Assembly: GCA_902622985.1 (NCBI GenBank)
Contig: CACNSH010000002.1
Location: 1-64,000, forward strand
Length of the DNA: 64,000 nt
Direction: 5' to 3'
From: an uncultured Pelagibacteraceae bacterium
GTDB taxonomy: Bacteria > Pseudomonadota > Alphaproteobacteria > Pelagibacterales > AG-422-B15
The notes under the pieces were generated by a model. That model had not been told where the DNA came from. It ran no database searches and was given only the letters and a program-made list of their open reading frames with translations. Position 1 is the first letter of the stretch, and every line of letters begins with the position of its first letter. The translations under genes were made by a program, and so were the position numbers. Of this stretch, positions 1 to 64,000 are shown piece after piece.

Positions 1-1
1 G

Positions 2-82
2 ATGATCAATGTTATAAATGAACTAAATCTTGATAACTCTGGCTCATTTTTAAATTATAAAGGAAAAAAACTCGAATGGTAA
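2..82 (+). CDS. C-terminal end of an upstream gene, possibly a short-chain dehydrogenase
   Basis: An open frame runs in from the left edge and stops at TAA 80-82, leaving about 26 residues that end in SGSFLNYKGKKLEW. A Gly-x-Phe-x-x-Tyr-x-Gly-Lys-x-x-x-Trp ending resembles the C-termini of some short-chain dehydrogenases, but this is too little for a firm assignment. The next gene starts inside this frame (7-nt overlap), so the two are probably co-transcribed. The catalytic part lies outside the window. Confidence 0.45.
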   Translation: MINVINELNLDNSGSFLNYKGKKLEW

Positions 83-702
83 AAGATCATACTCACGATA
101 AACCTGATTTCTATAATAATCTTGATAAGACTTATGAAAATATTTGGGATCAACTCATAGTTGGTAAATCAAAATCAAAATCTGAATTACATCAAGGGTA
201 TATTTCAACATTCAATGACTCATTTCCATCTGTTAGAACAGTTGTCCTCAGGCATGTTGATAAGAAAAATAATACCATAAGCTTTCATACGGATATCCGA
301 TCCAGTAAAATTGATGAAATAAAAAAAAATAACTCTGTAACCATGCTGTTTTACGATCATGGCAAAAAGATACAAATTAAAGTGTCGGGAAAAGCTGAAA
401 TTAATCATAAAAACGATAAAGCAAAAATGGCCTGGGATAACTCAAGGTCATTTAGCAAGAAATGTTATGTTGTTGAAAAGGCACCTGGAACCCCCTCAGA
501 TGAACCAACTTCAGGGTACTTACCAGAGCATGAAAACGAACTGCCGGACGATGATCTTTTACAAAACGGTTACAACAACTTTACTTTAGTGGAAATTCAA
601 ATTCACTCGATTGAGTGGCTTTATTTGCATCGTCAAGGTCATCGCCGAGCATTGTTTACATCCACAAATGGCAGTTTAAACAAAGAATGGCTAACGCCAT
701 AA
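76..702 (+). CDS. Pyridoxamine 5'-phosphate oxidase-like FMN-binding protein (Alr4036 type)
   Basis: A 208-residue protein with the split-barrel FMN-binding pattern of the Alr4036 branch of the PNP-oxidase superfamily. It shows RTVVLR near residue 55, FHTDIRSSKIDEI near 75-87, a central MLFYDHGKKIQIKVSG strand pair, and a C-terminal EWLYLHRQGHRRALF segment that in PNP oxidases lines the flavin and substrate sites. The length fits the family. Substrates of this branch are mostly unknown, so I call it a flavin-dependent oxidase or reductase and not PdxH. The ATG overlaps the stop of the upstream gene, and phnX follows 36 nt downstream, so it may belong to a phosphonate or amino-acid salvage operon. 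Confidence is high for the family and low for the reaction. Confidence 0.8.
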   Translation: MVKDHTHDKPDFYNNLDKTYENIWDQLIVGKSKSKSELHQGYISTFNDSFPSVRTVVLRHVDKKNNTISFHTDIRSSKIDEIKKNNSVTMLFYDHGKKIQIKVSGKAEINHKNDKAKMAWDNSRSFSKKCYVVEKAPGTPSDEPTSGYLPEHENELPDDDLLQNGYNNFTLVEIQIHSIEWLYLHRQGHRRALFTSTNGSLNKEWLTP

Positions 703-738
703 TAGTGTCTAAATAAAGCAAGAAAAGGTTAAATAGTT

Positions 739-1575
739 TTGAAATATTTGTCAGAAAATAGATATAAAGGAGAGATAAAAGGTTTGGTATTAGACTGGAG
801 TGGAACTACTGCTGACGCATACGTGATTGCTCCAACTATAGTGTTTGTTGAGGTTTTTAAGAAACAAAAGGTTGTAATCTCCATGGAAGAGGCAAGAGAA
901 CCCATGGGTTTACGAAAAGATTTACATATAAAAGCACTCACAGAGAACGCTGAAATAAGAAAGCGCTGGAACATAGTACATGGTAAAGATCCACAAATGT
1001 CTGATGTTGAAAATATGTACGCAGATTTTGTTCCACTGCAGCTTAAATGCTTAAAACAATACTCAAAATTATTACCCGGAACAGCAGAAGTAATTAAACG
1101 GGTTCAAAATAACGGTATAAAAGTTGGTTGCACAACTGGTTTTGTGCGGTCAATGGTTAATATTTTAGAGGAAGAATCAGCAAAACAGGGATATGTCCCT
1201 GATGCGTCAGTTGCAGGTGATGATGTTAAAAATGGCGTTCGGCCCCTTCCCCACATGTTATATAAAAATTTAGATATAATGAATATAGAATCCATTCAAT
1301 CAGTTATAAAAGTTGATGATACTGTTTCAGGAATTGGAGAAGCAATTAATGCTGGTTGTTGGGGTGTTGGTGTAACGCGATATTCGAATTATATGAATAT
1401 AAATTCCTTAGAAGAAGCTGATGAACTGAGTAAAGAAGAAATTGATATGAAACAAGGATATGCAAAAGATCTGCTTTATAAAGCAGGTGCGCATTACGTA
1501 ATAGAAACTATTGCAGATATCGAGACCGTTATTGATGATATTAACAAAAGGCTTTCACGTGGTGAAGGGCCTTAA
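739..1575 (+). CDS. phnX: Phosphonoacetaldehyde hydrolase
   Basis: A haloacid-dehalogenase enzyme that splits phosphonoacetaldehyde into acetaldehyde and phosphate. The 278-residue protein has the HAD nucleophile motif LDWSGTTAD (Asp19), the cap-domain PMGLRK stretch whose Lys60 aligns with the Schiff-base lysine of PhnX, GCTTGF as HAD motif II, and IKVDDTVSGIGEAINAGC as the late acidic motif. It uses a TTG start; no in-frame ATG lies close enough to keep the nucleophile motif. PhnX normally works after the transaminase PhnW on 2-aminoethylphosphonate. No phnW is in this window, so it may lie to the left. The 3' end overlaps the converging phosphatase gene by 4 nt. Confidence 0.93.
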   Translation: MKYLSENRYKGEIKGLVLDWSGTTADAYVIAPTIVFVEVFKKQKVVISMEEAREPMGLRKDLHIKALTENAEIRKRWNIVHGKDPQMSDVENMYADFVPLQLKCLKQYSKLLPGTAEVIKRVQNNGIKVGCTTGFVRSMVNILEEESAKQGYVPDASVAGDDVKNGVRPLPHMLYKNLDIMNIESIQSVIKVDDTVSGIGEAINAGCWGVGVTRYSNYMNINSLEEADELSKEEIDMKQGYAKDLLYKAGAHYVIETIADIETVIDDINKRLSRGEGP

Positions 1576-2087
1576 AAGTTGATTACAAATTTTTCTTGTT
1601 CCTCTGTTTCAATTGTACCTGGCCGGCAATTCCTTACATGATTTATGCATTGCTTTGAATCTAGTCCTAGTGCCTTTAAAATAAGTGAAGCAAACATTCC
1701 AGATCTACCTAATCCAGCATAACAATGCAGGTAAACATTTTTATTGAGTTCTAACTGAGTAACACAATCTCTGATAATTTGACTATATTCATTTTTTTTA
1801 ATCTGAGCTGGAATACCATAGTTTTTTATGGGCATGCTGTAGGCCCTAACATTCTTCTCCTCTAGATCTTTATGGAACTGATTAATTTCAAAATTTCTAA
1901 TTTCATTAAGTTCTATCAATGAAACAACGAGTGATATATTTATGTCGATGATAATGGTTAAATCTTTTTTATAAGTAAATTTATCAAATCTAGAATTACT
2001 GATACCTGGACAACTGGATATAACCAAATTACCAAGATTTTTTTTTGCTTTAACAATTTTCGAAAGCTTTATTTTAGTAAAGTTCAA
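1572..2087 (-). CDS. Tyrosine/dual-specificity phosphatase-like protein linked to a phosphonate HD enzyme
   Basis: A 171-residue protein with the cysteine-phosphatase P-loop HCYAGLGRSG (Cys122, Arg128, C-x5-R) and a following helix. A conserved Arg-Pro-Gly segment (NCRPGTIET) lies near residue 150. The fold is that of small dual-specificity or tyrosine phosphatases. Its start overlaps the stop of the HD-domain gene (2084-2087), which indicates translational coupling. Phosphatases of this kind occur beside PhnZ-type genes in phosphonate loci, but their substrate is not established. A role in removing phosphate from a small intermediate is as plausible as protein dephosphorylation. Catalytic residues look intact. 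Confidence 0.78.
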   Translation of the reverse strand: MNFTKIKLSKIVKAKKNLGNLVISSCPGISNSRFDKFTYKKDLTIIIDINISLVVSLIELNEIRNFEINQFHKDLEEKNVRAYSMPIKNYGIPAQIKKNEYSQIIRDCVTQLELNKNVYLHCYAGLGRSGMFASLILKALGLDSKQCINHVRNCRPGTIETEEQEKFVINF

Positions 2088-2683
2088 ATATAGGACTTTT
2101 GAATAAAAGGATGAAAGAATGAAATAGCTTCAGTTTTCTTTCCCCTAATTTTTGCATTGTCATCATACTTTCGAAGTCTTACTGCATCTTCAAAATATTT
2201 ATGACTTTCCAGTTTTCGAATAGCATCTTTGTTTAAATATCCGCCTTGAAGTTTAAAACTTCTTTTGGAGCCATCTGAAAGACCGTCATAATAATCTGAT
2301 TGAACGGAACATAGATATCTCTTTGCAATAACGTGCATTTTAATTGGGTAAGTAACTTCTTCAGGGAAATACTTGGATAAAAAAGATGCAGCAACGTTTT
2401 CATGATACTTGTCATTGTTTAAAAAATCATGGCTATTTACATCTTCGCCAGTCAACATATGCCCTAAATCGTGAAATAATGAAGCAGTAATAAATTTATC
2501 ACTTTCATTATTTTCTTTAGCTAAGGTTGCGCACTGAAGAGCATGTTGTAATTGAGTAATCTCTTCGTCATAAAAACTGCATGAACCTCTTTGATCAATA
2601 ATTTCACATAAAACATTGGTACGCTCAATAATTGAAGCTGAATTTAATTTATTTTCTAGAGATTGGATTTTATCTAATTGCAT
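2084..2683 (-). CDS. phnZ: PhnZ-type HD-domain phosphonate oxygenase (phosphonate-associated HDIG family)
   Basis: A 199-residue HD-domain protein of the phosphonate-operon-associated family that includes PhnZ and TmpB. These di-iron oxygenases cleave the C-P bond of 1-hydroxy-aminoalkyl phosphonates, releasing phosphate. Visible metal ligands are His47 (QHALQCA), His71-Asp72 (FHDLGH), His94 (YHENVAA) and His117 (MHVIAKRY). Tyr38 and Glu41, four residues apart as in the mobile Tyr/Glu lid of PhnZ, are also present. PhnZ needs the hydroxylase PhnY, which is not in the window, so the exact substrate is open. It is divergent from phnC across a Pho-box array, so it is probably phosphate-regulated, and it is coupled to the phosphatase gene downstream. 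Confidence 0.85.
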   Translation of the reverse strand: MQLDKIQSLENKLNSASIIERTNVLCEIIDQRGSCSFYDEEITQLQHALQCATLAKENNESDKFITASLFHDLGHMLTGEDVNSHDFLNNDKYHENVAASFLSKYFPEEVTYPIKMHVIAKRYLCSVQSDYYDGLSDGSKRSFKLQGGYLNKDAIRKLESHKYFEDAVRLRKYDDNAKIRGKKTEAISFFHPFIQKSYI

Positions 2684-2728
2684 GATTTAAATGATTAATT
2701 ATATTTTTTTTAATGTCAATAATTTGAG

Positions 2729-2778
2729 CTGTAACATTAGTGTAATAAATTGCAAAATATCTGTCATAAAAATGCAAC
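2729..2778 (+). promoter_or_regulatory. Pho-box array between phnZ and phnC
   Basis: Half-sites CTGTAAC (2729), GTGTAAT (2740), TTGCAAA (2750), CTGTCAT (2761) and ATGCAAC (2772) are spaced 11, 10, 11 and 11 bp apart. The pair CTGTCAT-AAAA-ATGCAAC has one perfect PhoB half-site followed by a degenerate one. The array lies in the 110-bp gap between the divergent phnZ and phnC starts, where PhoB could act in both directions. The calls were made by eye. Confidence 0.75.
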
Positions 2779-2817
2779 TTTGATTTAATTTTTTTGTATT
2801 ACTTTTCATTCATACTA

Positions 2818-3621
2818 ATGATCAAAGTAGAGAAATTAAATAAGTATTTTGGTGACAACCGTGCAGTAAACGATGTCACATTTGAAATTAATAAACCTGA
2901 AATGATTGGTATCATTGGCAGATCTGGTGCTGGAAAATCAACATTACTGAGAATAATGAATCGTCTAACCGACGCAACTAGTGGATCTATTTTTATTGAA
3001 GGCAGAAATATACTTTCATTAACAAAGAAAGACAAACGAGCATGGCAAAAAGATTGTGCCATGATATTTCAGCAATTCAATCTTGTGCCCCGTTTAGATG
3101 TTTTAACAAATGTAATTCTTGGAAGATCAAATATTCAAGGTACTTTACGATCAAGCTTAAAACTTTTCACTAAAGATGAACGCGTTGATGCATTGATGGC
3201 TCTGGATAAATTGGGAATGGCTGAAACCGCGCTGCAAAGAGCAGAGACTTTATCTGGTGGACAGCAACAAAGGGTTGCAATTTGTAGAGCTATGATGCAG
3301 CAACCAAAAATGATTTTAGCCGACGAGCCTATTGCATCGCTAGACCCTCTTAATGCCCGACTTGTAATGGAATCACTTAGAAATATTCATAGAGAAAAGC
3401 AGATTACTGTTCTTGCAAATCTTCATACTCTTGATACCGCTAAAAATTATTGTGACAGAGTCATTGGCATGAGACTTGGGGAAATTGTTTTTGATGATGT
3501 ACCTTCAAGTTTAAAAGATGATGTTGCTAGAGAAATTTATGGCGCTGAAGCTGAAGAAGCATTTGAACCAACAGTTACTTCAACTTCACTTGGTGACGAA
3601 CAGTTTGCAGAGGCAGGATAA
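2818..3621 (+). CDS. phnC: Phosphonate ABC transporter ATP-binding protein
   Basis: The cytoplasmic ATPase of the phosphonate importer. It has Walker [11 protein letters not shown]-loop [16 protein letters not shown], signature [14 protein letters not shown], Walker [14 protein letters not shown] and the H-loop region LANLHTLD, all typical of PhnC. An ATG at 2818 ([11 protein letters not shown]) is preferred over the in-frame ATG at 2794: it matches the family N-terminus and leaves the Pho boxes at a normal promoter distance. The protein is then about 267 residues, close to the family norm. It is the first gene of phnC-phnD-phnE1-phnE2 and is probably induced by phosphate limitation. Confidence 0.95.
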
Positions 3622-3673
3622 TGTTAGCCTTTTCAAAAAAAAACTTAACAACTAACAAGGAGATATACTAAAA

Positions 3674-4633
3674 ATGATTAAAAATTTAGTAAGGTCTATT
3701 ATTGCTTGTTCATTCCTTTTTGTGTCTGCAAATGCATACGCATGGGATGTATCTGGCTATAAAGGGCCAACAATGGACTTGAGTAAATATCAACCTGAAA
3801 TGAGACTTGGATTTTTAGGCGATGAATCAGCTCAAGACATTATTAAGAATAATGCATGTCTAAAGGAATATGCGGAAGTTGCATATGGAGTACCAGCTAA
3901 AATTTATACTTTTAAAGATTATGCAGGAACAATGGAGTCAATGCTTGGTGGCAGCTTAGACTATGCTTGGTTTGGCTCATCAGGATATGCGGGTATATAT
4001 CTAGAAGATCCTACCGCTACTGTACCAATTTTAACCAGAATGCAGCCAACAGGAGATATGGGCTATTATTCAGTCATGGTTACAAGATCAGACTCGGGTA
4101 TCAATTCACTTGATGATTTAAAAGGTAAATCTTTTGGATGGGCTGATCCTAATTCAACATCTGGTTATCTAATACCATCAATCGAATTAAAAGCTGCAGG
4201 AATGGATCCAGACTCATACTTTGGCTCTACACAATTTTCAGGTGGTCATGAAAATAACGTTTTGGCAGTTCTTAATGGTGATATCGATGCAGGTGTGACA
4301 TGGGTATCTGGAGTTGGTGAATGGAGCGAAGGTTACTCTTCTGGAAATCTGAGAAAAATGGTTGATAAAGGACTATTAAATATGGATGACATCAAACAGA
4401 TTTGGTCATCTGCTTTGATACCAAATGGACCGATTGTAATGCCAACTAATATGCCTGTGAGAGCGCATCAGGTCATGGTAGGCATGAAGCAGTGGATCCA
4501 TGAAAATGACCCACAATGCAGCGAGAATGTTGCAAATGGAGTTGTTAAAGCTTGGGTGCCAGTCGACCATAGTTTCTATGAAACTATTGTAGCTGCTCGT
4601 AAAGCTAAAATTGAAGCTAAAAAAGCCGAATAA
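3674..4633 (+). CDS. phnD: Phosphonate-binding periplasmic protein
   Basis: The substrate-binding protein of the importer. Its 319 residues begin with a signal peptide (MIKNLVRSIIACSFLFVS, cleavage near ANAYA-WD). The mature part has PhnD-family features: MRLGFLGDESAQD, YAGTMESMLGGSLDYAWFGSSGY and DLKGKSFGWADPNSTSGYL, the last contributing the Ser/Thr phosphonate-binding loop. An AAGGAGAT ribosome site lies before the ATG. It captures phosphonates (2-aminoethylphosphonate, methylphosphonate or relatives) and delivers them to PhnE. A strong hairpin follows the gene and probably raises its mRNA level over that of the permease genes. Confidence 0.94.
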   Translation: MIKNLVRSIIACSFLFVSANAYAWDVSGYKGPTMDLSKYQPEMRLGFLGDESAQDIIKNNACLKEYAEVAYGVPAKIYTFKDYAGTMESMLGGSLDYAWFGSSGYAGIYLEDPTATVPILTRMQPTGDMGYYSVMVTRSDSGINSLDDLKGKSFGWADPNSTSGYLIPSIELKAAGMDPDSYFGSTQFSGGHENNVLAVLNGDIDAGVTWVSGVGEWSEGYSSGNLRKMVDKGLLNMDDIKQIWSSALIPNGPIVMPTNMPVRAHQVMVGMKQWIHENDPQCSENVANGVVKAWVPVDHSFYETIVAARKAKIEAKKAE

Positions 4634-4649
4634 ATTTCGGTAGTTGCTT

Positions 4650-4690
4650 GCTAACTTAAGAGGATGGCATGCCCCATCCTCTTAATTAGC
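4650..4690 (+). promoter_or_regulatory. Intergenic hairpin between phnD and phnE1
   Basis: A long inverted repeat: GCTAA and a 12-bp arm (4656-4667) pair with 4674-4685 and TTAGC (4686-4690), with a 6-nt loop CATGCC and one bulged C at 4655. No T-run follows, so it is not a standard terminator. It resembles the RNA-stabilising or partial-termination hairpins found after genes for abundant binding proteins. Confidence 0.75.
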
Positions 4691-4709
4691 AGTTTATTTG
4701 GAGGAAACA

Positions 4710-5564
4710 GTGCAATCATCATTGCCAGAAAATTTAATTAAAATTGAAAATAATTTAAAATCTCTTACAAGAACAAGATCAATTTATTCTTTTCTCTCAA
4801 TTGCGGCATTGATAGCAGTTATTTATTCGGGTTTAATTGTAGCAGAAACAGGAAATGCGACTAGCATCTGGGTTGGATTACCTAAATTTTTCGATTACCC
4901 AGTTGATCTATTTGTTGGGTCATGGGAATACGGCTATAGATGGAATTTATTGTTACTTGAATACCTTCCAGATTTAATAAGCACTATTAATATGGCTCTA
5001 TTTTCAACAGCAATGGGTACGTTGCTAGCCTTTTTTTTAAGTATTTTTTCAAGTCGTAATCTAATCAAAAGTAAAACTACTGTATTAATATTTCGACGCA
5101 TCATGGATATATGCAGATCGTTTCCAGAATTAGTTATTGCGCTTGTTTTGTTGTATCTACTGGGAAAGTCAGCGCTGCCTGCTGTAATTGCCATCATAAT
5201 TCATACCGCAGGAGCTCTTGGCAAATTGTTTTCAGAAGCTATTGAGAATGTCGACAAAAATCCAATTGAAGGTCTTGAGTCCTGTGGAGCTTCATGGTTT
5301 ACCAGAATAAGATTTGGTGTGGTAACTCAGGCACTCCCTCTATTTCTAACTTACACAATTTTAAGATTTGAGATTAATATAAGGGCTTCAACTATTTTGG
5401 GATTTGTTGGCGCTGGAGGTATCGGTGAGCAACTTTACACTAATATACAGTGGAAATATGAAGCTGACACTATTGCAATAATGTTTTTACTTGTGTCTAC
5501 GATCATTGCATTGGATTACTTATCAAGTTATTGGCGAAAATCATTAATAGGATTGAAATCATGA
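4710..5564 (+). CDS. phnE: Phosphonate ABC transporter permease 1
   Basis: An inner-membrane permease of the importer with about six hydrophobic spans. It carries the binding-protein-dependent EAA loop (GALGKLFSEAIENVDKNP, then EGLESCGAS) that docks PhnC. A GTG start at 4710 is chosen because a perfect GGAGG (4700-4704) lies 5 nt before it. The in-frame TTG at 4698 would place that Shine-Dalgarno inside the gene. The protein is about 284 residues, normal for PhnE. Its stop overlaps the start of the second permease in an ATGA junction, so the two are translationally coupled and probably form a heterodimer. Confidence 0.92.
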   Translation: MQSSLPENLIKIENNLKSLTRTRSIYSFLSIAALIAVIYSGLIVAETGNATSIWVGLPKFFDYPVDLFVGSWEYGYRWNLLLLEYLPDLISTINMALFSTAMGTLLAFFLSIFSSRNLIKSKTTVLIFRRIMDICRSFPELVIALVLLYLLGKSALPAVIAIIIHTAGALGKLFSEAIENVDKNPIEGLESCGASWFTRIRFGVVTQALPLFLTYTILRFEINIRASTILGFVGAGGIGEQLYTNIQWKYEADTIAIMFLLVSTIIALDYLSSYWRKSLIGLKS

Positions 5565-6970
5565 ACAGGTCTGAAATTATTAAAAATTATTCAGATATAG
5601 TAGTTACTAAATTTTCATCTAAAATGTGGTCAACTTTTTTAGTGCTCGGGATTATAGTGTATTTAATCATAGCAATTTTAAGCCTCGACATATTTCAGAT
5701 TCATAAAAAATGGAGTCCTGAAAGAGCTTCATTGTTTGCCCTCGACACATATGCACATAAAGACCATGTCACAATGAAATGGAGTGAACCAGATGATATA
5801 ATTATATCCTTTGAAGGAAGCAGGTGGTCTCAGTATGTTGGCCCCTATCAAAAAAGTGACGGTCTTCCAGAAAGGTATCCTGAATGGACTTCCATAGGTC
5901 CAGAGGGTGAAACAAAAATAAGTTTTAAAAATGGAGGGTTTGCAAATCTATACGATGATAAAGTTACAATAGAAAACTGGCCAGACACCAAAGAAACACT
6001 TGTTTTTCGTCTTGATGCACAAGGTAAGCCTTACGTTGAAAATGTAGATAATCTCCCAAAATGGATAAGGGTAACGGAAAATAAAATAGAGGTTAGACCA
6101 TCTCTTTACGAAAGAGTTCAAGTTTATTCAAAAAAAGTTGAAGTACATAGGTACAATCTTGGTTGGAACTATTTCTGGTTTGACTTTGACAGTCCTTTAG
6201 AACCATATGGAATTTGGAATGCTATTTCACTTTCATTCTCAGGCGATAGAGTTGACCCCAATATTTCAAATTTTTCGCTTCTAATTCAAGAATTTCTAAA
6301 TAATGATATGTGGCATCATGGACAAATATTGTGGGCTTTATTAGAGACAATTTTTATGGCTCTATTGGGCACCCTACTAGCAGCTCTTCTGGGTTTTCCT
6401 CTGGCATTTTTTGCAGCTTACAATGTAACGCCTTTTAAATTTGTTCGAACGATATTAAGACGGTTATTTGATACATTAAGAGGCATCGATTTTTTGATTT
6501 GGAGCTTAATTTTTTTAAGAGCCTTCGGACCAGGACCATTTACTGGAATATTTGCTATTGCAATTACAGATACAGGAACTCTTGGAAAATTAATGTCTGA
6601 AGCAATAGAAAACACTGAAGAAAAGCAACAAGAAGGTGTAGAGTCTACGGGAGCGAATAAAACTCTTCAACACAGATTTGGAATTATACCTCAAATACTT
6701 CCTATTTTTATTTCCCAAACTCTTTACTACTTAGAATCAAACACTAGAGGAGCTGTTATTATAGGTGCCATGGGCGCAGGCGGCATAGGTTTACAATTAC
6801 TTGGAGCAATAAATACGGGTACCAGTTGGGAAAATGTTATGTATATGTCATTATTGATTTTAGGAGTTGTTATTTTCATGGATACAATGTCCGCAAAAGT
6901 AAGAAGAGCTTTGATTGGTGATGAAACGCTAGGAGCAGAATTACAATTGGCAAAAATGGCAAAAAAATAA
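5561..6970 (+). CDS. phnE: Phosphonate ABC transporter permease 2, with a long extracytoplasmic insert
   Basis: A second PhnE-type permease. The ATG at 5561 overlaps the previous TGA. At about 469 residues it is far longer than an ordinary PhnE. After a first membrane span (LGIIVYLIIAILSLDIF) there are about 180 mostly polar residues rich in Trp and Tyr (for example NYFWFDFDSPLEPYGIW) before the membrane domain begins near residue 240. The C-terminal half is a standard permease with the EAA loop TGTLGKLMSEAIENTEEK and a Gly-rich end (GAMGAGGIG). The insert is predicted to face the periplasm and could contact PhnD or the ligand. Two-permease phnCDEE operons are known; the insert makes this one unusual. 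Confidence 0.9.
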   Translation: MNRSEIIKNYSDIVVTKFSSKMWSTFLVLGIIVYLIIAILSLDIFQIHKKWSPERASLFALDTYAHKDHVTMKWSEPDDIIISFEGSRWSQYVGPYQKSDGLPERYPEWTSIGPEGETKISFKNGGFANLYDDKVTIENWPDTKETLVFRLDAQGKPYVENVDNLPKWIRVTENKIEVRPSLYERVQVYSKKVEVHRYNLGWNYFWFDFDSPLEPYGIWNAISLSFSGDRVDPNISNFSLLIQEFLNNDMWHHGQILWALLETIFMALLGTLLAALLGFPLAFFAAYNVTPFKFVRTILRRLFDTLRGIDFLIWSLIFLRAFGPGPFTGIFAIAITDTGTLGKLMSEAIENTEEKQQEGVESTGANKTLQHRFGIIPQILPIFISQTLYYLESNTRGAVIIGAMGAGGIGLQLLGAINTGTSWENVMYMSLLILGVVIFMDTMSAKVRRALIGDETLGAELQLAKMAKK

Positions 6971-7024
6971 TTTTTTTTTTTGAGATCTTAATATTTTTTT
7001 AACAATCTATTTGTATCATTAATT

Positions 7025-7462
7025 ATGATCAAATTTATTCAATTCTTTTTAATAACGTCGTACATGTTATCATTTCTTGCTCTTGCAGACAGTCATGAAG
7101 ACAATACAATTGGGCAAGCTGGAAGTGACTATTCTACCAATACTGAAAGTACATACGAGAGCAATATAGGAAACTGTGAAGATTTAAGTGTATTAACGCT
7201 CCGTGGATCAGTTAAAAACGATATACAGCGAGCTGACCCAGATTCAGCAACGAAAGCACATAATTTAATGCTTGAAGGAATGGAATTGTGTAATAAAAAT
7301 CAAAACGTCCTTGCAAAAATGAAATTGAAAGAGGCTCAAACTATAGCGAGAGAAGGCAATGTTGCCGGACAAGATATGAGAATTGGAATTGTTAATGAGT
7401 TAGACGAACTGCAAGAAGAGACAGAAAATGAAAAAGAAAAGTCATGGTGGCAGATTTTTTAA
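7025..7462 (+). CDS. Secreted protein of unknown function
   Basis: A 145-residue protein I do not recognise. The N-terminus is a signal peptide (MIKFIQFFLITSYMLSFLALA, cleavage near ALA-DS). The mature protein is acidic and helical, with a short Cys-containing segment (NCEDLS ... LCNKNQ) and a charged C-terminal helix ending in a Trp-Trp motif (KSWWQIF). The middle, with its LMLEGMELCNKN and KMKLKEAQTIAREG segments, could form a helical hairpin like a small TPR-type scaffold. It is 54 bp after phnE2 on the same strand, but no link to phosphonates can be shown. Confidence 0.6.
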   Translation: MIKFIQFFLITSYMLSFLALADSHEDNTIGQAGSDYSTNTESTYESNIGNCEDLSVLTLRGSVKNDIQRADPDSATKAHNLMLEGMELCNKNQNVLAKMKLKEAQTIAREGNVAGQDMRIGIVNELDELQEETENEKEKSWWQIF

Positions 7463-7807
7463 CTACACCTCTTCTAATAACGTACAAAAGCCAGGATCAC
7501 TACCATTAAAAAAAGTTTCTAAATTAGAAGAACAGTGATTAATCACACATTGGTCTGACTCATAAAAATAATCATCAATATTTTTAGCTGATTTAATATT
7601 CTGCAACATACAAAGACTATACTCATTGAAGTTACTGCTAGGATGAGTATTAAAATATATTTCACAATTAATTATTGTCTCATCGTACCCTATTTCTAGA
7701 GATGAAGTGTTTTGAAAGTAAGCTATACAACTCTTAAAGTCGTCAGCATAGATGTTTGTGCTCAGCAGAATTTTAAAAATGAACATTAAAAGCACGAATC
7801 GTTTCAT
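7463..7807 (-). CDS. Small secreted cysteine-rich protein, unknown
   Basis: A 114-residue protein with a signal peptide (MKRFVLLMFIFKILLSTNIYA-DD). The mature part has six cysteines, suggesting up to three disulfides in the periplasm. No family is recognised. Its 3' end abuts the converging upstream gene with no gap. Its start lies at the left edge of a Pho-box-like array shared with the divergent MFS gene, so it might also respond to phosphate. Confidence 0.55.
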   Translation of the reverse strand: MKRFVLLMFIFKILLSTNIYADDFKSCIAYFQNTSSLEIGYDETIINCEIYFNTHPSSNFNEYSLCMLQNIKSAKNIDDYFYESDQCVINHCSSNLETFFNGSDPGFCTLLEEV

Positions 7808-7844
7808 GTAATATTATTGTAATATTTCTTAACATTTTTGTAAT
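7806..7844 (+). promoter_or_regulatory. Pho-box-like array before the MFS transporter gene
   Basis: Half-sites ATGTAAT (7806), TTGTAAT (7817), CTTAACA (7828) and TTGTAAT (7838) follow each other at 11, 11 and 10 bp. None is a perfect CTGTCAT, but the phasing is that of tandem PhoB sites. They are about 100-130 bp upstream of the MFS start. Confidence 0.5.
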
Positions 7845-7939
7845 ATTTAAAAATTGGTAAACAATCTATTTTTTAACTATTGTAAAAATAACAAATTTAT
7901 TCAATGACTTATAAAAATAAATACTAAACAGGCATCAAG

Positions 7940-9154
7940 TTGAAAGAAAATAATAGTTTATTTCCTGTTCATACTATTGGAATTGTAACAATCATTGGTT
8001 ACGGATTTTTATTCTATACTATTGCCCCATTAAAAGAGTATATCTCACTGCACACCAATTTAAGTGAGGAATTAATTCTCACAATGTTTAGTTTAGCACT
8101 GTTATTTCAAGCCCTATTAGCGCCTCGGATTGGAAAATGGTCAGACCATCATGGAAGCCTAATCGTAATTAAATATGGCCTGTTATTAGGTATGATAGGC
8201 TCAATTTTTATTGGAATAACAGAGGTTGATTTATTTATTTTCAAAAATGTATTGTGGGTGTTTATTTCTATGTTTCTAATTACCTTGGGGCTTGGTATGT
8301 CAACCTATGAAGTAGCGTTTAATGCAGCAGTCCAAATGGATGAAATCAATTCTAGAAAAAATATTTCAATAATTACTTTTTATGGAGCGGTAGCAAGCAC
8401 TATTACCTGGCTTTCAATTTATCCACTTATTTACAATGTAGGCTTATTCTATACGTGTTTATTTATTTCAATTATTTTATTAATTGGCTATGTACTTGTG
8501 TCCTCAAAGGAAATGAAATACAAATCAAATATAGAATACTTAAATGAAAGTAAGTTATTATTTAATTGGAATGAGCTAAATAAGACTCAAAAAAAATCAT
8601 TTTTTTACATTACAATATCCTCTTCTTTACAAAATTTTTTTTTTGTAGCATTCACCCTAGCATTGGTAAATTTTTTTACAGAAACATTTAATAACATTAG
8701 TATCGCGGTTTTACTTGCGAGTATATATGGCCCGTTTCAACTTGTAGGAAGATACTTGGAGATGAAAATTGGAAAGCATTACGACGCAAGATATACAGGC
8801 TTAATAGCCTTTTTGTTTGTAATTTTTTCAATTTTTACAGCTCAATTTACAAATAATATTTCTGTTGCCGCAATTAGTATGGCTTTTTTCGGGATGGGTC
8901 ACGGTGTTTTAACAATAACATATGGTTATGTCACCAATATGTATTTTGAGTCACAAATTTATGGCCAAGCTAAAGGGTGGATGGCCCTTTCAAGGAGCAT
9001 TAGCTTTGCCGTAGGTCCAGCAGTAGGTGCATTTCTTTTTGCGTATAATTTAAACTTATTTACGATTACGATTGTAATAACTGCAATCTTATCAGCGTTT
9101 TCTTTCTTACTAATAATTTTCGAGAAACCTACAAATCAAATGCACGAATTATAA
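7940..9154 (+). CDS. Major facilitator superfamily transporter
   Basis: A 404-residue inner-membrane protein with about twelve hydrophobic helices. The loop between helices 2 and 3 holds a degenerate MFS motif (APRIGKWSDHHGS, matching G-x-x-x-D). A TTG start at 7940 is used; helix 1 follows at once. The gene converges on phnF with a 6-nt overlap and sits between the phosphonate importer and the C-P lyase operon, with a Pho-like array upstream. It may import another organophosphorus compound or export a metabolite, but the sequence does not show the substrate. Confidence 0.8.
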   Translation: MKENNSLFPVHTIGIVTIIGYGFLFYTIAPLKEYISLHTNLSEELILTMFSLALLFQALLAPRIGKWSDHHGSLIVIKYGLLLGMIGSIFIGITEVDLFIFKNVLWVFISMFLITLGLGMSTYEVAFNAAVQMDEINSRKNISIITFYGAVASTITWLSIYPLIYNVGLFYTCLFISIILLIGYVLVSSKEMKYKSNIEYLNESKLLFNWNELNKTQKKSFFYITISSSLQNFFFVAFTLALVNFFTETFNNISIAVLLASIYGPFQLVGRYLEMKIGKHYDARYTGLIAFLFVIFSIFTAQFTNNISVAAISMAFFGMGHGVLTITYGYVTNMYFESQIYGQAKGWMALSRSISFAVGPAVGAFLFAYNLNLFTITIVITAILSAFSFLLIIFEKPTNQMHEL

Positions 9155-9850
9155 TTTGCTTATTTCTAACTGAATTTTACTTCCAACAAAATAACTATCA
9201 CTTATCTCAATTGGTTTGTTATTAATATCTGTATTTATTGCTTTTGTATGTATTAATGGGTCTCCGACATTAATTTTTAAATATTTGGATTGTACATTAT
9301 TCGCGCTCTCTGCTGATACTGTTGTTTTTTTTCTATATATTTTTTTTAATCCATATTTATTAAAGGACAATGTCATAGAGCCAGTTTTACGAAAAAATAA
9401 ATCAAAATTTTTAAATCTTTTTTCTGGGACTAATCTTTCTGTTAAAATAAGTGGAATACCATTAGCTTTAGAGATTGTATAAATATAGAAAACTGAATCA
9501 TTTTTTTTTAAATTAAATTCTCTTATTTCATTGCTGTACCCTTTTCTCTTATCTATAGAAATAATATCTACAGCAATATCAGTAGTTTCTTGATTTAAAT
9601 TCTGTGATGCCCTTACTGTTTTTCCGATTTTATAATTTATTTTCTTAGAGTTAAGAAAATATCCTAAACCTCTTCTCGAATAAATGATATTTTCTTTTTT
9701 AAGGGCCTCGATTCCACGTCTAACTGTATGCCTATTCACCTTAAAAAGCTTAGCATAATAGTTTTCAGAATAGATTTTTTCCCCTAATCGAAGCTTACGA
9801 TTAATAATATCTTTTTTTATTGAGTCCCTTATTTCTTCCCAGGCAAACAT
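9149..9850 (-). CDS. phnF: GntR-family transcriptional regulator of phosphonate genes
   Basis: A 233-residue GntR/HutC-type regulator. The N-terminal winged helix (about residues 1-70) includes SENYYAKLFKVNRHTVRRGIEALKKE-type recognition-helix residues. The C-terminal UTRA ligand domain (about 85-230) contains LTERLVPEKRF and DPLIHTKAIN. It is divergent from phnG, the usual place for phnF, where it represses or tunes the C-P lyase operon in response to a phosphonate or a pathway intermediate. A tandem TTGTATAG repeat before phnG is a likely operator. Confidence 0.88.
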   Translation of the reverse strand: MFAWEEIRDSIKKDIINRKLRLGEKIYSENYYAKLFKVNRHTVRRGIEALKKENIIYSRRGLGYFLNSKKINYKIGKTVRASQNLNQETTDIAVDIISIDKRKGYSNEIREFNLKKNDSVFYIYTISKANGIPLILTERLVPEKRFKNFDLFFRKTGSMTLSFNKYGLKKIYRKKTTVSAESANNVQSKYLKINVGDPLIHTKAINTDINNKPIEISDSYFVGSKIQLEISKL

Positions 9851-9882
9851 TTAGTTATTGTAACATAATTTTAATAAATAAA

Positions 9883-9931
9883 TTGAAACGAATCGTCATA
9901 ATTATTATAGTATACTTGTATAGTTGTATAG
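9883..9931 (+). promoter_or_regulatory. phnG promoter: weak Pho box, -10 element and tandem PhnF-like operator
   Basis: TTGAAAC (9883-9889) and TCGTCAT (9893-9899) form a weak Pho box. A -10 candidate, TATACT (9911-9916), lies 11 bp downstream. The 8-mer TTGTATAG then occurs twice back to back (9916-9923 and 9924-9931), immediately before the phnG start. The repeat contains the GT-TATA-type core of HutC-family operators and would place PhnF over the transcription start. Confidence 0.5.
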
Positions 9932-9937
9932 ATTAAT

Positions 9938-10369
9938 ATGGAAAGAAAATTTTGGCTTAGTACATTGGCTACATGCAATGATGCCCACCTAACTTCTCTT
10001 TGGGAAAAATTTGGTATTGAGGTAAATTTCACATGGCTTAGAAAACCGGAAATAGGCAGTATAATGTGTCAAGGAAAAATTGGAGTAACAGGAAATAATT
10101 TCAATTTTGGTGAAGTTACTATTACCCGTTGTCAATTGAAAACCTCACAAGGAAAAATTGGTCACGGATACGTGCAAGGAAGAAATAAATATAAGGCTGA
10201 AATTGTTGCTATATGCGATGCTTTACTGCAAACAAATAAAAGAGATTTTTTAATCAAAAATATAATACGCCCTCTAGTTGTAAGCGATAAAAATTTAAAA
10301 AAAGATGTAATGTCAAAATCAGAGTCAACAGCTGTCGATTTCTTTACATTGGTGCGAGGTGAAACTTGA
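9938..10369 (+). CDS. phnG: C-P lyase core subunit PhnG
   Basis: A subunit of the PhnGHIJ core complex. PhnI, with G, H and L, attaches phosphonate to ribose of ATP before PhnJ cleaves the C-P bond. The 143 residues show the PhnG signature FGEVTITRCQLKT, then GHGYVQGRNKYKAEIVAICDALLQ. The length is close to the usual 145-150. It is first in an operon where every junction overlaps or nearly touches. Confidence 0.95.
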   Translation: MERKFWLSTLATCNDAHLTSLWEKFGIEVNFTWLRKPEIGSIMCQGKIGVTGNNFNFGEVTITRCQLKTSQGKIGHGYVQGRNKYKAEIVAICDALLQTNKRDFLIKNIIRPLVVSDKNLKKDVMSKSESTAVDFFTLVRGET

Positions 10370-10370
10370 A

Positions 10371-10925
10371 ATGATTAATACAAATGAAAACGAGTCTATT
10401 ATAAAAGCCGATGCATTCAGAGCTATATTGTTTGCAACTTCTTATCCTGGATCAATTGAAAAGTTTTTAGAGATAAATAAACCTAAACAAATTTCTACAT
10501 CTTCAGCTACTATTTTGTCCACTATGTGCGATCACACCAGCGCCATTTATATTGGAAAATCATTAGACACTAAATCCTTAAGAGATTGGGTAGCCTTTCA
10601 TACAAACTCTAAAATAGTAGATAAAAAATTTGCAAATTTTGCAATTGGTACTTTCAATGACATGTTGCCCCTTACAGAATTCTCTAGAGGATCAGACGAG
10701 TTTCCGGATAGATCATGTACATTAATAATTGAGACACCATTTAAATCAGACAATGTAAGTATTTCGGGGCCCGGTATCAAAGGTAGCAAAGATATCTACT
10801 TACCTCATGCGAATAAAATAAGTGATGTAAATAACTACTTCCCCCTTGGTATAGATTTCTATTTTACCAATAAAAGCAATTTTTTTTGCATTCCAAGATC
10901 AATAAAAATTAAAAAGAAAGGATAG
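10371..10925 (+). CDS. phnH: C-P lyase core subunit PhnH
   Basis: A core subunit of the C-P lyase complex. The ATG at 10371 is chosen over the in-frame GTG at 10359 because GAGGTGA (10356-10362) forms a good ribosome site 8 nt before it. It begins one base after the PhnG stop. The protein is about 184 residues, as expected. Typical PhnH features are FRAILFATSYPG near the start, a central FAIGTFNDMLPL segment, and SISGPGIKGSKDIYLP followed by FPLGIDFYFTN near the C-terminus. Confidence 0.94.
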   Translation: MINTNENESIIKADAFRAILFATSYPGSIEKFLEINKPKQISTSSATILSTMCDHTSAIYIGKSLDTKSLRDWVAFHTNSKIVDKKFANFAIGTFNDMLPLTEFSRGSDEFPDRSCTLIIETPFKSDNVSISGPGIKGSKDIYLPHANKISDVNNYFPLGIDFYFTNKSNFFCIPRSIKIKKKG

Positions 10926-10930
10926 TTTCT

Positions 10931-12001
10931 ATGTATGTAGCTGTTAAAGGTGGTGAAAAAGCAATTGAAAATGCTCATAATTGGCTTTCAGAAATAAGGA
11001 GGGGTGATGTTAATGTTCCCAACCTCGAAATTGATCAAATTAAAGAACAGTTGACATTGTCTGTTGAAAGGGTCATGTCAGAAGGATCATTATATGATAC
11101 TGATCTAGCAGCTCTCGCCATAAAACAATCAAGAGGTGACCTTATTGAAGCCATCTTCTTAATCAGGGCCTATCGTACAACTCTACCAAGATTTGGAACA
11201 TCCCCCCCTATTAAAACAGAAGATATGGTATGCATGAGAAGAATCTCAGCAACTTATAAAGATATTCCCGGAAAACAAAAATTGGGGCCTACATTTGATT
11301 ATACACACAGACTTTTAGACTTTAGTTTACTGGCTGAAGGCAATATACCTAAGGCAGAAAAACGAAAAGTATTAAAGGAAAAAATACCTCACGTACTGAG
11401 ATTTTTAAATAAAGAAGGCCTTATTCAAAAAGAAAAAAATAATAATTATCAGCCAAAAGACATCACAAGAAATCCACTTGAGTTTCCAGCTAATAGAAGT
11501 GAGAGGTTACAATCACTTTCTAGAGCCGATGAAGGATTTCTTCTTGCTTTAGCTTATTCAACTCAAAGAGGCTACGCTAGAAATCATGCTTTTGTAGGTG
11601 AATTAAGAATTGGTTATGTAAAAGTTAAGTACAATATTCCAGAATTAGACATTGAGATCGATATTGCAGAAATAATTGTTACTGAGTGCGAGAGTGTAAA
11701 TCAATTTCAAGGAAGCAAAAAAACACCCGCACAATTTACACGAGGATATGGATTGACATTTGGTCAATTAGAAAGAAAGGCAGTATCAATGGCCCTAGTC
11801 GATAGGGCATTAAGGTGGAAAGAAATTGGTGAAGAGTTTGTCGGAGCTCCTGCTCAGGATGAAGAGTTTGTATTGTCACATTGTGATAATATACAGGCAA
11901 CTGGGTTTTTGGAACATTTAAAGTTACCCCATTATGTTGATTTTCAATCAGAGCTGGAATTGGTTAGAAGAATTCGTAAAGAGTATGAGAAAAACAAATA
12001 A
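10931..12001 (+). CDS. phnI: C-P lyase nucleosidase/transferase subunit PhnI
   Basis: The catalytic subunit that displaces adenine from ATP with a phosphonate, giving ribose-1-phosphonate 5-triphosphate, assisted by PhnG, PhnH and PhnL. The 356 residues match the family length (about 354). Recognisable segments include MYVAVKGGEKAIENAH at the start, FTRGYGLTFGQLERKAVSMALVDRAL, and a C-terminal SHCDNIQATGFLEHLKLPHYVDFQ. It has its own AGGATAG ribosome site. The last 17 nt overlap the start of phnJ. Confidence 0.96.
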   Translation: MYVAVKGGEKAIENAHNWLSEIRRGDVNVPNLEIDQIKEQLTLSVERVMSEGSLYDTDLAALAIKQSRGDLIEAIFLIRAYRTTLPRFGTSPPIKTEDMVCMRRISATYKDIPGKQKLGPTFDYTHRLLDFSLLAEGNIPKAEKRKVLKEKIPHVLRFLNKEGLIQKEKNNNYQPKDITRNPLEFPANRSERLQSLSRADEGFLLALAYSTQRGYARNHAFVGELRIGYVKVKYNIPELDIEIDIAEIIVTECESVNQFQGSKKTPAQFTRGYGLTFGQLERKAVSMALVDRALRWKEIGEEFVGAPAQDEEFVLSHCDNIQATGFLEHLKLPHYVDFQSELELVRRIRKEYEKNK

Positions 12002-12875
12002 CGTAATTAAGATTAAAGATTTCAAAGTAGACAAAGGTCTACCTTTTGATCAAGAATATAATTTTGCGTATTTAGATGAGAATACAAAAAAAATGATAAG
12101 ACGTGCAATAATAAAAGCTTTATGTATTCCAGGTTATCAGGTTCCTTTTGCCTCTAGAGAAATGCCTATGCCATATGGATGGGGAACAGGTGGAGTCCAA
12201 GTTACTGCGAGCTGCTTAACAAAAAGAGACACTTTAAAAATAATAGATCAGGGAGCTGACGATACTACCAACGCTGTATCAATAAGAAATTTTTTCAAAA
12301 AAACTTCAAATATTAAAACTACTGAAATTACTGAAAAAGCAACACTGATACAAACTAGACATAGAATTCCTGAAACACCATTAAAAAAGAAACAAATATT
12401 TGTTTATCAGGTACCCATCCCTGAACCCTTGGCCTTTCTAGAACCTAAAGTATCTGAAACAATAAAAATGCACTCTCTTTCCGAATATGGCGCAATGCAC
12501 GTAAAGCTCTATGAAGATATATCAAAAAATGGGCATATAGAAACCGCTTACGCTTATCCAGTAAAAACTAATGATCGTTATATAATGGATCCATCCCCAA
12601 TACCAAAATTTGATAATCCTAAAATGAATAACTCACCAGCGATACAGCTATTTGGTGCTGGAAGAGAACAAAGAATTTATGCTATTCCACCATATACAAA
12701 AGTTAAAAGTCTCGATTTTGAAGACTACCCATTTGACCCATTTAAAGCTGAACACGCGTGTGATATTTGTGGATCAAAGAATACATATTTAGATGAGATT
12801 ATTGTTGATGATGCGGGAAATAAATCTTTTATTTGCTCAGATACAGATTTTTGTAATAAAAGAAAAAATAAATGA
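11985..12875 (+). CDS. phnJ: Carbon-phosphorus lyase PhnJ (radical SAM)
   Basis: The radical-SAM enzyme that breaks the C-P bond, releasing an alkane and ribose-1,2-cyclic phosphate 5-phosphate. The ATG at 11985 gives 297 residues and an 18-residue N-terminal extension relative to the E. coli protein. The glycyl-radical glycine sits in IPGYQVP (Gly50, equal to Gly32 of E. coli). The cluster-binding cysteines keep exact spacing, C-x2-C-x21-C-x5-C (CDIC ... CSDTDFC). PMPYGWGTGG and DPSPIPKFDNPKM are also conserved. All catalytic residues are present, so C-P lyase activity, including methane release from methylphosphonate, is expected. Confidence 0.97.
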   Translation: MRKTNNVIKIKDFKVDKGLPFDQEYNFAYLDENTKKMIRRAIIKALCIPGYQVPFASREMPMPYGWGTGGVQVTASCLTKRDTLKIIDQGADDTTNAVSIRNFFKKTSNIKTTEITEKATLIQTRHRIPETPLKKKQIFVYQVPIPEPLAFLEPKVSETIKMHSLSEYGAMHVKLYEDISKNGHIETAYAYPVKTNDRYIMDPSPIPKFDNPKMNNSPAIQLFGAGREQRIYAIPPYTKVKSLDFEDYPFDPFKAEHACDICGSKNTYLDEIIVDDAGNKSFICSDTDFCNKRKNK

Positions 12876-13642
12876 TAATCCCTCTTTTAAAAGTTACAAA
12901 TTTAAGCAAATCTTATGATAATATTGTTGGATGTAAAAATATTTCAATGTCACTATATCCAGGTGAAGTATTGGGCATTGTCGGTGAGTCTGGTTCCGGT
13001 AAAACAACCTTAATTAACTGCTTATCCGGCAATCTTGAGCCTGATAGAGGAAAAATAATTTTCAATACTAACAACAAAGAAACCGACTTTTTAAATATAT
13101 CAGAGTCAGAGAAAAGAAAATTTATTAGAACAGATTTAGCTTTTGTTCATCAAAACCCACGTGACGGATTAAGATTAAATGTATCAGCAGGTGGTAATAT
13201 AGGCGAAAAATTAATGTCTGTTGGCTATAGACATTATGGAAATATAAGAAGCTTAGCAACAAAATGGATGAATAAAGTTGAAATAGACAAAAGTAGAATT
13301 GATGATCTACCCATTACTTTCTCAGGTGGAATGCTTCAAAGACTTCAAATAGCAAAAAATCTAATAACAAGCCCAAATGTTATTTTTATGGATGAACCAA
13401 CTGGTGGGCTAGATGTTTCAGTTCAAGCTCGTGTTCTTGATTTGATAAGATCACTTGTTAATGAGTTGAACCTTACAGTAATTATTGTATCACATGATTT
13501 AGCCGTTATCAGATTACTTGCAGATAAAATGATTGTCATGAAAAACGGTACTGTAATCGAGTCTGGTTTAAGCGATCAGGTACTTGAAGATCCTCAGCAA
13601 GAATATACACAGCTATTAGTAAGTTCGGTGTTACACGTTTAG
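12872..13642 (+). CDS. phnK: C-P lyase ABC-type subunit PhnK
   Basis: An ABC-type ATPase that binds the PhnGHIJ core and is not a transporter. The 256 residues have Walker A GESGSGKTTL, Q-loop VHQNPRDGLR, signature FSGGMLQRLQIAK, Walker B VIFMDEPTGGLD and switch His in VSHDLAV. The PhnK-type QNPRDGLR segment separates it from dipeptide-transporter ATPases. Start and stop of phnJ/phnK overlap by 4 nt. Confidence 0.95.
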   Translation: MIIPLLKVTNLSKSYDNIVGCKNISMSLYPGEVLGIVGESGSGKTTLINCLSGNLEPDRGKIIFNTNNKETDFLNISESEKRKFIRTDLAFVHQNPRDGLRLNVSAGGNIGEKLMSVGYRHYGNIRSLATKWMNKVEIDKSRIDDLPITFSGGMLQRLQIAKNLITSPNVIFMDEPTGGLDVSVQARVLDLIRSLVNELNLTVIIVSHDLAVIRLLADKMIVMKNGTVIESGLSDQVLEDPQQEYTQLLVSSVLHV

Positions 13643-13643
13643 T

Positions 13644-14318
13644 ATGATTGAGGTAAAAAAAGTTAATAAATCGTTTACTTTATTTAACCAAAATAACGCG
13701 AAGATAACAGTTTTTAAAAATTTAAATTTTGAGGTTAATCCAGGTGAAATTGTAGCCCTTAAAGGACCATCAGGCATAGGTAAATCAAGTATTTTAAAGA
13801 TGATTTATGGAAGTTATATAATTGATAAGGGTGCTATAATTATAAATAATAAAAATATTGCCACTCTATCGGCTCAGGAAATACTTAAACTTAGAAAAAC
13901 TTCAATTGGGTATGTGAGCCAATTTTTAAAAGTGATACCCCGTATTTCTGCTTTAGATGTAATAATGGAACCATTATTAAATTCAGGTGATACTAAAAAT
14001 AATGCTTATAAAAAATCGATAAAACTTTTAAAGGACTTAAATATTGAGAAGAATTTGTGGCACTTATCTCCACTAACTTTTTCTGGGGGCGAGCAACAGA
14101 GAATTAATATCGCACGAGGTTTTATAAAAGACCTTCCTTACTTGTTACTCGATGAGCCAACTGCAAGTCTTGACAGTAGAAATCGTGATATAATTATCAA
14201 TTTAATTAAAGCGAAATCTAATAGAGGCGTATCAATTATTGGAATCTTTCATGACGAATATTCTCGAAAAAAGTTGAATGTAAGAGAGATTGATCTAAAC
14301 ATTGAAACAAAGCATTAA
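13644..14318 (+). CDS. phnL: C-P lyase ABC-type subunit PhnL
   Basis: The second ABC-type protein of the C-P lyase pathway; in E. coli it is needed with PhnGHI for phosphonate-ribose formation and can associate with PhnK. The 224 residues include Walker A GPSGIGKSSI, the Q-loop YVSQFLKVIPRISALDVI, signature FSGGEQQRINIARGF, Walker B YLLLDEPTASLD and switch His in IGIFHDE. It begins one nt after phnK and overlaps phnN by 17 nt. Confidence 0.95.
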   Translation: MIEVKKVNKSFTLFNQNNAKITVFKNLNFEVNPGEIVALKGPSGIGKSSILKMIYGSYIIDKGAIIINNKNIATLSAQEILKLRKTSIGYVSQFLKVIPRISALDVIMEPLLNSGDTKNNAYKKSIKLLKDLNIEKNLWHLSPLTFSGGEQQRINIARGFIKDLPYLLLDEPTASLDSRNRDIIINLIKAKSNRGVSIIGIFHDEYSRKKLNVREIDLNIETKH

Positions 14319-14853
14319 AAGAAACGGCAAGGCTTTTATCGTCTTAGGTCCATCAGGATCTGGTAAAAATACCCTTATAAATGGAGCCTGTAAAAATATC
14401 GATAATCTAAAGGCGATCAAAAGATACATTACAAGAACTAAAATAGATATTAATGAAGACTATAACCCTATTGATGAAAAAATATTTACACAAATGAAGA
14501 GTGAAAATTTATTTTGTACAACATGGAATGCAAATAATTGCAATTATGGTATTCACAAAGATGCAATTGATGATCTTAAAGATGGGAAAAACATAATATT
14601 TGCTGGATCTAGAGAATATATAAATAATATATTATATGATATATCCTCTTCTATCGTTATACACATAAATGCTACTAGCAATTTATTGAGTCAACGAATT
14701 TTTGATAGAAAAAGAGAGAACGAATTCGAAATCAACTCTCGAATAAAAAGAGAAAATTATAATTTACCAACAAGTACAAAATTTGTAGAAAATAATAGCA
14801 GTATTGATCAAGGTATTATGAATTTAACTGCATTAATTAAAAGTTTAATTTAA
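14302..14853 (+). CDS. phnN: Ribose 1,5-bisphosphate phosphokinase
   Basis: Makes phosphoribosyl pyrophosphate from ribose 1,5-bisphosphate and ATP, returning C-P lyase ribose to metabolism. The 183 residues match E. coli PhnN in length and show a guanylate-kinase-like P-loop, LGPSGSGKNTLI, plus RYITRTK and the F-x-x-x-W-x-A-N-N-x-x-Y-G-I pattern (CTTWNANNCNYGIH). The TTG start at 14302 lies inside phnL and gives translational coupling. Its 3' end overlaps the converging phosphoesterase gene by 17 nt. Confidence 0.92.
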   Translation: MKQSIKRNGKAFIVLGPSGSGKNTLINGACKNIDNLKAIKRYITRTKIDINEDYNPIDEKIFTQMKSENLFCTTWNANNCNYGIHKDAIDDLKDGKNIIFAGSREYINNILYDISSSIVIHINATSNLLSQRIFDRKRENEFEINSRIKRENYNLPTSTKFVENNSSIDQGIMNLTALIKSLI

Positions 14854-15553
14854 ACCTTTTTATTTCCTCAAAATGGCCATTTTTATTTTCACCAAGTAAA
14901 CTAATTTCATTAAATTCAATTACATTATTTGATATTTTGTAAATTAATTTTTCTAGTTCTAATTTTTGTTTGTTAGATAATTTATTGTTATTTTGGTTCA
15001 TTAGTGTCATATGAAATTTAAACTGATCAAAGACGTATGGATATCCCCACTCTTTTAAATATTTGTTTTGCTTAATAGTTAAAGAATCAGGGATCCTTTT
15101 TTTTATTTCTGTTTTATTTAGCTCTGCCCTAAAAGTATCTAGATGTTTAACAAGATCATTCTCAAGGTTTATTAATAATTTGTTTGGTTTTCTGCTAGTT
15201 ATGAAAGTAAATTTTTTACTATAAATAATTTTTAAACCTTGTATCTTAAATCTACTATGTTGTGCTGCTATATGGCTAATAACATCATAAAAATTTTTTG
15301 TTTTAACATTTCTTTTAAGTCTAAATGGTGCCTTTAATGTTGCGTGAAACCCATACTTTGCAGGCTGTTCACAATAGTCTTTAAGTTCATCAAAGAATGT
15401 AAAACCTCTACTAATAAAATATTTTTGACGTCTTGTTAGTGATATTTTTTTCTTTTTACTGATATCTCTACCTAAAAGGTTTTTTCCGAAGTTTTCTAAA
15501 CTCGAGTTTTTTTTAGGCAAAAAGTAAATTGCCACTCTTTTGTAATTAGTCAT
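14837..15553 (-). CDS. 2H phosphoesterase of C-P lyase loci (DUF1045 family)
   Basis: A 238-residue member of the DUF1045/'putative phosphonate metabolism protein' family in the 2H phosphoesterase superfamily. The two His-x-Thr-Leu motifs are visible: HATLKAPF (near residue 70) and HMTLMNQ (near 190). The N-terminus (RVAIYFLPKKNS) has the family's opening strand. Such enzymes open cyclic phosphodiesters. Since phnP, the cyclic phosphodiesterase of the E. coli pathway, is absent here, this protein may open the ribosyl 1,2-cyclic phosphate made by PhnJ. That role is inferred from fold and context. It lies opposite to phnN and phnM. Confidence 0.88.
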   Translation of the reverse strand: MTNYKRVAIYFLPKKNSSLENFGKNLLGRDISKKKKISLTRRQKYFISRGFTFFDELKDYCEQPAKYGFHATLKAPFRLKRNVKTKNFYDVISHIAAQHSRFKIQGLKIIYSKKFTFITSRKPNKLLINLENDLVKHLDTFRAELNKTEIKKRIPDSLTIKQNKYLKEWGYPYVFDQFKFHMTLMNQNNNKLSNKQKLELEKLIYKISNNVIEFNEISLLGENKNGHFEEIKRFKLNF

Positions 15554-15602
15554 AATACTTTAACAATAATCTAATAAATTAGTAATATCTTGTTAAATAA
15601 AT

Positions 15603-16745
15603 ATGAATGAATTTGTAATAAAAAATGCCCATATTGTTTGTCCGGACGAATCTTTTATGGGCCATGTTTACATTGCAAACGGTATAATAAAGGATTTAAG
15701 TAAAGGAAATTATACAGGAAATTCTGCTTTCGATTTAAACAAGGATTTCTTAATTCCTGGTTTAATCGAACTTCATACAGATAATATCGAAAGACATTTA
15801 ACACCCAGGCCAAAAGTAGAATGGCCAATTATAAACGCATTGCTAGCTCATGATAGAGAATTGTCTTCCGTCGGTATAACCACGGTATTTGATGCACTTA
15901 GAGTTGGATCGATACCAAAAGGGAACCTTCAAGGTGAATATAAAAAATATGCTAAAGCAACAGCTGACCAAATTTCAACTTTAAAAAAAAATAAACTTTT
16001 TAAAATTGACCATTATATTCACTTGCGTGCAGAAACCGCATCTGAAACGTTAGCAAGTGAACTTGATGAGTTTGATGAATCAAGCAACGTTAAAATGATA
16101 AGCATTATGGACCATACACCGGGACAAAGACAATTTAGAAATACAGATAAATATAAGGAATATTTAGCGGGTAAATATCAACTATCTGATGAAGAAATGG
16201 AAAATCACTTCTCTAAATTAAAAGCACTGCAGTCAAAAAATAGTGAAATACATATAAAGAAAATATCTGAAGCACAAATGAGATTTCAATGTGTTCTTGC
16301 GAGTCATGATGACACTACTATAGAAGATGTATTAAGTTCAAAAAATCTAGGAGTTTCAATAGCAGAATTTCCAACCACAATCGAAGCAGCAAAAGAGTCG
16401 CAAAAAGAAGACATGAAAATTATCATGGGTTCGCCAAATTTAATGAGAGGTGGGTCACATTCTGGAAATATTTCAGCTCAAGAACTCATAGACGAAAATT
16501 GTCTTGATATTTTTAGCTCTGACTATATCCCGTCATCCCTACTTTCTTCAGCTGTCAAATGGGGTTTAGAGTCCGGTAATATGCCAAAAGCAATTGCCTC
16601 TATTTCAAGAAACCCAGCAATAGCTACACATCTTCTAGACCGAGGTAGTATACAGTGCGGCATGAAGGCGGACCTAGTTAGTTTCAGTATTTATAACAAT
16701 TTACCAATAGTAAAAAAAGTATGGGTATCTGGACAAGCGATATAA
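15603..16745 (+). CDS. phnM: Ribose 1-methylphosphonate 5-triphosphate diphosphatase
   Basis: An amidohydrolase-superfamily enzyme that removes pyrophosphate from ribose-1-phosphonate 5-triphosphate, giving the PhnJ substrate. Its 380 residues match the family length. Metal-site segments are LIELHTDNIERHLTPRP, an internal MDHTPGQRQF with the family's PGQ, ASHDDTT, and SSDYIPSSLL. The start is separated from the divergent DUF1045 gene by 49 bp, so the two may share a promoter region outside the phnG operon. The stop codon directly abuts the stop of the converging aqpS. Confidence 0.95.
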   Translation: MNEFVIKNAHIVCPDESFMGHVYIANGIIKDLSKGNYTGNSAFDLNKDFLIPGLIELHTDNIERHLTPRPKVEWPIINALLAHDRELSSVGITTVFDALRVGSIPKGNLQGEYKKYAKATADQISTLKKNKLFKIDHYIHLRAETASETLASELDEFDESSNVKMISIMDHTPGQRQFRNTDKYKEYLAGKYQLSDEEMENHFSKLKALQSKNSEIHIKKISEAQMRFQCVLASHDDTTIEDVLSSKNLGVSIAEFPTTIEAAKESQKEDMKIIMGSPNLMRGGSHSGNISAQELIDENCLDIFSSDYIPSSLLSSAVKWGLESGNMPKAIASISRNPAIATHLLDRGSIQCGMKADLVSFSIYNNLPIVKKVWVSGQAI

Positions 16746-17384
16746 TTAATCGTAAAATCGAAGAATAAAATATGCAATTAAGAGTCCAATTAATTGCATA
16801 AAAATAAACATCAACACGTGCTGTGGATCTATACCGGTAAATGTGTTGGTGAATGATCTACTGATCGTGACAGCTGGATTGGCAAATGACGTTGAAGATG
16901 TGAACCAATAAGCCCCAGTTATATATAAAGCCACCGCTATTGCTGGATCTCTTTTTGCCTTTAGTGTGAGCACAATTGTAATTAATAAGCCTATTGTTGC
17001 AACCACTTCAGAGACATGAATATTAATTCCTGTTCTTTCTTTAGTTGAAAATTCAATAAATAAATCATCAAAAATATAATTTGCTAAAATGACTCCAGAA
17101 GTGCCACCCACTAGTTGAAAAATGATAAATAATATCATCGTTACGTTATTAATATCTGATTTAAATCTAAAATAAAGTGTAACAACTGGATTAAAATGAG
17201 CTCCAGATATAGGACCAAATATTGATATTATCACGTAAAGCATTGCTCCTGTTGCTATTGCATTAGCAAGCAATACAACACCTTCATTTGTAGGAGATAG
17301 ATTTTCGGCCATTATCCCTGATCCGACTACCGAGAAAACAAGTAAGAGTGTACCCAGATATTCAGAAAGTATTTTTTTAGGCAT
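16746..17384 (-). CDS. aqpS: Aquaglyceroporin, probably an arsenite channel
   Basis: A 212-residue MIP-family channel with six hydrophobic spans and both half-helix motifs: FNPVVT (first, Ala replaced by Val) and ANPAVTISRSF (second, with the selectivity-filter Arg). It sits directly after an arsenate reductase gene. In rhizobia such an aqpS replaces an arsenite pump: intracellular arsenite leaves through the channel down its gradient. Last gene of the pst-pho-ars run, with no gap to arsC. Confidence 0.85.
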   Translation of the reverse strand: MPKKILSEYLGTLLLVFSVVGSGIMAENLSPTNEGVVLLANAIATGAMLYVIISIFGPISGAHFNPVVTLYFRFKSDINNVTMILFIIFQLVGGTSGVILANYIFDDLFIEFSTKERTGINIHVSEVVATIGLLITIVLTLKAKRDPAIAVALYITGAYWFTSSTSFANPAVTISRSFTNTFTGIDPQHVLMFIFMQLIGLLIAYFILRFYD

Positions 17385-17813
17385 TTATTTAAGCAAATTT
17401 TCTTTTATTAATTGATCAATATAATCAAATGTAGATCTAAAAAACTTTTTGTGATCGACTTCGTTTAAGTTCTGTTTAACGGGGTCTTCAATATTGAAAT
17501 GAAATGTTTTTGGAGCACCCGGCCAGATCGGACATGTTTCTTTAGCGGCATTTCCACACACAGTAACGACATAATCCATAGAGGGAGAGTTGGGCTCACC
17601 AAATACGTCCCAACTTTTACTATAGAGTTTCTCAGTCGGTATTTTCATATCATCTAATAAATCGAGTGTTTTAGGATTTATTATTCCTGAAGGTGTGCTA
17701 CCAGCGCTATAGCCTTTCAGACTTTCACTATATTTATAATTGGTAATTGCCTCAGCTATAATGCTTCTGGCTGAATTTTGCGTACATAAATATAAAACAT
17801 TTTTAATGCTCAT
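17385..17813 (-). CDS. arsC: Arsenate reductase, low-molecular-weight phosphatase type
   Basis: Reduces arsenate to arsenite. The 142 residues have the P-loop LCTQNSARS (Cys10-x5-Arg16) and the pair of reductase cysteines in VTVCGNAAKETCPIWPG, followed by the Asp of NIEDP. These mark the thiol-coupled ArsC rather than a tyrosine phosphatase. The start overlaps the phoB stop by 4 nt, so arsenate reduction is translated from the phosphate-regulon message. This makes sense because Pst-type importers can admit arsenate. Confidence 0.9.
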   Translation of the reverse strand: MSIKNVLYLCTQNSARSIIAEAITNYKYSESLKGYSAGSTPSGIINPKTLDLLDDMKIPTEKLYSKSWDVFGEPNSPSMDYVVTVCGNAAKETCPIWPGAPKTFHFNIEDPVKQNLNEVDHKKFFRSTFDYIDQLIKENLLK

Positions 17814-18496
17814 ATACCAAGAGAATATCCAGCAGATCTAATTGTTCTAATTGGGTCGTATTCAAATCCTTCGTTTAATGCTTTTCTTAATCTTCTGATA
17901 TGAACATCAACTGTTCTAGGCTCGACATATGGACTTGTAGTCCATACATAATCTAATAATTGTTGTCTTGAAAATACTTTACCTTGATTTTCCATTAAAA
18001 AACGCAATAAATTAAATTCCGTAGGTCCAAGACTTATTTCTGTTTTATCCCTGGTGACACGATGCGTTGAAACATCTAATTGAATTCCCTTATAAGTAAG
18101 AACTTCATTATAAAAAATAGGTCTTAAGCGTTTAAGTACTGCTTTAATTCTTGCTACTAACTCATTGACTGAAAATGGTTTTGTTATGTAGTCATCAATT
18201 TCAGTTTCAAATGCTCTTAATTTATCTTCTTCTTCTCCTTTAGCTGTGAGCATAATTAAAGGAATGTTCTTTGTAGTTTTATCTTTACGTACTCGTCTAC
18301 ATAATTCTAACCCAGAAATATTTGGGAGCATCCAATCCACGATTATAAGATCGTATTTAATATCACCAAATATACTATCCAATGCGCTATCGCCATCAAA
18401 GCATACGTCTACAACAAATCCACTAGCTGTTAGATTGTATTTTAATAGTTCAACTATTGAAACTTCATCTTCAATTACAAGGATTTTAGGCTTCAT
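17810..18496 (-). CDS. phoB: Phosphate regulon response regulator PhoB
   Basis: An OmpR-family regulator that binds Pho boxes when phosphorylated by PhoR. The receiver domain has acidic pocket EDE and phospho-acceptor Asp in LIIVDWMLP, with Thr in MLTAKGEE and Lys in YITKPFS. The winged helix has VEPRTVDVHIRRLRKAL. The ATG at 18496 is chosen because it overlaps the phoU stop (TAATG) with an AAGGTG ribosome site just ahead; an in-frame ATG at 18511 would add five residues. It could control the Pho boxes seen throughout this window. Confidence 0.95.
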   Translation of the reverse strand: MKPKILVIEDEVSIVELLKYNLTASGFVVDVCFDGDSALDSIFGDIKYDLIIVDWMLPNISGLELCRRVRKDKTTKNIPLIMLTAKGEEEDKLRAFETEIDDYITKPFSVNELVARIKAVLKRLRPIFYNEVLTYKGIQLDVSTHRVTRDKTEISLGPTEFNLLRFLMENQGKVFSRQQLLDYVWTTSPYVEPRTVDVHIRRLRKALNEGFEYDPIRTIRSAGYSLGI

Positions 18497-19188
18497 TACA
18501 CCTTTTCCCATTTAATTCTTTTTTCCGACTTACGTTCTAAGGCGTCACCAGTTGTAATGAAGTGAATGTCTTCAGCGATATTTTGAACATAATCTCCTAT
18601 TCTCTCTATATTTTTAGCAATCGACAATAAGTGTGAACAGCCTGTAATTGTATCTGGGTCTTCTGCCATCGTCTTAAGAAGATCTCTGTAAATTGATAAA
18701 TATAACTCATCAATATTTACATCTAAATCCCATGCAGTAATTGCTAGTTTATCCGATTTTTGAACGAAGGCATCCAAAACATTTTTTATCATACTTTGAA
18801 CATTCTCACCCATATTGACAATTTCTGAAACTGGAGTGTCGGGCATGTTAATTTTTACATTCGCAACTCTCTTTGCAATATTAGTAGCGTGATCACCCAT
18901 TCTCTCGAGATCGTTTGCAATACTAAGAGCTGATAAAACAGTTCTTAAATCATTAGCAAGCGGTTGCCTCATTGCAATTACTTTGTATGTTAAAGCATCA
19001 ATTTCCTTTTCTAAGGCATCAATTTTATTGTCATCTCTAATAATTTCTTCTGCAAAAGCAGTGTCTTTATCGCCCAAAGCAACAAGAGAATTATGAAGTT
19101 GTGTTTCTACCAACCCTCCCATTTTAATTAATGTACTATTTATTAAATCTAATTGTTCATCATAAGATGAAACTATATGCTCACTCAT
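18496..19188 (-). CDS. phoU: Phosphate signalling protein PhoU
   Basis: A 230-residue, all-helical protein with two related three-helix halves. The two metal-binding motifs show as EKEIDALTYKVIAMRQPLANDLR with NDLERMGDHATNIAKR, and HLLSIAKNIERIGDYVQNIAED. PhoU couples the Pst transporter to PhoR, keeping the Pho regulon off when phosphate is plentiful. It begins at the last base of pstB and its stop overlaps the phoB start. Confidence 0.95.
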   Translation of the reverse strand: MSEHIVSSYDEQLDLINSTLIKMGGLVETQLHNSLVALGDKDTAFAEEIIRDDNKIDALEKEIDALTYKVIAMRQPLANDLRTVLSALSIANDLERMGDHATNIAKRVANVKINMPDTPVSEIVNMGENVQSMIKNVLDAFVQKSDKLAITAWDLDVNIDELYLSIYRDLLKTMAEDPDTITGCSHLLSIAKNIERIGDYVQNIAEDIHFITTGDALERKSEKRIKWEKV

Positions 19189-19949
19189 TAGCCAAACCTT
19201 CCTGTTATATAATCTTGAGTTCTCTGATCTGATGGATTTGAAAAAATTGCTTCAGTCTTATCAACTTCAACTAATTTACCTAAATGAAAGAAACCTGTTC
19301 TTGATGAAACCCTGGCTGCCTGTTGCATCGAGTGTGTAACAATAATTATTGTATATTCTGTTTTAAGATCTCCCATTAATTCTTCAATTCTAGCTGTAGC
19401 AATTGGGTCTAAAGCTGAACAAGGTTCATCCATTAGAATAATATCTGGATTTACGGATATAGCTCTTGCAATACATAATCTTTGCTGCTGCCCTCCTGAA
19501 AGGCTTGTTCCTGAGTCGCTTAATCTATCTTTAACCTCATCAAAGAGAGCTGCTTTTTTTAGACTGGTAACAACAATTTCTTCTAAATCAGATTTATGTT
19601 CTGCAATTCCATGTATTCTTGGGCCATAAGCTACATTTTCAAAAATAGATTTTGGAAAGGGGTTCGGCTTTTGAAAAACCATGCCCACGCGTTCTCTTAG
19701 TTGTTCAACTTGCATGTCTGGTGCATAAATATCGTTGCCATCGATTTCTATTTTTCCTTGTACTTTGCATATATCAATAACATCGTTCATTCTATTTAAG
19801 CATCTAATAAAGGTTGATTTACCACAACCTGATGGACCTATTAAAGCAGTGACTTGTTTTTCTTCCATGTACATGGAAACATCGAAGAGTGCCTGTTTCT
19901 CTCCATAATAAACATTCAAGTTATCTGCTTTTATTTTTATACTTTTCAT
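19188..19949 (-). CDS. pstB: Phosphate ABC transporter ATP-binding protein
   Basis: A 253-residue ATPase with Walker [21 protein letters not shown]-loop [24 protein letters not shown] (hallmark of PstB), signature [14 protein letters not shown], Walker [14 protein letters not shown] and H-loop [12 protein letters not shown]. It drives phosphate uptake through PstC and PstA. An 8-bp gap separates it from pstA. Confidence 0.97.
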
Positions 19950-19957
19950 ATTCTATT

Positions 19958-21241
19958 TTACCATTTTGTTTCAAATTTTCTTCTAATTAATACTGCAGCT
20001 AAATTCATTAAAATTAAAAATCCAAGTAACATCATAATTGTAGCTGAAGTTTTTTCAACATAACCTCTTTCTGCGCTTTCTGACCATAAATAAACCTGAA
20101 CTGGCAAAGAGGCAGAAGCATCCAGCGGTGTTTGTGGAACATCTACAACAAATGCCACCATACCAATTAATAATAATGGCGCAGTTTCTCCAAGTGCTTG
20201 AGCAAGGCCTATAATTGTACCTGTTAATGCACCAGGCATTGCTACAGGAACTACATGATGCATTACTGCTTGCATTTTGGTTGCTCCGACTGCTAATGCT
20301 CCTTCTCTTATTGATGGTGGCACCGCCCTTAATGAGGCTCTAGTTGCAATAATTATTGTTGGTAGGGTCATTAAAGATAAGACTATGCCTCCAACCAGTG
20401 GAGTTGACCTTGGCAATCCAAATGTATTTAAAATAATACCAAGCCCCAATAAGCCAAATACAATAGAAGGTACCGCTGCTAAATTATTAATATTAATTTC
20501 AATAAAATCGGTAACTCTATTTTTTGGTGCAAATTCCTCAAGATAAATAGCTGCAAAAATTCCAATAGGAAAAGACAAAATCAAAACTACCAAAATTGTG
20601 AATAAAGAACCTACTATTGAACCTCCTACTCCTGCCAGTTCAGGTTCTCGGCTGTCACCCCTCATTAAAAATGGTAGATTGAATTCATAGCTGACAAGTC
20701 CCCTATCTACAAGTTCATCAAAAAATAAAAGTTGAATATCTTTAATTCTTCTTTTGTCTTCATCTAAGTCCCTTGGGTAGTTTCCCTTATTAACCTGATC
20801 TACATCGTCGGAGGCAGTTAAATATATTGTTTCTGTTTCATTTATATTTGACTTATTCGATTTTAAAAATTCTCTTATTTCTTGCTCAAATTCAATACTG
20901 AATAATCGTATCAACATTTTCTTATCTTTTTTCTCTTCAATATCTGGAAAAAGTCCATAAATAGCCTTTTTGGAAAAAGAATACATTGACAGGTTGTTAA
21001 TATCCTCTGAACTCATTTCAGAAAATTGTGTCGTGTCTTCAATAAGATTTAAAAAAGGTACATCTACCTGGATAACAGTTCTATAAAATGCTGAATAGCC
21101 AGATGAAAATATATTTAGAAATAAAATAAGCACCCATGCAAGCGCAAAGCTCATTGCACCAATACAATAAATCCTAAATCTTTTCTCTGAATTTAGCCTT
21201 TTATTTAAACTATTTATTCTTTGTTCTATTCTATCAGTCAT
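19958..21241 (-). CDS. pstA: Phosphate ABC transporter permease PstA, long form
   Basis: A 427-residue inner-membrane permease, about 130 residues longer than E. coli PstA. The extra part is an N-terminal extension: a first span (FRIYCIGAMSFALAWVLIL) followed by some 150 periplasmic residues. This is the extended layout common in Alphaproteobacteria. The core has the permease loop REGALAVGATKMQAVMHHVVP and LAQALGETAPLLLIG. The start overlaps pstC by 8 nt. Confidence 0.94.
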   Translation of the reverse strand: MTDRIEQRINSLNKRLNSEKRFRIYCIGAMSFALAWVLILFLNIFSSGYSAFYRTVIQVDVPFLNLIEDTTQFSEMSSEDINNLSMYSFSKKAIYGLFPDIEEKKDKKMLIRLFSIEFEQEIREFLKSNKSNINETETIYLTASDDVDQVNKGNYPRDLDEDKRRIKDIQLLFFDELVDRGLVSYEFNLPFLMRGDSREPELAGVGGSIVGSLFTILVVLILSFPIGIFAAIYLEEFAPKNRVTDFIEININNLAAVPSIVFGLLGLGIILNTFGLPRSTPLVGGIVLSLMTLPTIIIATRASLRAVPPSIREGALAVGATKMQAVMHHVVPVAMPGALTGTIIGLAQALGETAPLLLIGMVAFVVDVPQTPLDASASLPVQVYLWSESAERGYVEKTSATIMMLLGFLILMNLAAVLIRRKFETKW

Positions 21242-22625
21242 ATCTCTCCGTATATTTTTTTACGACCTGTAAAGCTATAAAATTTAGAGCCAATGTAACA
21301 ACGAACAAGGTTAAACCCAAAGCAAAAGCTGACTGTGTTTTTGGGCTATCAAATTCTTGATCACCGATTAAAATAACAACAATCTGAGTAGTAATTGTAG
21401 TTGCCGCATCAAGCGGATTAGCTGTTAATTTTGCATTTAATCCTGCAGCCATAACAACAATCATTGTCTCCCCAATCGCTCTTGAGACAGCTAATAAAAA
21501 AGAACCTACAATACCTGGCAACGCAGCTGGCAATAATACTTTAACAATTGTTTCCCTTTTTGTTGCTCCCATGGCATAAGAGCCTTCTCTTAAACTTTGA
21601 GGTACAGATTTTATTACATCATCAGAAAGTGATGAAATAAATGGTATTATCATTATTCCCATAACAAATCCCGCAGCTAGAGCGCTTTCAGAAGAAACAG
21701 TTAGTCCAGCACCCTGACCGATATCTCTCACTAAAGGTGCAACAGTTAACGCTGCAAAAAATCCGTATACAACCGTTGGGATACCAGCAAGAATTTCAAT
21801 AATTGGCTTAGCCCAATCTCTGACTTTTGGAGAAGCGTATTCAGACATATAAATGGCTGTGAGTAAACCAACTGGGACTGAGACACACATTGCAATTAAT
21901 GCAATAAGAAATGTTCCAGCAAATAATGGAACAGCGCCAAATGCATTGGCCAAGTCTCTTGTATCAAGATCTCCAGCTTCTCTTACAAAAACTCTTTGAG
22001 GACTCCAATTTAATCCAAATAAAAAATCGGTTATTGGAACTTGAGAAAAAAAACGCAACGTTTCATATAATAAAGAAAAAATTATTCCAACAGTGGTCAT
22101 TATAGCGACAAGTGAGCATGTAAAATACAAGACTAGTAAAAATTTCTCGACAATCTTTCTAGAATTAAGTTTGTTATTAATATTGAATAATGAGTAAAGA
22201 ACCAGTAAACCTGACAACCCAAGAACTGTAACATAAGTTAAGTTTTCACTCGTCTTATTAATATAATTTAATTTATTTACGGCACCATCTATAAGAATAG
22301 TATTTTCATCAAAAAGTTTTATGCCCAATGCAGTGTTTTCGATTTGGGTAAATAATAAACTTAGTTCTGTTTCTGTATAACTGCCAAGTGCTATGAAATC
22401 ACTTAATACATATTGCTCAATAAAAAATGATTTAAACGAAGTAATCATCAACAGTATCAATAACGCTGGCACAACAGCCCATAGAGCTACGTAGTACCCA
22501 TAATAATGACTAAGTGATTTAAGATTTTTTTGATTTGAAGTCCTAAGATTTTTTGCTCTTAAATTTCCTAGAAAATAGCTGGCGATACCAATTAGAATAA
22601 TTAAAGAAATTAATATAAATCCCAT
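21234..22625 (-). CDS. pstC: Phosphate ABC transporter permease PstC, long form
   Basis: A 463-residue permease, longer than E. coli PstC. It opens with a membrane span and a YYGYYVALWAVVPALL segment characteristic of the alphaproteobacterial long form. A periplasmic region and the permease core follow, with REGSYAMGATKRETIVKVLLPAALPGI (EAA loop) and RAIGETMIVVMAAG. It partners PstA. It is preceded by the pstS-pstC hairpin. Confidence 0.94.
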   Translation of the reverse strand: MGFILISLIILIGIASYFLGNLRAKNLRTSNQKNLKSLSHYYGYYVALWAVVPALLILLMITSFKSFFIEQYVLSDFIALGSYTETELSLLFTQIENTALGIKLFDENTILIDGAVNKLNYINKTSENLTYVTVLGLSGLLVLYSLFNINNKLNSRKIVEKFLLVLYFTCSLVAIMTTVGIIFSLLYETLRFFSQVPITDFLFGLNWSPQRVFVREAGDLDTRDLANAFGAVPLFAGTFLIALIAMCVSVPVGLLTAIYMSEYASPKVRDWAKPIIEILAGIPTVVYGFFAALTVAPLVRDIGQGAGLTVSSESALAAGFVMGIMIIPFISSLSDDVIKSVPQSLREGSYAMGATKRETIVKVLLPAALPGIVGSFLLAVSRAIGETMIVVMAAGLNAKLTANPLDAATTITTQIVVILIGDQEFDSPKTQSAFALGLTLFVVTLALNFIALQVVKKYTERYD

Positions 22626-22648
22626 GCTTCACCATAATGCTTATTCAA

Positions 22649-22679
22649 CAACTGAGACAAGCATAACTTGCCTCAGTTG
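22649..22679 (-). promoter_or_regulatory. Intergenic hairpin between pstS and pstC
   Basis: A 13-bp stem (22649-22661 with 22667-22679, one G-U pair in the RNA) encloses a 5-nt loop, just after the pstS stop. It has no T-run downstream. It probably raises pstS mRNA over that of the downstream permease genes, as does the hairpin after phnD. Confidence 0.75.
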
Positions 22680-22696
22680 TGGATTAATCAAGTCTT

Positions 22697-23758
22697 TTAG
22701 TCCAGATCGAGTGTTTCTAAGTTAGCAACTCTTGATCTTATATCAGATGCATCACCATCAGATAATGCAACTAAACCGATATCAGTTAGATATCCATCTT
22801 CGCCCATTGCATCAGGACTTGTGAAAGCTTCAAGAAACTCTTCAATTCCTGGTACAACACCTACGTGAGCTTTTTTCACATAGAACTGTAATGGTCGTGC
22901 AATTGGGTAAGAATAATCCTGGATACCAGCAAGCGTTGGCTGAATTCCAGTGATCGAAGCAGATTTAATTTTATCTTCGTTAGCTAGAAGGTAGCTGTAA
23001 CCAAAGTAACCAAATCTTTCTGGATCCTCAGATAATTTTTGAACTATTAAAGTATCGTTTTCACCAGCTTCAATAACTCTTCCATCTTCTCGCACTACTG
23101 CACATTTTTTCTTTGCTTTTTCACCAGCATTTTCCCATAATTTATATGCACCTGCTGCTTTGCAACCTTTTTTCATAATAAGTGAATTCCAAGCATCTCT
23201 TGTACCAGATGTCGGCGGTGCAACTAGGATTTCAATTTTATGATCAGGTAATGAAGCATCAATGTCAGACCATTTTTCATATGGGTTATCAATTAAATTT
23301 CCAGCAATGACATTACCCTCGCCATCTTTTGCAACATTAGCGGGTACTTTTTCTGCAATTGCTAAAAATAAATGCTCTTGCGTAAAGTCTGCATCGGCAG
23401 CATCTAAGCTATGAGCAAGCGTCAAGCCGTCATTACCAATTGTAATTTCAATTATATCAGTAACGCCATTTTTAGCGCATAATGCCTTTTCTTTACTTTT
23501 AATTTTACGAGACGCATTGGTAATATCGGGGTGATCGGTACCAACTCCAGCACAGAATAATTTCATTCCACCGCCCGTACCAGTACTCTCAATCACTGGT
23601 GTATTAAATCCAGTCTTACCAAATCTCTCAGCAACTACGGTTGCATAAGGGTATACAGTCGACGAACCAACGATTTTTATAGTATCTCTAGCTTGAGAAC
23701 TGAATGTAAAAATTGATGAAGCGAAAACTGCAATAATCATTATTTTGATTAATCTCAT
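22697..23758 (-). CDS. pstS: Phosphate-binding periplasmic protein
   Basis: The phosphate-binding protein of the Pst importer. The ATG at 23758 is preferred (MRLIKIMIIAVFASSIF) because TGGAGA lies 6 nt ahead of it; an in-frame ATG at 23770 would cover that site. Signal peptide cleavage is near SSQA-RD. Ligand-loop segments are IVGSSTVYP, ESTGTGGGMKLFC and PPTSGTRDAWN, containing the Ser/Thr/Arg phosphate contacts. The mature part is about 330 residues. A Pho box and TATAAT stand upstream, so strong induction on phosphate limitation is expected. Confidence 0.95.
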   Translation of the reverse strand: MRLIKIMIIAVFASSIFTFSSQARDTIKIVGSSTVYPYATVVAERFGKTGFNTPVIESTGTGGGMKLFCAGVGTDHPDITNASRKIKSKEKALCAKNGVTDIIEITIGNDGLTLAHSLDAADADFTQEHLFLAIAEKVPANVAKDGEGNVIAGNLIDNPYEKWSDIDASLPDHKIEILVAPPTSGTRDAWNSLIMKKGCKAAGAYKLWENAGEKAKKKCAVVREDGRVIEAGENDTLIVQKLSEDPERFGYFGYSYLLANEDKIKSASITGIQPTLAGIQDYSYPIARPLQFYVKKAHVGVVPGIEEFLEAFTSPDAMGEDGYLTDIGLVALSDGDASDIRSRVANLETLDLD

Positions 23759-23814
23759 TATTTTCTCCATTAAGGTTTAGAATCGTTACCAACTTATTTT
23801 GCCTTGATTACAAA

Positions 23815-23846
23815 ATTATAACGTTTTTGTTACATTTTTATGAACG
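23815..23846 (-). promoter_or_regulatory. Pho box and -10 element of pstS
   Basis: Read on the minus strand: CGTTCAT (23846-23840), AAAA, ATGTAAC (23835-23829), then ACGTTAT (23824-23818) in 11-bp register, overlapping a consensus TATAAT (23820-23815). The array begins inside the 3' end of the upstream gene, so pstS has its own promoter within the long operon. Confidence 0.7.
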
Positions 23847-24573
23847 TCGGTTTCTCGTTGAAATTTAAATAACTGATTTTATTAAGATATTTAAAGGGAA
23901 GATAAATTAGTGAGAATATAATAACTGTTAACACAGCCAAATAAGGAATATGCATTGGAGGAGATGGAAATATATCTAAAAGTGTGTTCGCGGCAGGCGT
24001 AATCATTAAATACCAATAATTTACATCTTTAAAGAATTGCGAAATATAAATATTTAATCCATAAATTATAGGTAATAAGCAAATGGCAAACAAAAGAACT
24101 CGTAAAACTGACCACCAGGTTAATTGAACCTTCGTGCATACACAGGCATATATTACACCAAGCAGTAATAAACCATGGCCGAAATAATAAGTAATATATT
24201 CTGCATCAGGAAATGAGAAATCCAAATCTGGTGTTATGATTGCAAGGAAATTTCCACTTAATCCAAAAAAATAACCTACTTCGAAAAAGAATTTAATTTT
24301 TGTAAACACATATAACCCCATTGATATTGCGGCTATATGGCAAATGTGCAATGGCAATACGTCGTAAATAGAATGATCATAAAATATCACTCGATAAAAT
24401 GGCTTTATTATCTCATGAGAAATTAATATAAAACCAATTAACAAAAAAATTGATCTGGTTACATTTTTATTATTTACAAATCGAACAAAAAAAGGAAATA
24501 AAATTGATATAGTCACAATTGTGAAAATTGTTGCCAAATGATGATAACCAAACAAAACAAATTGAGTCGCCAT
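23830..24573 (-). CDS. TIGR02206/YwaF-type integral membrane protein
   Basis: A 247-residue protein with about seven hydrophobic spans and the family's opening FGYHHLATIFTI, then PLHICHIAAISMGLYVF and a conserved PLPIHICG-like His-Ile-Cys motif. Family members are widespread and their function is unknown. Its position between phoR and pstS, on the same strand with small gaps, suggests a role in phosphate sensing or cell-envelope adjustment, but nothing in the sequence proves it. Confidence 0.72.
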   Translation of the reverse strand: MATQFVLFGYHHLATIFTIVTISILFPFFVRFVNNKNVTRSIFLLIGFILISHEIIKPFYRVIFYDHSIYDVLPLHICHIAAISMGLYVFTKIKFFFEVGYFFGLSGNFLAIITPDLDFSFPDAEYITYYFGHGLLLLGVIYACVCTKVQLTWWSVLRVLLFAICLLPIIYGLNIYISQFFKDVNYWYLMITPAANTLLDIFPSPPMHIPYLAVLTVIIFSLIYLPFKYLNKISYLNFNEKPTFIKM

Positions 24574-24613
24574 ATCTTATTTTAACCAAGATTTGTTAAA
24601 CTATTATTGCACC

Positions 24614-25708
24614 TTATGAAATGGGTGCAATAGGCAATTCTACTGAAAATGTACTGCCTTGATTTATTTCACTTTTTATATCTAAATGACCTCTGTGCTT
24701 ATTTAAAATATGTTTAACTATGGTTAACCCTAAACCCGTTCCACCGATTTCTTTTGATCTTGCTGCATCTACACGGTAAAAACGTTCAGTTAATCTTGTT
24801 AGATGTTTTGGGTGAATGCCTTCGCTTTCATCTTTAACGCTGATTTTTGATACAAGTTGTGGAAACAGTTTATTATTATCAATATGATCAGTTTGCTTTT
24901 TGATTTTTTCTGCCAATATGTCTATTGAGCTGTTTAGTTTTCCATATTTAATCGAATTATCTATAATATTTGTAAAGACCTGTACCAACTCATCTTCATT
25001 GCCCAATACAAATAAACCCTCACTAAGTTGATGGTTGACTCTTATTTTAATATTCTTTGTCAATGCGTATTCTTTTAGACTTTCCGCCACATTATCTATT
25101 GTTTTCAATAAATTAACTTTTTTGGTTGGATGAATATGCTCATCAGACTCTATTTTAGATACGACAATTAAATCATCTATCAGTCTTTTCATGCGAATTG
25201 TTTCTTTATCCATAATACCAAGAAACTTAGACATAGATTTTTGATCATCTTTTGCTGGACCTCTTATAGTCTCCAAAAAACCCATGATTGTAGCAAGTGG
25301 TGTTTTCAGCTCATGACTTACGTTTGCAATGAAAGAAGAGCGTACTCTTTCAATATTTTTTAAAGGAGTTATATTTTTCATGAGAATAACATAATTGTCT
25401 CTTGTGTTAGTTAATTGGAGATGATTTTTCTCATAACTAATCTCCACATTGTAAAAATTTGTTGATCTAGGTGATAAACTTCCGTACTCACTATTATATT
25501 CAATTATTTCTGTTTCTTTATTTTTATATACATTTTCTAATGCCTCTAAAACTATCGGGCTTCTAATTAAGTTTGTTATATTTTGACCAGTATAATTATT
25601 TTCAAATAAATCTATTGAATGGGAATTTTGAAAAACAATTTTTTGATCGGAATCAAGAACGATGATTGCATCTTCTAGTTTATTAAGAATAAAACTGATA
25701 TTTTCCAT
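24614..25708 (-). CDS. phoR: Phosphate regulon sensor kinase PhoR, without membrane segments
   Basis: A 364-residue histidine kinase. A PAS domain (about 1-125, ILDSDQKIVFQN-like start VLDSDQKIVFQN) is followed by the phospho-acceptor helix VSHELKTPLATIMGF and the ATPase domain with N-box IIDNSIKYG, TERFYRVDAARSKEIGGTGLGL. Unlike E. coli PhoR it has no N-terminal transmembrane helices, so it should be cytosolic or tethered through PhoU/Pst. The first Gly of the D-x-G-x-G nucleotide motif is Ser (VKDESEGI). It starts 3 nt after ppx and is separated from phoB by the pst genes. Confidence 0.9.
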   Translation of the reverse strand: MENISFILNKLEDAIIVLDSDQKIVFQNSHSIDLFENNYTGQNITNLIRSPIVLEALENVYKNKETEIIEYNSEYGSLSPRSTNFYNVEISYEKNHLQLTNTRDNYVILMKNITPLKNIERVRSSFIANVSHELKTPLATIMGFLETIRGPAKDDQKSMSKFLGIMDKETIRMKRLIDDLIVVSKIESDEHIHPTKKVNLLKTIDNVAESLKEYALTKNIKIRVNHQLSEGLFVLGNEDELVQVFTNIIDNSIKYGKLNSSIDILAEKIKKQTDHIDNNKLFPQLVSKISVKDESEGIHPKHLTRLTERFYRVDAARSKEIGGTGLGLTIVKHILNKHRGHLDIKSEINQGSTFSVELPIAPIS

Positions 25709-25711
25709 TGA

Positions 25712-27205
25712 TTAAACAAATATAATCTTTTGTGATAATTTTTTGTGCTTTGAAAGCATTAAAATAAATTTATTAAATCTACTGTTTAAAAGTTCTGAAT
25801 AGTTTTTTGGGATAGAAAATATCAAATTTGAATCTTTTACATAAATACTGATATTGCTGTAATTAAAATTAGATAATTTTCCAATTTCATATACAATTCT
25901 TAAGAATAATCCAAGCTCAATACTGCTTAATAATTTATTTTTATTTACAACTTTTCTATAATCTTTTATCTCATTTAGATCTATTCCATTGTGAAAAACA
26001 TAAATAACAGTAGCGAGTGTAACTCTGTCAGAATGGCTAAACTTTAATATTTCTGATTTTAATATTTGTTTAAATACAAACAATCCCCTCTCGTCACGAG
26101 CTATACTGTCTCCCGTTGATAAATAACTTATAGAGGACACTCTTATTCTTTTATTTAAATAGGATTTTCTTTTAAAAAAATTATTTGTGAATAATTTAAT
26201 ATTCTCATAATTTACGGTGCTAGGATTTAATTCGTTAGAAATTGCAGCAACTTTTAATGATTGATATTCAAGCGGATCGCTATTTGAGCTTAAGTTTATT
26301 TTATTAGAAATGTAGCCTTCTCTAATAGCTGTGTAAGAAATAACTACTTGCCTAGCAGAGGTCTTATTTATTATTTCCAACGCGACCTTGGCTGCGTATC
26401 GTATAAATGGTGTTTTATCTTTAGTAATTAATGAATATTGTAGCAAGTCCTTTTTTTTAAAATTTGAAACTTCTTCAAGCATCGATACAAAGTTATCAAA
26501 ATCAGGTTTGAAATGATGAATGACTTTGAGAGGATAGCTGTACTTATCAAAATATAATTTAACTAAAGCTCTCCACGTACCGCCCGTAAGGATTACCCTT
26601 TTAAACTTATTTTCATTAAGCCATTCAATATTTTGTAAAGAGTTTTTGAATTTTTCTATTATTTTTTTATTTTTAGTTTTTGCTCTGTGAACACCTAGTG
26701 GCAAGGACAATGTATTCATTATTTCTTTCTTTTTAACTTCTGCGAGTTCTAAGCTGCCACCGCCGAGATCGGCAACGAGACCACTTGATTTTTTTAGACC
26801 GACAATACATCCCATGGCAGAAAACTTTGCTTCTTCATTACCATTTAATACATGTATTTTCTTTTTAAAAATATTTTCTACATCAGCAATAAATGCCTCT
26901 CTATTTTTAGCAACACGGACAGCTTCTGTTGCAAAAATTTCATAATTTTTAATATTTGATGAGTCTATCAATTCCTTTATATAATAGAACGCATTCATTG
27001 CTTTTTTTATGGAGTCTTTATTAAGCTTATTATTTTTAATTAGATCTTTACCTAGCCCACATGAAATTTTTTTGTTAAAAATAGCTATCTGATTATACCT
27101 AAAGTTTTCAAAAATTTGAAAACGAACTGTGTCAGAGCCAATATCGATTATTGCAATACGTTCGTCTTTAAAAAATAATTTTTTTTTGGGAATTAAATTA
27201 TTCAT
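25712..27205 (-). CDS. ppx: Exopolyphosphatase/guanosine pentaphosphatase
   Basis: A 497-residue Ppx/GppA ASKHA-fold enzyme that trims phosphate from polyphosphate or hydrolyses pppGpp. Phosphate-loop motifs are IDIGSDTVRFQIFEN, VADLGGGSLELAEV and ILTGGTWRALVKL, with catalytic Glu in ATEAVRVAKNREAF. The C-terminal half is the helical HD-like extension, much degenerate. It overlaps ppk1 by 8 nt, so synthesis and breakdown of polyphosphate are made from one message. Confidence 0.92.
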   Translation of the reverse strand: MNNLIPKKKLFFKDERIAIIDIGSDTVRFQIFENFRYNQIAIFNKKISCGLGKDLIKNNKLNKDSIKKAMNAFYYIKELIDSSNIKNYEIFATEAVRVAKNREAFIADVENIFKKKIHVLNGNEEAKFSAMGCIVGLKKSSGLVADLGGGSLELAEVKKKEIMNTLSLPLGVHRAKTKNKKIIEKFKNSLQNIEWLNENKFKRVILTGGTWRALVKLYFDKYSYPLKVIHHFKPDFDNFVSMLEEVSNFKKKDLLQYSLITKDKTPFIRYAAKVALEIINKTSARQVVISYTAIREGYISNKINLSSNSDPLEYQSLKVAAISNELNPSTVNYENIKLFTNNFFKRKSYLNKRIRVSSISYLSTGDSIARDERGLFVFKQILKSEILKFSHSDRVTLATVIYVFHNGIDLNEIKDYRKVVNKNKLLSSIELGLFLRIVYEIGKLSNFNYSNISIYVKDSNLIFSIPKNYSELLNSRFNKFILMLSKHKKLSQKIIFV

Positions 27206-29327
27206 AACGCATCAGAGAGAGTAGTTTCTTAGGCTTTTTATTTCCTTTTAATTTTCCTCTACCTGACAAACTTGGATTTGACATGAAGTATTTATGTGCA
27301 TTAAACGTCTTACCTTTTTGTTTAACTCTTTTGTATGTGCCATCATCGTTCATCATCCACGTTTGCTCATTGTCTAGAAAATTGGCAACCATTATTTGAT
27401 TCAGTATTTGCTCATGGACAGTGGAGTTCTTTATGGGGGTCAATATTTCAACTCTTCTATCCAGATTTCTAGGCATAAGATCAGCTGATCCAATCAAAAC
27501 GGTGTTATTTTTTGATGGTATATTAGATTCGTTAGCAAAACAGAAGATTCTAGCATGCTCTAAATATCGGCCAATGATACTCTTTACAACAATATTTTCA
27601 GAAAGTTTTTTAACTCCTGGTCTTAAGCAGCAAATTCCTCTTATGAATAATTCAATTTTTACTCCCGCTGCAGAGGCCTCATAAAGCTTGGAGATCATCT
27701 GAGGGTCAACCAAAGAGTTCATTTTAAGCCAGATACCAGATGGTTTACTTTTCTTTGCATTTTTAATTTCGTTATCAATCATTACATTAATTTGATTTCG
27801 CATTGCGGGTGGAGAAAGTACTATATCATTTAATTTGATTGGAGAAGCATACCCAGTCATGTAATTAAAGATTCTCTCAATGTCTTTGCAGATTTTTTCA
27901 TCTGCCGTAAATAATGACAGGTCTTCATAAGTTTTAGCGTTTTTTGGATGATAGTTTCCTGTGCCTACATGTACATAGCTTTTTAATTTGCCTGCTTCTC
28001 TTCTGATAATTAGACTTGCCTTTGCATGCGTCTTCAATTGAGCGAAACCGTATACAATTTGAACTCCTGATTTCTCCATTTGATTGGCAAGAGCTAAATT
28101 AGATTCCTCATCAAATCTTGCTTTGATCTCAACAACAGCTGTAACACTTTTACCATTATCTGCTGCTTTTGTAAGGGCTTTTATAATAGGACTATCAGCA
28201 GTGGTTCTGTAAATCGTTTGTTTAATAGCTACTACTTTTGGATCTACAGCAGCCTGATTTAAATAATCGACAACAACATCAAAAGTTTCATATGGATGAT
28301 GAACAACAAAATCTTTTGATCTGATGGCAGCAAAACAATTATTATCAAATTGCTTTAACCTTTCAACAGGTCTTGATATGAATTTTTTAAATTTTAATTT
28401 TGGTCTATTTAAATTATGAATCTGCGATAAATCTTGTAAACCAACATACTTTGATAGAGTAATGACTTGCGCATCTTTAAGATTCAAATTTTTTTTTAAA
28501 AAGTTTTTCTTTTTAGATGATATGTTTTTTAAAATTTCTAGCCTTACTATTTCCCCTCTTTTTCTTTTTGTTAAAGCTTTTGCAAAATATTTAATAACAT
28601 CTTCATCATCCTCATATTCGTAATCGATATCACTGTCTCTTATAACTCTGAATATTGCACTATCCAACAATTTAGAATTTGGGAATAGATCTTTAAAAAA
28701 ATATCTAATAATATCTTCAACAAATAAATAGTATTCTTTTTTACCCTCTTGAATAAACACAAGTCTGTTTAATGCTCGCGGAACAATGATTACCGAATTA
28801 AACGGTTTATTTGAACCTCCTGCCACTAAACTCAATGAAATACACAGTCCTTCATTTGGAATAAATGGAAATGGATGCACTGGGTCAATTGAAATTGGCG
28901 TTAATATAGGCAGTATTTCTTCATTGAAAAGTTTTTTTAGATTTTTTTTCAATCTTATATTTAATTTATTAGGCGTAATATGAATTATTTTTTCTGCATT
29001 TAATTCTCTAACAAGCTTTCTAAAAGAAACATCCTGATTCTTAAATATTTTTGCTGATGCATTTTGTGCTGCTTTTAATTGCTGATGTCCAGTCATGCCG
29101 TCATGGCTTATTTTGTTTGGATTATTTTCTATTTCATCCAAAAGACTTGGTATTCTTACCATATAAAATTCGTCCAGATTACTTGCAGAAATTGAGAGAA
29201 AATTAACTCTTTCGATTAACGGCACTTTATTATCATTAGCCTCATCTAAAACTCTTTGGTTAAAAAGAAGCCATGATAATTCTCTGTTTAAGAACTTATT
29301 GTCTGAATTTGTATTTTTTCTTATCAT
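27198..29327 (-). CDS. ppk1: Polyphosphate kinase 1
   Basis: Makes long-chain polyphosphate from ATP. The 709 residues begin almost at the conserved NRELSWLLFNQRVLDEA, so the start is well fixed. Active-site stretches are QTIYRTTADSP, KARFDEESN, the autophosphorylated His of TH-AKASLII, GTGNYHPKNAKTYEDLSLFT, and the second His in LEHARIFCF. First gene of a twelve-gene minus-strand run to aqpS. The start lies only 10 nt from the divergent sixA start, so each promoter must overlap the other gene. Confidence 0.96.
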   Translation of the reverse strand: MIRKNTNSDNKFLNRELSWLLFNQRVLDEANDNKVPLIERVNFLSISASNLDEFYMVRIPSLLDEIENNPNKISHDGMTGHQQLKAAQNASAKIFKNQDVSFRKLVRELNAEKIIHITPNKLNIRLKKNLKKLFNEEILPILTPISIDPVHPFPFIPNEGLCISLSLVAGGSNKPFNSVIIVPRALNRLVFIQEGKKEYYLFVEDIIRYFFKDLFPNSKLLDSAIFRVIRDSDIDYEYEDDEDVIKYFAKALTKRKRGEIVRLEILKNISSKKKNFLKKNLNLKDAQVITLSKYVGLQDLSQIHNLNRPKLKFKKFISRPVERLKQFDNNCFAAIRSKDFVVHHPYETFDVVVDYLNQAAVDPKVVAIKQTIYRTTADSPIIKALTKAADNGKSVTAVVEIKARFDEESNLALANQMEKSGVQIVYGFAQLKTHAKASLIIRREAGKLKSYVHVGTGNYHPKNAKTYEDLSLFTADEKICKDIERIFNYMTGYASPIKLNDIVLSPPAMRNQINVMIDNEIKNAKKSKPSGIWLKMNSLVDPQMISKLYEASAAGVKIELFIRGICCLRPGVKKLSENIVVKSIIGRYLEHARIFCFANESNIPSKNNTVLIGSADLMPRNLDRRVEILTPIKNSTVHEQILNQIMVANFLDNEQTWMMNDDGTYKRVKQKGKTFNAHKYFMSNPSLSGRGKLKGNKKPKKLLSLMRYE

Positions 29328-29337
29328 TATTAAAAGG

Positions 29338-29853
29338 ATGAAGCATTTATATCTATTGAGACACGCGAAATCAAGTTGGGATGATCCTAGTTTAAGTGAT
29401 TATGAGAGACCTCTTTCTAATAGAGGAAAAAACAACTGTAACAAAATTGAAACATTTCTTTCACAAAAAAAAATAATACCTGATATTTCCTATGTTTCAT
29501 CTGCAAGAAGAACTGTCGACACATTTAATTTAGTTCTTGGAAAAACACTAAGGACAAGCTCGAAGGTTGTTTTTAGCAATAAATTATATTTATGTGACGA
29601 AATCTACCTTTTTGACTTAATCAAAAACACTGAAAATAATTATTCAAATATTTTAATTGTTAATCATGAACCGACAATTCGAAATTTAACAATTGATTTA
29701 AGTGCGCCCTCTCAAGATGAGAAATATTTAAATATTAAAAATAAATTTCCAACAGGAAGTCTTGCAATACTAAATTCTGATTTAAAAGATTGGAGTGAAT
29801 TAAAATATAATTCATTTAAAGTTACAGATTTTGTTCGACCTAGATTCTTATAG
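29338..29853 (+). CDS. sixA: SixA-type phosphohistidine phosphatase (histidine phosphatase family)
   Basis: About 171 residues from the ATG at 29338. The catalytic motif LLRHAKSSWDDPSLSDYERPLSNRG, split as RHA (nucleophile His) and the SixA-type Trp-Asp-Asp region, is followed by SSARRTVDTF and the second catalytic His in IVNHEPTIRNL. SixA-like enzymes dephosphorylate histidines in phosphotransfer proteins, but many small homologues act on other phosphoesters. Divergent from ppk1. Confidence 0.85.
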   Translation: MKHLYLLRHAKSSWDDPSLSDYERPLSNRGKNNCNKIETFLSQKKIIPDISYVSSARRTVDTFNLVLGKTLRTSSKVVFSNKLYLCDEIYLFDLIKNTENNYSNILIVNHEPTIRNLTIDLSAPSQDEKYLNIKNKFPTGSLAILNSDLKDWSELKYNSFKVTDFVRPRFL

Positions 29854-29854
29854 A

Positions 29855-30352
29855 TTATATTGAAGCGGCGTAATCAATTATGCTATTTTGAATTTTTATT
29901 AATACATCGTTATCGGAGGATGATTTTATCCAATTATTATTTTTTAATTCTTGAATGAATATTCTTATGTCTAAGGAATCTTTCGTTAAATCATCACCAA
30001 CAATATAAACATCAATTTTAATACGGCTGTTTATATCTTTTTCAATTGAAAACCAATCAGTCAATATAAAGTAGTCTTCTTTGCTGGCTTCCAACACCGG
30101 CATGAATGACAACTTTGCAAGTGAAGCCTTCCATAGCTTTTCTTTATTATTGATTAAATTATCATTATTGATTGAGAGTGATTTACTTATTTCATCGTTT
30201 ATCCATTTATTAAGGCTTATCCCCCTTGAGTTAGGATCTGCTGCGTCTTCTCCTCTAATATGGCCAGAGTCTGCCCTTTCTATACTTAATGGAAGTTGAG
30301 CGCAGTTGATGAGAGCGACTAAAATAAAAATGAAGAAAAAATATGCTTTCAT
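29855..30352 (-). CDS. DUF3576 lipoprotein
   Basis: A 165-residue protein with a hydrophobic N-terminus and a lipobox-like LINC (Cys17), so likely an outer-membrane or periplasmic lipoprotein. The body matches the DUF3576 pattern: LWKASLAKLSFMPV, ILTDWFSIEK, KIDVYIVGDDLTKDSLDIRIFIQ and a C-terminal NWIK segment. The family is mainly alphaproteobacterial. Its function is unknown, with possible resemblance to small envelope assembly proteins. Confidence 0.75.
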   Translation of the reverse strand: MKAYFFFIFILVALINCAQLPLSIERADSGHIRGEDAADPNSRGISLNKWINDEISKSLSINNDNLINNKEKLWKASLAKLSFMPVLEASKEDYFILTDWFSIEKDINSRIKIDVYIVGDDLTKDSLDIRIFIQELKNNNWIKSSSDNDVLIKIQNSIIDYAASI

Positions 30353-30393
30353 TACTTATTAATATTACAAGATTGTTACATATTTATTAAAAT

Positions 30394-30422
30394 AACCAGA
30401 GTGCATTATTTGCACTCTGGTT
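30394..30422 (-). terminator. Terminator of the porin gene
   Basis: A perfect 12-bp stem (30394-30405 with 30411-30422) around a 5-nt loop follows the porin stop on the minus strand. An AT-rich ATTTTAATAAA tail continues after it. One of only two strong terminator-like structures found in the window. Confidence 0.8.
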
Positions 30423-30461
30423 ATCATGATCAATTAACTTGAAAGGATTAAAAAAAGTTAA

Positions 30462-31394
30462 TTAAAAGCCAATTTTGTAGCCAATGAAGAAGTTTTCAAC
30501 ATCCTCATTTGAACCCACGGAAGCAACATGATATTCAAATGAAGCTTTTACGCCTCCACCGAATGACTTTTGCAAGGAAGCAATAGAGCCATCGTCATCA
30601 GCCGTTGAGCCAGGATTATCAACATCAAAATATTCATATTGAAATGTTGCACCCAATCCAGGAATCTTTGGTGTTTTAACACCTACTACTGTATAGCTGT
30701 CACCGCTGTCTGAATCGTATAGACCATAACCAATCGTGTAACCTGCAAGTTTAGGTGCTTTAATACCAATCATATAGTTTTCATCCCCAGTTCTAGAGTC
30801 CGTATTGCCTTCATCGACAATGCCTCCTTTGACTGAAAAACCGGCAATCTTTCCAGATATTGAATAAGCCATTATGTCGTCATAACCAGCCGTTGTTCCA
30901 AATCCGATACCCGCTTTAACAGTAAATCCATTTATCTTAGGTGATGTGTAGACAATTTGGTTGTTATCATCAAAACCTGCTGCACCAGTAACGCCGTCAC
31001 CATCTTCATAATCAGCGCTTAAGCCTTGAGGCAATTTTCTCGAGCTTGCAAATGATGATTTTACAGGGTGGCTATCCATACTATCAACGGGGCCGCCTGA
31101 GAGACCATTACCAAAAGAAACTGTGCCCATGTCAGAAATGAATGAAATATCAAAATCACCACCTCCACCAGACTCGAAAGCCATAACACCTTCTATACCC
31201 ATACCATTATCTAATGTATCTGTGTAAGTCACGTATGCTGATTCTGTAATTGATATTCTTTCCTGAGACGCGTAAGAATCTCCATCTCCCCACAAGCCAT
31301 TAAAAGTACCGCCAACAGATACATCTGCTTGCGCACTTGAAAGAGCCATTATGCTAGCAAGCGCAGTCGTTGCACTTAAAATTTTATTATTCAT
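30462..31394 (-). CDS. Outer-membrane porin
   Basis: A 310-residue beta-barrel porin. Signal peptide cleavage is near SSAQA-DV. The mature start DVSVGGTFNGLWG and the alternating strands (ESAYVTYTDTLDNGMGIEGVMAF) are typical of Gram-negative porins, and the last residue is Phe (GYKIGF), the BAM recognition signal. Acidic loops and Gly-rich turns are prominent. Pho-like half-sites upstream suggest induction in phosphate limitation, which might make it a phosphate or phosphonate diffusion porin. That role is inferred. Confidence 0.88.
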   Translation of the reverse strand: MNNKILSATTALASIMALSSAQADVSVGGTFNGLWGDGDSYASQERISITESAYVTYTDTLDNGMGIEGVMAFESGGGGDFDISFISDMGTVSFGNGLSGGPVDSMDSHPVKSSFASSRKLPQGLSADYEDGDGVTGAAGFDDNNQIVYTSPKINGFTVKAGIGFGTTAGYDDIMAYSISGKIAGFSVKGGIVDEGNTDSRTGDENYMIGIKAPKLAGYTIGYGLYDSDSGDSYTVVGVKTPKIPGLGATFQYEYFDVDNPGSTADDDGSIASLQKSFGGGVKASFEYHVASVGSNEDVENFFIGYKIGF

Positions 31395-31675
31395 AAATTA
31401 CTCCATTAATTAATTAATAAATGAAGTCATACATGAGATTTCATAAAATTTTAGTTAAGTAAATATTAACAATTATTAAGGTCTATTAAAATTTTGTTAC
31501 AGCTAAATTAATATTATTTCAATTTTGTTAAGATTATATAACAGTTTATTTTTTTATATGTTTAAACGTGTTTTTTTTATTTCAAAATTATTTAAATATA
31601 ATTTCTTATTATTAATTTTTTATTTAAAATTTATTAAGATGAATACTGTATAAAAAAAATTTTTTCGAAGTGTTG
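31395..31675. promoter_or_regulatory. Long AT-rich leader and promoter region of the porin, with Pho-like half-sites
   Basis: A 281-bp gap. Read on the minus strand it contains TCTTAAC-AAAA-TTGAAAT (from 31533) and CTGTAAC-AAAA-TTTTAAT (from 31502), each a half-site pair with 11-bp phasing. No start codon with a believable reading frame is seen in the gap. The rest is an A/T-rich stretch with oligo-T runs. Confidence 0.45.
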
Positions 31676-32683
31676 TTATTTTGCAACGCGTGATACAGTT
31701 TGATGTGACAAAAACAGCTTAGAAACCTCATGCCAATCAAATTTTTTACTATAATTTATACAATCTGTACGACTCACTTTTCTCGCCTTATCAATTGAAT
31801 TAATTAAATTATGATCAAGACAATTATGTTTAAAATTATCAAAAACATCAATTGGACCTGGAACAGGATATGCGGCCACGGGAAGTCCACTGGCGAGAGC
31901 CTCGATCATGACCATTCCAAACGTATCTGTTTTACTTGGAAATACAAAAATATCTGAAGATGCATAGTACTGGGCCAGTTCACTTCCTTTCTTCACTCCT
32001 ACAAAAACTGCATCAGTATATTTTTTTTCTAGTTTTTTCTTAGAGGGTCCATCACCTACAAGTAATTTTGTACCTTTTAAATTTAATTTAAGAAAATCCT
32101 CTAGCGATTTTTCCTTAGATATTCTTCCTACATATAAATAAATTGGTTTTTCTAATTTGAGATCAATCTTGTTCTTCGGATTAAAAGCTTTTATATCAAC
32201 GCCCCTGGACCATTTAACTGTCCTTTTAATTCCATGTGAATTAAGTTCATCTATAATTGAATTAGAGGATACCATTACTGCGCTAGAATTTTTGTGAAAC
32301 CATTTCAAAATTTTATATGTAAAAGATACAGGTATCTTAGCCATCGTATTTATATATTCAGGAAATTTTGTACAATACGAGGTTGTAAACGCATAATTAT
32401 TCTTTGAACAATAATTCCTAACAGCTAAACCAATAGGCCCCTCTGTAGCAACGTGTATAAAGTCAGGCTTAAACTTCTCAATGATCACGCCAATTTTGAA
32501 CCAATGATTAATCGCAAGTTTTATTTCAGGATAAATAATCAGTGGAATTGTAATAAATTTATCTGGAGTTATGTACCTAACCTCATGTCCTTGACTTGTA
32601 AGTTTATCACCAAGTGTTTGATAAGTTCTAACAACACCATTTATTTGAGGGAGCCATGCGTCTGATGCGATGAGTATTTTCAA
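31676..32683 (-). CDS. agt: Glycosyltransferase family 4, Agt-type (lipid remodelling)
   Basis: A 335-residue GT-B enzyme. The N-terminal acceptor domain (DAWLPQINGVVRTYQTLGDKL) and C-terminal nucleotide-sugar domain (YVGRISKEKSL, VGDGPSKKKLEKKY, FPSKTDTFGMVMIEALASGLPV with the E-x7-E region) resemble SqdX/Agt proteins. In marine Alphaproteobacteria Agt glycosylates the diacylglycerol released by PlcP, making glycolipids in place of phospholipids when phosphate is scarce. It directly follows plcP with no gap, which supports that role. Confidence 0.83.
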   Translation of the reverse strand: MKILIASDAWLPQINGVVRTYQTLGDKLTSQGHEVRYITPDKFITIPLIIYPEIKLAINHWFKIGVIIEKFKPDFIHVATEGPIGLAVRNYCSKNNYAFTTSYCTKFPEYINTMAKIPVSFTYKILKWFHKNSSAVMVSSNSIIDELNSHGIKRTVKWSRGVDIKAFNPKNKIDLKLEKPIYLYVGRISKEKSLEDFLKLNLKGTKLLVGDGPSKKKLEKKYTDAVFVGVKKGSELAQYYASSDIFVFPSKTDTFGMVMIEALASGLPVAAYPVPGPIDVFDNFKHNCLDHNLINSIDKARKVSRTDCINYSKKFDWHEVSKLFLSHQTVSRVAK

Positions 32684-33502
32684 TTAACTTAATACCTTTA
32701 CGGAGTCCTTAGGTTTGTTCAAAATTTCATACTTTTCAACGATATCTTTCCAAAAAAGAATATCCATCGTTCCATCAAAATTTTCTACCATAAAAGAACA
32801 GTTTTCTACCCAGTCACCATCATTATAGTAATGAACTCCATTTATTATTCGATGTGAAGCGTGATGAATATGTCCACAAATAACTCCTTTTAGATCTTTC
32901 TTTTTTGCATAACCTGCAACTATTTCTTCGTACTTATTAATATAAGAAACAGCATTTTTTACTTTTAATTTCAGATACTTTGAAAGCGACCAATATTTCA
33001 AACCAAACAATAATCTTAACTGATTAAATCTTCTATTTAGCCATAACGCTAAATCGTATGCGCTAGCGCCAAGATGGGCTAACCATGGTGCAATATTAAT
33101 AATCGAGTCAAATTTATCTCCATGCAGTACAAGATATTCAGATCCATCTACTGTCCTATGTTTGATTTCATTAACTACCCTAATATCGCCTAGTGTTATG
33201 GGCACAAATTTTCTAACAAGCTCATCGTGATTTCCCGATACATAAAACACTTTAGTTCCATGTCGTGCTTTTCTTAGAATTTTTTGTATTACATCACTGT
33301 GGCTTTGTGGCCAGTGCCATCTATTTTTAAGTCGCCATCCATCTATAATATCTCCAACTAAATACAAGTAATCTGATCTGGTATTTTTTAAAAACTCAAG
33401 TAACTGTTCAGCTTGACAGCCTTTTGACCCTAAATGAATATCTGAAATAAATATGGAACGATATTTTAAGAGAGGAATAACATTATTTTTTTCGTTGACC
33501 AT
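32684..33502 (-). CDS. plcP: PlcP-type phospholipase C (metallophosphoesterase)
   Basis: A 272-residue calcineurin-like phosphoesterase with dinuclear metal ligands in SDIHLGS, LVGDIIDGW, VSGNHDEL, VLHGDKFD and CGHIHHA, in the standard order. The NRWHWPQSH segment and length fit the PlcP/YbbF-like group that cleaves headgroups from phosphatidylethanolamine and phosphatidylglycerol, giving diacylglycerol. LpxH is the main alternative, but the Pho box upstream and the adjacent Agt glycosyltransferase favour PlcP. Confidence 0.85.
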   Translation of the reverse strand: MVNEKNNVIPLLKYRSIFISDIHLGSKGCQAEQLLEFLKNTRSDYLYLVGDIIDGWRLKNRWHWPQSHSDVIQKILRKARHGTKVFYVSGNHDELVRKFVPITLGDIRVVNEIKHRTVDGSEYLVLHGDKFDSIINIAPWLAHLGASAYDLALWLNRRFNQLRLLFGLKYWSLSKYLKLKVKNAVSYINKYEEIVAGYAKKKDLKGVICGHIHHASHRIINGVHYYNDGDWVENCSFMVENFDGTMDILFWKDIVEKYEILNKPKDSVKVLS

Positions 33503-33582
33503 AAAATTGGTAAAAAAGAATCAATTTTCATTACATTACCAATAGTTTATGAAAGATTTGTTAAGCCATACTTTCTAGAAAT

Positions 33583-33622
33583 CTGTCATAAAATTTTAAT
33601 ATTCTTGTAATTTTTATGACAA
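33583..33622. promoter_or_regulatory. Symmetrical Pho-box array reading towards plcP and towards a candidate small RNA
   Basis: On the plus strand CTGTCAT (33583), TTTTAAT (33594), TTGTAAT (33605) and ATGACAA (33616) are in exact 11-bp register. Read on the minus strand, the same DNA begins with TTGTCAT and ends with ATGACAG. The plus-strand array ends 10 bp before a consensus TATAAT (33633-33638), the spacing of PhoB-activated promoters. The minus-strand arm faces plcP with a poorer -10. Confidence 0.72.
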
Positions 33623-33644
33623 AATTAAAAATTATAATTTAATT

Positions 33645-33728
33645 ATTGAGTAACTAGACAGAAGACTGAACTTCCTCATTTAATCCTCCACCCTTCCAAA
33701 TATAAATGGGGAAGTTCTTCTCTTATTT
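33645..33728 (+). ncRNA. Candidate phosphate-regulated small RNA with C-rich loop
   Basis: No protein is encoded here. TATAAT at 33633 predicts a transcript start near 33645. A 15-bp stem (33668-33682 with 33703-33717; one G-U pair) carries a 20-nt loop containing CCTCC and CCC, complementary to GGAGG Shine-Dalgarno sequences. A T-rich tail (TTCTTCTCTTATTT) follows. The design recalls C-rich-loop small RNAs of Alphaproteobacteria (CcsR/alpha-r14 type). The transcript itself is not proven. Confidence 0.5.
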
Positions 33729-33791
33729 CCATTAAGGTAATTTGTATATTGGGATCATTATAAGAAAAAAGAGGAAAAATCAGGATTTTAT

Positions 33792-33829
33792 AAAAAAAAA
33801 GACCCGTCCAAGTATAAATTGAACGGGTC
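33792..33829 (-). terminator. Intrinsic terminator downstream of the two membrane-protein genes
   Basis: An 11-bp stem (33801-33811 with 33819-33829, outer arms GACCCGT/ACGGGTC) is followed on the minus strand by nine T residues (33800-33792). A textbook Rho-independent terminator for the genes at 33853-35077. Confidence 0.9.
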
Positions 33830-33852
33830 CTTAATTTATAGATTAAGTATGT

Positions 33853-34272
33853 TTAAAATGTTCTACCAATTCTCATTCCTGCCCTGTCGTACAAGACATT
33901 CATCAGAATGAAGACAAGTATACTAGCCACCATAGGAACTGGATTAGCGCCCCCATCTTCGCCCATAAATAAAACAATTTGCCTTATAGAAGTGACAAAG
34001 GATCCAACCAACATCATTCTAAAAAACACTGTAGATTGTTCAATTGGTGCCAGTAAACATGCAGTAAAACCTACTGCAAAAACTATATAAACCCACCCGA
34101 GATTTGCAAACAGCTGAAAATGTGCTGCATCAACATCGCTCGGATTTGTTCCTATTCGCTCTGCAAAGGCTAATACCGGCTCATTATCTATAAACATAAA
34201 ACCATAAAAGAGAAATAAAACTATTAAAAAACAAATTATTACTCTGCTTATTGTGTCTTCAACTTTAATCAT
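33853..34272 (-). CDS. Four-span membrane protein, unknown
   Basis: A 139-residue integral membrane protein with four hydrophobic helices, one containing the polar pair FTSIRQI. Not firmly assigned; it resembles small DUF4345-like proteins. Its N-terminus (KVEDTISRVIICFLIVLFLFYG) and the later Gly-Gly-Ala-Asn-Pro turn resemble those of the next gene upstream (KTDDNVIKACMFISGLIFFVYG; DGGNP), so the two are probably paralogues. It is 10 nt from that gene and ends at a strong terminator. Confidence 0.65.
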   Translation of the reverse strand: MIKVEDTISRVIICFLIVLFLFYGFMFIDNEPVLAFAERIGTNPSDVDAAHFQLFANLGWVYIVFAVGFTACLLAPIEQSTVFFRMMLVGSFVTSIRQIVLFMGEDGGANPVPMVASILVFILMNVLYDRAGMRIGRTF

Positions 34273-34282
34273 TTTGTTCCTC

Positions 34283-35077
34283 CTAAAAATTACTTTGGTT
34301 TCTGAAAAAGATAGTCAAAAATACAATGAAATTTAGAACTATAAAAAATGCCAATAATGGGTTACCACCATCGGGAAATGTCACACTTCCAACTAACATT
34401 GCACAAAAGAACATCGTTCCTGCAACTGCACTCATTGATACTAAAACTCCACTCAGTCCAGCTCTGAACTGATAAACAAGAGCAATCAGTATAGCTATGT
34501 TTATCATAGTTATTCCTAATACACTGTGTTCAGATTGAGGATTGCTTTCTAATAGTGGAGATTGCTCAATAAAACCGCCTGGATATATGAAGTAAGAAAC
34601 AACATTAAACAGCACTGCGGCAATTGCAATATATCCCATGATTTGAGTTGTTTTGTCAGTAACTCCAAACGGAGTTCCAGCTTTCTCAATTGCAAGTGGA
34701 TAACCAGCTCTAAATCTTGCTATGGCTAATAGCACAAACAAAATTATCCATGCATAAAGACCGGTATAGTTTTCTCCACCGCTTAGCTGCAATGACATCG
34801 CAACCCATATTAATTGAAGTAGGACGACAGGCAGTGCATAAGCAAAAAATGCCCTCTCTAACCCTTTGAAACCCATATATAGAATGCCTACATAGGCTAC
34901 AAAATTAACCGCTCCAAACCAATTTAAGAAAAATTCTGTAGTTAAGTTATCTTCGAATGTTGGATATCGATCAATCATGTAATCATAATTGAACATCATT
35001 ATGCATCCATAAACGAAGAATATAAGGCCTGAAATAAACATACAGGCTTTAATTACGTTATCATCTGTTTTAAACAT
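34283..35077 (-). CDS. Seven- or eight-span membrane protein, unknown
   Basis: A 264-residue membrane protein with about eight hydrophobic segments, which look like two related halves. The second half (from TTQIMGYIAIAAVLFN) ends in GNPLLAFFIVLNFIVFLTIFF and resembles the smaller downstream protein. No catalytic motif is evident. It has its own upstream region, divergent from livH, and probably forms a two-gene operon with the following gene. Confidence 0.65.
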   Translation of the reverse strand: MFKTDDNVIKACMFISGLIFFVYGCIMMFNYDYMIDRYPTFEDNLTTEFFLNWFGAVNFVAYVGILYMGFKGLERAFFAYALPVVLLQLIWVAMSLQLSGGENYTGLYAWIILFVLLAIARFRAGYPLAIEKAGTPFGVTDKTTQIMGYIAIAAVLFNVVSYFIYPGGFIEQSPLLESNPQSEHSVLGITMINIAILIALVYQFRAGLSGVLVSMSAVAGTMFFCAMLVGSVTFPDGGNPLLAFFIVLNFIVFLTIFFRNQSNF

Positions 35078-35245
35078 ATAACCCCCTATAATTGTTATAT
35101 GATCGGAAGGTTAATTATTTATTTCTTTGTTAGAAAGTGAATTTTTTATATAAAGTGACTAATTTTTATAACTTGTTATCTTGGTAAATATATATTTAAT
35201 AAAAATTTGATAATTACTTAAAGTAAAATATTAGAATTATAATTT

Positions 35246-36127
35246 ATGCAATTGATTCAATTAATAATTGATGGTGTGGCCTCAGGATGCATATATGGAC
35301 TGGTGGCATTAGGATTTGTCTTAATTTACAAAGCTACAGAAACCATCAATTTTGCTCAAGGCGATATTCTTATGCTCGGAGCATTTGTGGCCTACTCACT
35401 TATTGGAATTTTAGGCATGGACTACCTCACTGGATTCGCTCTTACTGTTTTAATTATTGCTGTATTTGGGTTTTTCCTTGATGCCGTTGTAGTGAGACAG
35501 ATTATTGGGCAGCCTGCATTTGCTACCGTAATGCTAACTATCGGTTTAGGTTTTATTTTTAGAGGATTTGCATCAATTTACTGGGGCACAGACATATTTT
35601 CATTTAGTACACCTTTCTCTGGAAAAATAACTGAATTTAACGGTCTTATAATTTCCTACGTAAACCTCTCTATAATAATTGGGACTGCAATTCTAATGTC
35701 TGCACTTTATTTCTTTTTTACATTTTCAAAAATTGGTGTGGCAATGAGAGCGTCTTCAGAAAACCAATTAGCTGCTTACTATATGGGAATACCGGTTAAA
35801 TTTATTTTTTCATTAATATGGTCAATTTCTGCAGGAGTTGCCGCTGTAGCGGGTGTACTACTCGCTCCAATTACATTGGTAGATACATCAATATCATTGA
35901 TTGGTTTAAAAGCATTTGCTGCAGCTGTTCTAGGAGGATTTGGATCAATACCTGGAGCAATTGTTGGAGGCATTATAATAGGTATTGTCGAACAATTATG
36001 TGGAACTTACGAAAATTATTTGTTTGAAGGAGTGAGAGAAATATCTGCTTACCTCGTTCTTATCTTGACATTAATTATTTATCCAAGAGGTTTGTTCTCA
36101 GATAAAGCTGAGGTCAAAAAAGTTTAA
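35246..36127 (+). CDS. livH: Branched-chain amino acid-type ABC permease LivH
   Basis: A 293-residue permease of the LivH family with about eight spans. It begins LIQLIIDGVASGCIYGLVALGFVLIYKATE, has the NFAQGDILMLGAF motif, and the ASSENQLAAYYMGIPV loop for ATPase contact, then LKAFAAAVLGGFGSIPGA. Transports amino acids or related compounds (amides, urea). Stop and start of livH/livM overlap at one base. Confidence 0.9.
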   Translation: MQLIQLIIDGVASGCIYGLVALGFVLIYKATETINFAQGDILMLGAFVAYSLIGILGMDYLTGFALTVLIIAVFGFFLDAVVVRQIIGQPAFATVMLTIGLGFIFRGFASIYWGTDIFSFSTPFSGKITEFNGLIISYVNLSIIIGTAILMSALYFFFTFSKIGVAMRASSENQLAAYYMGIPVKFIFSLIWSISAGVAAVAGVLLAPITLVDTSISLIGLKAFAAAVLGGFGSIPGAIVGGIIIGIVEQLCGTYENYLFEGVREISAYLVLILTLIIYPRGLFSDKAEVKKV

Positions 36128-37200
36128 TGAGATTTATTTTTAAAACTAAATATTCACAAGATATAAATATTGCAAAACATAACGGTGATCGTTTTTGGTA
36201 TTCACTGCTTATTTTAATCATGGTTGCGTTACCGCTTGTATTAGATGATTTTTACTTAGGTGAAATCTCATATATTTGCATTCTATCCATTGCTGGTATT
36301 GGTTTAATGATATTATCTGGATACACAGGTCTTGCATCCTTAGGTCATGCCGCGTTTTTAGGAGTTGGCGCTTATACTCATGCCTTCTTACTTACGAATG
36401 GAATACCTTTTTATGCGTCAATTCCTATCGTAATAGTTGTTTCATTTCTAGTAGGTGCAGCAATTGGAATACCAATCCTACGCTTAACAGGGATGTATTT
36501 AGCTATCGCAACATTAGCCTTAGGCTTTATTGCGGAACATGTTTTTATAAAATGGGAACACTTTACAGGCGGCAACAGAGGGTTGCCTGTGCCTCAACCA
36601 GAATTCTTGGGTATGAGTTTCTATGACAGTGTTTTCTTTTATTATGTCTGCCTTGTCTTTCTTATTGCAGCGATGTTTGCGGCAATCAATATACTAAGAT
36701 CACCAACTGGGAGAGCGTTTGTTGCTATTCGAGACAGTGAAATAGCAGCACAAAGTTTAGGCGTTAACTTAGGTCTCTATAAAGCTTTATCATTTGCTAT
36801 TTCTGGTGCTTTTACTGGATTAGCAGGTGCATTACTTGCTCATTACATTGGTTACTTAGCTCCAGATATATTTAATATCTTTTTATCTTTAACGTTACTT
36901 TTACTTATCGTTGTTGGTGGTATGGGAAGTTTACATGGAACAGTGTTTGGAGCGATATTCGTTGGCTTCTTACCGCAATTAATTGCCATCTGTCGTGACT
37001 ATTTACCAAGTTCTATTGGCTCACAGCCAGGTCTTGAGCCAATGTTGTTTGGATTGATACTTGTATTCTTTATATTGTACGAACCACTTGGGATTTATGG
37101 AAGATGGATGAAAATAAAGTTATTCTTTGAACTGTTTCCTACCTACAAAAGACAAACATTTAAAAAACAAAAAGTATTTACTAAATCGGACCGAGTATAA
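36127..37200 (+). CDS. livM: Branched-chain amino acid-type ABC permease LivM
   Basis: A 357-residue second permease. Family motifs are GYTGLASLGHAAFLGVGAYTHAF, LRLTGMYLAIATLALGFI, GRAFVAIRDSEIAAQSLGVN (ATPase loop) and GGMGSLHGTVFGAIFV. The C-terminus is a basic tail of about 30 residues. Partner of LivH. Confidence 0.9.
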   Translation: MRFIFKTKYSQDINIAKHNGDRFWYSLLILIMVALPLVLDDFYLGEISYICILSIAGIGLMILSGYTGLASLGHAAFLGVGAYTHAFLLTNGIPFYASIPIVIVVSFLVGAAIGIPILRLTGMYLAIATLALGFIAEHVFIKWEHFTGGNRGLPVPQPEFLGMSFYDSVFFYYVCLVFLIAAMFAAINILRSPTGRAFVAIRDSEIAAQSLGVNLGLYKALSFAISGAFTGLAGALLAHYIGYLAPDIFNIFLSLTLLLLIVVGGMGSLHGTVFGAIFVGFLPQLIAICRDYLPSSIGSQPGLEPMLFGLILVFFILYEPLGIYGRWMKIKLFFELFPTYKRQTFKKQKVFTKSDRV

Positions 37201-37958
37201 TGAGTTTGTTTGAAGTAAAAAATATCACTGTAGCATTTGGAGGAGTAAAAGCCCTTAATGATGTATCGTTCGGTGTCGACAAAGGTGAAATATTTACAAT
37301 AATTGGTCCAAACGGAGCAGGTAAATCAACACTCTTCAATGTAATTAGTAGAATCTATGAGCCAAGCAAAGGTGAGATATATTTTGAAAATCAAAACATC
37401 TCAAAAACTAAACCTCACAATATATCAAAGCTTGGAATAGCAAGAACATTTCAAAATTTAGAATTATTTGAAAATGCAACCGTTCTACAAAACTTACTCC
37501 TTGGACGACATATTTATAAAAGAACAAATATTTTATCTGAAGTATTTTTTACACCTAGTGCCCGTAAGCAAGAACATGAATATAGGCTTAAAGTTGAGGA
37601 AGTAATTGACTTTCTAGACCTTCAACATTACCGAGATACACTTATAAACGGCCTTCCCTACGGTGTTCGCAAAAATGTTGAACTTGCAAGAGCTCTTTGC
37701 ACTGATCCAAAATTACTTCTATTAGATGAACCGTCATCAGGATTAACAAATGAGGAAACAATTGATCTTGGCTTTTGGATAAAAGATATCCAATCTTTAT
37801 TAGGAATTACCATTATTATGATTGAACACGACATGAGTTTTGTAAATAAAGTGTCAGATCGTATACTTGCACTTAATTACGGTAAGATACTTGCATCTGG
37901 TCTACCTGAGGAAATTAAAAATAATGCAGATGTTAAGCAAGCCTATATGGGGGAATGA
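37200..37958 (+). CDS. livG: Branched-chain amino acid-type ABC ATPase LivG
   Basis: A 252-residue ATPase with Walker A GPNGAGKSTLFNVIS, signature LPYGVRKNVELARAL (the LivG variant of LSGGQ), Walker B LLLLDEPSSGLT and switch His in IEHDMSFV. It ends in AYMGE, the usual LivG-type tail. The second ATPase LivF and the binding protein are missing from the window. The last codons and the stop form the first copy of a repeated core (see repeats). Confidence 0.9.
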   Translation: MSLFEVKNITVAFGGVKALNDVSFGVDKGEIFTIIGPNGAGKSTLFNVISRIYEPSKGEIYFENQNISKTKPHNISKLGIARTFQNLELFENATVLQNLLLGRHIYKRTNILSEVFFTPSARKQEHEYRLKVEEVIDFLDLQHYRDTLINGLPYGVRKNVELARALCTDPKLLLLDEPSSGLTNEETIDLGFWIKDIQSLLGITIIMIEHDMSFVNKVSDRILALNYGKILASGLPEEIKNNADVKQAYMGE

Positions 37959-38084
37959 CTTCCCCTAACCCATTGATAAGACTCAACTTTTAACCCTTAC
38001 TTTTTGTACCTTTTCTAAATTTGGAAATGATTTCAATGCCTTACAAGTGTATAAGCGCCTATTAGGTCGCCTACTCCTTAGATT
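37942..38084. repeat. End-sequence A, copy 1, overlapping the livG stop
   Basis: A 143-bp sequence aligned without gaps to 41000-41142, with about 124 identical positions counted by hand (87%). It starts with the core CCTATATGGGGGA, which includes the last livG codons, and ends CCTTAGATT. A small hairpin, GGGGAA-TGAC-TTCCCC, lies just after the core. The motif TAAGCGCCTATTAGGT occurs about 110 bp in. Confidence 0.85.
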
Positions 38085-38105
38085 GGAACTATAGATTACT
38101 GATAA

Positions 38106-40790
38106 TTAGAATAATTTACGAAGCTTTAAGGCACCAAATGTTTGAGAAACATTTTCAGATAAATCATATCCTGCATGAGCGTCAAAAAAAAGATTATTAT
38201 CTAAATCAATGAATACACCTGATTTTATTTTTCCTGTAATAGTTGTATCTTCGTCGCTTTTTGTAGTGAGCTTTGACTGACCAATTAAATTCTGTTTTGT
38301 ATCTGGATTATCAAGATAGCTAAAAATTTCAATTCCAACACTGGAATAAGGTAAATATTTATCACTATTATTTTTAAAATCCCATGAAATTGAGCTTGTA
38401 GCATCTACAATTAATGCATGCGCATCGCTACTACCAACAGATAAATTTAAACTGTTTGCACCAGTTTCGGAAAAGCTATCACGGTGTGAATATATATAAC
38501 CTATTCCAAAAGAATTATTTAAGTCACCTCTAGCTAAATCACTTTCAGGAGTAAAATTGTAACTTCCTCTAATAGAAAATCCATACGTATCATAACTTGA
38601 TGACGCCGTTCTATTTATAGCACCAAATTTTAAGTAACGCTTACTGTCAAAATCACCAATATTTAAAGATGCCTCCAAAGTTACTGACTCCTGTTGGTCA
38701 ATTGATTTGTGCAAATATGGCGATACAGCATACAGCTTATAATTAGAAACACCCTCGTTATTATCACTAGTAATCTCGCCATCCTGATACGTAAAAGCAA
38801 TTCCAGTTGTTTGGTCATCAGATTTTGTGTCATATCCAAAAATCAGGCCTATAAAACTATCTTCATATCCGTTTACACCAATATCTGTTATGTCATTTTG
38901 ATCTTTTTCACCACCGTAGAAAGTTCCCCAGCTTCCTGTTTGACCTATACCTTTGAATAAATCTTGAAACGAGTCATATGAAACATCGCTAAGAATATTT
39001 GATGCGGATGCAAGCTTAATTTCATTTGAATATAAAGAACTATTGAGTGCTACAATTCGCTGATTAATATAGTTTGCGTTAGAAGAACTAATCTGAGCAT
39101 TTAATTTATTGCTCGCACTTGTATGGTTGAAATCCAGACTTTCAATTGCTGAATTATAACTGCTCCCTGACAGTCCATTAATTGCACTAACAACAGTTGA
39201 CAAATCTCCAGATGCGGAAAGATCATTGAAATAAGATGTTAAATTGTCAAAATTTGTTGAATTTGAACTACTGCATGTCAATGTAAAGCTTAGAGAAGTT
39301 GATCCATATGTTACTGAGGGTGCAGTACAATTAGTAGCAACTACACTAGAGAATGTTCCAGATATGCTTCCTGCAGTTAAGAAATTGAATGTTTGTGATG
39401 AATATGATCCAGATGAAGGTATTATCCTTAAAGTTCCATCTAATGCTGCAGCACCGCTTATAATTAACTTGTCTGTATTGCCTGAGGTATCTACTTCTAT
39501 GTTTAATGTGCTAGAACCACCCTGGGTATAATTTCCTGCTATATTAAGCGTTCCTATTGAGTTTCCTGGTGCAACTGTGCCATTATTTGTGACAGTACCT
39601 GAAGTACCTATTCCTTCTAATATTGCACCCGAGTCAACAGTTACTTCTGATTGTGAGGAAATACCATCAATAGATAATGTACCAGCTTTGATTTCAGTTC
39701 CTAAAGTATGAAGATTCGTGCCAGTTATACTTGTACTACCCGTTCCAACCTTAACTAATTTGGTCTGAGTGTCAGTAATAGTTGTTGTGTAAGTGGAGTC
39801 ATCTGTTCCACCGATAACAACATTGGCATATGGAAAAAGCTGAATTAAACGTTCTGTATCTTCTGTGTCAACTTCAGAGAATGATCTTAATAATTCTCCT
39901 GTATCAAGAGACAAAACTTTATATGTATCTCCTCCAGCCCTAAAAATATAAGTTCGATCAATACCTGATATTGCTTGTACATAGCTAGTAATTGATCCAG
40001 CTGATGCATTTAGTACTGTTTCAGTTCCTGTAGATTTATCTATGGATATAAAATTATTATTTGATTTAATTCCATACATTTGAGAGTTAATTGGATCAAA
40101 TGATATAGCGACAATATTTGTATCCAAATCAACTGAACTTGTTGTGCCATCTGTAAGACTTATACTGTATAATTTACCTCCGCCTCTATCAAAGACATAT
40201 GCAGTTCTATTTACTGGATCAACAGCAGATATTCCACCAGCTTGCCAGGATTCTAAGCCAGATCCAATTCCTGTTTTTATTGTTGTAAGAGAAGAATTTG
40301 CAACATTGACACTTAACAAAGAATTTGTTCCACTTGTTGCATTTCCTTCCCCGTCAAGTGTTTGAACAGTTCTTCTTACAATTAATTTATTATCAATAGT
40401 ATCGAAACCCACCACAAAATCATTCTCAGTGAGTCCTAAAAAAGAAGTGGATCCGTCACTTTTAGAAACAGAAACTATATCTTCTGTATCGGAATTATTT
40501 GGATTAGCTGCTCTTAGGAAAAATTTACCAGTTATGGGGTCACCTTCAGCGCCCATTGAGCCAACTGTACTTAGATTCACACCAGCAGTCAGCGCACCTA
40601 AACCATTAAATGTTGCTGTTTGACCAAGATTTGAAAATGAATAAGTAGTTGTATTTACTGTTCCAAATTTTTGACCAACATTAGCTCCTCCTCCGACATT
40701 ACTGAATGAAATTAGTCCATATTGATTTTCGGCAATTAAAGTTGATGAAAGCCATAGTATAATTAATGCAATTAGATTTAATAGTTTCAT
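38106..40790 (-). CDS. Autotransporter-type secreted protein
   Basis: An 894-residue type V secretion protein. A signal peptide (MKLLNLIALIILWLSSTLIA) comes first. About 350 residues of repeated short strands follow, possibly propeller-like (AVDPVNRTAYVFD, SFDPINSQMYGI). A passenger-associated beta-helix repeat comes next (VTNNGTVAPGNSIGTLNIAGN, NIEVDTSGNTDKLIISG), and a C-terminal beta-barrel of about 270 residues ends in Phe (LKLRKLF). Probably displayed or released at the cell surface. It is the only gene in the first of two tandem end-sequence-bounded units. Confidence 0.85.
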   Translation of the reverse strand: MKLLNLIALIILWLSSTLIAENQYGLISFSNVGGGANVGQKFGTVNTTTYSFSNLGQTATFNGLGALTAGVNLSTVGSMGAEGDPITGKFFLRAANPNNSDTEDIVSVSKSDGSTSFLGLTENDFVVGFDTIDNKLIVRRTVQTLDGEGNATSGTNSLLSVNVANSSLTTIKTGIGSGLESWQAGGISAVDPVNRTAYVFDRGGGKLYSISLTDGTTSSVDLDTNIVAISFDPINSQMYGIKSNNNFISIDKSTGTETVLNASAGSITSYVQAISGIDRTYIFRAGGDTYKVLSLDTGELLRSFSEVDTEDTERLIQLFPYANVVIGGTDDSTYTTTITDTQTKLVKVGTGSTSITGTNLHTLGTEIKAGTLSIDGISSQSEVTVDSGAILEGIGTSGTVTNNGTVAPGNSIGTLNIAGNYTQGGSSTLNIEVDTSGNTDKLIISGAAALDGTLRIIPSSGSYSSQTFNFLTAGSISGTFSSVVATNCTAPSVTYGSTSLSFTLTCSSSNSTNFDNLTSYFNDLSASGDLSTVVSAINGLSGSSYNSAIESLDFNHTSASNKLNAQISSSNANYINQRIVALNSSLYSNEIKLASASNILSDVSYDSFQDLFKGIGQTGSWGTFYGGEKDQNDITDIGVNGYEDSFIGLIFGYDTKSDDQTTGIAFTYQDGEITSDNNEGVSNYKLYAVSPYLHKSIDQQESVTLEASLNIGDFDSKRYLKFGAINRTASSSYDTYGFSIRGSYNFTPESDLARGDLNNSFGIGYIYSHRDSFSETGANSLNLSVGSSDAHALIVDATSSISWDFKNNSDKYLPYSSVGIEIFSYLDNPDTKQNLIGQSKLTTKSDEDTTITGKIKSGVFIDLDNNLFFDAHAGYDLSENVSQTFGALKLRKLF

Positions 40791-40869
40791 AGTATAAACA
40801 TCATTTAGTCTAAAAAAGTTAACCTAACATAAAAATTAAAAATATTAAATTTCTTAAATTTAATAACAA

Positions 40870-41142
40870 TTTAAGCGCCTAAAAGGTCTACATACCCTCA
40901 TGCACAACTAACTACAGCTGCTTACATCAATAGACATAAGTGTAGTGTTTTTCTTTGTGTACCTTTGTGTTATAGTTGTAATCAATTGTAAAAATAAAAC
41001 CTACATGGGGGAGTAATTTCCTCTAACCCATTGATTAGACTCAGCTTTTAACCCCTACTTTTTGTATCTTTTCTAAATTTATAAATAATTTCAATACCTT
41101 AAACATTTATAAGCGCCTATAAGGTAGCCTACTCCTTAGATT
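40870..41142. repeat. Joined end-sequences B (copy 1) and A (copy 2)
   Basis: The only complete B-core-A junction. B1 (40870-41000) aligns without gaps to 41839-41969 (about 69% identical by hand count); A2 (41000-41142) aligns to 37942-38084. Both ends hold an AAGCGCCTA-type motif. This also accounts for the gene-free stretch 40791-41128. The core is CCTACATGGGGGAGTAA. Confidence 0.85.
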
Positions 41143-41326
41143 TTACAGAAAGAATATCTGGATCTTTTTGAAGTGACACATCTGCATACCTTAAGGCTTG
41201 TCCATCTAATTTTACAGCGGTCATAACAATCTCTTTGTCTTTCTTAAATTTTTCTGGCAGATCAAATAGAAATAGAGATCTATTAGAAACCCAATGTAAT
41301 ATTTCTTCTTTTGTCATTTCACGCAT
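41129..41326 (-). CDS. Small DUF4116-like protein
   Basis: A 65-residue soluble protein. Its C-terminal half (KDKEIVMTAVKLDGQALRYAD, written in part) matches one DUF4116 repeat, a helical unit usually found many times in long proteins. The N-terminal half has EEILHWVSNRSLFLFD. Function unknown. Its stop codon lies inside end-sequence A copy 2. Confidence 0.6.
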   Translation of the reverse strand: MREMTKEEILHWVSNRSLFLFDLPEKFKKDKEIVMTAVKLDGQALRYADVSLQKDPDILSVKSKE

Positions 41327-41356
41327 ATAAAACTTATCCTCCGATAAAATTAGGTT

Positions 41357-41719
41357 TTATTTTTTCTTTTTTTTCTTAATTGTTTTTTTCTTTTTTTTCT
41401 TAATTGTTTTTTTCTTTTTTTTTGTTTTTATAGATTTTTTTTTTAATTTATTTCTTTTTTTTTCACTTTTCTCAATTTCTATGTCGCGTAATGCTTCTAA
41501 ATACTCGTCAGATTTTGTATATCTACTCGCTTCCATAGCTTCTCGAATACCTCTATTTGCAGGACTTACCCATGGATTTCCATATGGTTCATATTTTGGA
41601 AAAATATCTTCTTCTTCATCATCAAAATAACCAGAAATATAGAGCACCATCAGAATAAATAATGCAAATGAAAAGATTAGAATAATTAAACTTCCCGCTG
41701 TGATGTCAGTGATATCCAT
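41357..41719 (-). CDS. Single-span membrane protein with polylysine repeat tail
   Basis: A 120-residue protein with one N-terminal membrane helix (LIILIFSFALFILMVLYI), an acidic DDEEEDIF patch, a YGNPWVSPANRGIREA segment, and a C-terminus in which TIKKKKKK is repeated twice after a similar lysine block. The tail is encoded by a 24-bp tandem repeat, so repeat number could vary by slippage. The cytosolic lysines could bind nucleic acid or acidic lipids. Family unknown. Confidence 0.6.
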   Translation of the reverse strand: MDITDITAGSLIILIFSFALFILMVLYISGYFDDEEEDIFPKYEPYGNPWVSPANRGIREAMEASRYTKSDEYLEALRDIEIEKSEKKRNKLKKKSIKTKKKKKTIKKKKKKTIKKKKKK

Positions 41720-41838
41720 TGCTAGATTATAATTTTTTTAATCTTCTCTATCATTACATCATTATCAATAGAAACTGCGTAATCAAGGAGTTTTTTCTTT
41801 ATTTCCAAATAAACCAAACATTAGAATTAGTACTTTAT

Positions 41839-41981
41839 TTTAAGCGCCCAAAAGGTCGACGTACACTTATGCACAACAGTTTACAGATGTATACAGATAT
41901 AGACAACAATTCAAAAAAAAATTAATGTTACCAATGTGTTACAATTGTATTCAATTGTAAAAATTAAACCTATATGGGGGA
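41839..41981. repeat. End-sequence B, copy 2, with core
   Basis: 131 bp of B followed by the third core, CCTATATGGGGGAGTAA. Downstream the similarity stops and the membrane-protein gene at 41986 ends, so A is absent. The stretch 41720-41838 before it has no gene or clear motif. Confidence 0.85.
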
Positions 41982-41985
41982 GTAA

Positions 41986-42780
41986 TTAAATAATTAAAAT
42001 AATATAGAACATCCAAACTGGGATAAATAATATCCAATATCCGTACATCCACATCATTCCAACTACTCCACCCCAATCATTGCTTTCAAAAGATACTTTT
42101 CGATCATTAATTGAGCTTTTTAATTCCACATTAACTTTTGATAGATCTATACTAAACTCTTGAGCTTTAATTTCAGAATTTGAGTTAATTCTCTGTGTAA
42201 TTGACTTTAAATGTAAGATTTGCCAAGGGAGATATAATACACCAAAGACTATATTAATGATGATTAGTGACTGATGGGCATTTGATACATCCAAACTAAG
42301 CATAATTATACTTAAAATTGTATTAATGAAAAATATTACAAACCAACCAAATTCTTCATAAAAGTAAAAACGTTCATATTTCAAAAGAATTGCTCCCCAG
42401 CAAAAAAACTGTGAAACAATTACCTGAATAACCATTAACCAGGAAATTAAATCAACATACATATATTGATCAGAATTAATAATTCTGAGCACATAACTAA
42501 ACATATAGATATATGTCACCTCAACAATGGTTACTAAAAATCGTGTCACAAATACTGAAGAAAGAACTGAGTCAATGATTACCGATTTTGAAGCATAATT
42601 TACAGGAAACAAACATCTGAATGCAGAGACTGAAATTAAAATAAAAGCAGGAATAAAAAGAAATGGATCATCTATTTTCGTTAACTTTAAAGATAACCAT
42701 ACTAATAATAAATTAGTGACCACTCCCACTCTGATTCCATAAAGAAAATATTTATATATGTTAGTTGTATTTGCTACCAT
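41986..42780 (-). CDS. Multi-span membrane protein coupled to the pilin operon
   Basis: A 264-residue membrane protein with about seven hydrophobic spans (FLLVWLSLKL-type starts, YMYVDLISWLMVIQVIVSQF, YLPWQILHL) and a soluble loop near residues 200-235. Not recognised. Its ATG overlaps the stop of the last pilin gene by 7 nt, so it is probably made with the pilins and may help pilus assembly or membrane insertion. Confidence 0.65.
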   Translation of the reverse strand: MVANTTNIYKYFLYGIRVGVVTNLLLVWLSLKLTKIDDPFLFIPAFILISVSAFRCLFPVNYASKSVIIDSVLSSVFVTRFLVTIVEVTYIYMFSYVLRIINSDQYMYVDLISWLMVIQVIVSQFFCWGAILLKYERFYFYEEFGWFVIFFINTILSIIMLSLDVSNAHQSLIIINIVFGVLYLPWQILHLKSITQRINSNSEIKAQEFSIDLSKVNVELKSSINDRKVSFESNDWGGVVGMMWMYGYWILFIPVWMFYIILII

Positions 42781-43268
42781 TTAAACCTGTCTTCTATTGC
42801 TGGTTGATCAATTTTACAACAAGTTCCAAATTTTATTGTTCTTGTGTCATTTATACCTGTCATGAAGGAGTAGCCAATTTGAGTGGATGTACACGATGTT
42901 GGTATTTGATTAGTATCAACAAAATACGTTGAGTGATCCCATGCTCCATTTAGTGGTCCATTAGGGTTTTTATATTCAGATTTCAAATATGAAGATAACC
43001 CTGAAACAAGTGTCCAAGTATTGCTGTTAAAATTTATCGTATCGTTATTTCCATCAATGTTAGTAAATGTGATATTTTGCCCATTAAGCATATTTTCACT
43101 TATTTTTAACTGAGCTGATTTACTTCTGTTGTCATGTTCTGCCTGACATGCAGTATTTTTTGAAGTTGATATGAATCCATTAAATGCAACTACCCCAACT
43201 GCCGCAAGTACTCCAATGATCGCGACAACGATGAGAAGCTCAATGAGGGTGAAGCCTTTTTCTCTCAC
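42774..43268 (-). CDS. Type IV pilin-like protein 6
   Basis: A 164-residue prepilin: short basic leader MREKG, processing site G-FTLIELL with Glu5, and the hydrophobic stem shared by all six tandem pilins. The head carries five or six cysteines (NTACQAE, TSCTSTQ, GTCCKID) that may form disulfides, and an aromatic SFMTGINDTRT stretch. Last pilin of the array. Confidence 0.9.
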   Translation of the reverse strand: MREKGFTLIELLIVVAIIGVLAAVGVVAFNGFISTSKNTACQAEHDNRSKSAQLKISENMLNGQNITFTNIDGNNDTINFNSNTWTLVSGLSSYLKSEYKNPNGPLNGAWDHSTYFVDTNQIPTSCTSTQIGYSFMTGINDTRTIKFGTCCKIDQPAIEDRFKW

Positions 43269-43279
43269 TTTCTACTAAT

Positions 43280-43795
43280 TCAACACCAAATTGGCATATT
43301 AAATAACTTTCTACCATATCCATAATTCCATGTTTCTGGATTTAAATTTCTTACTGGATATGTCCGAATATGAATAGCGCACCCAGACATGCCTGTATTA
43401 ACATCTACTGCAATTGCTTCTTCTATGTATCCACCAGTTATAACCATACATCCCCTGTCTTTTCTGTAAACATTATCACAAATATTTTCATTAACATGCA
43501 CTAACAATTTGTTTGCAAAATCGTTTTTATCTCTAGAAGAGCAACTATAGGTAACATTTTCATTTCCGTTTGCATCTTTGAATTTGATAGATTGATTACC
43601 AATCTCACACTCCATTGATTTAGTCATCAAAAATTTAACAACAAGATCATGATTTCGTTTTAAAGCTGTATCTTTAGATCTTTCGATGAATCCGTTAAAT
43701 GCGACCACACCTACTGCAGCCAATACACCAATTATGGCTACTACTACCAACAGCTCTATGAGGGTGAACCCTCTATTCGATCCTAATGACATCAT
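43280..43795 (-). CDS. Type IV pilin-like protein 5
   Basis: A 171-residue prepilin with leader MMSLGSNRG, site G-FTLIELL and stem AAVGVVAFNGFIERSKDT. The head has paired cysteines (KSMECEIG, VTYSCSSRD, NICDNVY, RGCMVITG, SGCAIH). The start overlaps the previous pilin gene by 23 nt. Structurally it could be an accessory or variant pilin. Confidence 0.9.
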   Translation of the reverse strand: MMSLGSNRGFTLIELLVVVAIIGVLAAVGVVAFNGFIERSKDTALKRNHDLVVKFLMTKSMECEIGNQSIKFKDANGNENVTYSCSSRDKNDFANKLLVHVNENICDNVYRKDRGCMVITGGYIEEAIAVDVNTGMSGCAIHIRTYPVRNLNPETWNYGYGRKLFNMPIWC

Positions 43796-44288
43796 TCAAA
43801 TATTCGTCTTGTTTAAAATGCGTATCAACAACTATAGTATTTCCATTTCTAATCATTCGTACCTCCCCTAAAGGCGCCTCCCTTCCAATAGTTCCTCCTT
43901 GTGCAACACCTTCTTTACATGTTTCACCTGAAGAGTGCATTGCTCCATAAGTATTGCAATACTCTCCTACTGTTAGGTGATTCCAAAACGCAGATATTAA
44001 TGCACTTGGATTCGGATTTGATACATAAACACATAGATTTGATGTGTTTGTGCTAGGATTATGTTTTAAGATTAGTTCTCCTGAAATATTGCACTTCATT
44101 AAATTAGTTCTAATAAATTTTACTACATTGTTATGGCTTTGCATTGTTGCATTAACTTTCGACGTGTTGATAAACCCATTAAATGCCACTACGCCTACAG
44201 CTGCTAGAACTCCGATGATCGCAACAACAACAAGAAGTTCGATTAAAGTAAAACCTCTATTTTTATAATTTTTATTAAAATGGGTCAT
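43773..44288 (-). CDS. Type IV pilin-like protein 4
   Basis: A 171-residue prepilin with leader MTHFNKNYKNRG, site G-FTLIELL and the shared stem, then a head with cysteines in LMKCNISG, NLCVYVS, EYCNTYG and ETCKEG. It overlaps its upstream neighbour by 14 nt. The KFIRTNLMKCN region aligns with the KYIQTEFIKCD region of pilin 3, so the two are recent relatives. Confidence 0.9.
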   Translation of the reverse strand: MTHFNKNYKNRGFTLIELLVVVAIIGVLAAVGVVAFNGFINTSKVNATMQSHNNVVKFIRTNLMKCNISGELILKHNPSTNTSNLCVYVSNPNPSALISAFWNHLTVGEYCNTYGAMHSSGETCKEGVAQGGTIGREAPLGEVRMIRNGNTIVVDTHFKQDEYLNDVIRIE

Positions 44289-44832
44289 TTATATATGTCT
44301 GCACAATATCATCTTCTTCAGGTCCAAACCTCGAACAACAATGTACCTTGTTTGTACCTTGGTCATAACCGCACCATGTTTCCCCTATTGTTGTGGAATT
44401 GTTAGCGTCTGGACAATCACTATTACCTCCTACCCCAGTTCCCTTATCATAACCGGGATTAAAAGGATTTGTAAAACCCATGACATCATAATTTCCTAAA
44501 AATCCCATAATATAATCAATGAGAAATCTCATTTTATTTGACTGATTGATCGAAGCTAGTCTTGCGCAATTCACATCTTCCAAATAAGAGTCGCCCTGTA
44601 TTTCACCTCTTTTCCATCTTTCATGAAAATCGATCTCACCACCATAATCACATTTTATGAATTCAGTTTGTATATACTTAACAACAGATTTATGATTTGA
44701 TTTTACAGTATTTATTTTTGAATTGTTTATAAATCCATTAAATGCAACAACTCCTACCGCAGCTAAAACACCTATGATTGCTACAACAACAAGAAGCTCT
44801 ATTAGAGTAAATCCTTTTGAATTACCAACCAT
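44275..44832 (-). CDS. Type IV pilin-like protein 3
   Basis: A 185-residue prepilin, the longest of the array: leader MVGNSKG, site G-FTLIELL, shared stem, then KYIQTEFIKCD, a Gly-rich DKGTGVGGNSDCPDANN loop, and GETWCGYDQG with CCSRFG near the end. Overlaps the preceding pilin by 11 nt. Confidence 0.9.
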   Translation of the reverse strand: MVGNSKGFTLIELLVVVAIIGVLAAVGVVAFNGFINNSKINTVKSNHKSVVKYIQTEFIKCDYGGEIDFHERWKRGEIQGDSYLEDVNCARLASINQSNKMRFLIDYIMGFLGNYDVMGFTNPFNPGYDKGTGVGGNSDCPDANNSTTIGETWCGYDQGTNKVHCCSRFGPEEDDIVQTYINDPF

Positions 44833-45256
44833 CTGACCAATTATTATTTTTAAATTTTCTTTTAATATTTGTATTTGTAATAGTTAAGTAATCACTTGAG
44901 TCTAAAGCGTATGCATTTGCCTGAAATGAAGAAGACGAACCATTTAAGTATTCAATACAAAAATTGTAATTTCTCTCAGATGTTTCATCTAATGTTTTAT
45001 CGTTAGAAAAAAGATTGGTATTTATTAAACTTGCATGGTTACTTGATGATCCACAGTTGGATGCAGATTGATAATAAGTACCATATAATGACCTGTATTC
45101 CTCTTGAGCTAAATATATTGAGCTTAATCCTGTAGTAGCTTGTTTTTCTTTTGCACTTCCAATAAATCCACCCAAAGCAACTACGCCTATTGCTGCAATA
45201 ATACCAAGGATTGCGACTGTTACTAAAAGTTCTATTAGTGAAAAGCCTTTATTCAT
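44822..45256 (-). CDS. Type IV pilin-like protein 2
   Basis: A 144-residue prepilin with a very short leader MNKG, site G-FSLIELL and a variant stem AILGIIAAIGVVALGGFIG. The head (TTGLSSIYLAQEEYRSLYGTYY) contains the alpha1-C and YRSLYGTYY stretch typical of pseudopilins and PilE-like minor pilins. It is the most divergent member of the array. Confidence 0.9.
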   Translation of the reverse strand: MNKGFSLIELLVTVAILGIIAAIGVVALGGFIGSAKEKQATTGLSSIYLAQEEYRSLYGTYYQSASNCGSSSNHASLINTNLFSNDKTLDETSERNYNFCIEYLNGSSSSFQANAYALDSSDYLTITNTNIKRKFKNNNWSDGW

Positions 45257-45268
45257 TCATATCCAACC

Positions 45269-45301
45269 ATTTCCTCTAGGGATTATCAATCTAGAGGAAA
45301 T
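45269..45301 (-). promoter_or_regulatory. Hairpin after the first pilin gene
   Basis: A perfect 11-bp stem (45269-45279 with 45291-45301) with an 11-nt loop lies in the 66-bp gap between the first pilin gene and the rest. No strong T-run follows. It probably lets the first, major-like pilin be made in excess of the later ones. Confidence 0.7.
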
Positions 45302-45322
45302 AGGTATCTTTATATTAGCAAG

Positions 45323-45796
45323 TTATTCTTTAGTAACAGAGTCTGTTAAAGCTGTTTCACCAGATGCAAACGTTGTTTTAATTGTACAAGTACCAGCAGC
45401 TCCTGAAGAGGTGTTGCAACTTATATAAGTATTTCCTTCAGTGCTTCCATCTCCTGATTGTACTCCATCTCCCTGAGTATAAGGATTTTTAAAACTTGAT
45501 TGATTCAAATGAACAATGATCTTTGCTTGATGATCAGCTGGCCCTGAACTACATGCCTCTGTAGTAGTTCCAGATGCTGTATCATACGTAAGATTAGTCT
45601 CACCCAAAGAGCATTTAGTAAACTCAGCCTGCAGATAGCTTACAACTGCTTTATGATTAGACTTTGTTGAATTTACTTTTGCATTTCCCAAAAAACCGCC
45701 AAAAGCAACTACACCAACCGCCGCTAATACGCCTATAATAGCGACAACAACTAGCAGCTCAATCAGTGTAAAACCATTTTTTTTATTTTTATTCAT
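45323..45796 (-). CDS. Type IV pilin, first of the array and probable major pilin
   Basis: A 157-residue prepilin: leader MNKNKKNG, site G-FTLIELL, stem AAVGVVAFGGFLGNAKVNSTKSN, and a Ser/Thr/Gly-rich head with cysteines in TKCSLG, EACSSG, ISCNTS and GTCTIK. It is first in the array, has its own 150-bp upstream region and a trailing hairpin, and is smaller than most of the others. All this suggests the major subunit, but direct evidence is lacking. Confidence 0.85.
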   Translation of the reverse strand: MNKNKKNGFTLIELLVVVAIIGVLAAVGVVAFGGFLGNAKVNSTKSNHKAVVSYLQAEFTKCSLGETNLTYDTASGTTTEACSSGPADHQAKIIVHLNQSSFKNPYTQGDGVQSGDGSTEGNTYISCNTSSGAAGTCTIKTTFASGETALTDSVTKE

Positions 45797-45947
45797 AGAA
45801 GATAACCCTTTATTTATATCATAAAGATTATGTTATGTTTGTTGGAAAATTATTACAATACTATTTTTTAAGAGTAAGTTATTGATAAACGCGGATTTTT
45901 TGCCATAATTCTGATTATTACATAAAAATCAATATAGAAGCTTATAA

Positions 45948-46184
45948 ATGCCAAATTTATTTTTTATAAATATTTTAATAACCTTTACGGTAATTTTTCT
46001 TCTAATTTATGTATCTACGCTACATTTATTTCCCAAAGAATGGCGTGAGAGAGTTAATTCAAATAAAAAATCATTTAACCCAAAATTCAATAATGACTCA
46101 ATCACTGGGATTGTAATAATTATATTATCTGCGGTAATGGTAATTTTATGGACAACTTATTTCTATATTGCTCTTTATTATTAA
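45948..46184 (+). CDS. Small two-span membrane protein, doubtful
   Basis: A 78-residue frame with two hydrophobic helices (INILITFTVIFLLIYVST, GIVIIILSAVMVILWTT) joined by a basic loop with KEWRERVNSNKK. No ribosome site is obvious. It lies between the divergent pilin promoter region and pilC and overlaps the end of pilC by 4 nt. Plausible as a small membrane protein, but no family supports it. Confidence 0.45.
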   Translation: MPNLFFINILITFTVIFLLIYVSTLHLFPKEWRERVNSNKKSFNPKFNNDSITGIVIIILSAVMVILWTTYFYIALYY

Positions 46185-47428
46185 CCAACAACTGATCCTG
46201 CATTAAAGATTGGCATATACATCGCAATTAAAAGAGTTCCAACTATAGCTCCTATAATTACCATTGATAAAGGCTCTATCATGGTAGATAAATTATCAAC
46301 TACATTATCAAATTCTTCCTCGTAGTAAGTTGCTATTGAAGTGAACATCTCTTCAAGGTTTCCTGTTTTTTCTCCAACTGCAATAAGTTGTGAATACGTG
46401 GGGGGAAATATTATTTCTTTCTCAACAAGTTTTGACATATCCTCACCAGAAAAAACACCTCTTTTTACTTGCTCTAATGCTGTAACAAAATGGACGTTAT
46501 TAGTAGATGATTTTGCAATATCTAGTATTTCAAGTACATCAACCCCGGCTGCAAATAAATTTGCTTTAATTAGTGCAATCCTAGCTATAGTTGCTTGTAT
46601 TATTATTTTTCCAAATAAAGGGAATTTTAAAATAAATTTATCCATGAAACTCTTATAGCTGTCACTTCTCTTAATTGTAAATGAATGAGCAAATACAATT
46701 ATCAAAATGATTACTAATGAAGTTATTCCACCAGAACCTGTAATAAATTTGTTTGCCCCAATTAGAAATAAAGTTGGACCAGGCAATTCAACTCCCATGC
46801 CACCATACATATTTTCAAAAACTGGTACAACCTTCCAAATCATAAATATCGTCACAAGTGTTGCAACAGATAAAATTATGGATGGGTACATTAATGCGCT
46901 TTTTATTTTAGATTTAATTTTTTCTCTTTTTTCCAGAATTCCAACTAATTTATCCAAGAAAATATCAAGTTTACCACTAGCTTCTCCAGCCTTTATCATA
47001 TTGACATAAATATTATCAAAAACTTTTGGATGCTTTTTAAAACTTCCTGCTATATCTGTACCTCCTTGCAAATCTTGGGTAATAGACTCTATTATTACTT
47101 TTAGCTTTTTATCATTCACTTGATTTTTTGCCATTTGAAGTGTGTCAAGGATGTTTAATCCAGCTCTTGTCATTGTCGAAAGTTTTTTTGTAAATAAAAC
47201 AATTTCTTTTGTTTTAATTGAACCAAAGTTTTCTAAAAAGGATAAAGATGAAGATTTGCTTTTATCTTGTACTTTCTTAGCCCTACCTTTAACTTCGTTT
47301 ATTGAGGTAATTATTATTTTTTTTTGCCGTAGACGATATGCAGCCTCATCTTCATTTATCGCCTCAATCACTCCATCAGCATATGTATTTTTCTCACCAG
47401 AAATTCCTTTATATTCAAATGAAGGCAT
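46181..47428 (-). CDS. pilC: Type IV pilus inner-membrane platform protein PilC
   Basis: A 415-residue GspF/PilC protein. The N-terminal PSFEYKG start is followed by two cytoplasmic helical domains, each with family motifs (FTKKLSTMTRAGLNILDTL; ANLFAAGVDVLEIL and SQLIAVGEKTGNLEEMF), and three membrane helices (MYPSIILSVATLVTIFMIW, SLVIILIIVF and PLSMVIIGAIVGTLLIAMY). It forms the rotary base with PilB. Starts 5 nt after pilB. Confidence 0.95.
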   Translation of the reverse strand: MPSFEYKGISGEKNTYADGVIEAINEDEAAYRLRQKKIIITSINEVKGRAKKVQDKSKSSSLSFLENFGSIKTKEIVLFTKKLSTMTRAGLNILDTLQMAKNQVNDKKLKVIIESITQDLQGGTDIAGSFKKHPKVFDNIYVNMIKAGEASGKLDIFLDKLVGILEKREKIKSKIKSALMYPSIILSVATLVTIFMIWKVVPVFENMYGGMGVELPGPTLFLIGANKFITGSGGITSLVIILIIVFAHSFTIKRSDSYKSFMDKFILKFPLFGKIIIQATIARIALIKANLFAAGVDVLEILDIAKSSTNNVHFVTALEQVKRGVFSGEDMSKLVEKEIIFPPTYSQLIAVGEKTGNLEEMFTSIATYYEEEFDNVVDNLSTMIEPLSMVIIGAIVGTLLIAMYMPIFNAGSVVG

Positions 47429-47433
47429 ATTTA

Positions 47434-49143
47434 TTAACCGACAAACAACGTTCTTTGATATTCATCAAATGATAGTTCCCCATTTTTTAAATAATCTGCT
47501 CCAACTTCTTGCATAGGTCTATAACCTTCCTTTTTTGCAATGGCCATTATCTCAGGGGCTGTCATATTTTTGAGAATTGCATCCTGAATACTTGGAGTAA
47601 TTTTTAATACTTCATATATACCCCTTCTTCCCTTAAAGCCTGTGTTATTGCATTTAGAACAACCCTTACCTTTTTGAAGTATAATTTTACCTTTTATCCC
47701 CAGTTGTGAGAGTGTATCAGGTTTAATACTACTGTCCTTAGTTTTACAGTTATCACATGTCTTTCTGGCTAATCTTTGAGCTATTACAAGCGAGACTGAA
47801 GATGATACTAAATAGTTAGGTATACCCATATTTACTAGCCTAGTTATCGTATTTACTGAGTCATTTGTATGCAATGTGCTTAGAACCAAGTGTCCAGTTA
47901 AAGCTGCTTCAACAGCTATATTTCCAGTTTCTTGATCTCTAATCTCACCAACTAAAATAATTTCTGGATCCTGTCTTAAAAATGTTCTTAAAGCTGAAGC
48001 AAAGGTAAAATTAATTTCATTTTTCATTTGTGATTGACTGATACCTTCAAGTTCATACTCAATTGGATCCTCTGCGGTCATAATATTTTTCTTTTCATCA
48101 TTTAGTTTATTTAGAACAGAATAAAGGGTTGTTGTTTTGCCGCTACCAGTAGGTCCAGTCACAAGAATTAGTCCTTGGGTTGCATAGATCGCTTCTTTTA
48201 TTTTTTGAAAATCTACTTTTGAAAAACCTAATGTTTCTAAATCAAGCTGGATAGCATCTTTTCTTAAAATTCTCATAACAACTCGCTCTGACAGCCCTTG
48301 TACAGGTAAAAATGATACACGAAGATCAAATTCAATATCTCCATTATTAAATTTAATTGCCCCATCTTGTGGTAAGCGCTTTTCTTCAATTCTGGCACCA
48401 GAACGCAGCTTTAAAATTGAAACAACTGCCAAATAACGTTCATTTATTTCATCTTGTCTTTTCTTTTGATTAACAAGTATGCCGTCAATTCGATACCTTA
48501 ATCTTTTCGACTTCCTAAATGATTCAATATGAATATCACTTGCTCCTTTTTTATATGCCTCTGTTAGTATGTCTGTAACAAATATTTCAGCCGCAGTTTT
48601 ATCTCTCTCAGTGATTTGTTCAACCTCAGCTTCTGACTCTTCAATTTCTTTAACTTCTTTTAAAGTTCCAAGCACTCCAACTTCTTGTGACAACGATGAA
48701 ATTCCATATTTTTCGAGCAGTTTTTCAAAATTACTTACCGTTACTAACACCATTTCAATATTCATACCTGTTATCACTCTTATATTTTTTTCAAGTGGTA
48801 ATTTAGATTGATCACATATAGCTACTTTCAAAGTTGAACCATCTGTTTCGAAAGGACAAACATTATTTATTCGCAGGTATTCAGTGGTTAATTTTGACTG
48901 AGCTTCAGAAGAAATTTGTTCTGGGTCAACTTCTTGAAAATTTAATCCATAACTTTCAGCAACAAACCTAGCAAGTGAGAACTCATCCATTACTGCTCTT
49001 TCAAACATAATGGACACTATTGATTGTCCTGATTCTTGATTAAGAACTTTTAATTTATTAAAATTATCCTCAGAGAGAATTCCTTTAGAGACTGCCATAT
49101 CAGCAAGCTCTATTGCACTATCATCGTTAATAAACTTGCTCAT
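47434..49143 (-). CDS. pilB: Type IV pilus assembly ATPase PilB
   Basis: A 569-residue extension ATPase. An MshEN-type N-domain (about 1-160) comes first, followed by the ATPase core with Walker A GPTGSGKTTTLYSVL, Asp box TAEDPIEYE, Walker B IILVGEIRDQETG, His box TGHLVLSTLHTND and a zinc-binding tetracysteine (CDNCKT and CSKCNNTG). The full complement of motifs indicates an active assembly motor. In GspE/PilB nomenclature the T4P context favours PilB. Confidence 0.95.
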   Translation of the reverse strand: MSKFINDDSAIELADMAVSKGILSEDNFNKLKVLNQESGQSIVSIMFERAVMDEFSLARFVAESYGLNFQEVDPEQISSEAQSKLTTEYLRINNVCPFETDGSTLKVAICDQSKLPLEKNIRVITGMNIEMVLVTVSNFEKLLEKYGISSLSQEVGVLGTLKEVKEIEESEAEVEQITERDKTAAEIFVTDILTEAYKKGASDIHIESFRKSKRLRYRIDGILVNQKKRQDEINERYLAVVSILKLRSGARIEEKRLPQDGAIKFNNGDIEFDLRVSFLPVQGLSERVVMRILRKDAIQLDLETLGFSKVDFQKIKEAIYATQGLILVTGPTGSGKTTTLYSVLNKLNDEKKNIMTAEDPIEYELEGISQSQMKNEINFTFASALRTFLRQDPEIILVGEIRDQETGNIAVEAALTGHLVLSTLHTNDSVNTITRLVNMGIPNYLVSSSVSLVIAQRLARKTCDNCKTKDSSIKPDTLSQLGIKGKIILQKGKGCSKCNNTGFKGRRGIYEVLKITPSIQDAILKNMTAPEIMAIAKKEGYRPMQEVGADYLKNGELSFDEYQRTLFVG

Positions 49144-49146
49144 CAG

Positions 49147-50724
49147 TTATAAAATTTTGGGTGCTATAAAAATAAACACTCTATTAAAAATATCCTTATC
49201 ACCTTGCATTTTAAATAAACTGCCAAATACTGGTATGTCTCCTAAACCAGGTGTTTTTGAAGTTGAATCTGAAATTGTATCTTGAAAAATTCCACCAATA
49301 ATAACTATGGATTCATTTGCAACTAACAATTTTGTATTTACCGCGGTTTTACTGATTGGGGGATTAGAAGTTGTTGCGTCTGTAACAGAGTCATTATTAA
49401 CAGAAATATCAAGTATTATGTTGCCGTCTCCTATAACACTTGGAGTCACCTCTAATGTTAATGCTGCATCTTTAAACTGTGTTTGAGTTCCACTAGACGA
49501 TGCAGAGGTATAAGGTATTTGTACACCCTGTGTGATTTTGGCAGTTTGATTGTCTAGCGTAAAAACTTTTGGATTCGCAATGACTTTAGAAATTGAATCT
49601 GCTTCCATTGCTTGTAATTCAAGATTAAGGTCAATTTTAGATGCATCCAAAATCATGCCAATACTTCCTGTTGCAGATGAAATTGTATTTTCTGCCATAG
49701 TTCCTGCTGACTGCGTACCGACCGTTCCAAGCGTAGTAACGCCCGATGTAGTTGTTGAAGGTCCACCAATAGTTCCTCCGGCACTAAATTGACCACCACT
49801 TGCAATATTTGTTTCGTTTGGACCATAATACATCCCAAGCCTAGTACCAAGATTCTTCTCAAAACTATCTGTTACAGTGACAACAAATGCTTCGATTAAA
49901 ATTTGCTTAGTTGGTATATCAATTTCGTTTACCAATTTTTCTATAAAATCAAGATCGTCTTTTCCACCAAGCACAATCAATGCTCTTAAGCGAGTATCTA
50001 CAGTTATCTTAACTCTGTCACTGGCACCTGAACTAGATATTGCAGAACCCTCCCCTGCAGCTGCTGTTGCATCCATGTTTGACAATACATCTTCAATTTG
50101 TGATTTTACTGTTGCAGGTTCACTGTAATATAATTTAAATATTTCTGATCTCACTGGTTCAATAGATTTACTTAACTCCATTGCCTGTCTTACTTCTGCT
50201 TTTCTTTTCCTATTATACTCCTCTTGTGCAGATATGACCTCTTTGGTATGTATTCTAACTATATTTGTATTTGGACTTAGCGTTAAAGCTATATTTTTCA
50301 TTTCAAGAATTGCTTCAAGCACATCATCCCAATCTTCATTTAAAATTCTTGCTTTAACATTTCCCTGCACTTCATCACCTACTAAAATATTTTTGCCAGT
50401 AACAATCGAAAATGTTTGCATAACAGACCTGATATCCACATTGTCAAAGTTTACTGAAATTGGAAAAGTCTCAGCAAAATTTTTACTAATAATTTTAGTG
50501 TAATCTGTAACCATATTTTCATCGATATAGATTCTTCGCTCACCGATGATATTGCGTTTGTCTTGTGACTTCGGTCCTAGCTCTGCGGTTTCATTAATTA
50601 TCGCGGTCTGTTGATCAGCAAAATCTTTTGGGTCAAAAGGTTTTTTTTCAACTTGTGATGTTGCGCAACCAAATAAAAATATGAACAAAAAAACAAATGC
50701 GGAACTCAATTTTACTTTATACAT
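49147..50724 (-). CDS. pilQ: Type IV pilus secretin PilQ (MshL-like)
   Basis: A 525-residue outer-membrane secretin made as a lipoprotein (FLFGC-ATSQ). An STN/N0-like domain (about 85-150, VNFDNVDIRSVMQTFSIVTGKNILV), an N1-type domain, then the secretin core (ILIEAFVVTVTDSFEKNLGTRLG ... VIANPKVFTLDNQTAKITQG ... TLEVTPSVIGDGNI). It lacks AMIN domains, so it resembles MshL more than Pseudomonas PilQ. Forms the pilus exit pore. Lies between pilP and pilB. Confidence 0.92.
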   Translation of the reverse strand: MYKVKLSSAFVFLFIFLFGCATSQVEKKPFDPKDFADQQTAIINETAELGPKSQDKRNIIGERRIYIDENMVTDYTKIISKNFAETFPISVNFDNVDIRSVMQTFSIVTGKNILVGDEVQGNVKARILNEDWDDVLEAILEMKNIALTLSPNTNIVRIHTKEVISAQEEYNRKRKAEVRQAMELSKSIEPVRSEIFKLYYSEPATVKSQIEDVLSNMDATAAAGEGSAISSSGASDRVKITVDTRLRALIVLGGKDDLDFIEKLVNEIDIPTKQILIEAFVVTVTDSFEKNLGTRLGMYYGPNETNIASGGQFSAGGTIGGPSTTTSGVTTLGTVGTQSAGTMAENTISSATGSIGMILDASKIDLNLELQAMEADSISKVIANPKVFTLDNQTAKITQGVQIPYTSASSSGTQTQFKDAALTLEVTPSVIGDGNIILDISVNNDSVTDATTSNPPISKTAVNTKLLVANESIVIIGGIFQDTISDSTSKTPGLGDIPVFGSLFKMQGDKDIFNRVFIFIAPKIL

Positions 50725-50727
50725 AAC

Positions 50728-51138
50728 TTACATTCCAGATAGATTTGTTGCCAGTAAAGGATTAGAAACTGAAATAGTTATTTCCTCATCAGATGAATTT
50801 TTTCCAACAATTATATAATCTTGGTCTATAGATTTAATTGTGTGTAAATCATTACCGATTGGATCACCTGGAAACATAATATAATCTTTACCTCCCGGTA
50901 TACTCATCACAGCTATAGATCCTTCGAGGGAAACAATAACACCTTTAACAAAGTATTTTGCTACATCATATTTCATCATAGGGTGAACCGCATCAGAACC
51001 ATCGTCGGTTAACGTTAAATCACCCGTTACCGTAGAAGGAGTTGAAAAACTTCTTGAAAACGGATCTTCAGCATAAGCAAAGTTTAGGAAAGATATTAAG
51101 ACAGATAAAACTATTAAAATTTTTATTTTCATAATCAA
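50728..51138 (-). CDS. pilP: PilP-like pilus assembly protein
   Basis: A 136-residue protein. The leader (VLISFLNFAYA-ED) looks like a signal peptide, not a clear lipobox. The C-terminal beta domain has the PilP pattern VKGVIVSLEGSIAVMSIPGGKDYIMFPGDPIG and IKSIDQDYIIVGK. PilP links the PilN-PilO complex to the secretin. Start overlaps pilO by 4 nt. Confidence 0.78.
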   Translation of the reverse strand: MIMKIKILIVLSVLISFLNFAYAEDPFSRSFSTPSTVTGDLTLTDDGSDAVHPMMKYDVAKYFVKGVIVSLEGSIAVMSIPGGKDYIMFPGDPIGNDLHTIKSIDQDYIIVGKNSSDEEITISVSNPLLATNLSGM

Positions 51139-51914
51139 TTCATTTCTCTATTTTTTACTAATGAAACCGTTGCAGTTGCTTTAATTAACCCACTTATATT
51201 TTCATTCTTTTTAATTTCTTCGTTTTCTATGTTAACAATTTTAGGCTTATTTGCTATTATATTTCTAAAGTTAACATAATTTGTAAAACCTCCTTCTATT
51301 TCATAAGAAACACTCATTTTGTAGTAAGCAATAGGTTTACATTCATCTCCTTGACAATTTGGGTCTGGTTGAAATGATTGCGAGTTATTGACCATGTTTT
51401 CGTATTGTGAATTTTGTTCACAAGGTATGGTGGAGCCAATTGGTGTATAAGTATATGATGAATTATTCATATCATTTTCATCCAATCTTATAGCTATCTC
51501 GTCACCTCTAGTTATATTAATTATTTTTAGACCGTTACGAATTGTAGCTTCTGTTAATTCAGCATAAAAATTTTCAAACTCATCGTCACTAACAAATAAA
51601 ACACCTTTTGTTGAGCTTTCTGTTTTTAGATTTTCTATACTTTTATTTAGATTCTTGATTTCATCAATGCAGCTGTTAATTTGGGTGTTCCACGTTTCTA
51701 CTTGTTTTAGTCTATTTTGCTGTTCATTTAATGTGGGTTTTATATAAAAAAAGTATATGGCTAATAATATTATTATTAGGACTGAGGCATAAATAATACG
51801 CATTATAACAGTTTTATCTAAACCTATTGTTTTATTTTCTTTTGATTTATTTGGTTTGTTCTTATTTTTACGTGAGAATAAATCTTTGATATCCATTTGT
51901 AATAATGAAGCCAT
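51135..51914 (-). CDS. pilO: PilO-like pilus alignment protein
   Basis: A 259-residue single-span inner-membrane protein. After about 35 cytosolic residues comes a span (IIYASVLIIILLAIYFFYI), a coiled coil (NRLKQVETWNTQINSCIDEI) and a ferredoxin-like periplasmic domain with strand motif ISGLIKATATVSLV at the end. PilO pairs with PilN. Three cysteines in a SFQPDPNCQGDECKP loop are unusual and may form a disulfide. Confidence 0.8.
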   Translation of the reverse strand: MASLLQMDIKDLFSRKNKNKPNKSKENKTIGLDKTVIMRIIYASVLIIILLAIYFFYIKPTLNEQQNRLKQVETWNTQINSCIDEIKNLNKSIENLKTESSTKGVLFVSDDEFENFYAELTEATIRNGLKIINITRGDEIAIRLDENDMNNSSYTYTPIGSTIPCEQNSQYENMVNNSQSFQPDPNCQGDECKPIAYYKMSVSYEIEGGFTNYVNFRNIIANKPKIVNIENEEIKKNENISGLIKATATVSLVKNREMN

Positions 51915-51917
51915 CTA

Positions 51918-53699
51918 TCAATCCTCCTCTGATAATCTTTCAAGATTTTTTTGCATCATAAATTCGTTTTTAACATTAATCTTTATGATAAATGATTTTA
52001 TGTTTGATCCATCATTAGCAATAAATGATTTTTCTAGAATTACAGAGTCAAATATCTCAATTTCTCTTATTCTTGTTATATAGTTTATTACATCACTATC
52101 AGAAAGCGCTTCGCCCTCTATAGAGTATGTAACAAGACCATCAAATTTTATTGAAGATAGTGCTATATTAGTCCCAGCTCTTTCTGCTAACTCAACAAGC
52201 GCCTTAGCTGCGGTACTTTGATTTGTTGTGGCTGTTTCAGATAACTTCAAGCTATCAATTAGTGTTTTATTTTCATTTTTAAGTTTAATCATTCTAAGCT
52301 GTAAATCAGTCAATTGACTTTCAATTTGTGTGTAATCAGACAAACTTTTATTGTTTTTAGATGATTGAGATATAAAATTATAACCTACTGCTAATGATGA
52401 AATTAGCATTATTGCGACAATAGCGGCTAGAGCTATTCCAGAAAATAGCTTAGTTCTCTGAGATTTTCTGACACCCTCTCTGTTTGGAAGAAGGTTGATA
52501 TTATTAACGCCTGTTACTTTTTGATAATAACCAAAAATATCTAACTTTCTTGTAGCTAAACCAGTTACTGCAGTGAAAGATGAATTGTTAGCTTCAGCCG
52601 CTAACTTTTCAGAAATTTGTTGTGGAACGCTCATTGTATTAAATGGATCAAGGACTACAATTGTCATGTTTTTAAATTTTTTTGAAAAAGATTCAGAAAT
52701 ATTATTTATATTTGGAGAATTTGATACGAGAAATAGGTTCTCTATAGGCTCGGACTTAAACCTTGATGCATAAGAATCTAAATTTTGCTTTATCTGCATA
52801 ACAAATCGATCGATTATTGGTGAAAGTGACTTTACGTCATTATTTTCTAATCCAATTGTAGTTTTGTCTTTGGAGCTAACAAATATATCGCTTACAAAAG
52901 GAATCTCATCTTTTAAAATAAGTAAAAAATTTTCATGCGCACCAATCTCAAGTATTGCCAGAGGCGCCTTTGTCATGTTTTTTATATTTTTTGTCTCAAA
53001 GGCATTTCTTAAAGCGAAACATCTTACATCCATGACAATTGGACTCATCTGAGCATTTTTGACGATCTCTATATATTGATTTACATCTGATAATTTAGAG
53101 GCGACAAAAAGAACATCCATTAAATTTTGTGCTGAATCTTTCCTTATAACTTGGTGAAAAATTGAATATTCTTCAAGTGCATCTGGTAGCTGGGTAAGAT
53201 TTTCCCATAACGAGTCATATTCAATTGCTTTTTGCATTTCTGCTTCAGTCATCAAGGGCATTGTTATTACCTTAACGATTGAGCTTGAAACAGGCAGAGA
53301 TACCGCTGCGTTGTTAGTTGAAAATTTTCCTGATTTAAAAGCTATTTCAATTTCTTCAGAAATTTTAGCTGCGCTAGTTTTAATATCTTCTATGCGATCC
53401 AAGTGTCTATATGCTAACTTTTCAACAGTCCACTTATCATCTTTTTTTGATAATTGAGCTAATTTAATTGAGTAAGGAGTAATATCAATGCCAACTACTT
53501 CTTCTTGTTGAACAGAGTATTCACTAAGCATTGAGATGACTGAATTTGAAAACTTTGATAGTAAGCCAGAAGAGGGACTTAATTTATCAGAATTTGGTTT
53601 ATTCTTTTTTTTAAAATTCAGCTTTAAGTTAGCTGAACTAAATAAATTTTTTAGCTTTTCACCAACATCTACATTTAGTCCTGACGGTTTACCTGTCAT
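51918..53699 (-). CDS. pilM: PilM-PilN fusion protein
   Basis: A 593-residue fusion. Residues about 66-390 are PilM, an actin-like ATP-binding protein (VVGIDITPYSIKLAQL; AILEIGAHENFLLI; TGLATRKLDIF). Residues 398-593 are PilN, beginning with VNNINLLPNRE, the segment PilN uses to bind PilM, then a membrane span at 418-440, a coiled coil and a ferredoxin-like domain. Normally these are two adjacent genes. A basic, low-complexity N-terminal region (1-60) precedes PilM. The fused product would lock the cytosolic ring to the membrane alignment complex. Confidence 0.88.
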   Translation of the reverse strand: MTGKPSGLNVDVGEKLKNLFSSANLKLNFKKKNKPNSDKLSPSSGLLSKFSNSVISMLSEYSVQQEEVVGIDITPYSIKLAQLSKKDDKWTVEKLAYRHLDRIEDIKTSAAKISEEIEIAFKSGKFSTNNAAVSLPVSSSIVKVITMPLMTEAEMQKAIEYDSLWENLTQLPDALEEYSIFHQVIRKDSAQNLMDVLFVASKLSDVNQYIEIVKNAQMSPIVMDVRCFALRNAFETKNIKNMTKAPLAILEIGAHENFLLILKDEIPFVSDIFVSSKDKTTIGLENNDVKSLSPIIDRFVMQIKQNLDSYASRFKSEPIENLFLVSNSPNINNISESFSKKFKNMTIVVLDPFNTMSVPQQISEKLAAEANNSSFTAVTGLATRKLDIFGYYQKVTGVNNINLLPNREGVRKSQRTKLFSGIALAAIVAIMLISSLAVGYNFISQSSKNNKSLSDYTQIESQLTDLQLRMIKLKNENKTLIDSLKLSETATTNQSTAAKALVELAERAGTNIALSSIKFDGLVTYSIEGEALSDSDVINYITRIREIEIFDSVILEKSFIANDGSNIKSFIIKINVKNEFMMQKNLERLSEED

Positions 53700-53806
53700 C
53701 TAAATTAATTCCTTAAAAAGCATTAATATATATATAATATTAAATAGTTTTTAACCTTCGTTAACAATGTTAAATTTAGTGTATAATTGATGATATTTTT
53801 AAGTTT
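53700..53806. promoter_or_regulatory. Divergent promoter region between pilMN and pilT
   Basis: 107 bp. A TATAAT at 53782-53787 is preceded by the perfect 13-base palindrome TTAACAATGTTAA (53761-53773), a possible operator. The region must drive pilMNOPQBC leftward and pilT with the minor pilins rightward. Confidence 0.4.
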
Positions 53807-54808
53807 ATGGATAAAATTATATTAAAATTGGCTGAAATTTCTGGGATATCAGATATTCATCTTTCTGCAAACAAAGCGATATCGATTAGAGTAAATGGAT
53901 TAATCGATAAAAAAGATGAAAAAATCATTAAAAATGAAGAAATTGAGAAATTTATTCAAAAAATATTAAGTAAAGAATTAATCGAAAAACTGAAAATTGA
54001 AAAGAGTATTGATTTTAGTCTCAGTCTTGAAAAATATAGATTTAGAGGAAACGCATATTATTCTCATGACGGCATGAATCTTGTTTTAAGGAAACTAGGA
54101 AGAAATATTATGAGATTTGATGATGTAGGTTTTCCACCAGTAATATCAAATCTTATTGAAAATGAAAATGGTTTAATATTGGTTACTGGACAAACTGGTT
54201 CTGGCAAATCCACAAGCCTTGCTGCAATAATTGATTACCTGAATGAAAATTTTTACAAAAAAATAATTACATTAGAAGATCCCATTGAATTTTTACATGA
54301 TGAAAAAAATTCTATAATTTCACAAAGACAAATTGGTGATCATGCAAAAACTTATTCTTCTGCATTAAAAGCCACATTAAGGGAAGACCCAGATGTAATC
54401 TTAGTTGGTGAGCTGAGAGACTTAGAAACCATACAACTTGCTCTAACTGCTGCTGAAACAGGTCATCTGGTGTTAGCAACATTGCATACAAGTGGTGCCC
54501 CTAATACAATTAATAGAATTATTGATGTGTTTCCAGGTGATCAGCAATCTCAGATAAGGGCTCAATTAGCTTTATCGCTTAAAGGGGTTATTACTCAAAA
54601 ACTATTGCTTAAGGAAAGTGGAAACGGTCGAGTGCCTGCATTTGAAATTATGATAAGCAATCCAGCTATTCAAAACTTAATTCGTGAAGATAAGATTTTT
54701 CAGATTCCAACAATAATGCAAACAGGTTCATCTGAAGGAATGATACTCATGGATAAATATATAGAGAACCTAAAAACAGATGGCATCATCAGTTATGATA
54801 TCAACTAA
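53807..54808 (+). CDS. pilT: Pilus retraction ATPase PilT
   Basis: A 333-residue hexameric ATPase that disassembles pili. Features are Walker A GQTGSGKSTSLAA, Asp box LEDPIEF, Walker B VILVGELRDLETI, His box TGHLVLATLHTSGAPNT and the PilT-type C-terminal motif NPAIQNLIRE (AIRNLIRE in P. aeruginosa). It is shorter than PilB with no N-terminal MshEN domain, as expected. First gene of the plus-strand minor-pilin operon. Confidence 0.95.
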   Translation: MDKIILKLAEISGISDIHLSANKAISIRVNGLIDKKDEKIIKNEEIEKFIQKILSKELIEKLKIEKSIDFSLSLEKYRFRGNAYYSHDGMNLVLRKLGRNIMRFDDVGFPPVISNLIENENGLILVTGQTGSGKSTSLAAIIDYLNENFYKKIITLEDPIEFLHDEKNSIISQRQIGDHAKTYSSALKATLREDPDVILVGELRDLETIQLALTAAETGHLVLATLHTSGAPNTINRIIDVFPGDQQSQIRAQLALSLKGVITQKLLLKESGNGRVPAFEIMISNPAIQNLIREDKIFQIPTIMQTGSSEGMILMDKYIENLKTDGIISYDIN

Positions 54809-55397
54809 TTATGCAGAAAAAGGTCTAACTCTACTAGAAATTCTTGTTGTCCTTGCAATCATAGGAATTGTTGCTGCAATCAGTGTTCCAAATATTTCCG
54901 GATGGACATCCTCAAGAACAATAAATAATGATTTGGGAGAATTAACCAAATTAATTGACTATGCCAAAGTGAATAGTATTAAAAAAAAGAAAAAATTTTT
55001 GCTGGTCAATGATAATAACAGCAAATCCTTAAATCTATATCAAAGTAAAAATGTTGACACCTCAACAAACTGTACATCCTATAACTCTTCAACATTTGAA
55101 TATGCATCTGGTTATGAAGCTTCTCAAAAAGTCACTTCAAATATCTTAGCTCAAAGGGGAGTCTCGAGAGGATACACAGACCCCTCAACAGAACTTTGTT
55201 TTTTTTCAGATGGCACTGTTTCAGCTAATACAACTGGTTATGAAATAAGCTACAGAGATAGAAGTTATCGATTATCGGTTTGGATTACTGGTTTTTATGA
55301 AGTGCTTAGATATTCTGAAGTTTCTTGTCCTGCAGAAAAGAGAGCATATGACAGAGATAACAATATTATTCAAAATTGGTGTGAGGTAAGTCAATGA
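54780..55397 (+). CDS. fimT: FimT/GspH-type minor pilin
   Basis: A 205-residue prepilin. Leader ends with AEKG, site G-LTLLEILVV, stem IIGIVAAISVPNISGW. The following ELTKLIDYAKVNSIKKKKKF matches the FimT/GspH N-terminal region. FimT-type pilins prime pilus assembly and in some bacteria bind DNA; the KKKKKF patch is basic. Two starts are possible (54780 or 54795), both inside the end of pilT. Confidence 0.88.
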   Translation: MASSVMISTNYAEKGLTLLEILVVLAIIGIVAAISVPNISGWTSSRTINNDLGELTKLIDYAKVNSIKKKKKFLLVNDNNSKSLNLYQSKNVDTSTNCTSYNSSTFEYASGYEASQKVTSNILAQRGVSRGYTDPSTELCFFSDGTVSANTTGYEISYRDRSYRLSVWITGFYEVLRYSEVSCPAEKRAYDRDNNIIQNWCEVSQ

Positions 55398-55876
55398 ACA
55401 AGCAAGCTGGAGTTAGTTTGATTGAAGCCATGGTAGCAGCAGTTGTCGTAGGAATTGGTTTTGTTGCTATTTATGGAATTACAACTTCCTCCACAAGAGT
55501 GTTGTTGAATTCTATAGATCGCGAGAAAGGAAATATGATAGCTAATATGATTATGGAAGACATCGTTATTGATGTAGAAAACATAACTCAATACCACAAT
55601 ATAAATTTTTCCTCCTCACCATTAAGTCAAACGAATTCTGTAGAAAAAAAACATGAGAAATGGAAAAGTGCTGCAGATAAGATGTTTGATCAAGTTCAAA
55701 GCGGATCAACTGAGTGCTCCGGCGGTAATCCTAAAGAATGGAAAAATTGTCATTATAGAAAAGTTGAGGTTGTTGAAACCTCAAGTGGCAGTAAAGTTTA
55801 TACAATTTCAGTTCACCTTTCTAACAGAGAAGGAAGAGCAGTTAATACATTTAAAAGGACAATCAATGCAGAGTGA
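55394..55876 (+). CDS. pilV: PilV-type minor pilin
   Basis: A 160-residue prepilin with leader MNKQAG, site G-VSLIEAMVA (Val at position 1, Glu5 present) and a stem GIGFVAIYGITTSSTRV that matches PilV/PilI. It starts within the fimT stop (ATGA). The head has a cysteine pair (TECSGG, KNCHYR) and a Ser/Gly region. Confidence 0.85.
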   Translation: MNKQAGVSLIEAMVAAVVVGIGFVAIYGITTSSTRVLLNSIDREKGNMIANMIMEDIVIDVENITQYHNINFSSSPLSQTNSVEKKHEKWKSAADKMFDQVQSGSTECSGGNPKEWKNCHYRKVEVVETSSGSKVYTISVHLSNREGRAVNTFKRTINAE

Positions 55877-57359
55877 AAAAGGATTCAGCTTAGTTGAAAT
55901 GATGATTACATTGGCCATCAGCGCCATCATCATAGGAGCCGCTTTTGGCTCATATACAATTATCTCAAGAAATTTTGAGTGGCAAAAAGATATGAAATAT
56001 ATTTCACAATCTGCAAGAAATGTTATTGAAATGATACAAAAAGATATCCGAAATGCAGGATTTCGTTTTGAAGCTAATGCATCCATTGCAGATCCAGTTA
56101 AAATCTACGATGCAGGAGATTGCTGTGATCGAATTGAAATTATTTATGACGAAACAATTAATAAAAGAGTAAAAATTGAATACAAGCTTCAACAATACTC
56201 AAGCGACAATACTCGTTTTCGTCTTTATAAAAAGAAAACAAATCTTTCAAATAATAATACAGTTGAATTTGATACACCTATTGCAGATTACATAGAAGCA
56301 CTTAAATTTACGGGGTCAAGAGGCAATTGTACTGATGGTGATGTGAAAAAAGGATGTGGTATTGAACAATTGGTTACCCCCTCCTCAGCTAGATACGTAA
56401 CTCTACATGGCAGAAACAATAATACTTGTTCTGATGATATATTAAAAATATTTGATGGTGATCCAACTACATTTTGGTCATGTACTAGAGATAGCGGTGA
56501 ATACGATACCAACAATACAAATTATTTGCTCCTTACATTCCCTGTAGAATTTAGACCAACGAAAGTCATTACAAACGGTAGTTTATCCGGAGTTAATGGT
56601 GGAAGCTTCGATCTAACTCAAGGTGAGAATTTTGCTAGGGGTGTTTGCGCGTACAATAGTTGCTTTACAAATACAACACACCCTTGGGGCACTTCTTATC
56701 CAACAAATCTTAACACTTCATTTGCATTCATACGGGCCGGAACCTCCCCATCTGCAGTTTCAGATCAGATCCACACTGAGGGTGGATGGAGATGTATTGC
56801 TAATCCTGTAATTGAGAACTTCTTTAGTAGTTCATGGCACCCGCCTGGTGTAAGAAACTGTGGAGATAATAACTATTATTATGGAAATTTGAATTACAAT
56901 CAAAACATAAGTAGTGGTCCCTCTATAAGAATTAACCCCGTAACTTCTCAAACTATTAAATTTACAGGTGATGGTAGCGCAGGTCATTCACTTGATCTCA
57001 GCTATTCAAAATATTTAACTATAAGAATTGATAGTGAAGGTGACCGGTGTGCCTACAGTTCAGCTGATGAAGCATGGGAGAGCAGGTATCACAGAGAAGG
57101 AGTATGCAATATTACATGGCAAAATGATTATATTGCAATGTCAGATATGGCAATTTATGGTGAGGTCTTTACCGGCACTATCTCTCCACAAGAAGTAAAA
57201 GTTGAATTATTACAAAGAAGCCCCAGAGAACATGGTAATACAGATAGAAATTTTTCTACAACAATTGGTAATTTTTCAATAAATGTAAATGATAAATTTC
57301 TAAGAGATAATTATTTGACCTCAGCAACTATGAGGAATGTTTATTACCAATCACCATGA
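55866..57359 (+). CDS. pilW: PilW-type minor pilin with discoidin-like insert
   Basis: A 497-residue prepilin, much larger than ordinary PilW. Residues 1-150 are PilW: site G-FSLVEMMITLAISAIIIGAAFG and SARNVIEMIQKDIRNAGF. Residues about 170-435 look like an F5/8 type C (discoidin) carbohydrate- or lipid-binding module (IFDGDPTTFWSC, LLLTFPVEFRPTKV, IAMSDMAIYG). Residues 440-497 return to a PilW-like tail. The insert has about ten cysteines. The start at 55866 overlaps pilV by 11 nt. Likely a tip adhesin; the module call is by eye. Confidence 0.8.
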   Translation: MQSEKGFSLVEMMITLAISAIIIGAAFGSYTIISRNFEWQKDMKYISQSARNVIEMIQKDIRNAGFRFEANASIADPVKIYDAGDCCDRIEIIYDETINKRVKIEYKLQQYSSDNTRFRLYKKKTNLSNNNTVEFDTPIADYIEALKFTGSRGNCTDGDVKKGCGIEQLVTPSSARYVTLHGRNNNTCSDDILKIFDGDPTTFWSCTRDSGEYDTNNTNYLLLTFPVEFRPTKVITNGSLSGVNGGSFDLTQGENFARGVCAYNSCFTNTTHPWGTSYPTNLNTSFAFIRAGTSPSAVSDQIHTEGGWRCIANPVIENFFSSSWHPPGVRNCGDNNYYYGNLNYNQNISSGPSIRINPVTSQTIKFTGDGSAGHSLDLSYSKYLTIRIDSEGDRCAYSSADEAWESRYHREGVCNITWQNDYIAMSDMAIYGEVFTGTISPQEVKVELLQRSPREHGNTDRNFSTTIGNFSINVNDKFLRDNYLTSATMRNVYYQSP

Positions 57360-57562
57360 TTAAACTCTTTAGAAAAAACATATTTTTTAGATTTACAATT
57401 TATATAATAATAATTCTTAGTTTTATTTACTTTAACTTATCTACCTATGATATTTATATATTAAGTCGAAATCCAATGGTATTTTTTAGAACAAATTGGT
57501 TTGAAATTGTAACAATTTCACTTTTATTTGCAATTTACTACAAAGTGTCTGCTAAAAAATGA
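57356..57562 (+). CDS. Small two-span membrane protein, unknown
   Basis: A 68-residue protein with two membrane helices (FFRFTIYIIIILSFIYFNL and EIVTISLLFAIYYKV). Its ATG overlaps the pilW stop (ATGA). Not recognised; translational coupling suggests a role in the minor pilin operon. The small size makes this moderate confidence. Confidence 0.55.
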   Translation: MIKLFRKNIFFRFTIYIIIILSFIYFNLSTYDIYILSRNPMVFFRTNWFEIVTISLLFAIYYKVSAKK

Positions 57563-57598
57563 TAGACTTTTTAATGATTTATTAAATCTTATAAAAGA

Positions 57599-58198
57599 AT
57601 GAATAAAAGATATATTGTTAATAATAAAGAGCAAGGGTTCGCACTCGTTGTTTCATTATTGCTACTAGTGATTACAACACTGATGGCCTCTCTTTTAGTC
57701 ATCAACGCTGCCAATCAATCCAAACTCACAAAAGACTCTACTGATAAATTCCAAACATTTCTAAGTGCTGAAACCGGTATTGAAGATGCACTAAATTACA
57801 TAAAAACAGAAGCTGCAGCAGGTCGTTATCCAATTAATGGAAGTTCTTCTATTAACCAAATTTGTGAGTCTCCCATGAGCGTTACATTAGAGGAGTCATA
57901 TCAAGTAGTTGATCTACCAACTGATACTAAAGACCTTCATACTGTTATGAACCTTTCAAGTGCTGGTTTAGGTGATTGGCAAAATGAATATAGAAATGAA
58001 AAATTTAATTATATCATAAGCAATATTGGTGGTGGAACTAGTGGAGGGACCGGCTCAGGAAGTGATGTGGGAGTTGGATCAAATTACAGCAGTGTTGGAG
58101 CTGGGATGACATATAAATACAGAATATTTTCTTGTGGTGTAGATGCTAATGAAAATAAAATTACTGTGATAGAGGTAATTGCATCATTAGACCTATGA
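57599..58198 (+). CDS. pilX: PilX-type minor pilin
   Basis: A 199-residue prepilin with leader NKEQG, site G-FALVVSLLLLVITTLMASLLVI (no Glu5, as typical of PilX) and SKLTKDSTDKFQTFLSAETGIEDALNYI matching the PilX N-terminal region. A Gly-rich loop (NIGGGTSGGTGSGSDVG) lies near residue 150. The stop overlaps the next start (ATGA). Confidence 0.85.
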   Translation: MNKRYIVNNKEQGFALVVSLLLLVITTLMASLLVINAANQSKLTKDSTDKFQTFLSAETGIEDALNYIKTEAAAGRYPINGSSSINQICESPMSVTLEESYQVVDLPTDTKDLHTVMNLSSAGLGDWQNEYRNEKFNYIISNIGGGTSGGTGSGSDVGVGSNYSSVGAGMTYKYRIFSCGVDANENKITVIEVIASLDL

Positions 58199-58713
58199 AA
58201 TATCTAATTAAATTATTTTTCTGTATACTTATTTTCAATATTCCAGTTCTTGCAGACTGTAACTTTGAACGTTTAAGTCTTGGAACAGGTTCTGAAATGG
58301 TTAAATCAGTTTACAATATTGATATCCAACAAGATAAAGAAAATTTTAGCTTATCTTCATCCTCACCAAAAGGTGTTAAGGGGCATAAAATATGTGATGA
58401 CAATAAATATGATGATTTAAATTTTAGATTTTTCTTTATAGATCATACATTACAACTAATCAGTATCATTGATAACAATTCGGAGATCAATCACTTTGAG
58501 AATCTCGTTAATTTTTATGGAAACCCTACTTACCAAAGAATTACTAAAAATATAGATGGGATTGATGATCACCATTGGGCATTTTCAGATAAGGATGTCT
58601 TCCTTCAAATTATAAAACAAAACGAAGAAATAATAAGCAATATAAAAATTATTAATAAAAATTATGTATCGAAGCTTAATGGTTTTGAGGGCGATGATGA
58701 TGTATTGCACTAA
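58195..58713 (+). CDS. Secreted protein between pilX and pilY1, unknown
   Basis: A 172-residue protein with a signal peptide (MKYLIKLFFCILIFNIPVLA-DC). The mature part has a beta-rich appearance with EMVKSVYNIDIQQ and HHWAFSDKDVFLQII. No family is recognised. It starts at the pilX stop and its end overlaps pilY1, so it is probably a periplasmic partner of the minor pilin complex. Confidence 0.65.
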   Translation: MKYLIKLFFCILIFNIPVLADCNFERLSLGTGSEMVKSVYNIDIQQDKENFSLSSSSPKGVKGHKICDDNKYDDLNFRFFFIDHTLQLISIIDNNSEINHFENLVNFYGNPTYQRITKNIDGIDDHHWAFSDKDVFLQIIKQNEEIISNIKIINKNYVSKLNGFEGDDDVLH

Positions 58714-61700
58714 TATCAAATCAGTTATTAGACTAACATTTTTTATTATTTTACTCTACGCTGGTACGGCTTCGTCTAAATCACTTCCACCCGGTACAGG
58801 TCAAGCGGATGTTAAGGCCAATATTTTGATTATGTTAGACACCTCTGGAAGCATGAGTGCTGCTGTACCATTTACGCCAATTACGATATCAGGACCAAAT
58901 GATTCCGATGTTGACTCAAATGGAAACGTTCATACGATTAATTGGAATGGTGGCTTTATATCTGTCCACAATTACCTTGGTACCCCTGTAACGACATACG
59001 GTCAAGGTGGTTCTTCAGGATATAGAGCTTCAAAAATAGCGATTGACTCAGATGACAATGTCTACGGCAAAAATACTAGCACACTCGTCAAATGGAAAAA
59101 AACAGGGATTAACACTTGGACAGAGGACTGGGTGGTTGAAATTAACAATTCTAATGGTTGTGGAAATGGTGATGATGATTCTGATATTGAAATATATGAT
59201 AGAACTAATCAAATTTATATTACTGATAGAGAAACTAATAAAACGTGTATTTATAGTACAGCTGGTACATTTATAGGATCTAGATCAACATCCCCTACTC
59301 ACAATTACCCATATGCAATAGATAGTAATAACGGTGTCGCGTATCACTTTACAAGTGATAGTACGTTAAAAGTTGACTACATAGACACCACAAGAACTCC
59401 TGAAGGCACTGGGACAGGTGAGTCAGCTTATCTTGGTAATATTGTTACACCTCCAGACTTTGTTTATTGGAGCAAGGTCAACGACATAGAAATTGACAAA
59501 AGAGGCGATATTTATATTGCCGACAGAACAGGAGGGAAAATCCACAAGTTTTCTGCATTTAATACACCTGGTGGAGGTTTGCAGCACATTGGAACATATA
59601 CGTGTACTGGGCTATCATCCGGTCTTTTTGGAGTATATGGGTTTGGTATTGATCATGTGAATGATGTTCTTTGGGGAGCGGATTATGAAGGTGGGCAGAT
59701 TGTTAAAGCGTCCATTGGAGCTGGAAATACGTGGACATGTGACAGCGCTGTCGGAAGCCCCACATCAAAATCAAGAATGCAAGTTGCAACAGACGTAATT
59801 AAAGTTCTGATGCAAGACTCGTCTCTAACAGATGGAGCAAATTTTGGACTTTTAAATTGGTCATGGTCTGACTGGCAATTGAGAAATTATAATATTTTTA
59901 GTGGCTTCCCGTATAATCTTCAGGGGCCTTACCCTCAAAACAAAGCCAATACTTTAAAAGCGCCTATTTCTCCAACTGGCGCCCAAGAAATACTATCATC
60001 CATACCCAACACATTAACTAGAGGCTATTATCCTTCATACTCAGAAGCTGGTGACTGTACTTTTCCATGCTCAGGTGGAACATACATAGACGATGCTCTA
60101 AATATTGCAAAAGATTATTTTAATGGCAATTTTGCTGGACACCCTTCACCTATTGATCCAAATGCTTCATGTCAAAATAATTATATAATAGTAATAAGTG
60201 ATGGAGCATTTAATGGTACTGACCCATCTAATACCACACTTCAGTTGTATCAAGACCTTGGAATTAAAACTTATATGGTTGGATTTGCCTTAACCGATGA
60301 CCCAGGAACAGCAGCTGATGAACTTGCAATTGCCCAATCTAACTGGTCTAAAATTGCAACTAATGGTCAAACTGAAACAGTTTTATATGCGGACAATGAA
60401 GTAGCATTAATCAATGTTTTAAGAGATGCAATTCGCCAAGCAGTCTCATTACCTTTAACCTTTTCATCACCTCAGATTTTACCAGATATAAATCTTGGAG
60501 ACAGTATTTACCAATCGGTTTTTGAATTTGAAAACAAGAAACAATGGAAAGGTCATTTAAAAAAATACAAAATGGACAACTCTGGAAATATAATTGAACC
60601 AGAAGAATGGGATGCTGGTACACTTTTGAATAATGTTAGACATTTCTCCAGAAATGTATGGACAGTTTTTCCAAACATGTCCTCAAGTGATATTAATAAC
60701 TTTACAACTTCAAACATTGGAGCATTCAAAGCCGAAATGTATTTAAATTCTGCTATTCCTCTGCAGCATGGTATTGGAACAGAACCTTATAACATTGTTG
60801 AATTTACAAGAGGTGGTGATGCCTTTGATTATGATGCTGATGGTGATCTTGTAGAGGATCGCAATTGGAAACTAGCTGATATATTTCACTCAGAGCCTGC
60901 TCTTGTTTCTGTACCACCTGACGCTATTTCATCTGCAGTAAGTAATTCTGATGATTACTATCGACACCAAAAAAATTATAAAAACTTTAAAGAGATACAA
61001 TCAAATAGAAAAGCGATTGTTTTAGCAGGATCAAATGCAGGAATGCTGCATGCATTTGATGTTTTAAGCGGCGAAGAATTATGGGCTTTTATTCCTCCAT
61101 CTATGTTGTCCAATTTAAGAAATGTTATTTCTTCAAATGCAAATCAAACTAATTCTATTTATGGAGTTGACGGAAGCCCTTTGGTAAAAGATATTTTTAT
61201 AAACGGAGAATGGAAAACAATTGTAATAACTGGGTTAGGTAAAGGTGGGAAATCATACTTTGTATTAGATATAACTGATACACAAAATCCGGAACACATG
61301 TTTACTGTAATGAATGATCCAGTAAGACAAAAAGTTTATCACTGGAATTCAAATGGATTTAAAACAATTTACGACTATACAGGAGGCTCTATTGATGAAA
61401 ATTATGACTATAGAAAATTGGGTGAAGCATGGTCAACGCCAAGGGTTTTAAGATTAAAAATAAATGGCAACGATAAGTGGGCTGCGGTCTTTGGAGCGGG
61501 TTACAATAATAATGTAACTTCATCATATGGATCAGCTGTTTTTGTAATTGATCTTGAGGAAGAAGGAAAAGTCCTTCAGGTCATTGATATCGAGGATAAA
61601 GATGATCCAAATGATTCAACAAATTATGTGATTAATTCTGTACCAGCTTCGTTAACTCCGATAATTCCAGAAAACACTTCAATAGCTAATTACTCTGGTG

Positions 61701-62458
61701 CAATGGTTTATTTCGCAGATTATGAGGGAAAACTATGGAAAATTAATCTAACAGATCAAGGAACCCTTTATGACTCACAATACCTTTTTGACGCAAGGGC
61801 AACTAGAGAAAATGAAAGAAAAGTTATGTTCGAAGTGGCAGCGTCAATAGATGAAATAACAAATAAACTTTGGCTTTACTACGGCACAGGAGATCAGCAA
61901 CAATTAGCGTCGACTTCATCCTTAATTCAAAATCAATTATACGGTATAAAAGATAAAGAGTTTCCATCATTCGAAGGTTCATTTTCTAGTCTAACAGAAA
62001 ACGATTGTTTCAACGCAACAAATCAAACTAGCTGCATAGCTGCAACTGATCAAGACGGCTGGTACATAAATTTAGACAGCAAGGAAAAAGTTACTGCTAA
62101 ACCAGCTATTAAAAATGGAGTAGTTTATTTTAATAGATATGTGCCAGACTCTTCAAACCCATGTCAACCTGGAAACGCATTTCAATCTACTCATGACTAC
62201 AGATTTGGATGCACACAAACTATTTCATCTGACACGGGCGATGATAAAATATCTCTTGGCAAAGGAGTAGCAACGTCAATAACTTTTTATAAGGGAAAAC
62301 AATATATTGGTCTAAGTGGAGCAAGTGAAAATGATGACTCTATTGATTCAAGCTTTACTTTGACAGGCAACATTCTTCAAGCAGATCAGATAGGTTCTTC
62401 TTCGGGATCAGGTAATCCGTTTATGCCTGTAATTAGATGGTGGCGTGAACTTTTTTAA
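58700..62458 (+). CDS. pilY1: Pilus tip protein PilY1 with a split von Willebrand domain
   Basis: A roughly 1250-residue secreted protein. Start is one of three successive ATGs (58694, 58697, 58700) behind GAGGG; a signal peptide follows. A von Willebrand A domain begins LIMLDTSGSMS (about residue 47), is interrupted by an insert of about 295 residues with NHL-propeller-like repeats (DIEIYDRTNQIYITD; DIEIDKRGDIYIADRTGGKIHK) and resumes at MQVATDVIKVLM and IIVISDGAFNG. The C-terminal part is the PilY1 propeller (VLAGSNAGMLHAFDVLSGEELW), with a calcium-type loop DYDADGDLVED ahead of it. It caps the pilus with the minor pilins. Confidence 0.9.
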   Translation: MYCTNIKSVIRLTFFIILLYAGTASSKSLPPGTGQADVKANILIMLDTSGSMSAAVPFTPITISGPNDSDVDSNGNVHTINWNGGFISVHNYLGTPVTTYGQGGSSGYRASKIAIDSDDNVYGKNTSTLVKWKKTGINTWTEDWVVEINNSNGCGNGDDDSDIEIYDRTNQIYITDRETNKTCIYSTAGTFIGSRSTSPTHNYPYAIDSNNGVAYHFTSDSTLKVDYIDTTRTPEGTGTGESAYLGNIVTPPDFVYWSKVNDIEIDKRGDIYIADRTGGKIHKFSAFNTPGGGLQHIGTYTCTGLSSGLFGVYGFGIDHVNDVLWGADYEGGQIVKASIGAGNTWTCDSAVGSPTSKSRMQVATDVIKVLMQDSSLTDGANFGLLNWSWSDWQLRNYNIFSGFPYNLQGPYPQNKANTLKAPISPTGAQEILSSIPNTLTRGYYPSYSEAGDCTFPCSGGTYIDDALNIAKDYFNGNFAGHPSPIDPNASCQNNYIIVISDGAFNGTDPSNTTLQLYQDLGIKTYMVGFALTDDPGTAADELAIAQSNWSKIATNGQTETVLYADNEVALINVLRDAIRQAVSLPLTFSSPQILPDINLGDSIYQSVFEFENKKQWKGHLKKYKMDNSGNIIEPEEWDAGTLLNNVRHFSRNVWTVFPNMSSSDINNFTTSNIGAFKAEMYLNSAIPLQHGIGTEPYNIVEFTRGGDAFDYDADGDLVEDRNWKLADIFHSEPALVSVPPDAISSAVSNSDDYYRHQKNYKNFKEIQSNRKAIVLAGSNAGMLHAFDVLSGEELWAFIPPSMLSNLRNVISSNANQTNSIYGVDGSPLVKDIFINGEWKTIVITGLGKGGKSYFVLDITDTQNPEHMFTVMNDPVRQKVYHWNSNGFKTIYDYTGGSIDENYDYRKLGEAWSTPRVLRLKINGNDKWAAVFGAGYNNNVTSSYGSAVFVIDLEEEGKVLQVIDIEDKDDPNDSTNYVINSVPASLTPIIPENTSIANYSGAMVYFADYEGKLWKINLTDQGTLYDSQYLFDARATRENERKVMFEVAASIDEITNKLWLYYGTGDQQQLASTSSLIQNQLYGIKDKEFPSFEGSFSSLTENDCFNATNQTSCIAATDQDGWYINLDSKEKVTAKPAIKNGVVYFNRYVPDSSNPCQPGNAFQSTHDYRFGCTQTISSDTGDDKISLGKGVATSITFYKGKQYIGLSGASENDDSIDSSFTLTGNILQADQIGSSSGSGNPFMPVIRWWRELF

Positions 62459-63250
62459 TTATAATAAAAGTTCCTTAAAAAGATTATAGTCTTGCCATAA
62501 AACCAAATAAACAACTACAAAAGAGCTGCATACAATAAAACAACCATATGGCAAATAATCTGTTCTCTCTATTTTGTTAGATAGAATTAAGATGGAACCA
62601 AATATGACTCCTAAAAAAGATGATGATATAATGATGATCAATGTAGACTCTACACCGGTCCAAAATCCCAGAGCGGCAATCAGTTTAATATCCCCATACC
62701 CTAAGCCATCCCTTTTTTTTAAATAAAAAAACATTTTGGAAATTATAAAAAATAAAATAGCTGAAGCACTTCCTGCAATAATACTGTCTAAAAACGATAT
62801 ATTTAACGGACTTAAATTAAAATAAGCAAAGGTTACTCCTGAAATAATTAATGAAATTGAAATTAAATCTGGAATTATAAAAAACTTATAATCTGTAATA
62901 AATATTATTAATAAGGATATCGTCAAATAATAGATAATTATTGTATCAATGCTGAAACCATATTTATTAAAAATCAATAAAATCAGCAACATTGAAAAAA
63001 ACTCTATTATCGGATATTGCAAAGAAATAGATTTACCACAACATCTGGCTTTACCTCTCAATAATAAATATGAAAGTAAAGGAATATTATCACAAAATTT
63101 AATTGATGAATTACAATGAGGGCATTCGGAAAATTTAAATAAACTTAAATTTATTGGAATTCTTAAGGCGCAAACATTTGCAAAACTTCCAATTGAAAGA
63201 CCCAATAAAATCAAAATAGTGTAATCAAAGAATATCAAAGATTTTTCCAA
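62459..63250 (-). CDS. pilD: Prepilin peptidase PilD
   Basis: A 263-residue aspartic-type membrane protease and methylase that cleaves prepilins. The N-terminal methylase part has ECPHCNSS and an unusual ARCCGK (the family's C-R-x-C with shifted cysteines). Catalytic aspartates are in FITDYKFFIIPD and YGDIKLIAALG. It has about eight spans. A TTG start at 63250 gives the usual N-terminus. All the pilins in this window have the matching Gly/Phe-type cleavage site. It overlaps the DoxX gene by 16 nt. Confidence 0.92.
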   Translation of the reverse strand: MEKSLIFFDYTILILLGLSIGSFANVCALRIPINLSLFKFSECPHCNSSIKFCDNIPLLSYLLLRGKARCCGKSISLQYPIIEFFSMLLILLIFNKYGFSIDTIIIYYLTISLLIIFITDYKFFIIPDLISISLIISGVTFAYFNLSPLNISFLDSIIAGSASAILFFIISKMFFYLKKRDGLGYGDIKLIAALGFWTGVESTLIIIISSSFLGVIFGSILILSNKIERTDYLPYGCFIVCSSFVVVYLVLWQDYNLFKELLL

Positions 63251-63630
63251 CTGTACTTACCAGGACTTACCGAGGATAAAATTAATAAGCCTGCGATAAT
63301 ACCTGTATTTTTTACAAAATTTTGAAGTTCGTGTCTTTGCTCCAAACCTTCGCTCATATTCCAAAAATCATGCATATAATAATTAATTAGTATTGTGAGT
63401 AGCGCTAATACAAATGCGGAGGCCTTAGAATAATAGCCGAGTAAAATTGAAATTGAACATACACCTTGTAAAATTATTGTTATTATTAGAGATATTTCTG
63501 TATACGGCACTTGATGATCAAACATATAATTAAGAGTAAATTCATAATTAAATAATTTAAGCATTGCTCCAAAAAATAAAAAATAAATTCCAATTATTAT
63601 TCTTCCTAAAAGTAAATTTACATTACTCAT
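63235..63630 (-). CDS. DoxX-family membrane protein
   Basis: A 131-residue protein with four hydrophobic spans and the DoxX pattern LLLGRIIIGIYFLFFGAML at the start, ILQGVCSISILLGYYSKASAF in the middle and NTGIIAGLLILSS near the end. DoxX proteins are membrane-associated and some are linked to quinone or oxidative-stress functions. It starts one base beyond the stop of the upstream gene. Confidence 0.72.
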   Translation of the reverse strand: MSNVNLLLGRIIIGIYFLFFGAMLKLFNYEFTLNYMFDHQVPYTEISLIITIILQGVCSISILLGYYSKASAFVLALLTILINYYMHDFWNMSEGLEQRHELQNFVKNTGIIAGLLILSSVSPGKYSWKNL

Positions 63631-63631
63631 A

Positions 63632-64000
63632 TTAATCGTTCCAATTCATATACTTTTTACAGCCCGGAGGTATATCTTCAAAATAACTAAATCCTTCCTG
63701 CCAAATATAGCCTGCCTTAAGACAGCATGAAAGTTTTTCATCGGTATTACTGTGAAAATCATAACACATTTTCTCTAATGGGACTCTTTTTTGATAGTTA
63801 AATGTCTCAATTCCAAAAATTACAATCGAGCTGACTAATAAATATAAAATCCCAACACCTATGCTTAAAATTCTAAATTTAGAAACTAATTGTACAAAAA
63901 ATAAATAAAATAACGCAGGCGCTGGAGCAAACATGGCTACTAAAATGTAAACCACATTATTTGGTATAATAAACTGAACATTTAGTTCGTTTGTGTAGTA
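63632..64000 (-). CDS. Membrane protein, partial at the right edge
   Basis: The frame stays open from the window's right end; a GTG at 63955 could start it but the sequence upstream (for example NELNVQFIIPNN) is also coding-like, so the N-terminus may lie outside. Two or three spans (LVAMFAPAPALFYLFFVQL, ILSIGVGILYLLVSSIVIFGI) and a short soluble tail with several cysteines (MCYDFH, LSCCLKAG, PGCKKY) are seen. Unknown. Confidence 0.55.
   Translation of the reverse strand, partial: YYTNELNVQFIIPNNVVYILVAMFAPAPALFYLFFVQLVSKFRILSIGVGILYLLVSSIVIFGIETFNYQKRVPLEKMCYDFHSNTDEKLSCCLKAGYIWQEGFSYFEDIPPGCKKYMNWND

Follow-up and report, generated by a model that had tools for sequence, protein, structure and literature searches.

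We analysed a 64,000-nucleotide stretch of an uncultured Pelagibacteraceae genome (the window), in which an open reading frame on the minus strand encodes PilM and PilN as one protein within a type IVa pilus gene cluster. The gene, its parts and its neighbours are as follows, with strand in brackets.

51918..53699 (-), PilM-PilN fusion gene, 593 aa, ATG start, without internal stop
52545..53507 (-), PilM actin-like domain, aa 65-385 (TIGR01175, PilM_2, AlphaFold domain compared with 2ych)
52710..52730 (-), degenerate adenosine motif LVSNSPN, aa 324-330 (alignment; S326 N327 replace the GG of separate PilMs)
52500..52538 (-), linker, aa 388-400, joining RKLD at the end of PilM to the PilN motif (alignment)
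52476..52499 (-), INLLPNRE, PilM-binding motif of PilN, aa 401-408 (sequence)
52380..52448 (-), predicted transmembrane segment, about aa 418-440 (hydropathy)
51975..52196 (-), PilN periplasmic domain, aa 502-575 (PF05137)
51135..51914 (-), PilO (PF04350, 22.3 bits, just over the cut-off of 22)
50728..51138 (-), PilP-like small protein (by position only)
49147..50724 (-), PilQ secretin (TIGR02515, 326.1 bits, cut-off 284.35)
47434..49143 (-), PilB-type extension ATPase with MshEN domain (T2SSE and MshEN)
46181..47428 (-), PilC platform protein (PF00482, T2SSF)
53807..54808 (+), PilT/PilU family ATPase (TIGR01420, 423.9 bits, cut-off 319.1)
58664-62458, PilY1-like protein, 1264 aa, in the island (PilY1 domain 70.5 bits)
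62459..63250 (-), PilD prepilin peptidase (PF06750 and PF01478)
42764..63274, type IVa pilus island of about 20.5 kb (flanks joined in three genus-mates)

The Pfam profile PilM_2 matched the fusion protein with 112.9 bits against a cut-off of 27 (best stretch aa 70-265), and the Pfam PilN profile matched the same chain with 26.5 bits against 22.8. With both profiles over cut-off on one 593-aa chain, the fusion is confirmed as genuine and as lying in one reading frame, as an earlier note made from the sequence had proposed. The NCBIfam PilM model TIGR01175 scored 119.2 bits, under its cut-off of 133, which marks the PilM part as a diverged PilM. We also confirmed that the join falls exactly at the segment by which PilN binds PilM. 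RKLD, close to the end point of separate PilMs, is followed after 13 residues by INLLPNRE and then by one transmembrane segment (hydropathy peak 2.45 over 19 residues starting at aa 418), the arrangement of a PilN, except that the motif is internal, PilM being upstream of it. The crystallized chimera 5eou (PilM-PilN1-12) mimics this join, and in a sequence search of the PDB the alignment with it ran on through the PilN motif.

PilB, PilC, PilO, PilQ, PilT and PilD occur together with pilins in one system, as in type IVa machines, and the presence of both a PilB-type ATPase and PilT in the cluster means that both motors are encoded. TIGR02538 was the best model for the PilB-type ATPase at 536.5 bits, under its cut-off of 675.65. 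The PilP-like protein had no Pfam match at E 0.1, and the GspC model gave 12.5 bits. Six tandem pilin genes (42774-45796) share a near-identical N-terminal helix and have quite different C-terminal parts; they could be alternative major pilins.

ATP site, linker and predicted fold of the fused protein

ATP-site residues were compared by aligning 25 fused PilMs with 18 separate ones, to which we added 80 named fused relatives drawn partly from the same genomes; the motif names are those of the actin/Hsp70 family. The GG of the adenosine motif was present in all separate PilMs (18/18) and in none of the fused proteins (0/25, and 0/80 of the named set). Aspartate occupied the second phosphate position in 11/18 separate, 0/25 fused and 0/80 named proteins, while the lysine of the first phosphate loop, which by position we take to be Thermus Lys26 (K26), was found in 17/18, 5/25 and 14/80, respectively. 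Loss of the adenosine motif from the fused PilM domain, as read from these alignments, is established and is new, and the sequences show that in this lineage the ATP site itself is degenerate.

The window protein has changed less at this site than most fused proteins. It keeps D72, K79 and G253 and has S326-N327 in place of GG, and so departs from the set of actin/Hsp70-type ATP-binding motifs. On this comparison we would claim it as PilM-derived and not as an ATP-binding PilM. The retention of K79 and D72 makes weak nucleotide binding possible, and these residues together with G253 are what favours the alternative that ATP is still bound and used by fused PilM through altered motifs. We regard that alternative as unlikely, given the replaced adenosine GG and the fused rows at large, of which 18/25 lack D at position 72 and 20/25 lack K at position 79.

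How far ATP-site loss may be ascribed to fusion is limited by the comparison itself, since the fused proteins are alphaproteobacterial and the separate ones come from other classes, such that both traits are confounded with lineage. Fusion and loss would form one phylogenetic event with no independent replicate, and causality is unproven. The second phosphate aspartate is also absent from 7/18 separate PilMs. By eye, Escherichia coli HofM, which is separate from HofN, has no first phosphate motif, so that loss of the ATP site does not depend on fusion; a GEGG stretch makes its adenosine motif ambiguous. E. coli GspL, a one-chain analogue, has no such ATP motifs by eye.

Of 27 fused proteins that had been found by other means than the docking motif, 19 retain it in the form NINLLP[ND]R and 8 have a drifted version, and tight docking may therefore not be general. 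In another alignment of 27 rows, some of whose relatives had been retrieved through the motif, the linker FGYY..VT.V.N was among the most conserved stretches and equalled the motif in conservation, a sign of a specific contact. Linker conservation also bears on the possibility that the chain is made as one and then cut in the linker to give ordinary separate PilM and PilN. Low AlphaFold confidence for this region could mean an exposed loop, yet a dispensable loop would not be expected to be so highly conserved, and we consider processing of this kind quite improbable.

Structure prediction, which the earlier note had named as a check, supported the PilM fold and did not fix the position of the linker and motif. 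AlphaFold gave a pLDDT of 75.2 and a pTM of 0.57 for the full length and 80.4 and 0.80 for a trimmed form, with linker and motif at pLDDT <50 in both; the models do not place the INLLP motif with confidence, and it may or may not dock in cis. In structural alignments with 5eou_B, the trimmed model ended at 349 against 366, by count the same place in both motifs, and the full model at 402 against 366, four residues off; for motif docking, these end points of predicted structures are a hint only.

The predicted domain showed the PilM-type actin-like fold, with Z 30.0, rmsd 3.2 and 310 aligned residues against 2ych, Z 29.6, rmsd 3.5 and 323 residues against 5eou, and Z 28.8, rmsd 3.3 and 314 residues against 3jc8; FtsA came next after the PilM structures at Z of about 24. 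In this aligner 5eou and 2ych were tied, and the PilM structures spanned Z 26.7-30.0. In Foldseek, 5eou was the top match (E 9.4e-25) and GspL structures ranked far lower (1yf5, 7.4e-8; 4pht, 2.0e-7). These matches count against the protein being GspL of a type II secretion system and not a pilus protein, a reading suggested by the shared order of actin-like domain, transmembrane segment and ferredoxin-like domain and by the degenerate ATP site. Because PilM structures matched best and the window protein had no T2SSL match at E 0.1, we rejected it as very improbable; the cluster moreover holds PilQ and PilT over their cut-offs and many pilins.

Distribution of fused and separate forms

We searched 247 genomes of the order, which going by its named relatives is SAR11, with the PilN profile (E up to 0.01). 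Matches were found in 75 genomes, one each and one of them under the family cut-off, all in frames of 542-853 aa, and single-contig genomes were among the 75; a separate PilN gene of about 200 aa was found by this profile in none of the 247. Conservation of the fusion in the order is thus established, and the observation by which the earlier note would have withdrawn its reading, separate PilM and PilN genes in close relatives, was not made (0/75 PilN matches in a short frame). At least 74 genomes of the order had matches to the first part of the PilM profile, in frames of the same lengths. Frames of 344-450 aa that matched only the middle of that profile were set aside, by length and range, as presumably FtsA/MreB-like; the PilN search of the order covers the question they raise.

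Among named relatives, PilM and PilN shared one open reading frame in 80/80 loci, these being the best 80 of 330, found and ranked with the fused protein as query and hence biased towards fusion. Most named relatives were titled Pelagibacteraceae, Pelagibacterales or Candidatus Pelagibacter, with a few Alphaproteobacteria and one Rhodospirillaceae. A sequencing or assembly artefact joining two neighbouring genes, which a draft genome of 17 contigs and the absence of a fusion match from 42/43 genomes of the genus might suggest, was rejected as virtually excluded by the fused-length frames of all 75 PilN matches in the order, single-contig genomes included, by the conserved residues at the junction and by the 80 fused loci kept from the 330.

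Across 337 genomes of the class there were 45 PilN matches in 42 genomes and no frame <345 aa, a length that in GC-rich genomes is by itself no proof of fusion. By profile, long two-domain fusions occurred beyond the order in L039 (genome G269), L040 (G400, cut by the contig end), L052 (G457, 551 aa) and L054 (G395, 550 aa). Among the matches listed for 299 genomes of the phylum, most PilN frames were of about 200 aa. We fetched 19 loci of this phylum from outside the class and dropped one (L036) in which PilM was cut off; PilM and PilN were separate in 18/18 with both genes readable. Seven long frames from outside the class (L020-L026) were considered as fusions and rejected, all seven being, once fetched, chance frames over a separate PilM gene.

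When 19 fused and 18 separate pairs were placed in one tree, those that are fused made up one side of a single branch with support 100/100, present in 100% of 200 bootstrap trees; the tree is unrooted, two fused rows are long-branched and several rows are of odd composition. Since the fused rows are Alphaproteobacteria and the separate rows belong to other classes, the simplest reading of these sequences would be a single fusion event in an alphaproteobacterial lineage.

Several variants were observed alongside. Five loci (L014-L018) carry a divergent type of fused PilMN with a drifted INLLP motif and, in those that were scored, 21-22% identity to the window protein; a protein of 400-427 aa comes directly after it. 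In another alphaproteobacterial family, L047 encodes a compact 375-aa protein with PilM and PilN matches and a weak T2SSL match; L048-L051 resemble it and match the PilM/PilN profiles weakly, and L053, L055, L057 and L058 had no match to those profiles. Many Pelagibacter fusions, including L007, L011, L012 and L013, have an extra N-terminal part that contains some 60 residues of conserved sequence (GRLHIYVRQDKYKGELKSKNWVGRLYIDGKQ...), which by a loose pattern occurs in 44/80 named relatives and which in L012 had no Pfam match at E 0.1. A tblastn search of phage records gave no match.

Within the genus, a match to the fusion was absent from 42/43 genomes, many of them incomplete, the window genome alone being positive. 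Among the 53 genomes of the family, one more (G066) had a long copy, with 55% identity across residues 38-587, and another had a 94-aa fragment. Stretches of five genus-mates were fetched for the island flanks, taken as 41971 to 42763 or 42664 and 63274/63275 to 64000. In three (G059, G025 and G001) the two flanks lay next to each other, separated by 34, 134 and 135 bases; the stretches of the other two (G061 and G021) contained neither flank and stop 2.2 and 4.1 kb past the last match. The rarity of the fusion in genus and family, together with the joined flanks, identifies the pilus with fused PilMN as an accessory island here. No tRNA was found in the window. Contamination of the contig was considered because 42/43 genomes of the genus had no match, and was rejected on the joined flanks and on a contig neighbour 22 kb away, a 709-aa protein, presumably polyphosphate kinase, that was matched in 17 others of these 43 genomes (98-99% identity in 16, two of them partial, and 90% in one).

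A probable stator subunit in one chain and its known counterparts

We consider it likely that this protein is a natural single-chain PilMN that serves as an inner-membrane stator subunit of the type IVa pilus, with an ATP-independent socket and a single origin. PilM is covalently linked to PilN immediately ahead of INLLP, the motif by which PilN docks into PilM. Each PilN thus has its own PilM, with stoichiometry fixed at 1:1, and the idea that fusion fixes the PilM-PilN complex holds in this sense, by covalent join. The PilM domain would no longer bind ATP and may be a passive socket that receives the N-terminal domains of PilB, perhaps those of PilT too, as GspL holds GspE. The fusion would have arisen once, in an alphaproteobacterial lineage, and decay of the ATP site may have become tolerable as association no longer depended on ATP.

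Work on separate proteins frames this reading. Passages of a review describe PilB as docking in a socket made by PilM (PMC11656802). In Thermus thermophilus, according to sections of PMC6325625, PilM boosts the activity of the motor PilF only if bound to PilN, and bound ATP amounts to 0.89 per PilM and 0.77 per PilMN. The same sections report that the K26A mutant of PilM does not bind ATP; it nevertheless co-purified with PilN, and its stimulation of PilF was like that of the wild type (PMC6325625). Because K26A still forms PilMN, association of PilM with PilN needs no ATP. Covalent linkage would keep PilMN permanently in the stimulating state, and this would fit with loss of the ATP site. The earlier note had supposed that fusion may remove a nucleotide-dependent exchange of PilM. 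That idea is supported only in part and not as worded, as we found no report of such exchange in the open-access literature and K26A binds PilN without ATP; what the alignments reveal in its place is the degenerate ATP site of the fused proteins.

Like GspL of type II secretion, the fused protein is probably a stator subunit that is fixed and independent of ATP, and this part of the pilus motor mount seems to stay assembled for good, with no switching by ATP. A bolder proposal, which we think doubtful, is a self-locking stator ring in which the conserved linker hands the INLLP motif to the groove of a neighbouring PilM, in a domain-swapped arrangement that needs no ATP. If such a ring existed, the motor socket of the SAR11 pilus would never disassemble and control of extension and retraction would lie wholly at PilB and PilT.

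Coupling works without ATP in the Thermus mutant, which by our reading raises the question of why PilM binds ATP. A very abundant marine lineage that has kept the pilus machine, with PilM tied to PilN and no ATP motif, is a natural experiment on that question, and it suggests that ATP serves association or the conformation of free PilM and not a power stroke. The fusion also offers a ready-made single-chain construct for structural work.

Two components of the pilus machine that well-studied relatives make separately are a single protein in SAR11. Compared with type IVa PilM and PilN of Pseudomonas aeruginosa, T. thermophilus and Myxococcus xanthus, the window protein shares the domains, INLLPxRE, the PilM fold and adjoining PilO and PilQ, and differs in being one chain and not two, in the lost adenosine motif and in the conserved 13-residue linker. 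The P. aeruginosa chimera 5eou joins the C-terminus of PilM to the PilN motif as here; unlike the natural fusion it was made for crystallography, includes nothing of PilN beyond residues 1-12 and has 6 residues from RSFD to INLLP against 13 from RKLD to INLLP, and its structure was determined with ATP. The Amuc_1101 family PilM-like protein (NCBIfam NF045709, 608 positions) has a length that suggests PilM plus more and is a lead only, as we met it solely as a 14-bit match of the PilO protein of the window.

An adhesin gene of SAR11 adjoins genes for type IV pili and/or type II secretion according to an excerpt of PMC12636525, a paper that does not use the word PilM. Among the papers listed by our searches of the open-access literature, none reported a PilM-PilN fusion in SAR11 or Alphaproteobacteria, or fusion combined with ATP-site loss. 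PilM-PilN fusion as such is already known. PilM and PilN of Clostridioides difficile are described as fused in part of PMC6916266, and the name PilMN appears in part of PMC6143707; we liken this protein to ours by description only, as it belongs to a monoderm whose motif is unlike that of diderms, monoderm PilN having a C-terminal RD(MILF)N(FYW)FS motif in the same portion of PMC6916266. PulL/GspL is viewed as a PilM-PilN fusion in a passage of PMC10191384. GspL combines actin-like, transmembrane and ferredoxin-like parts in one chain as the fusion does, and differs in its Pfam families, weaker structural match and secretion context, with E. coli GspL shorter at 387 aa. A type IVa pilus protein with GspL architecture is a link between the platforms of the pilus and of type II secretion.
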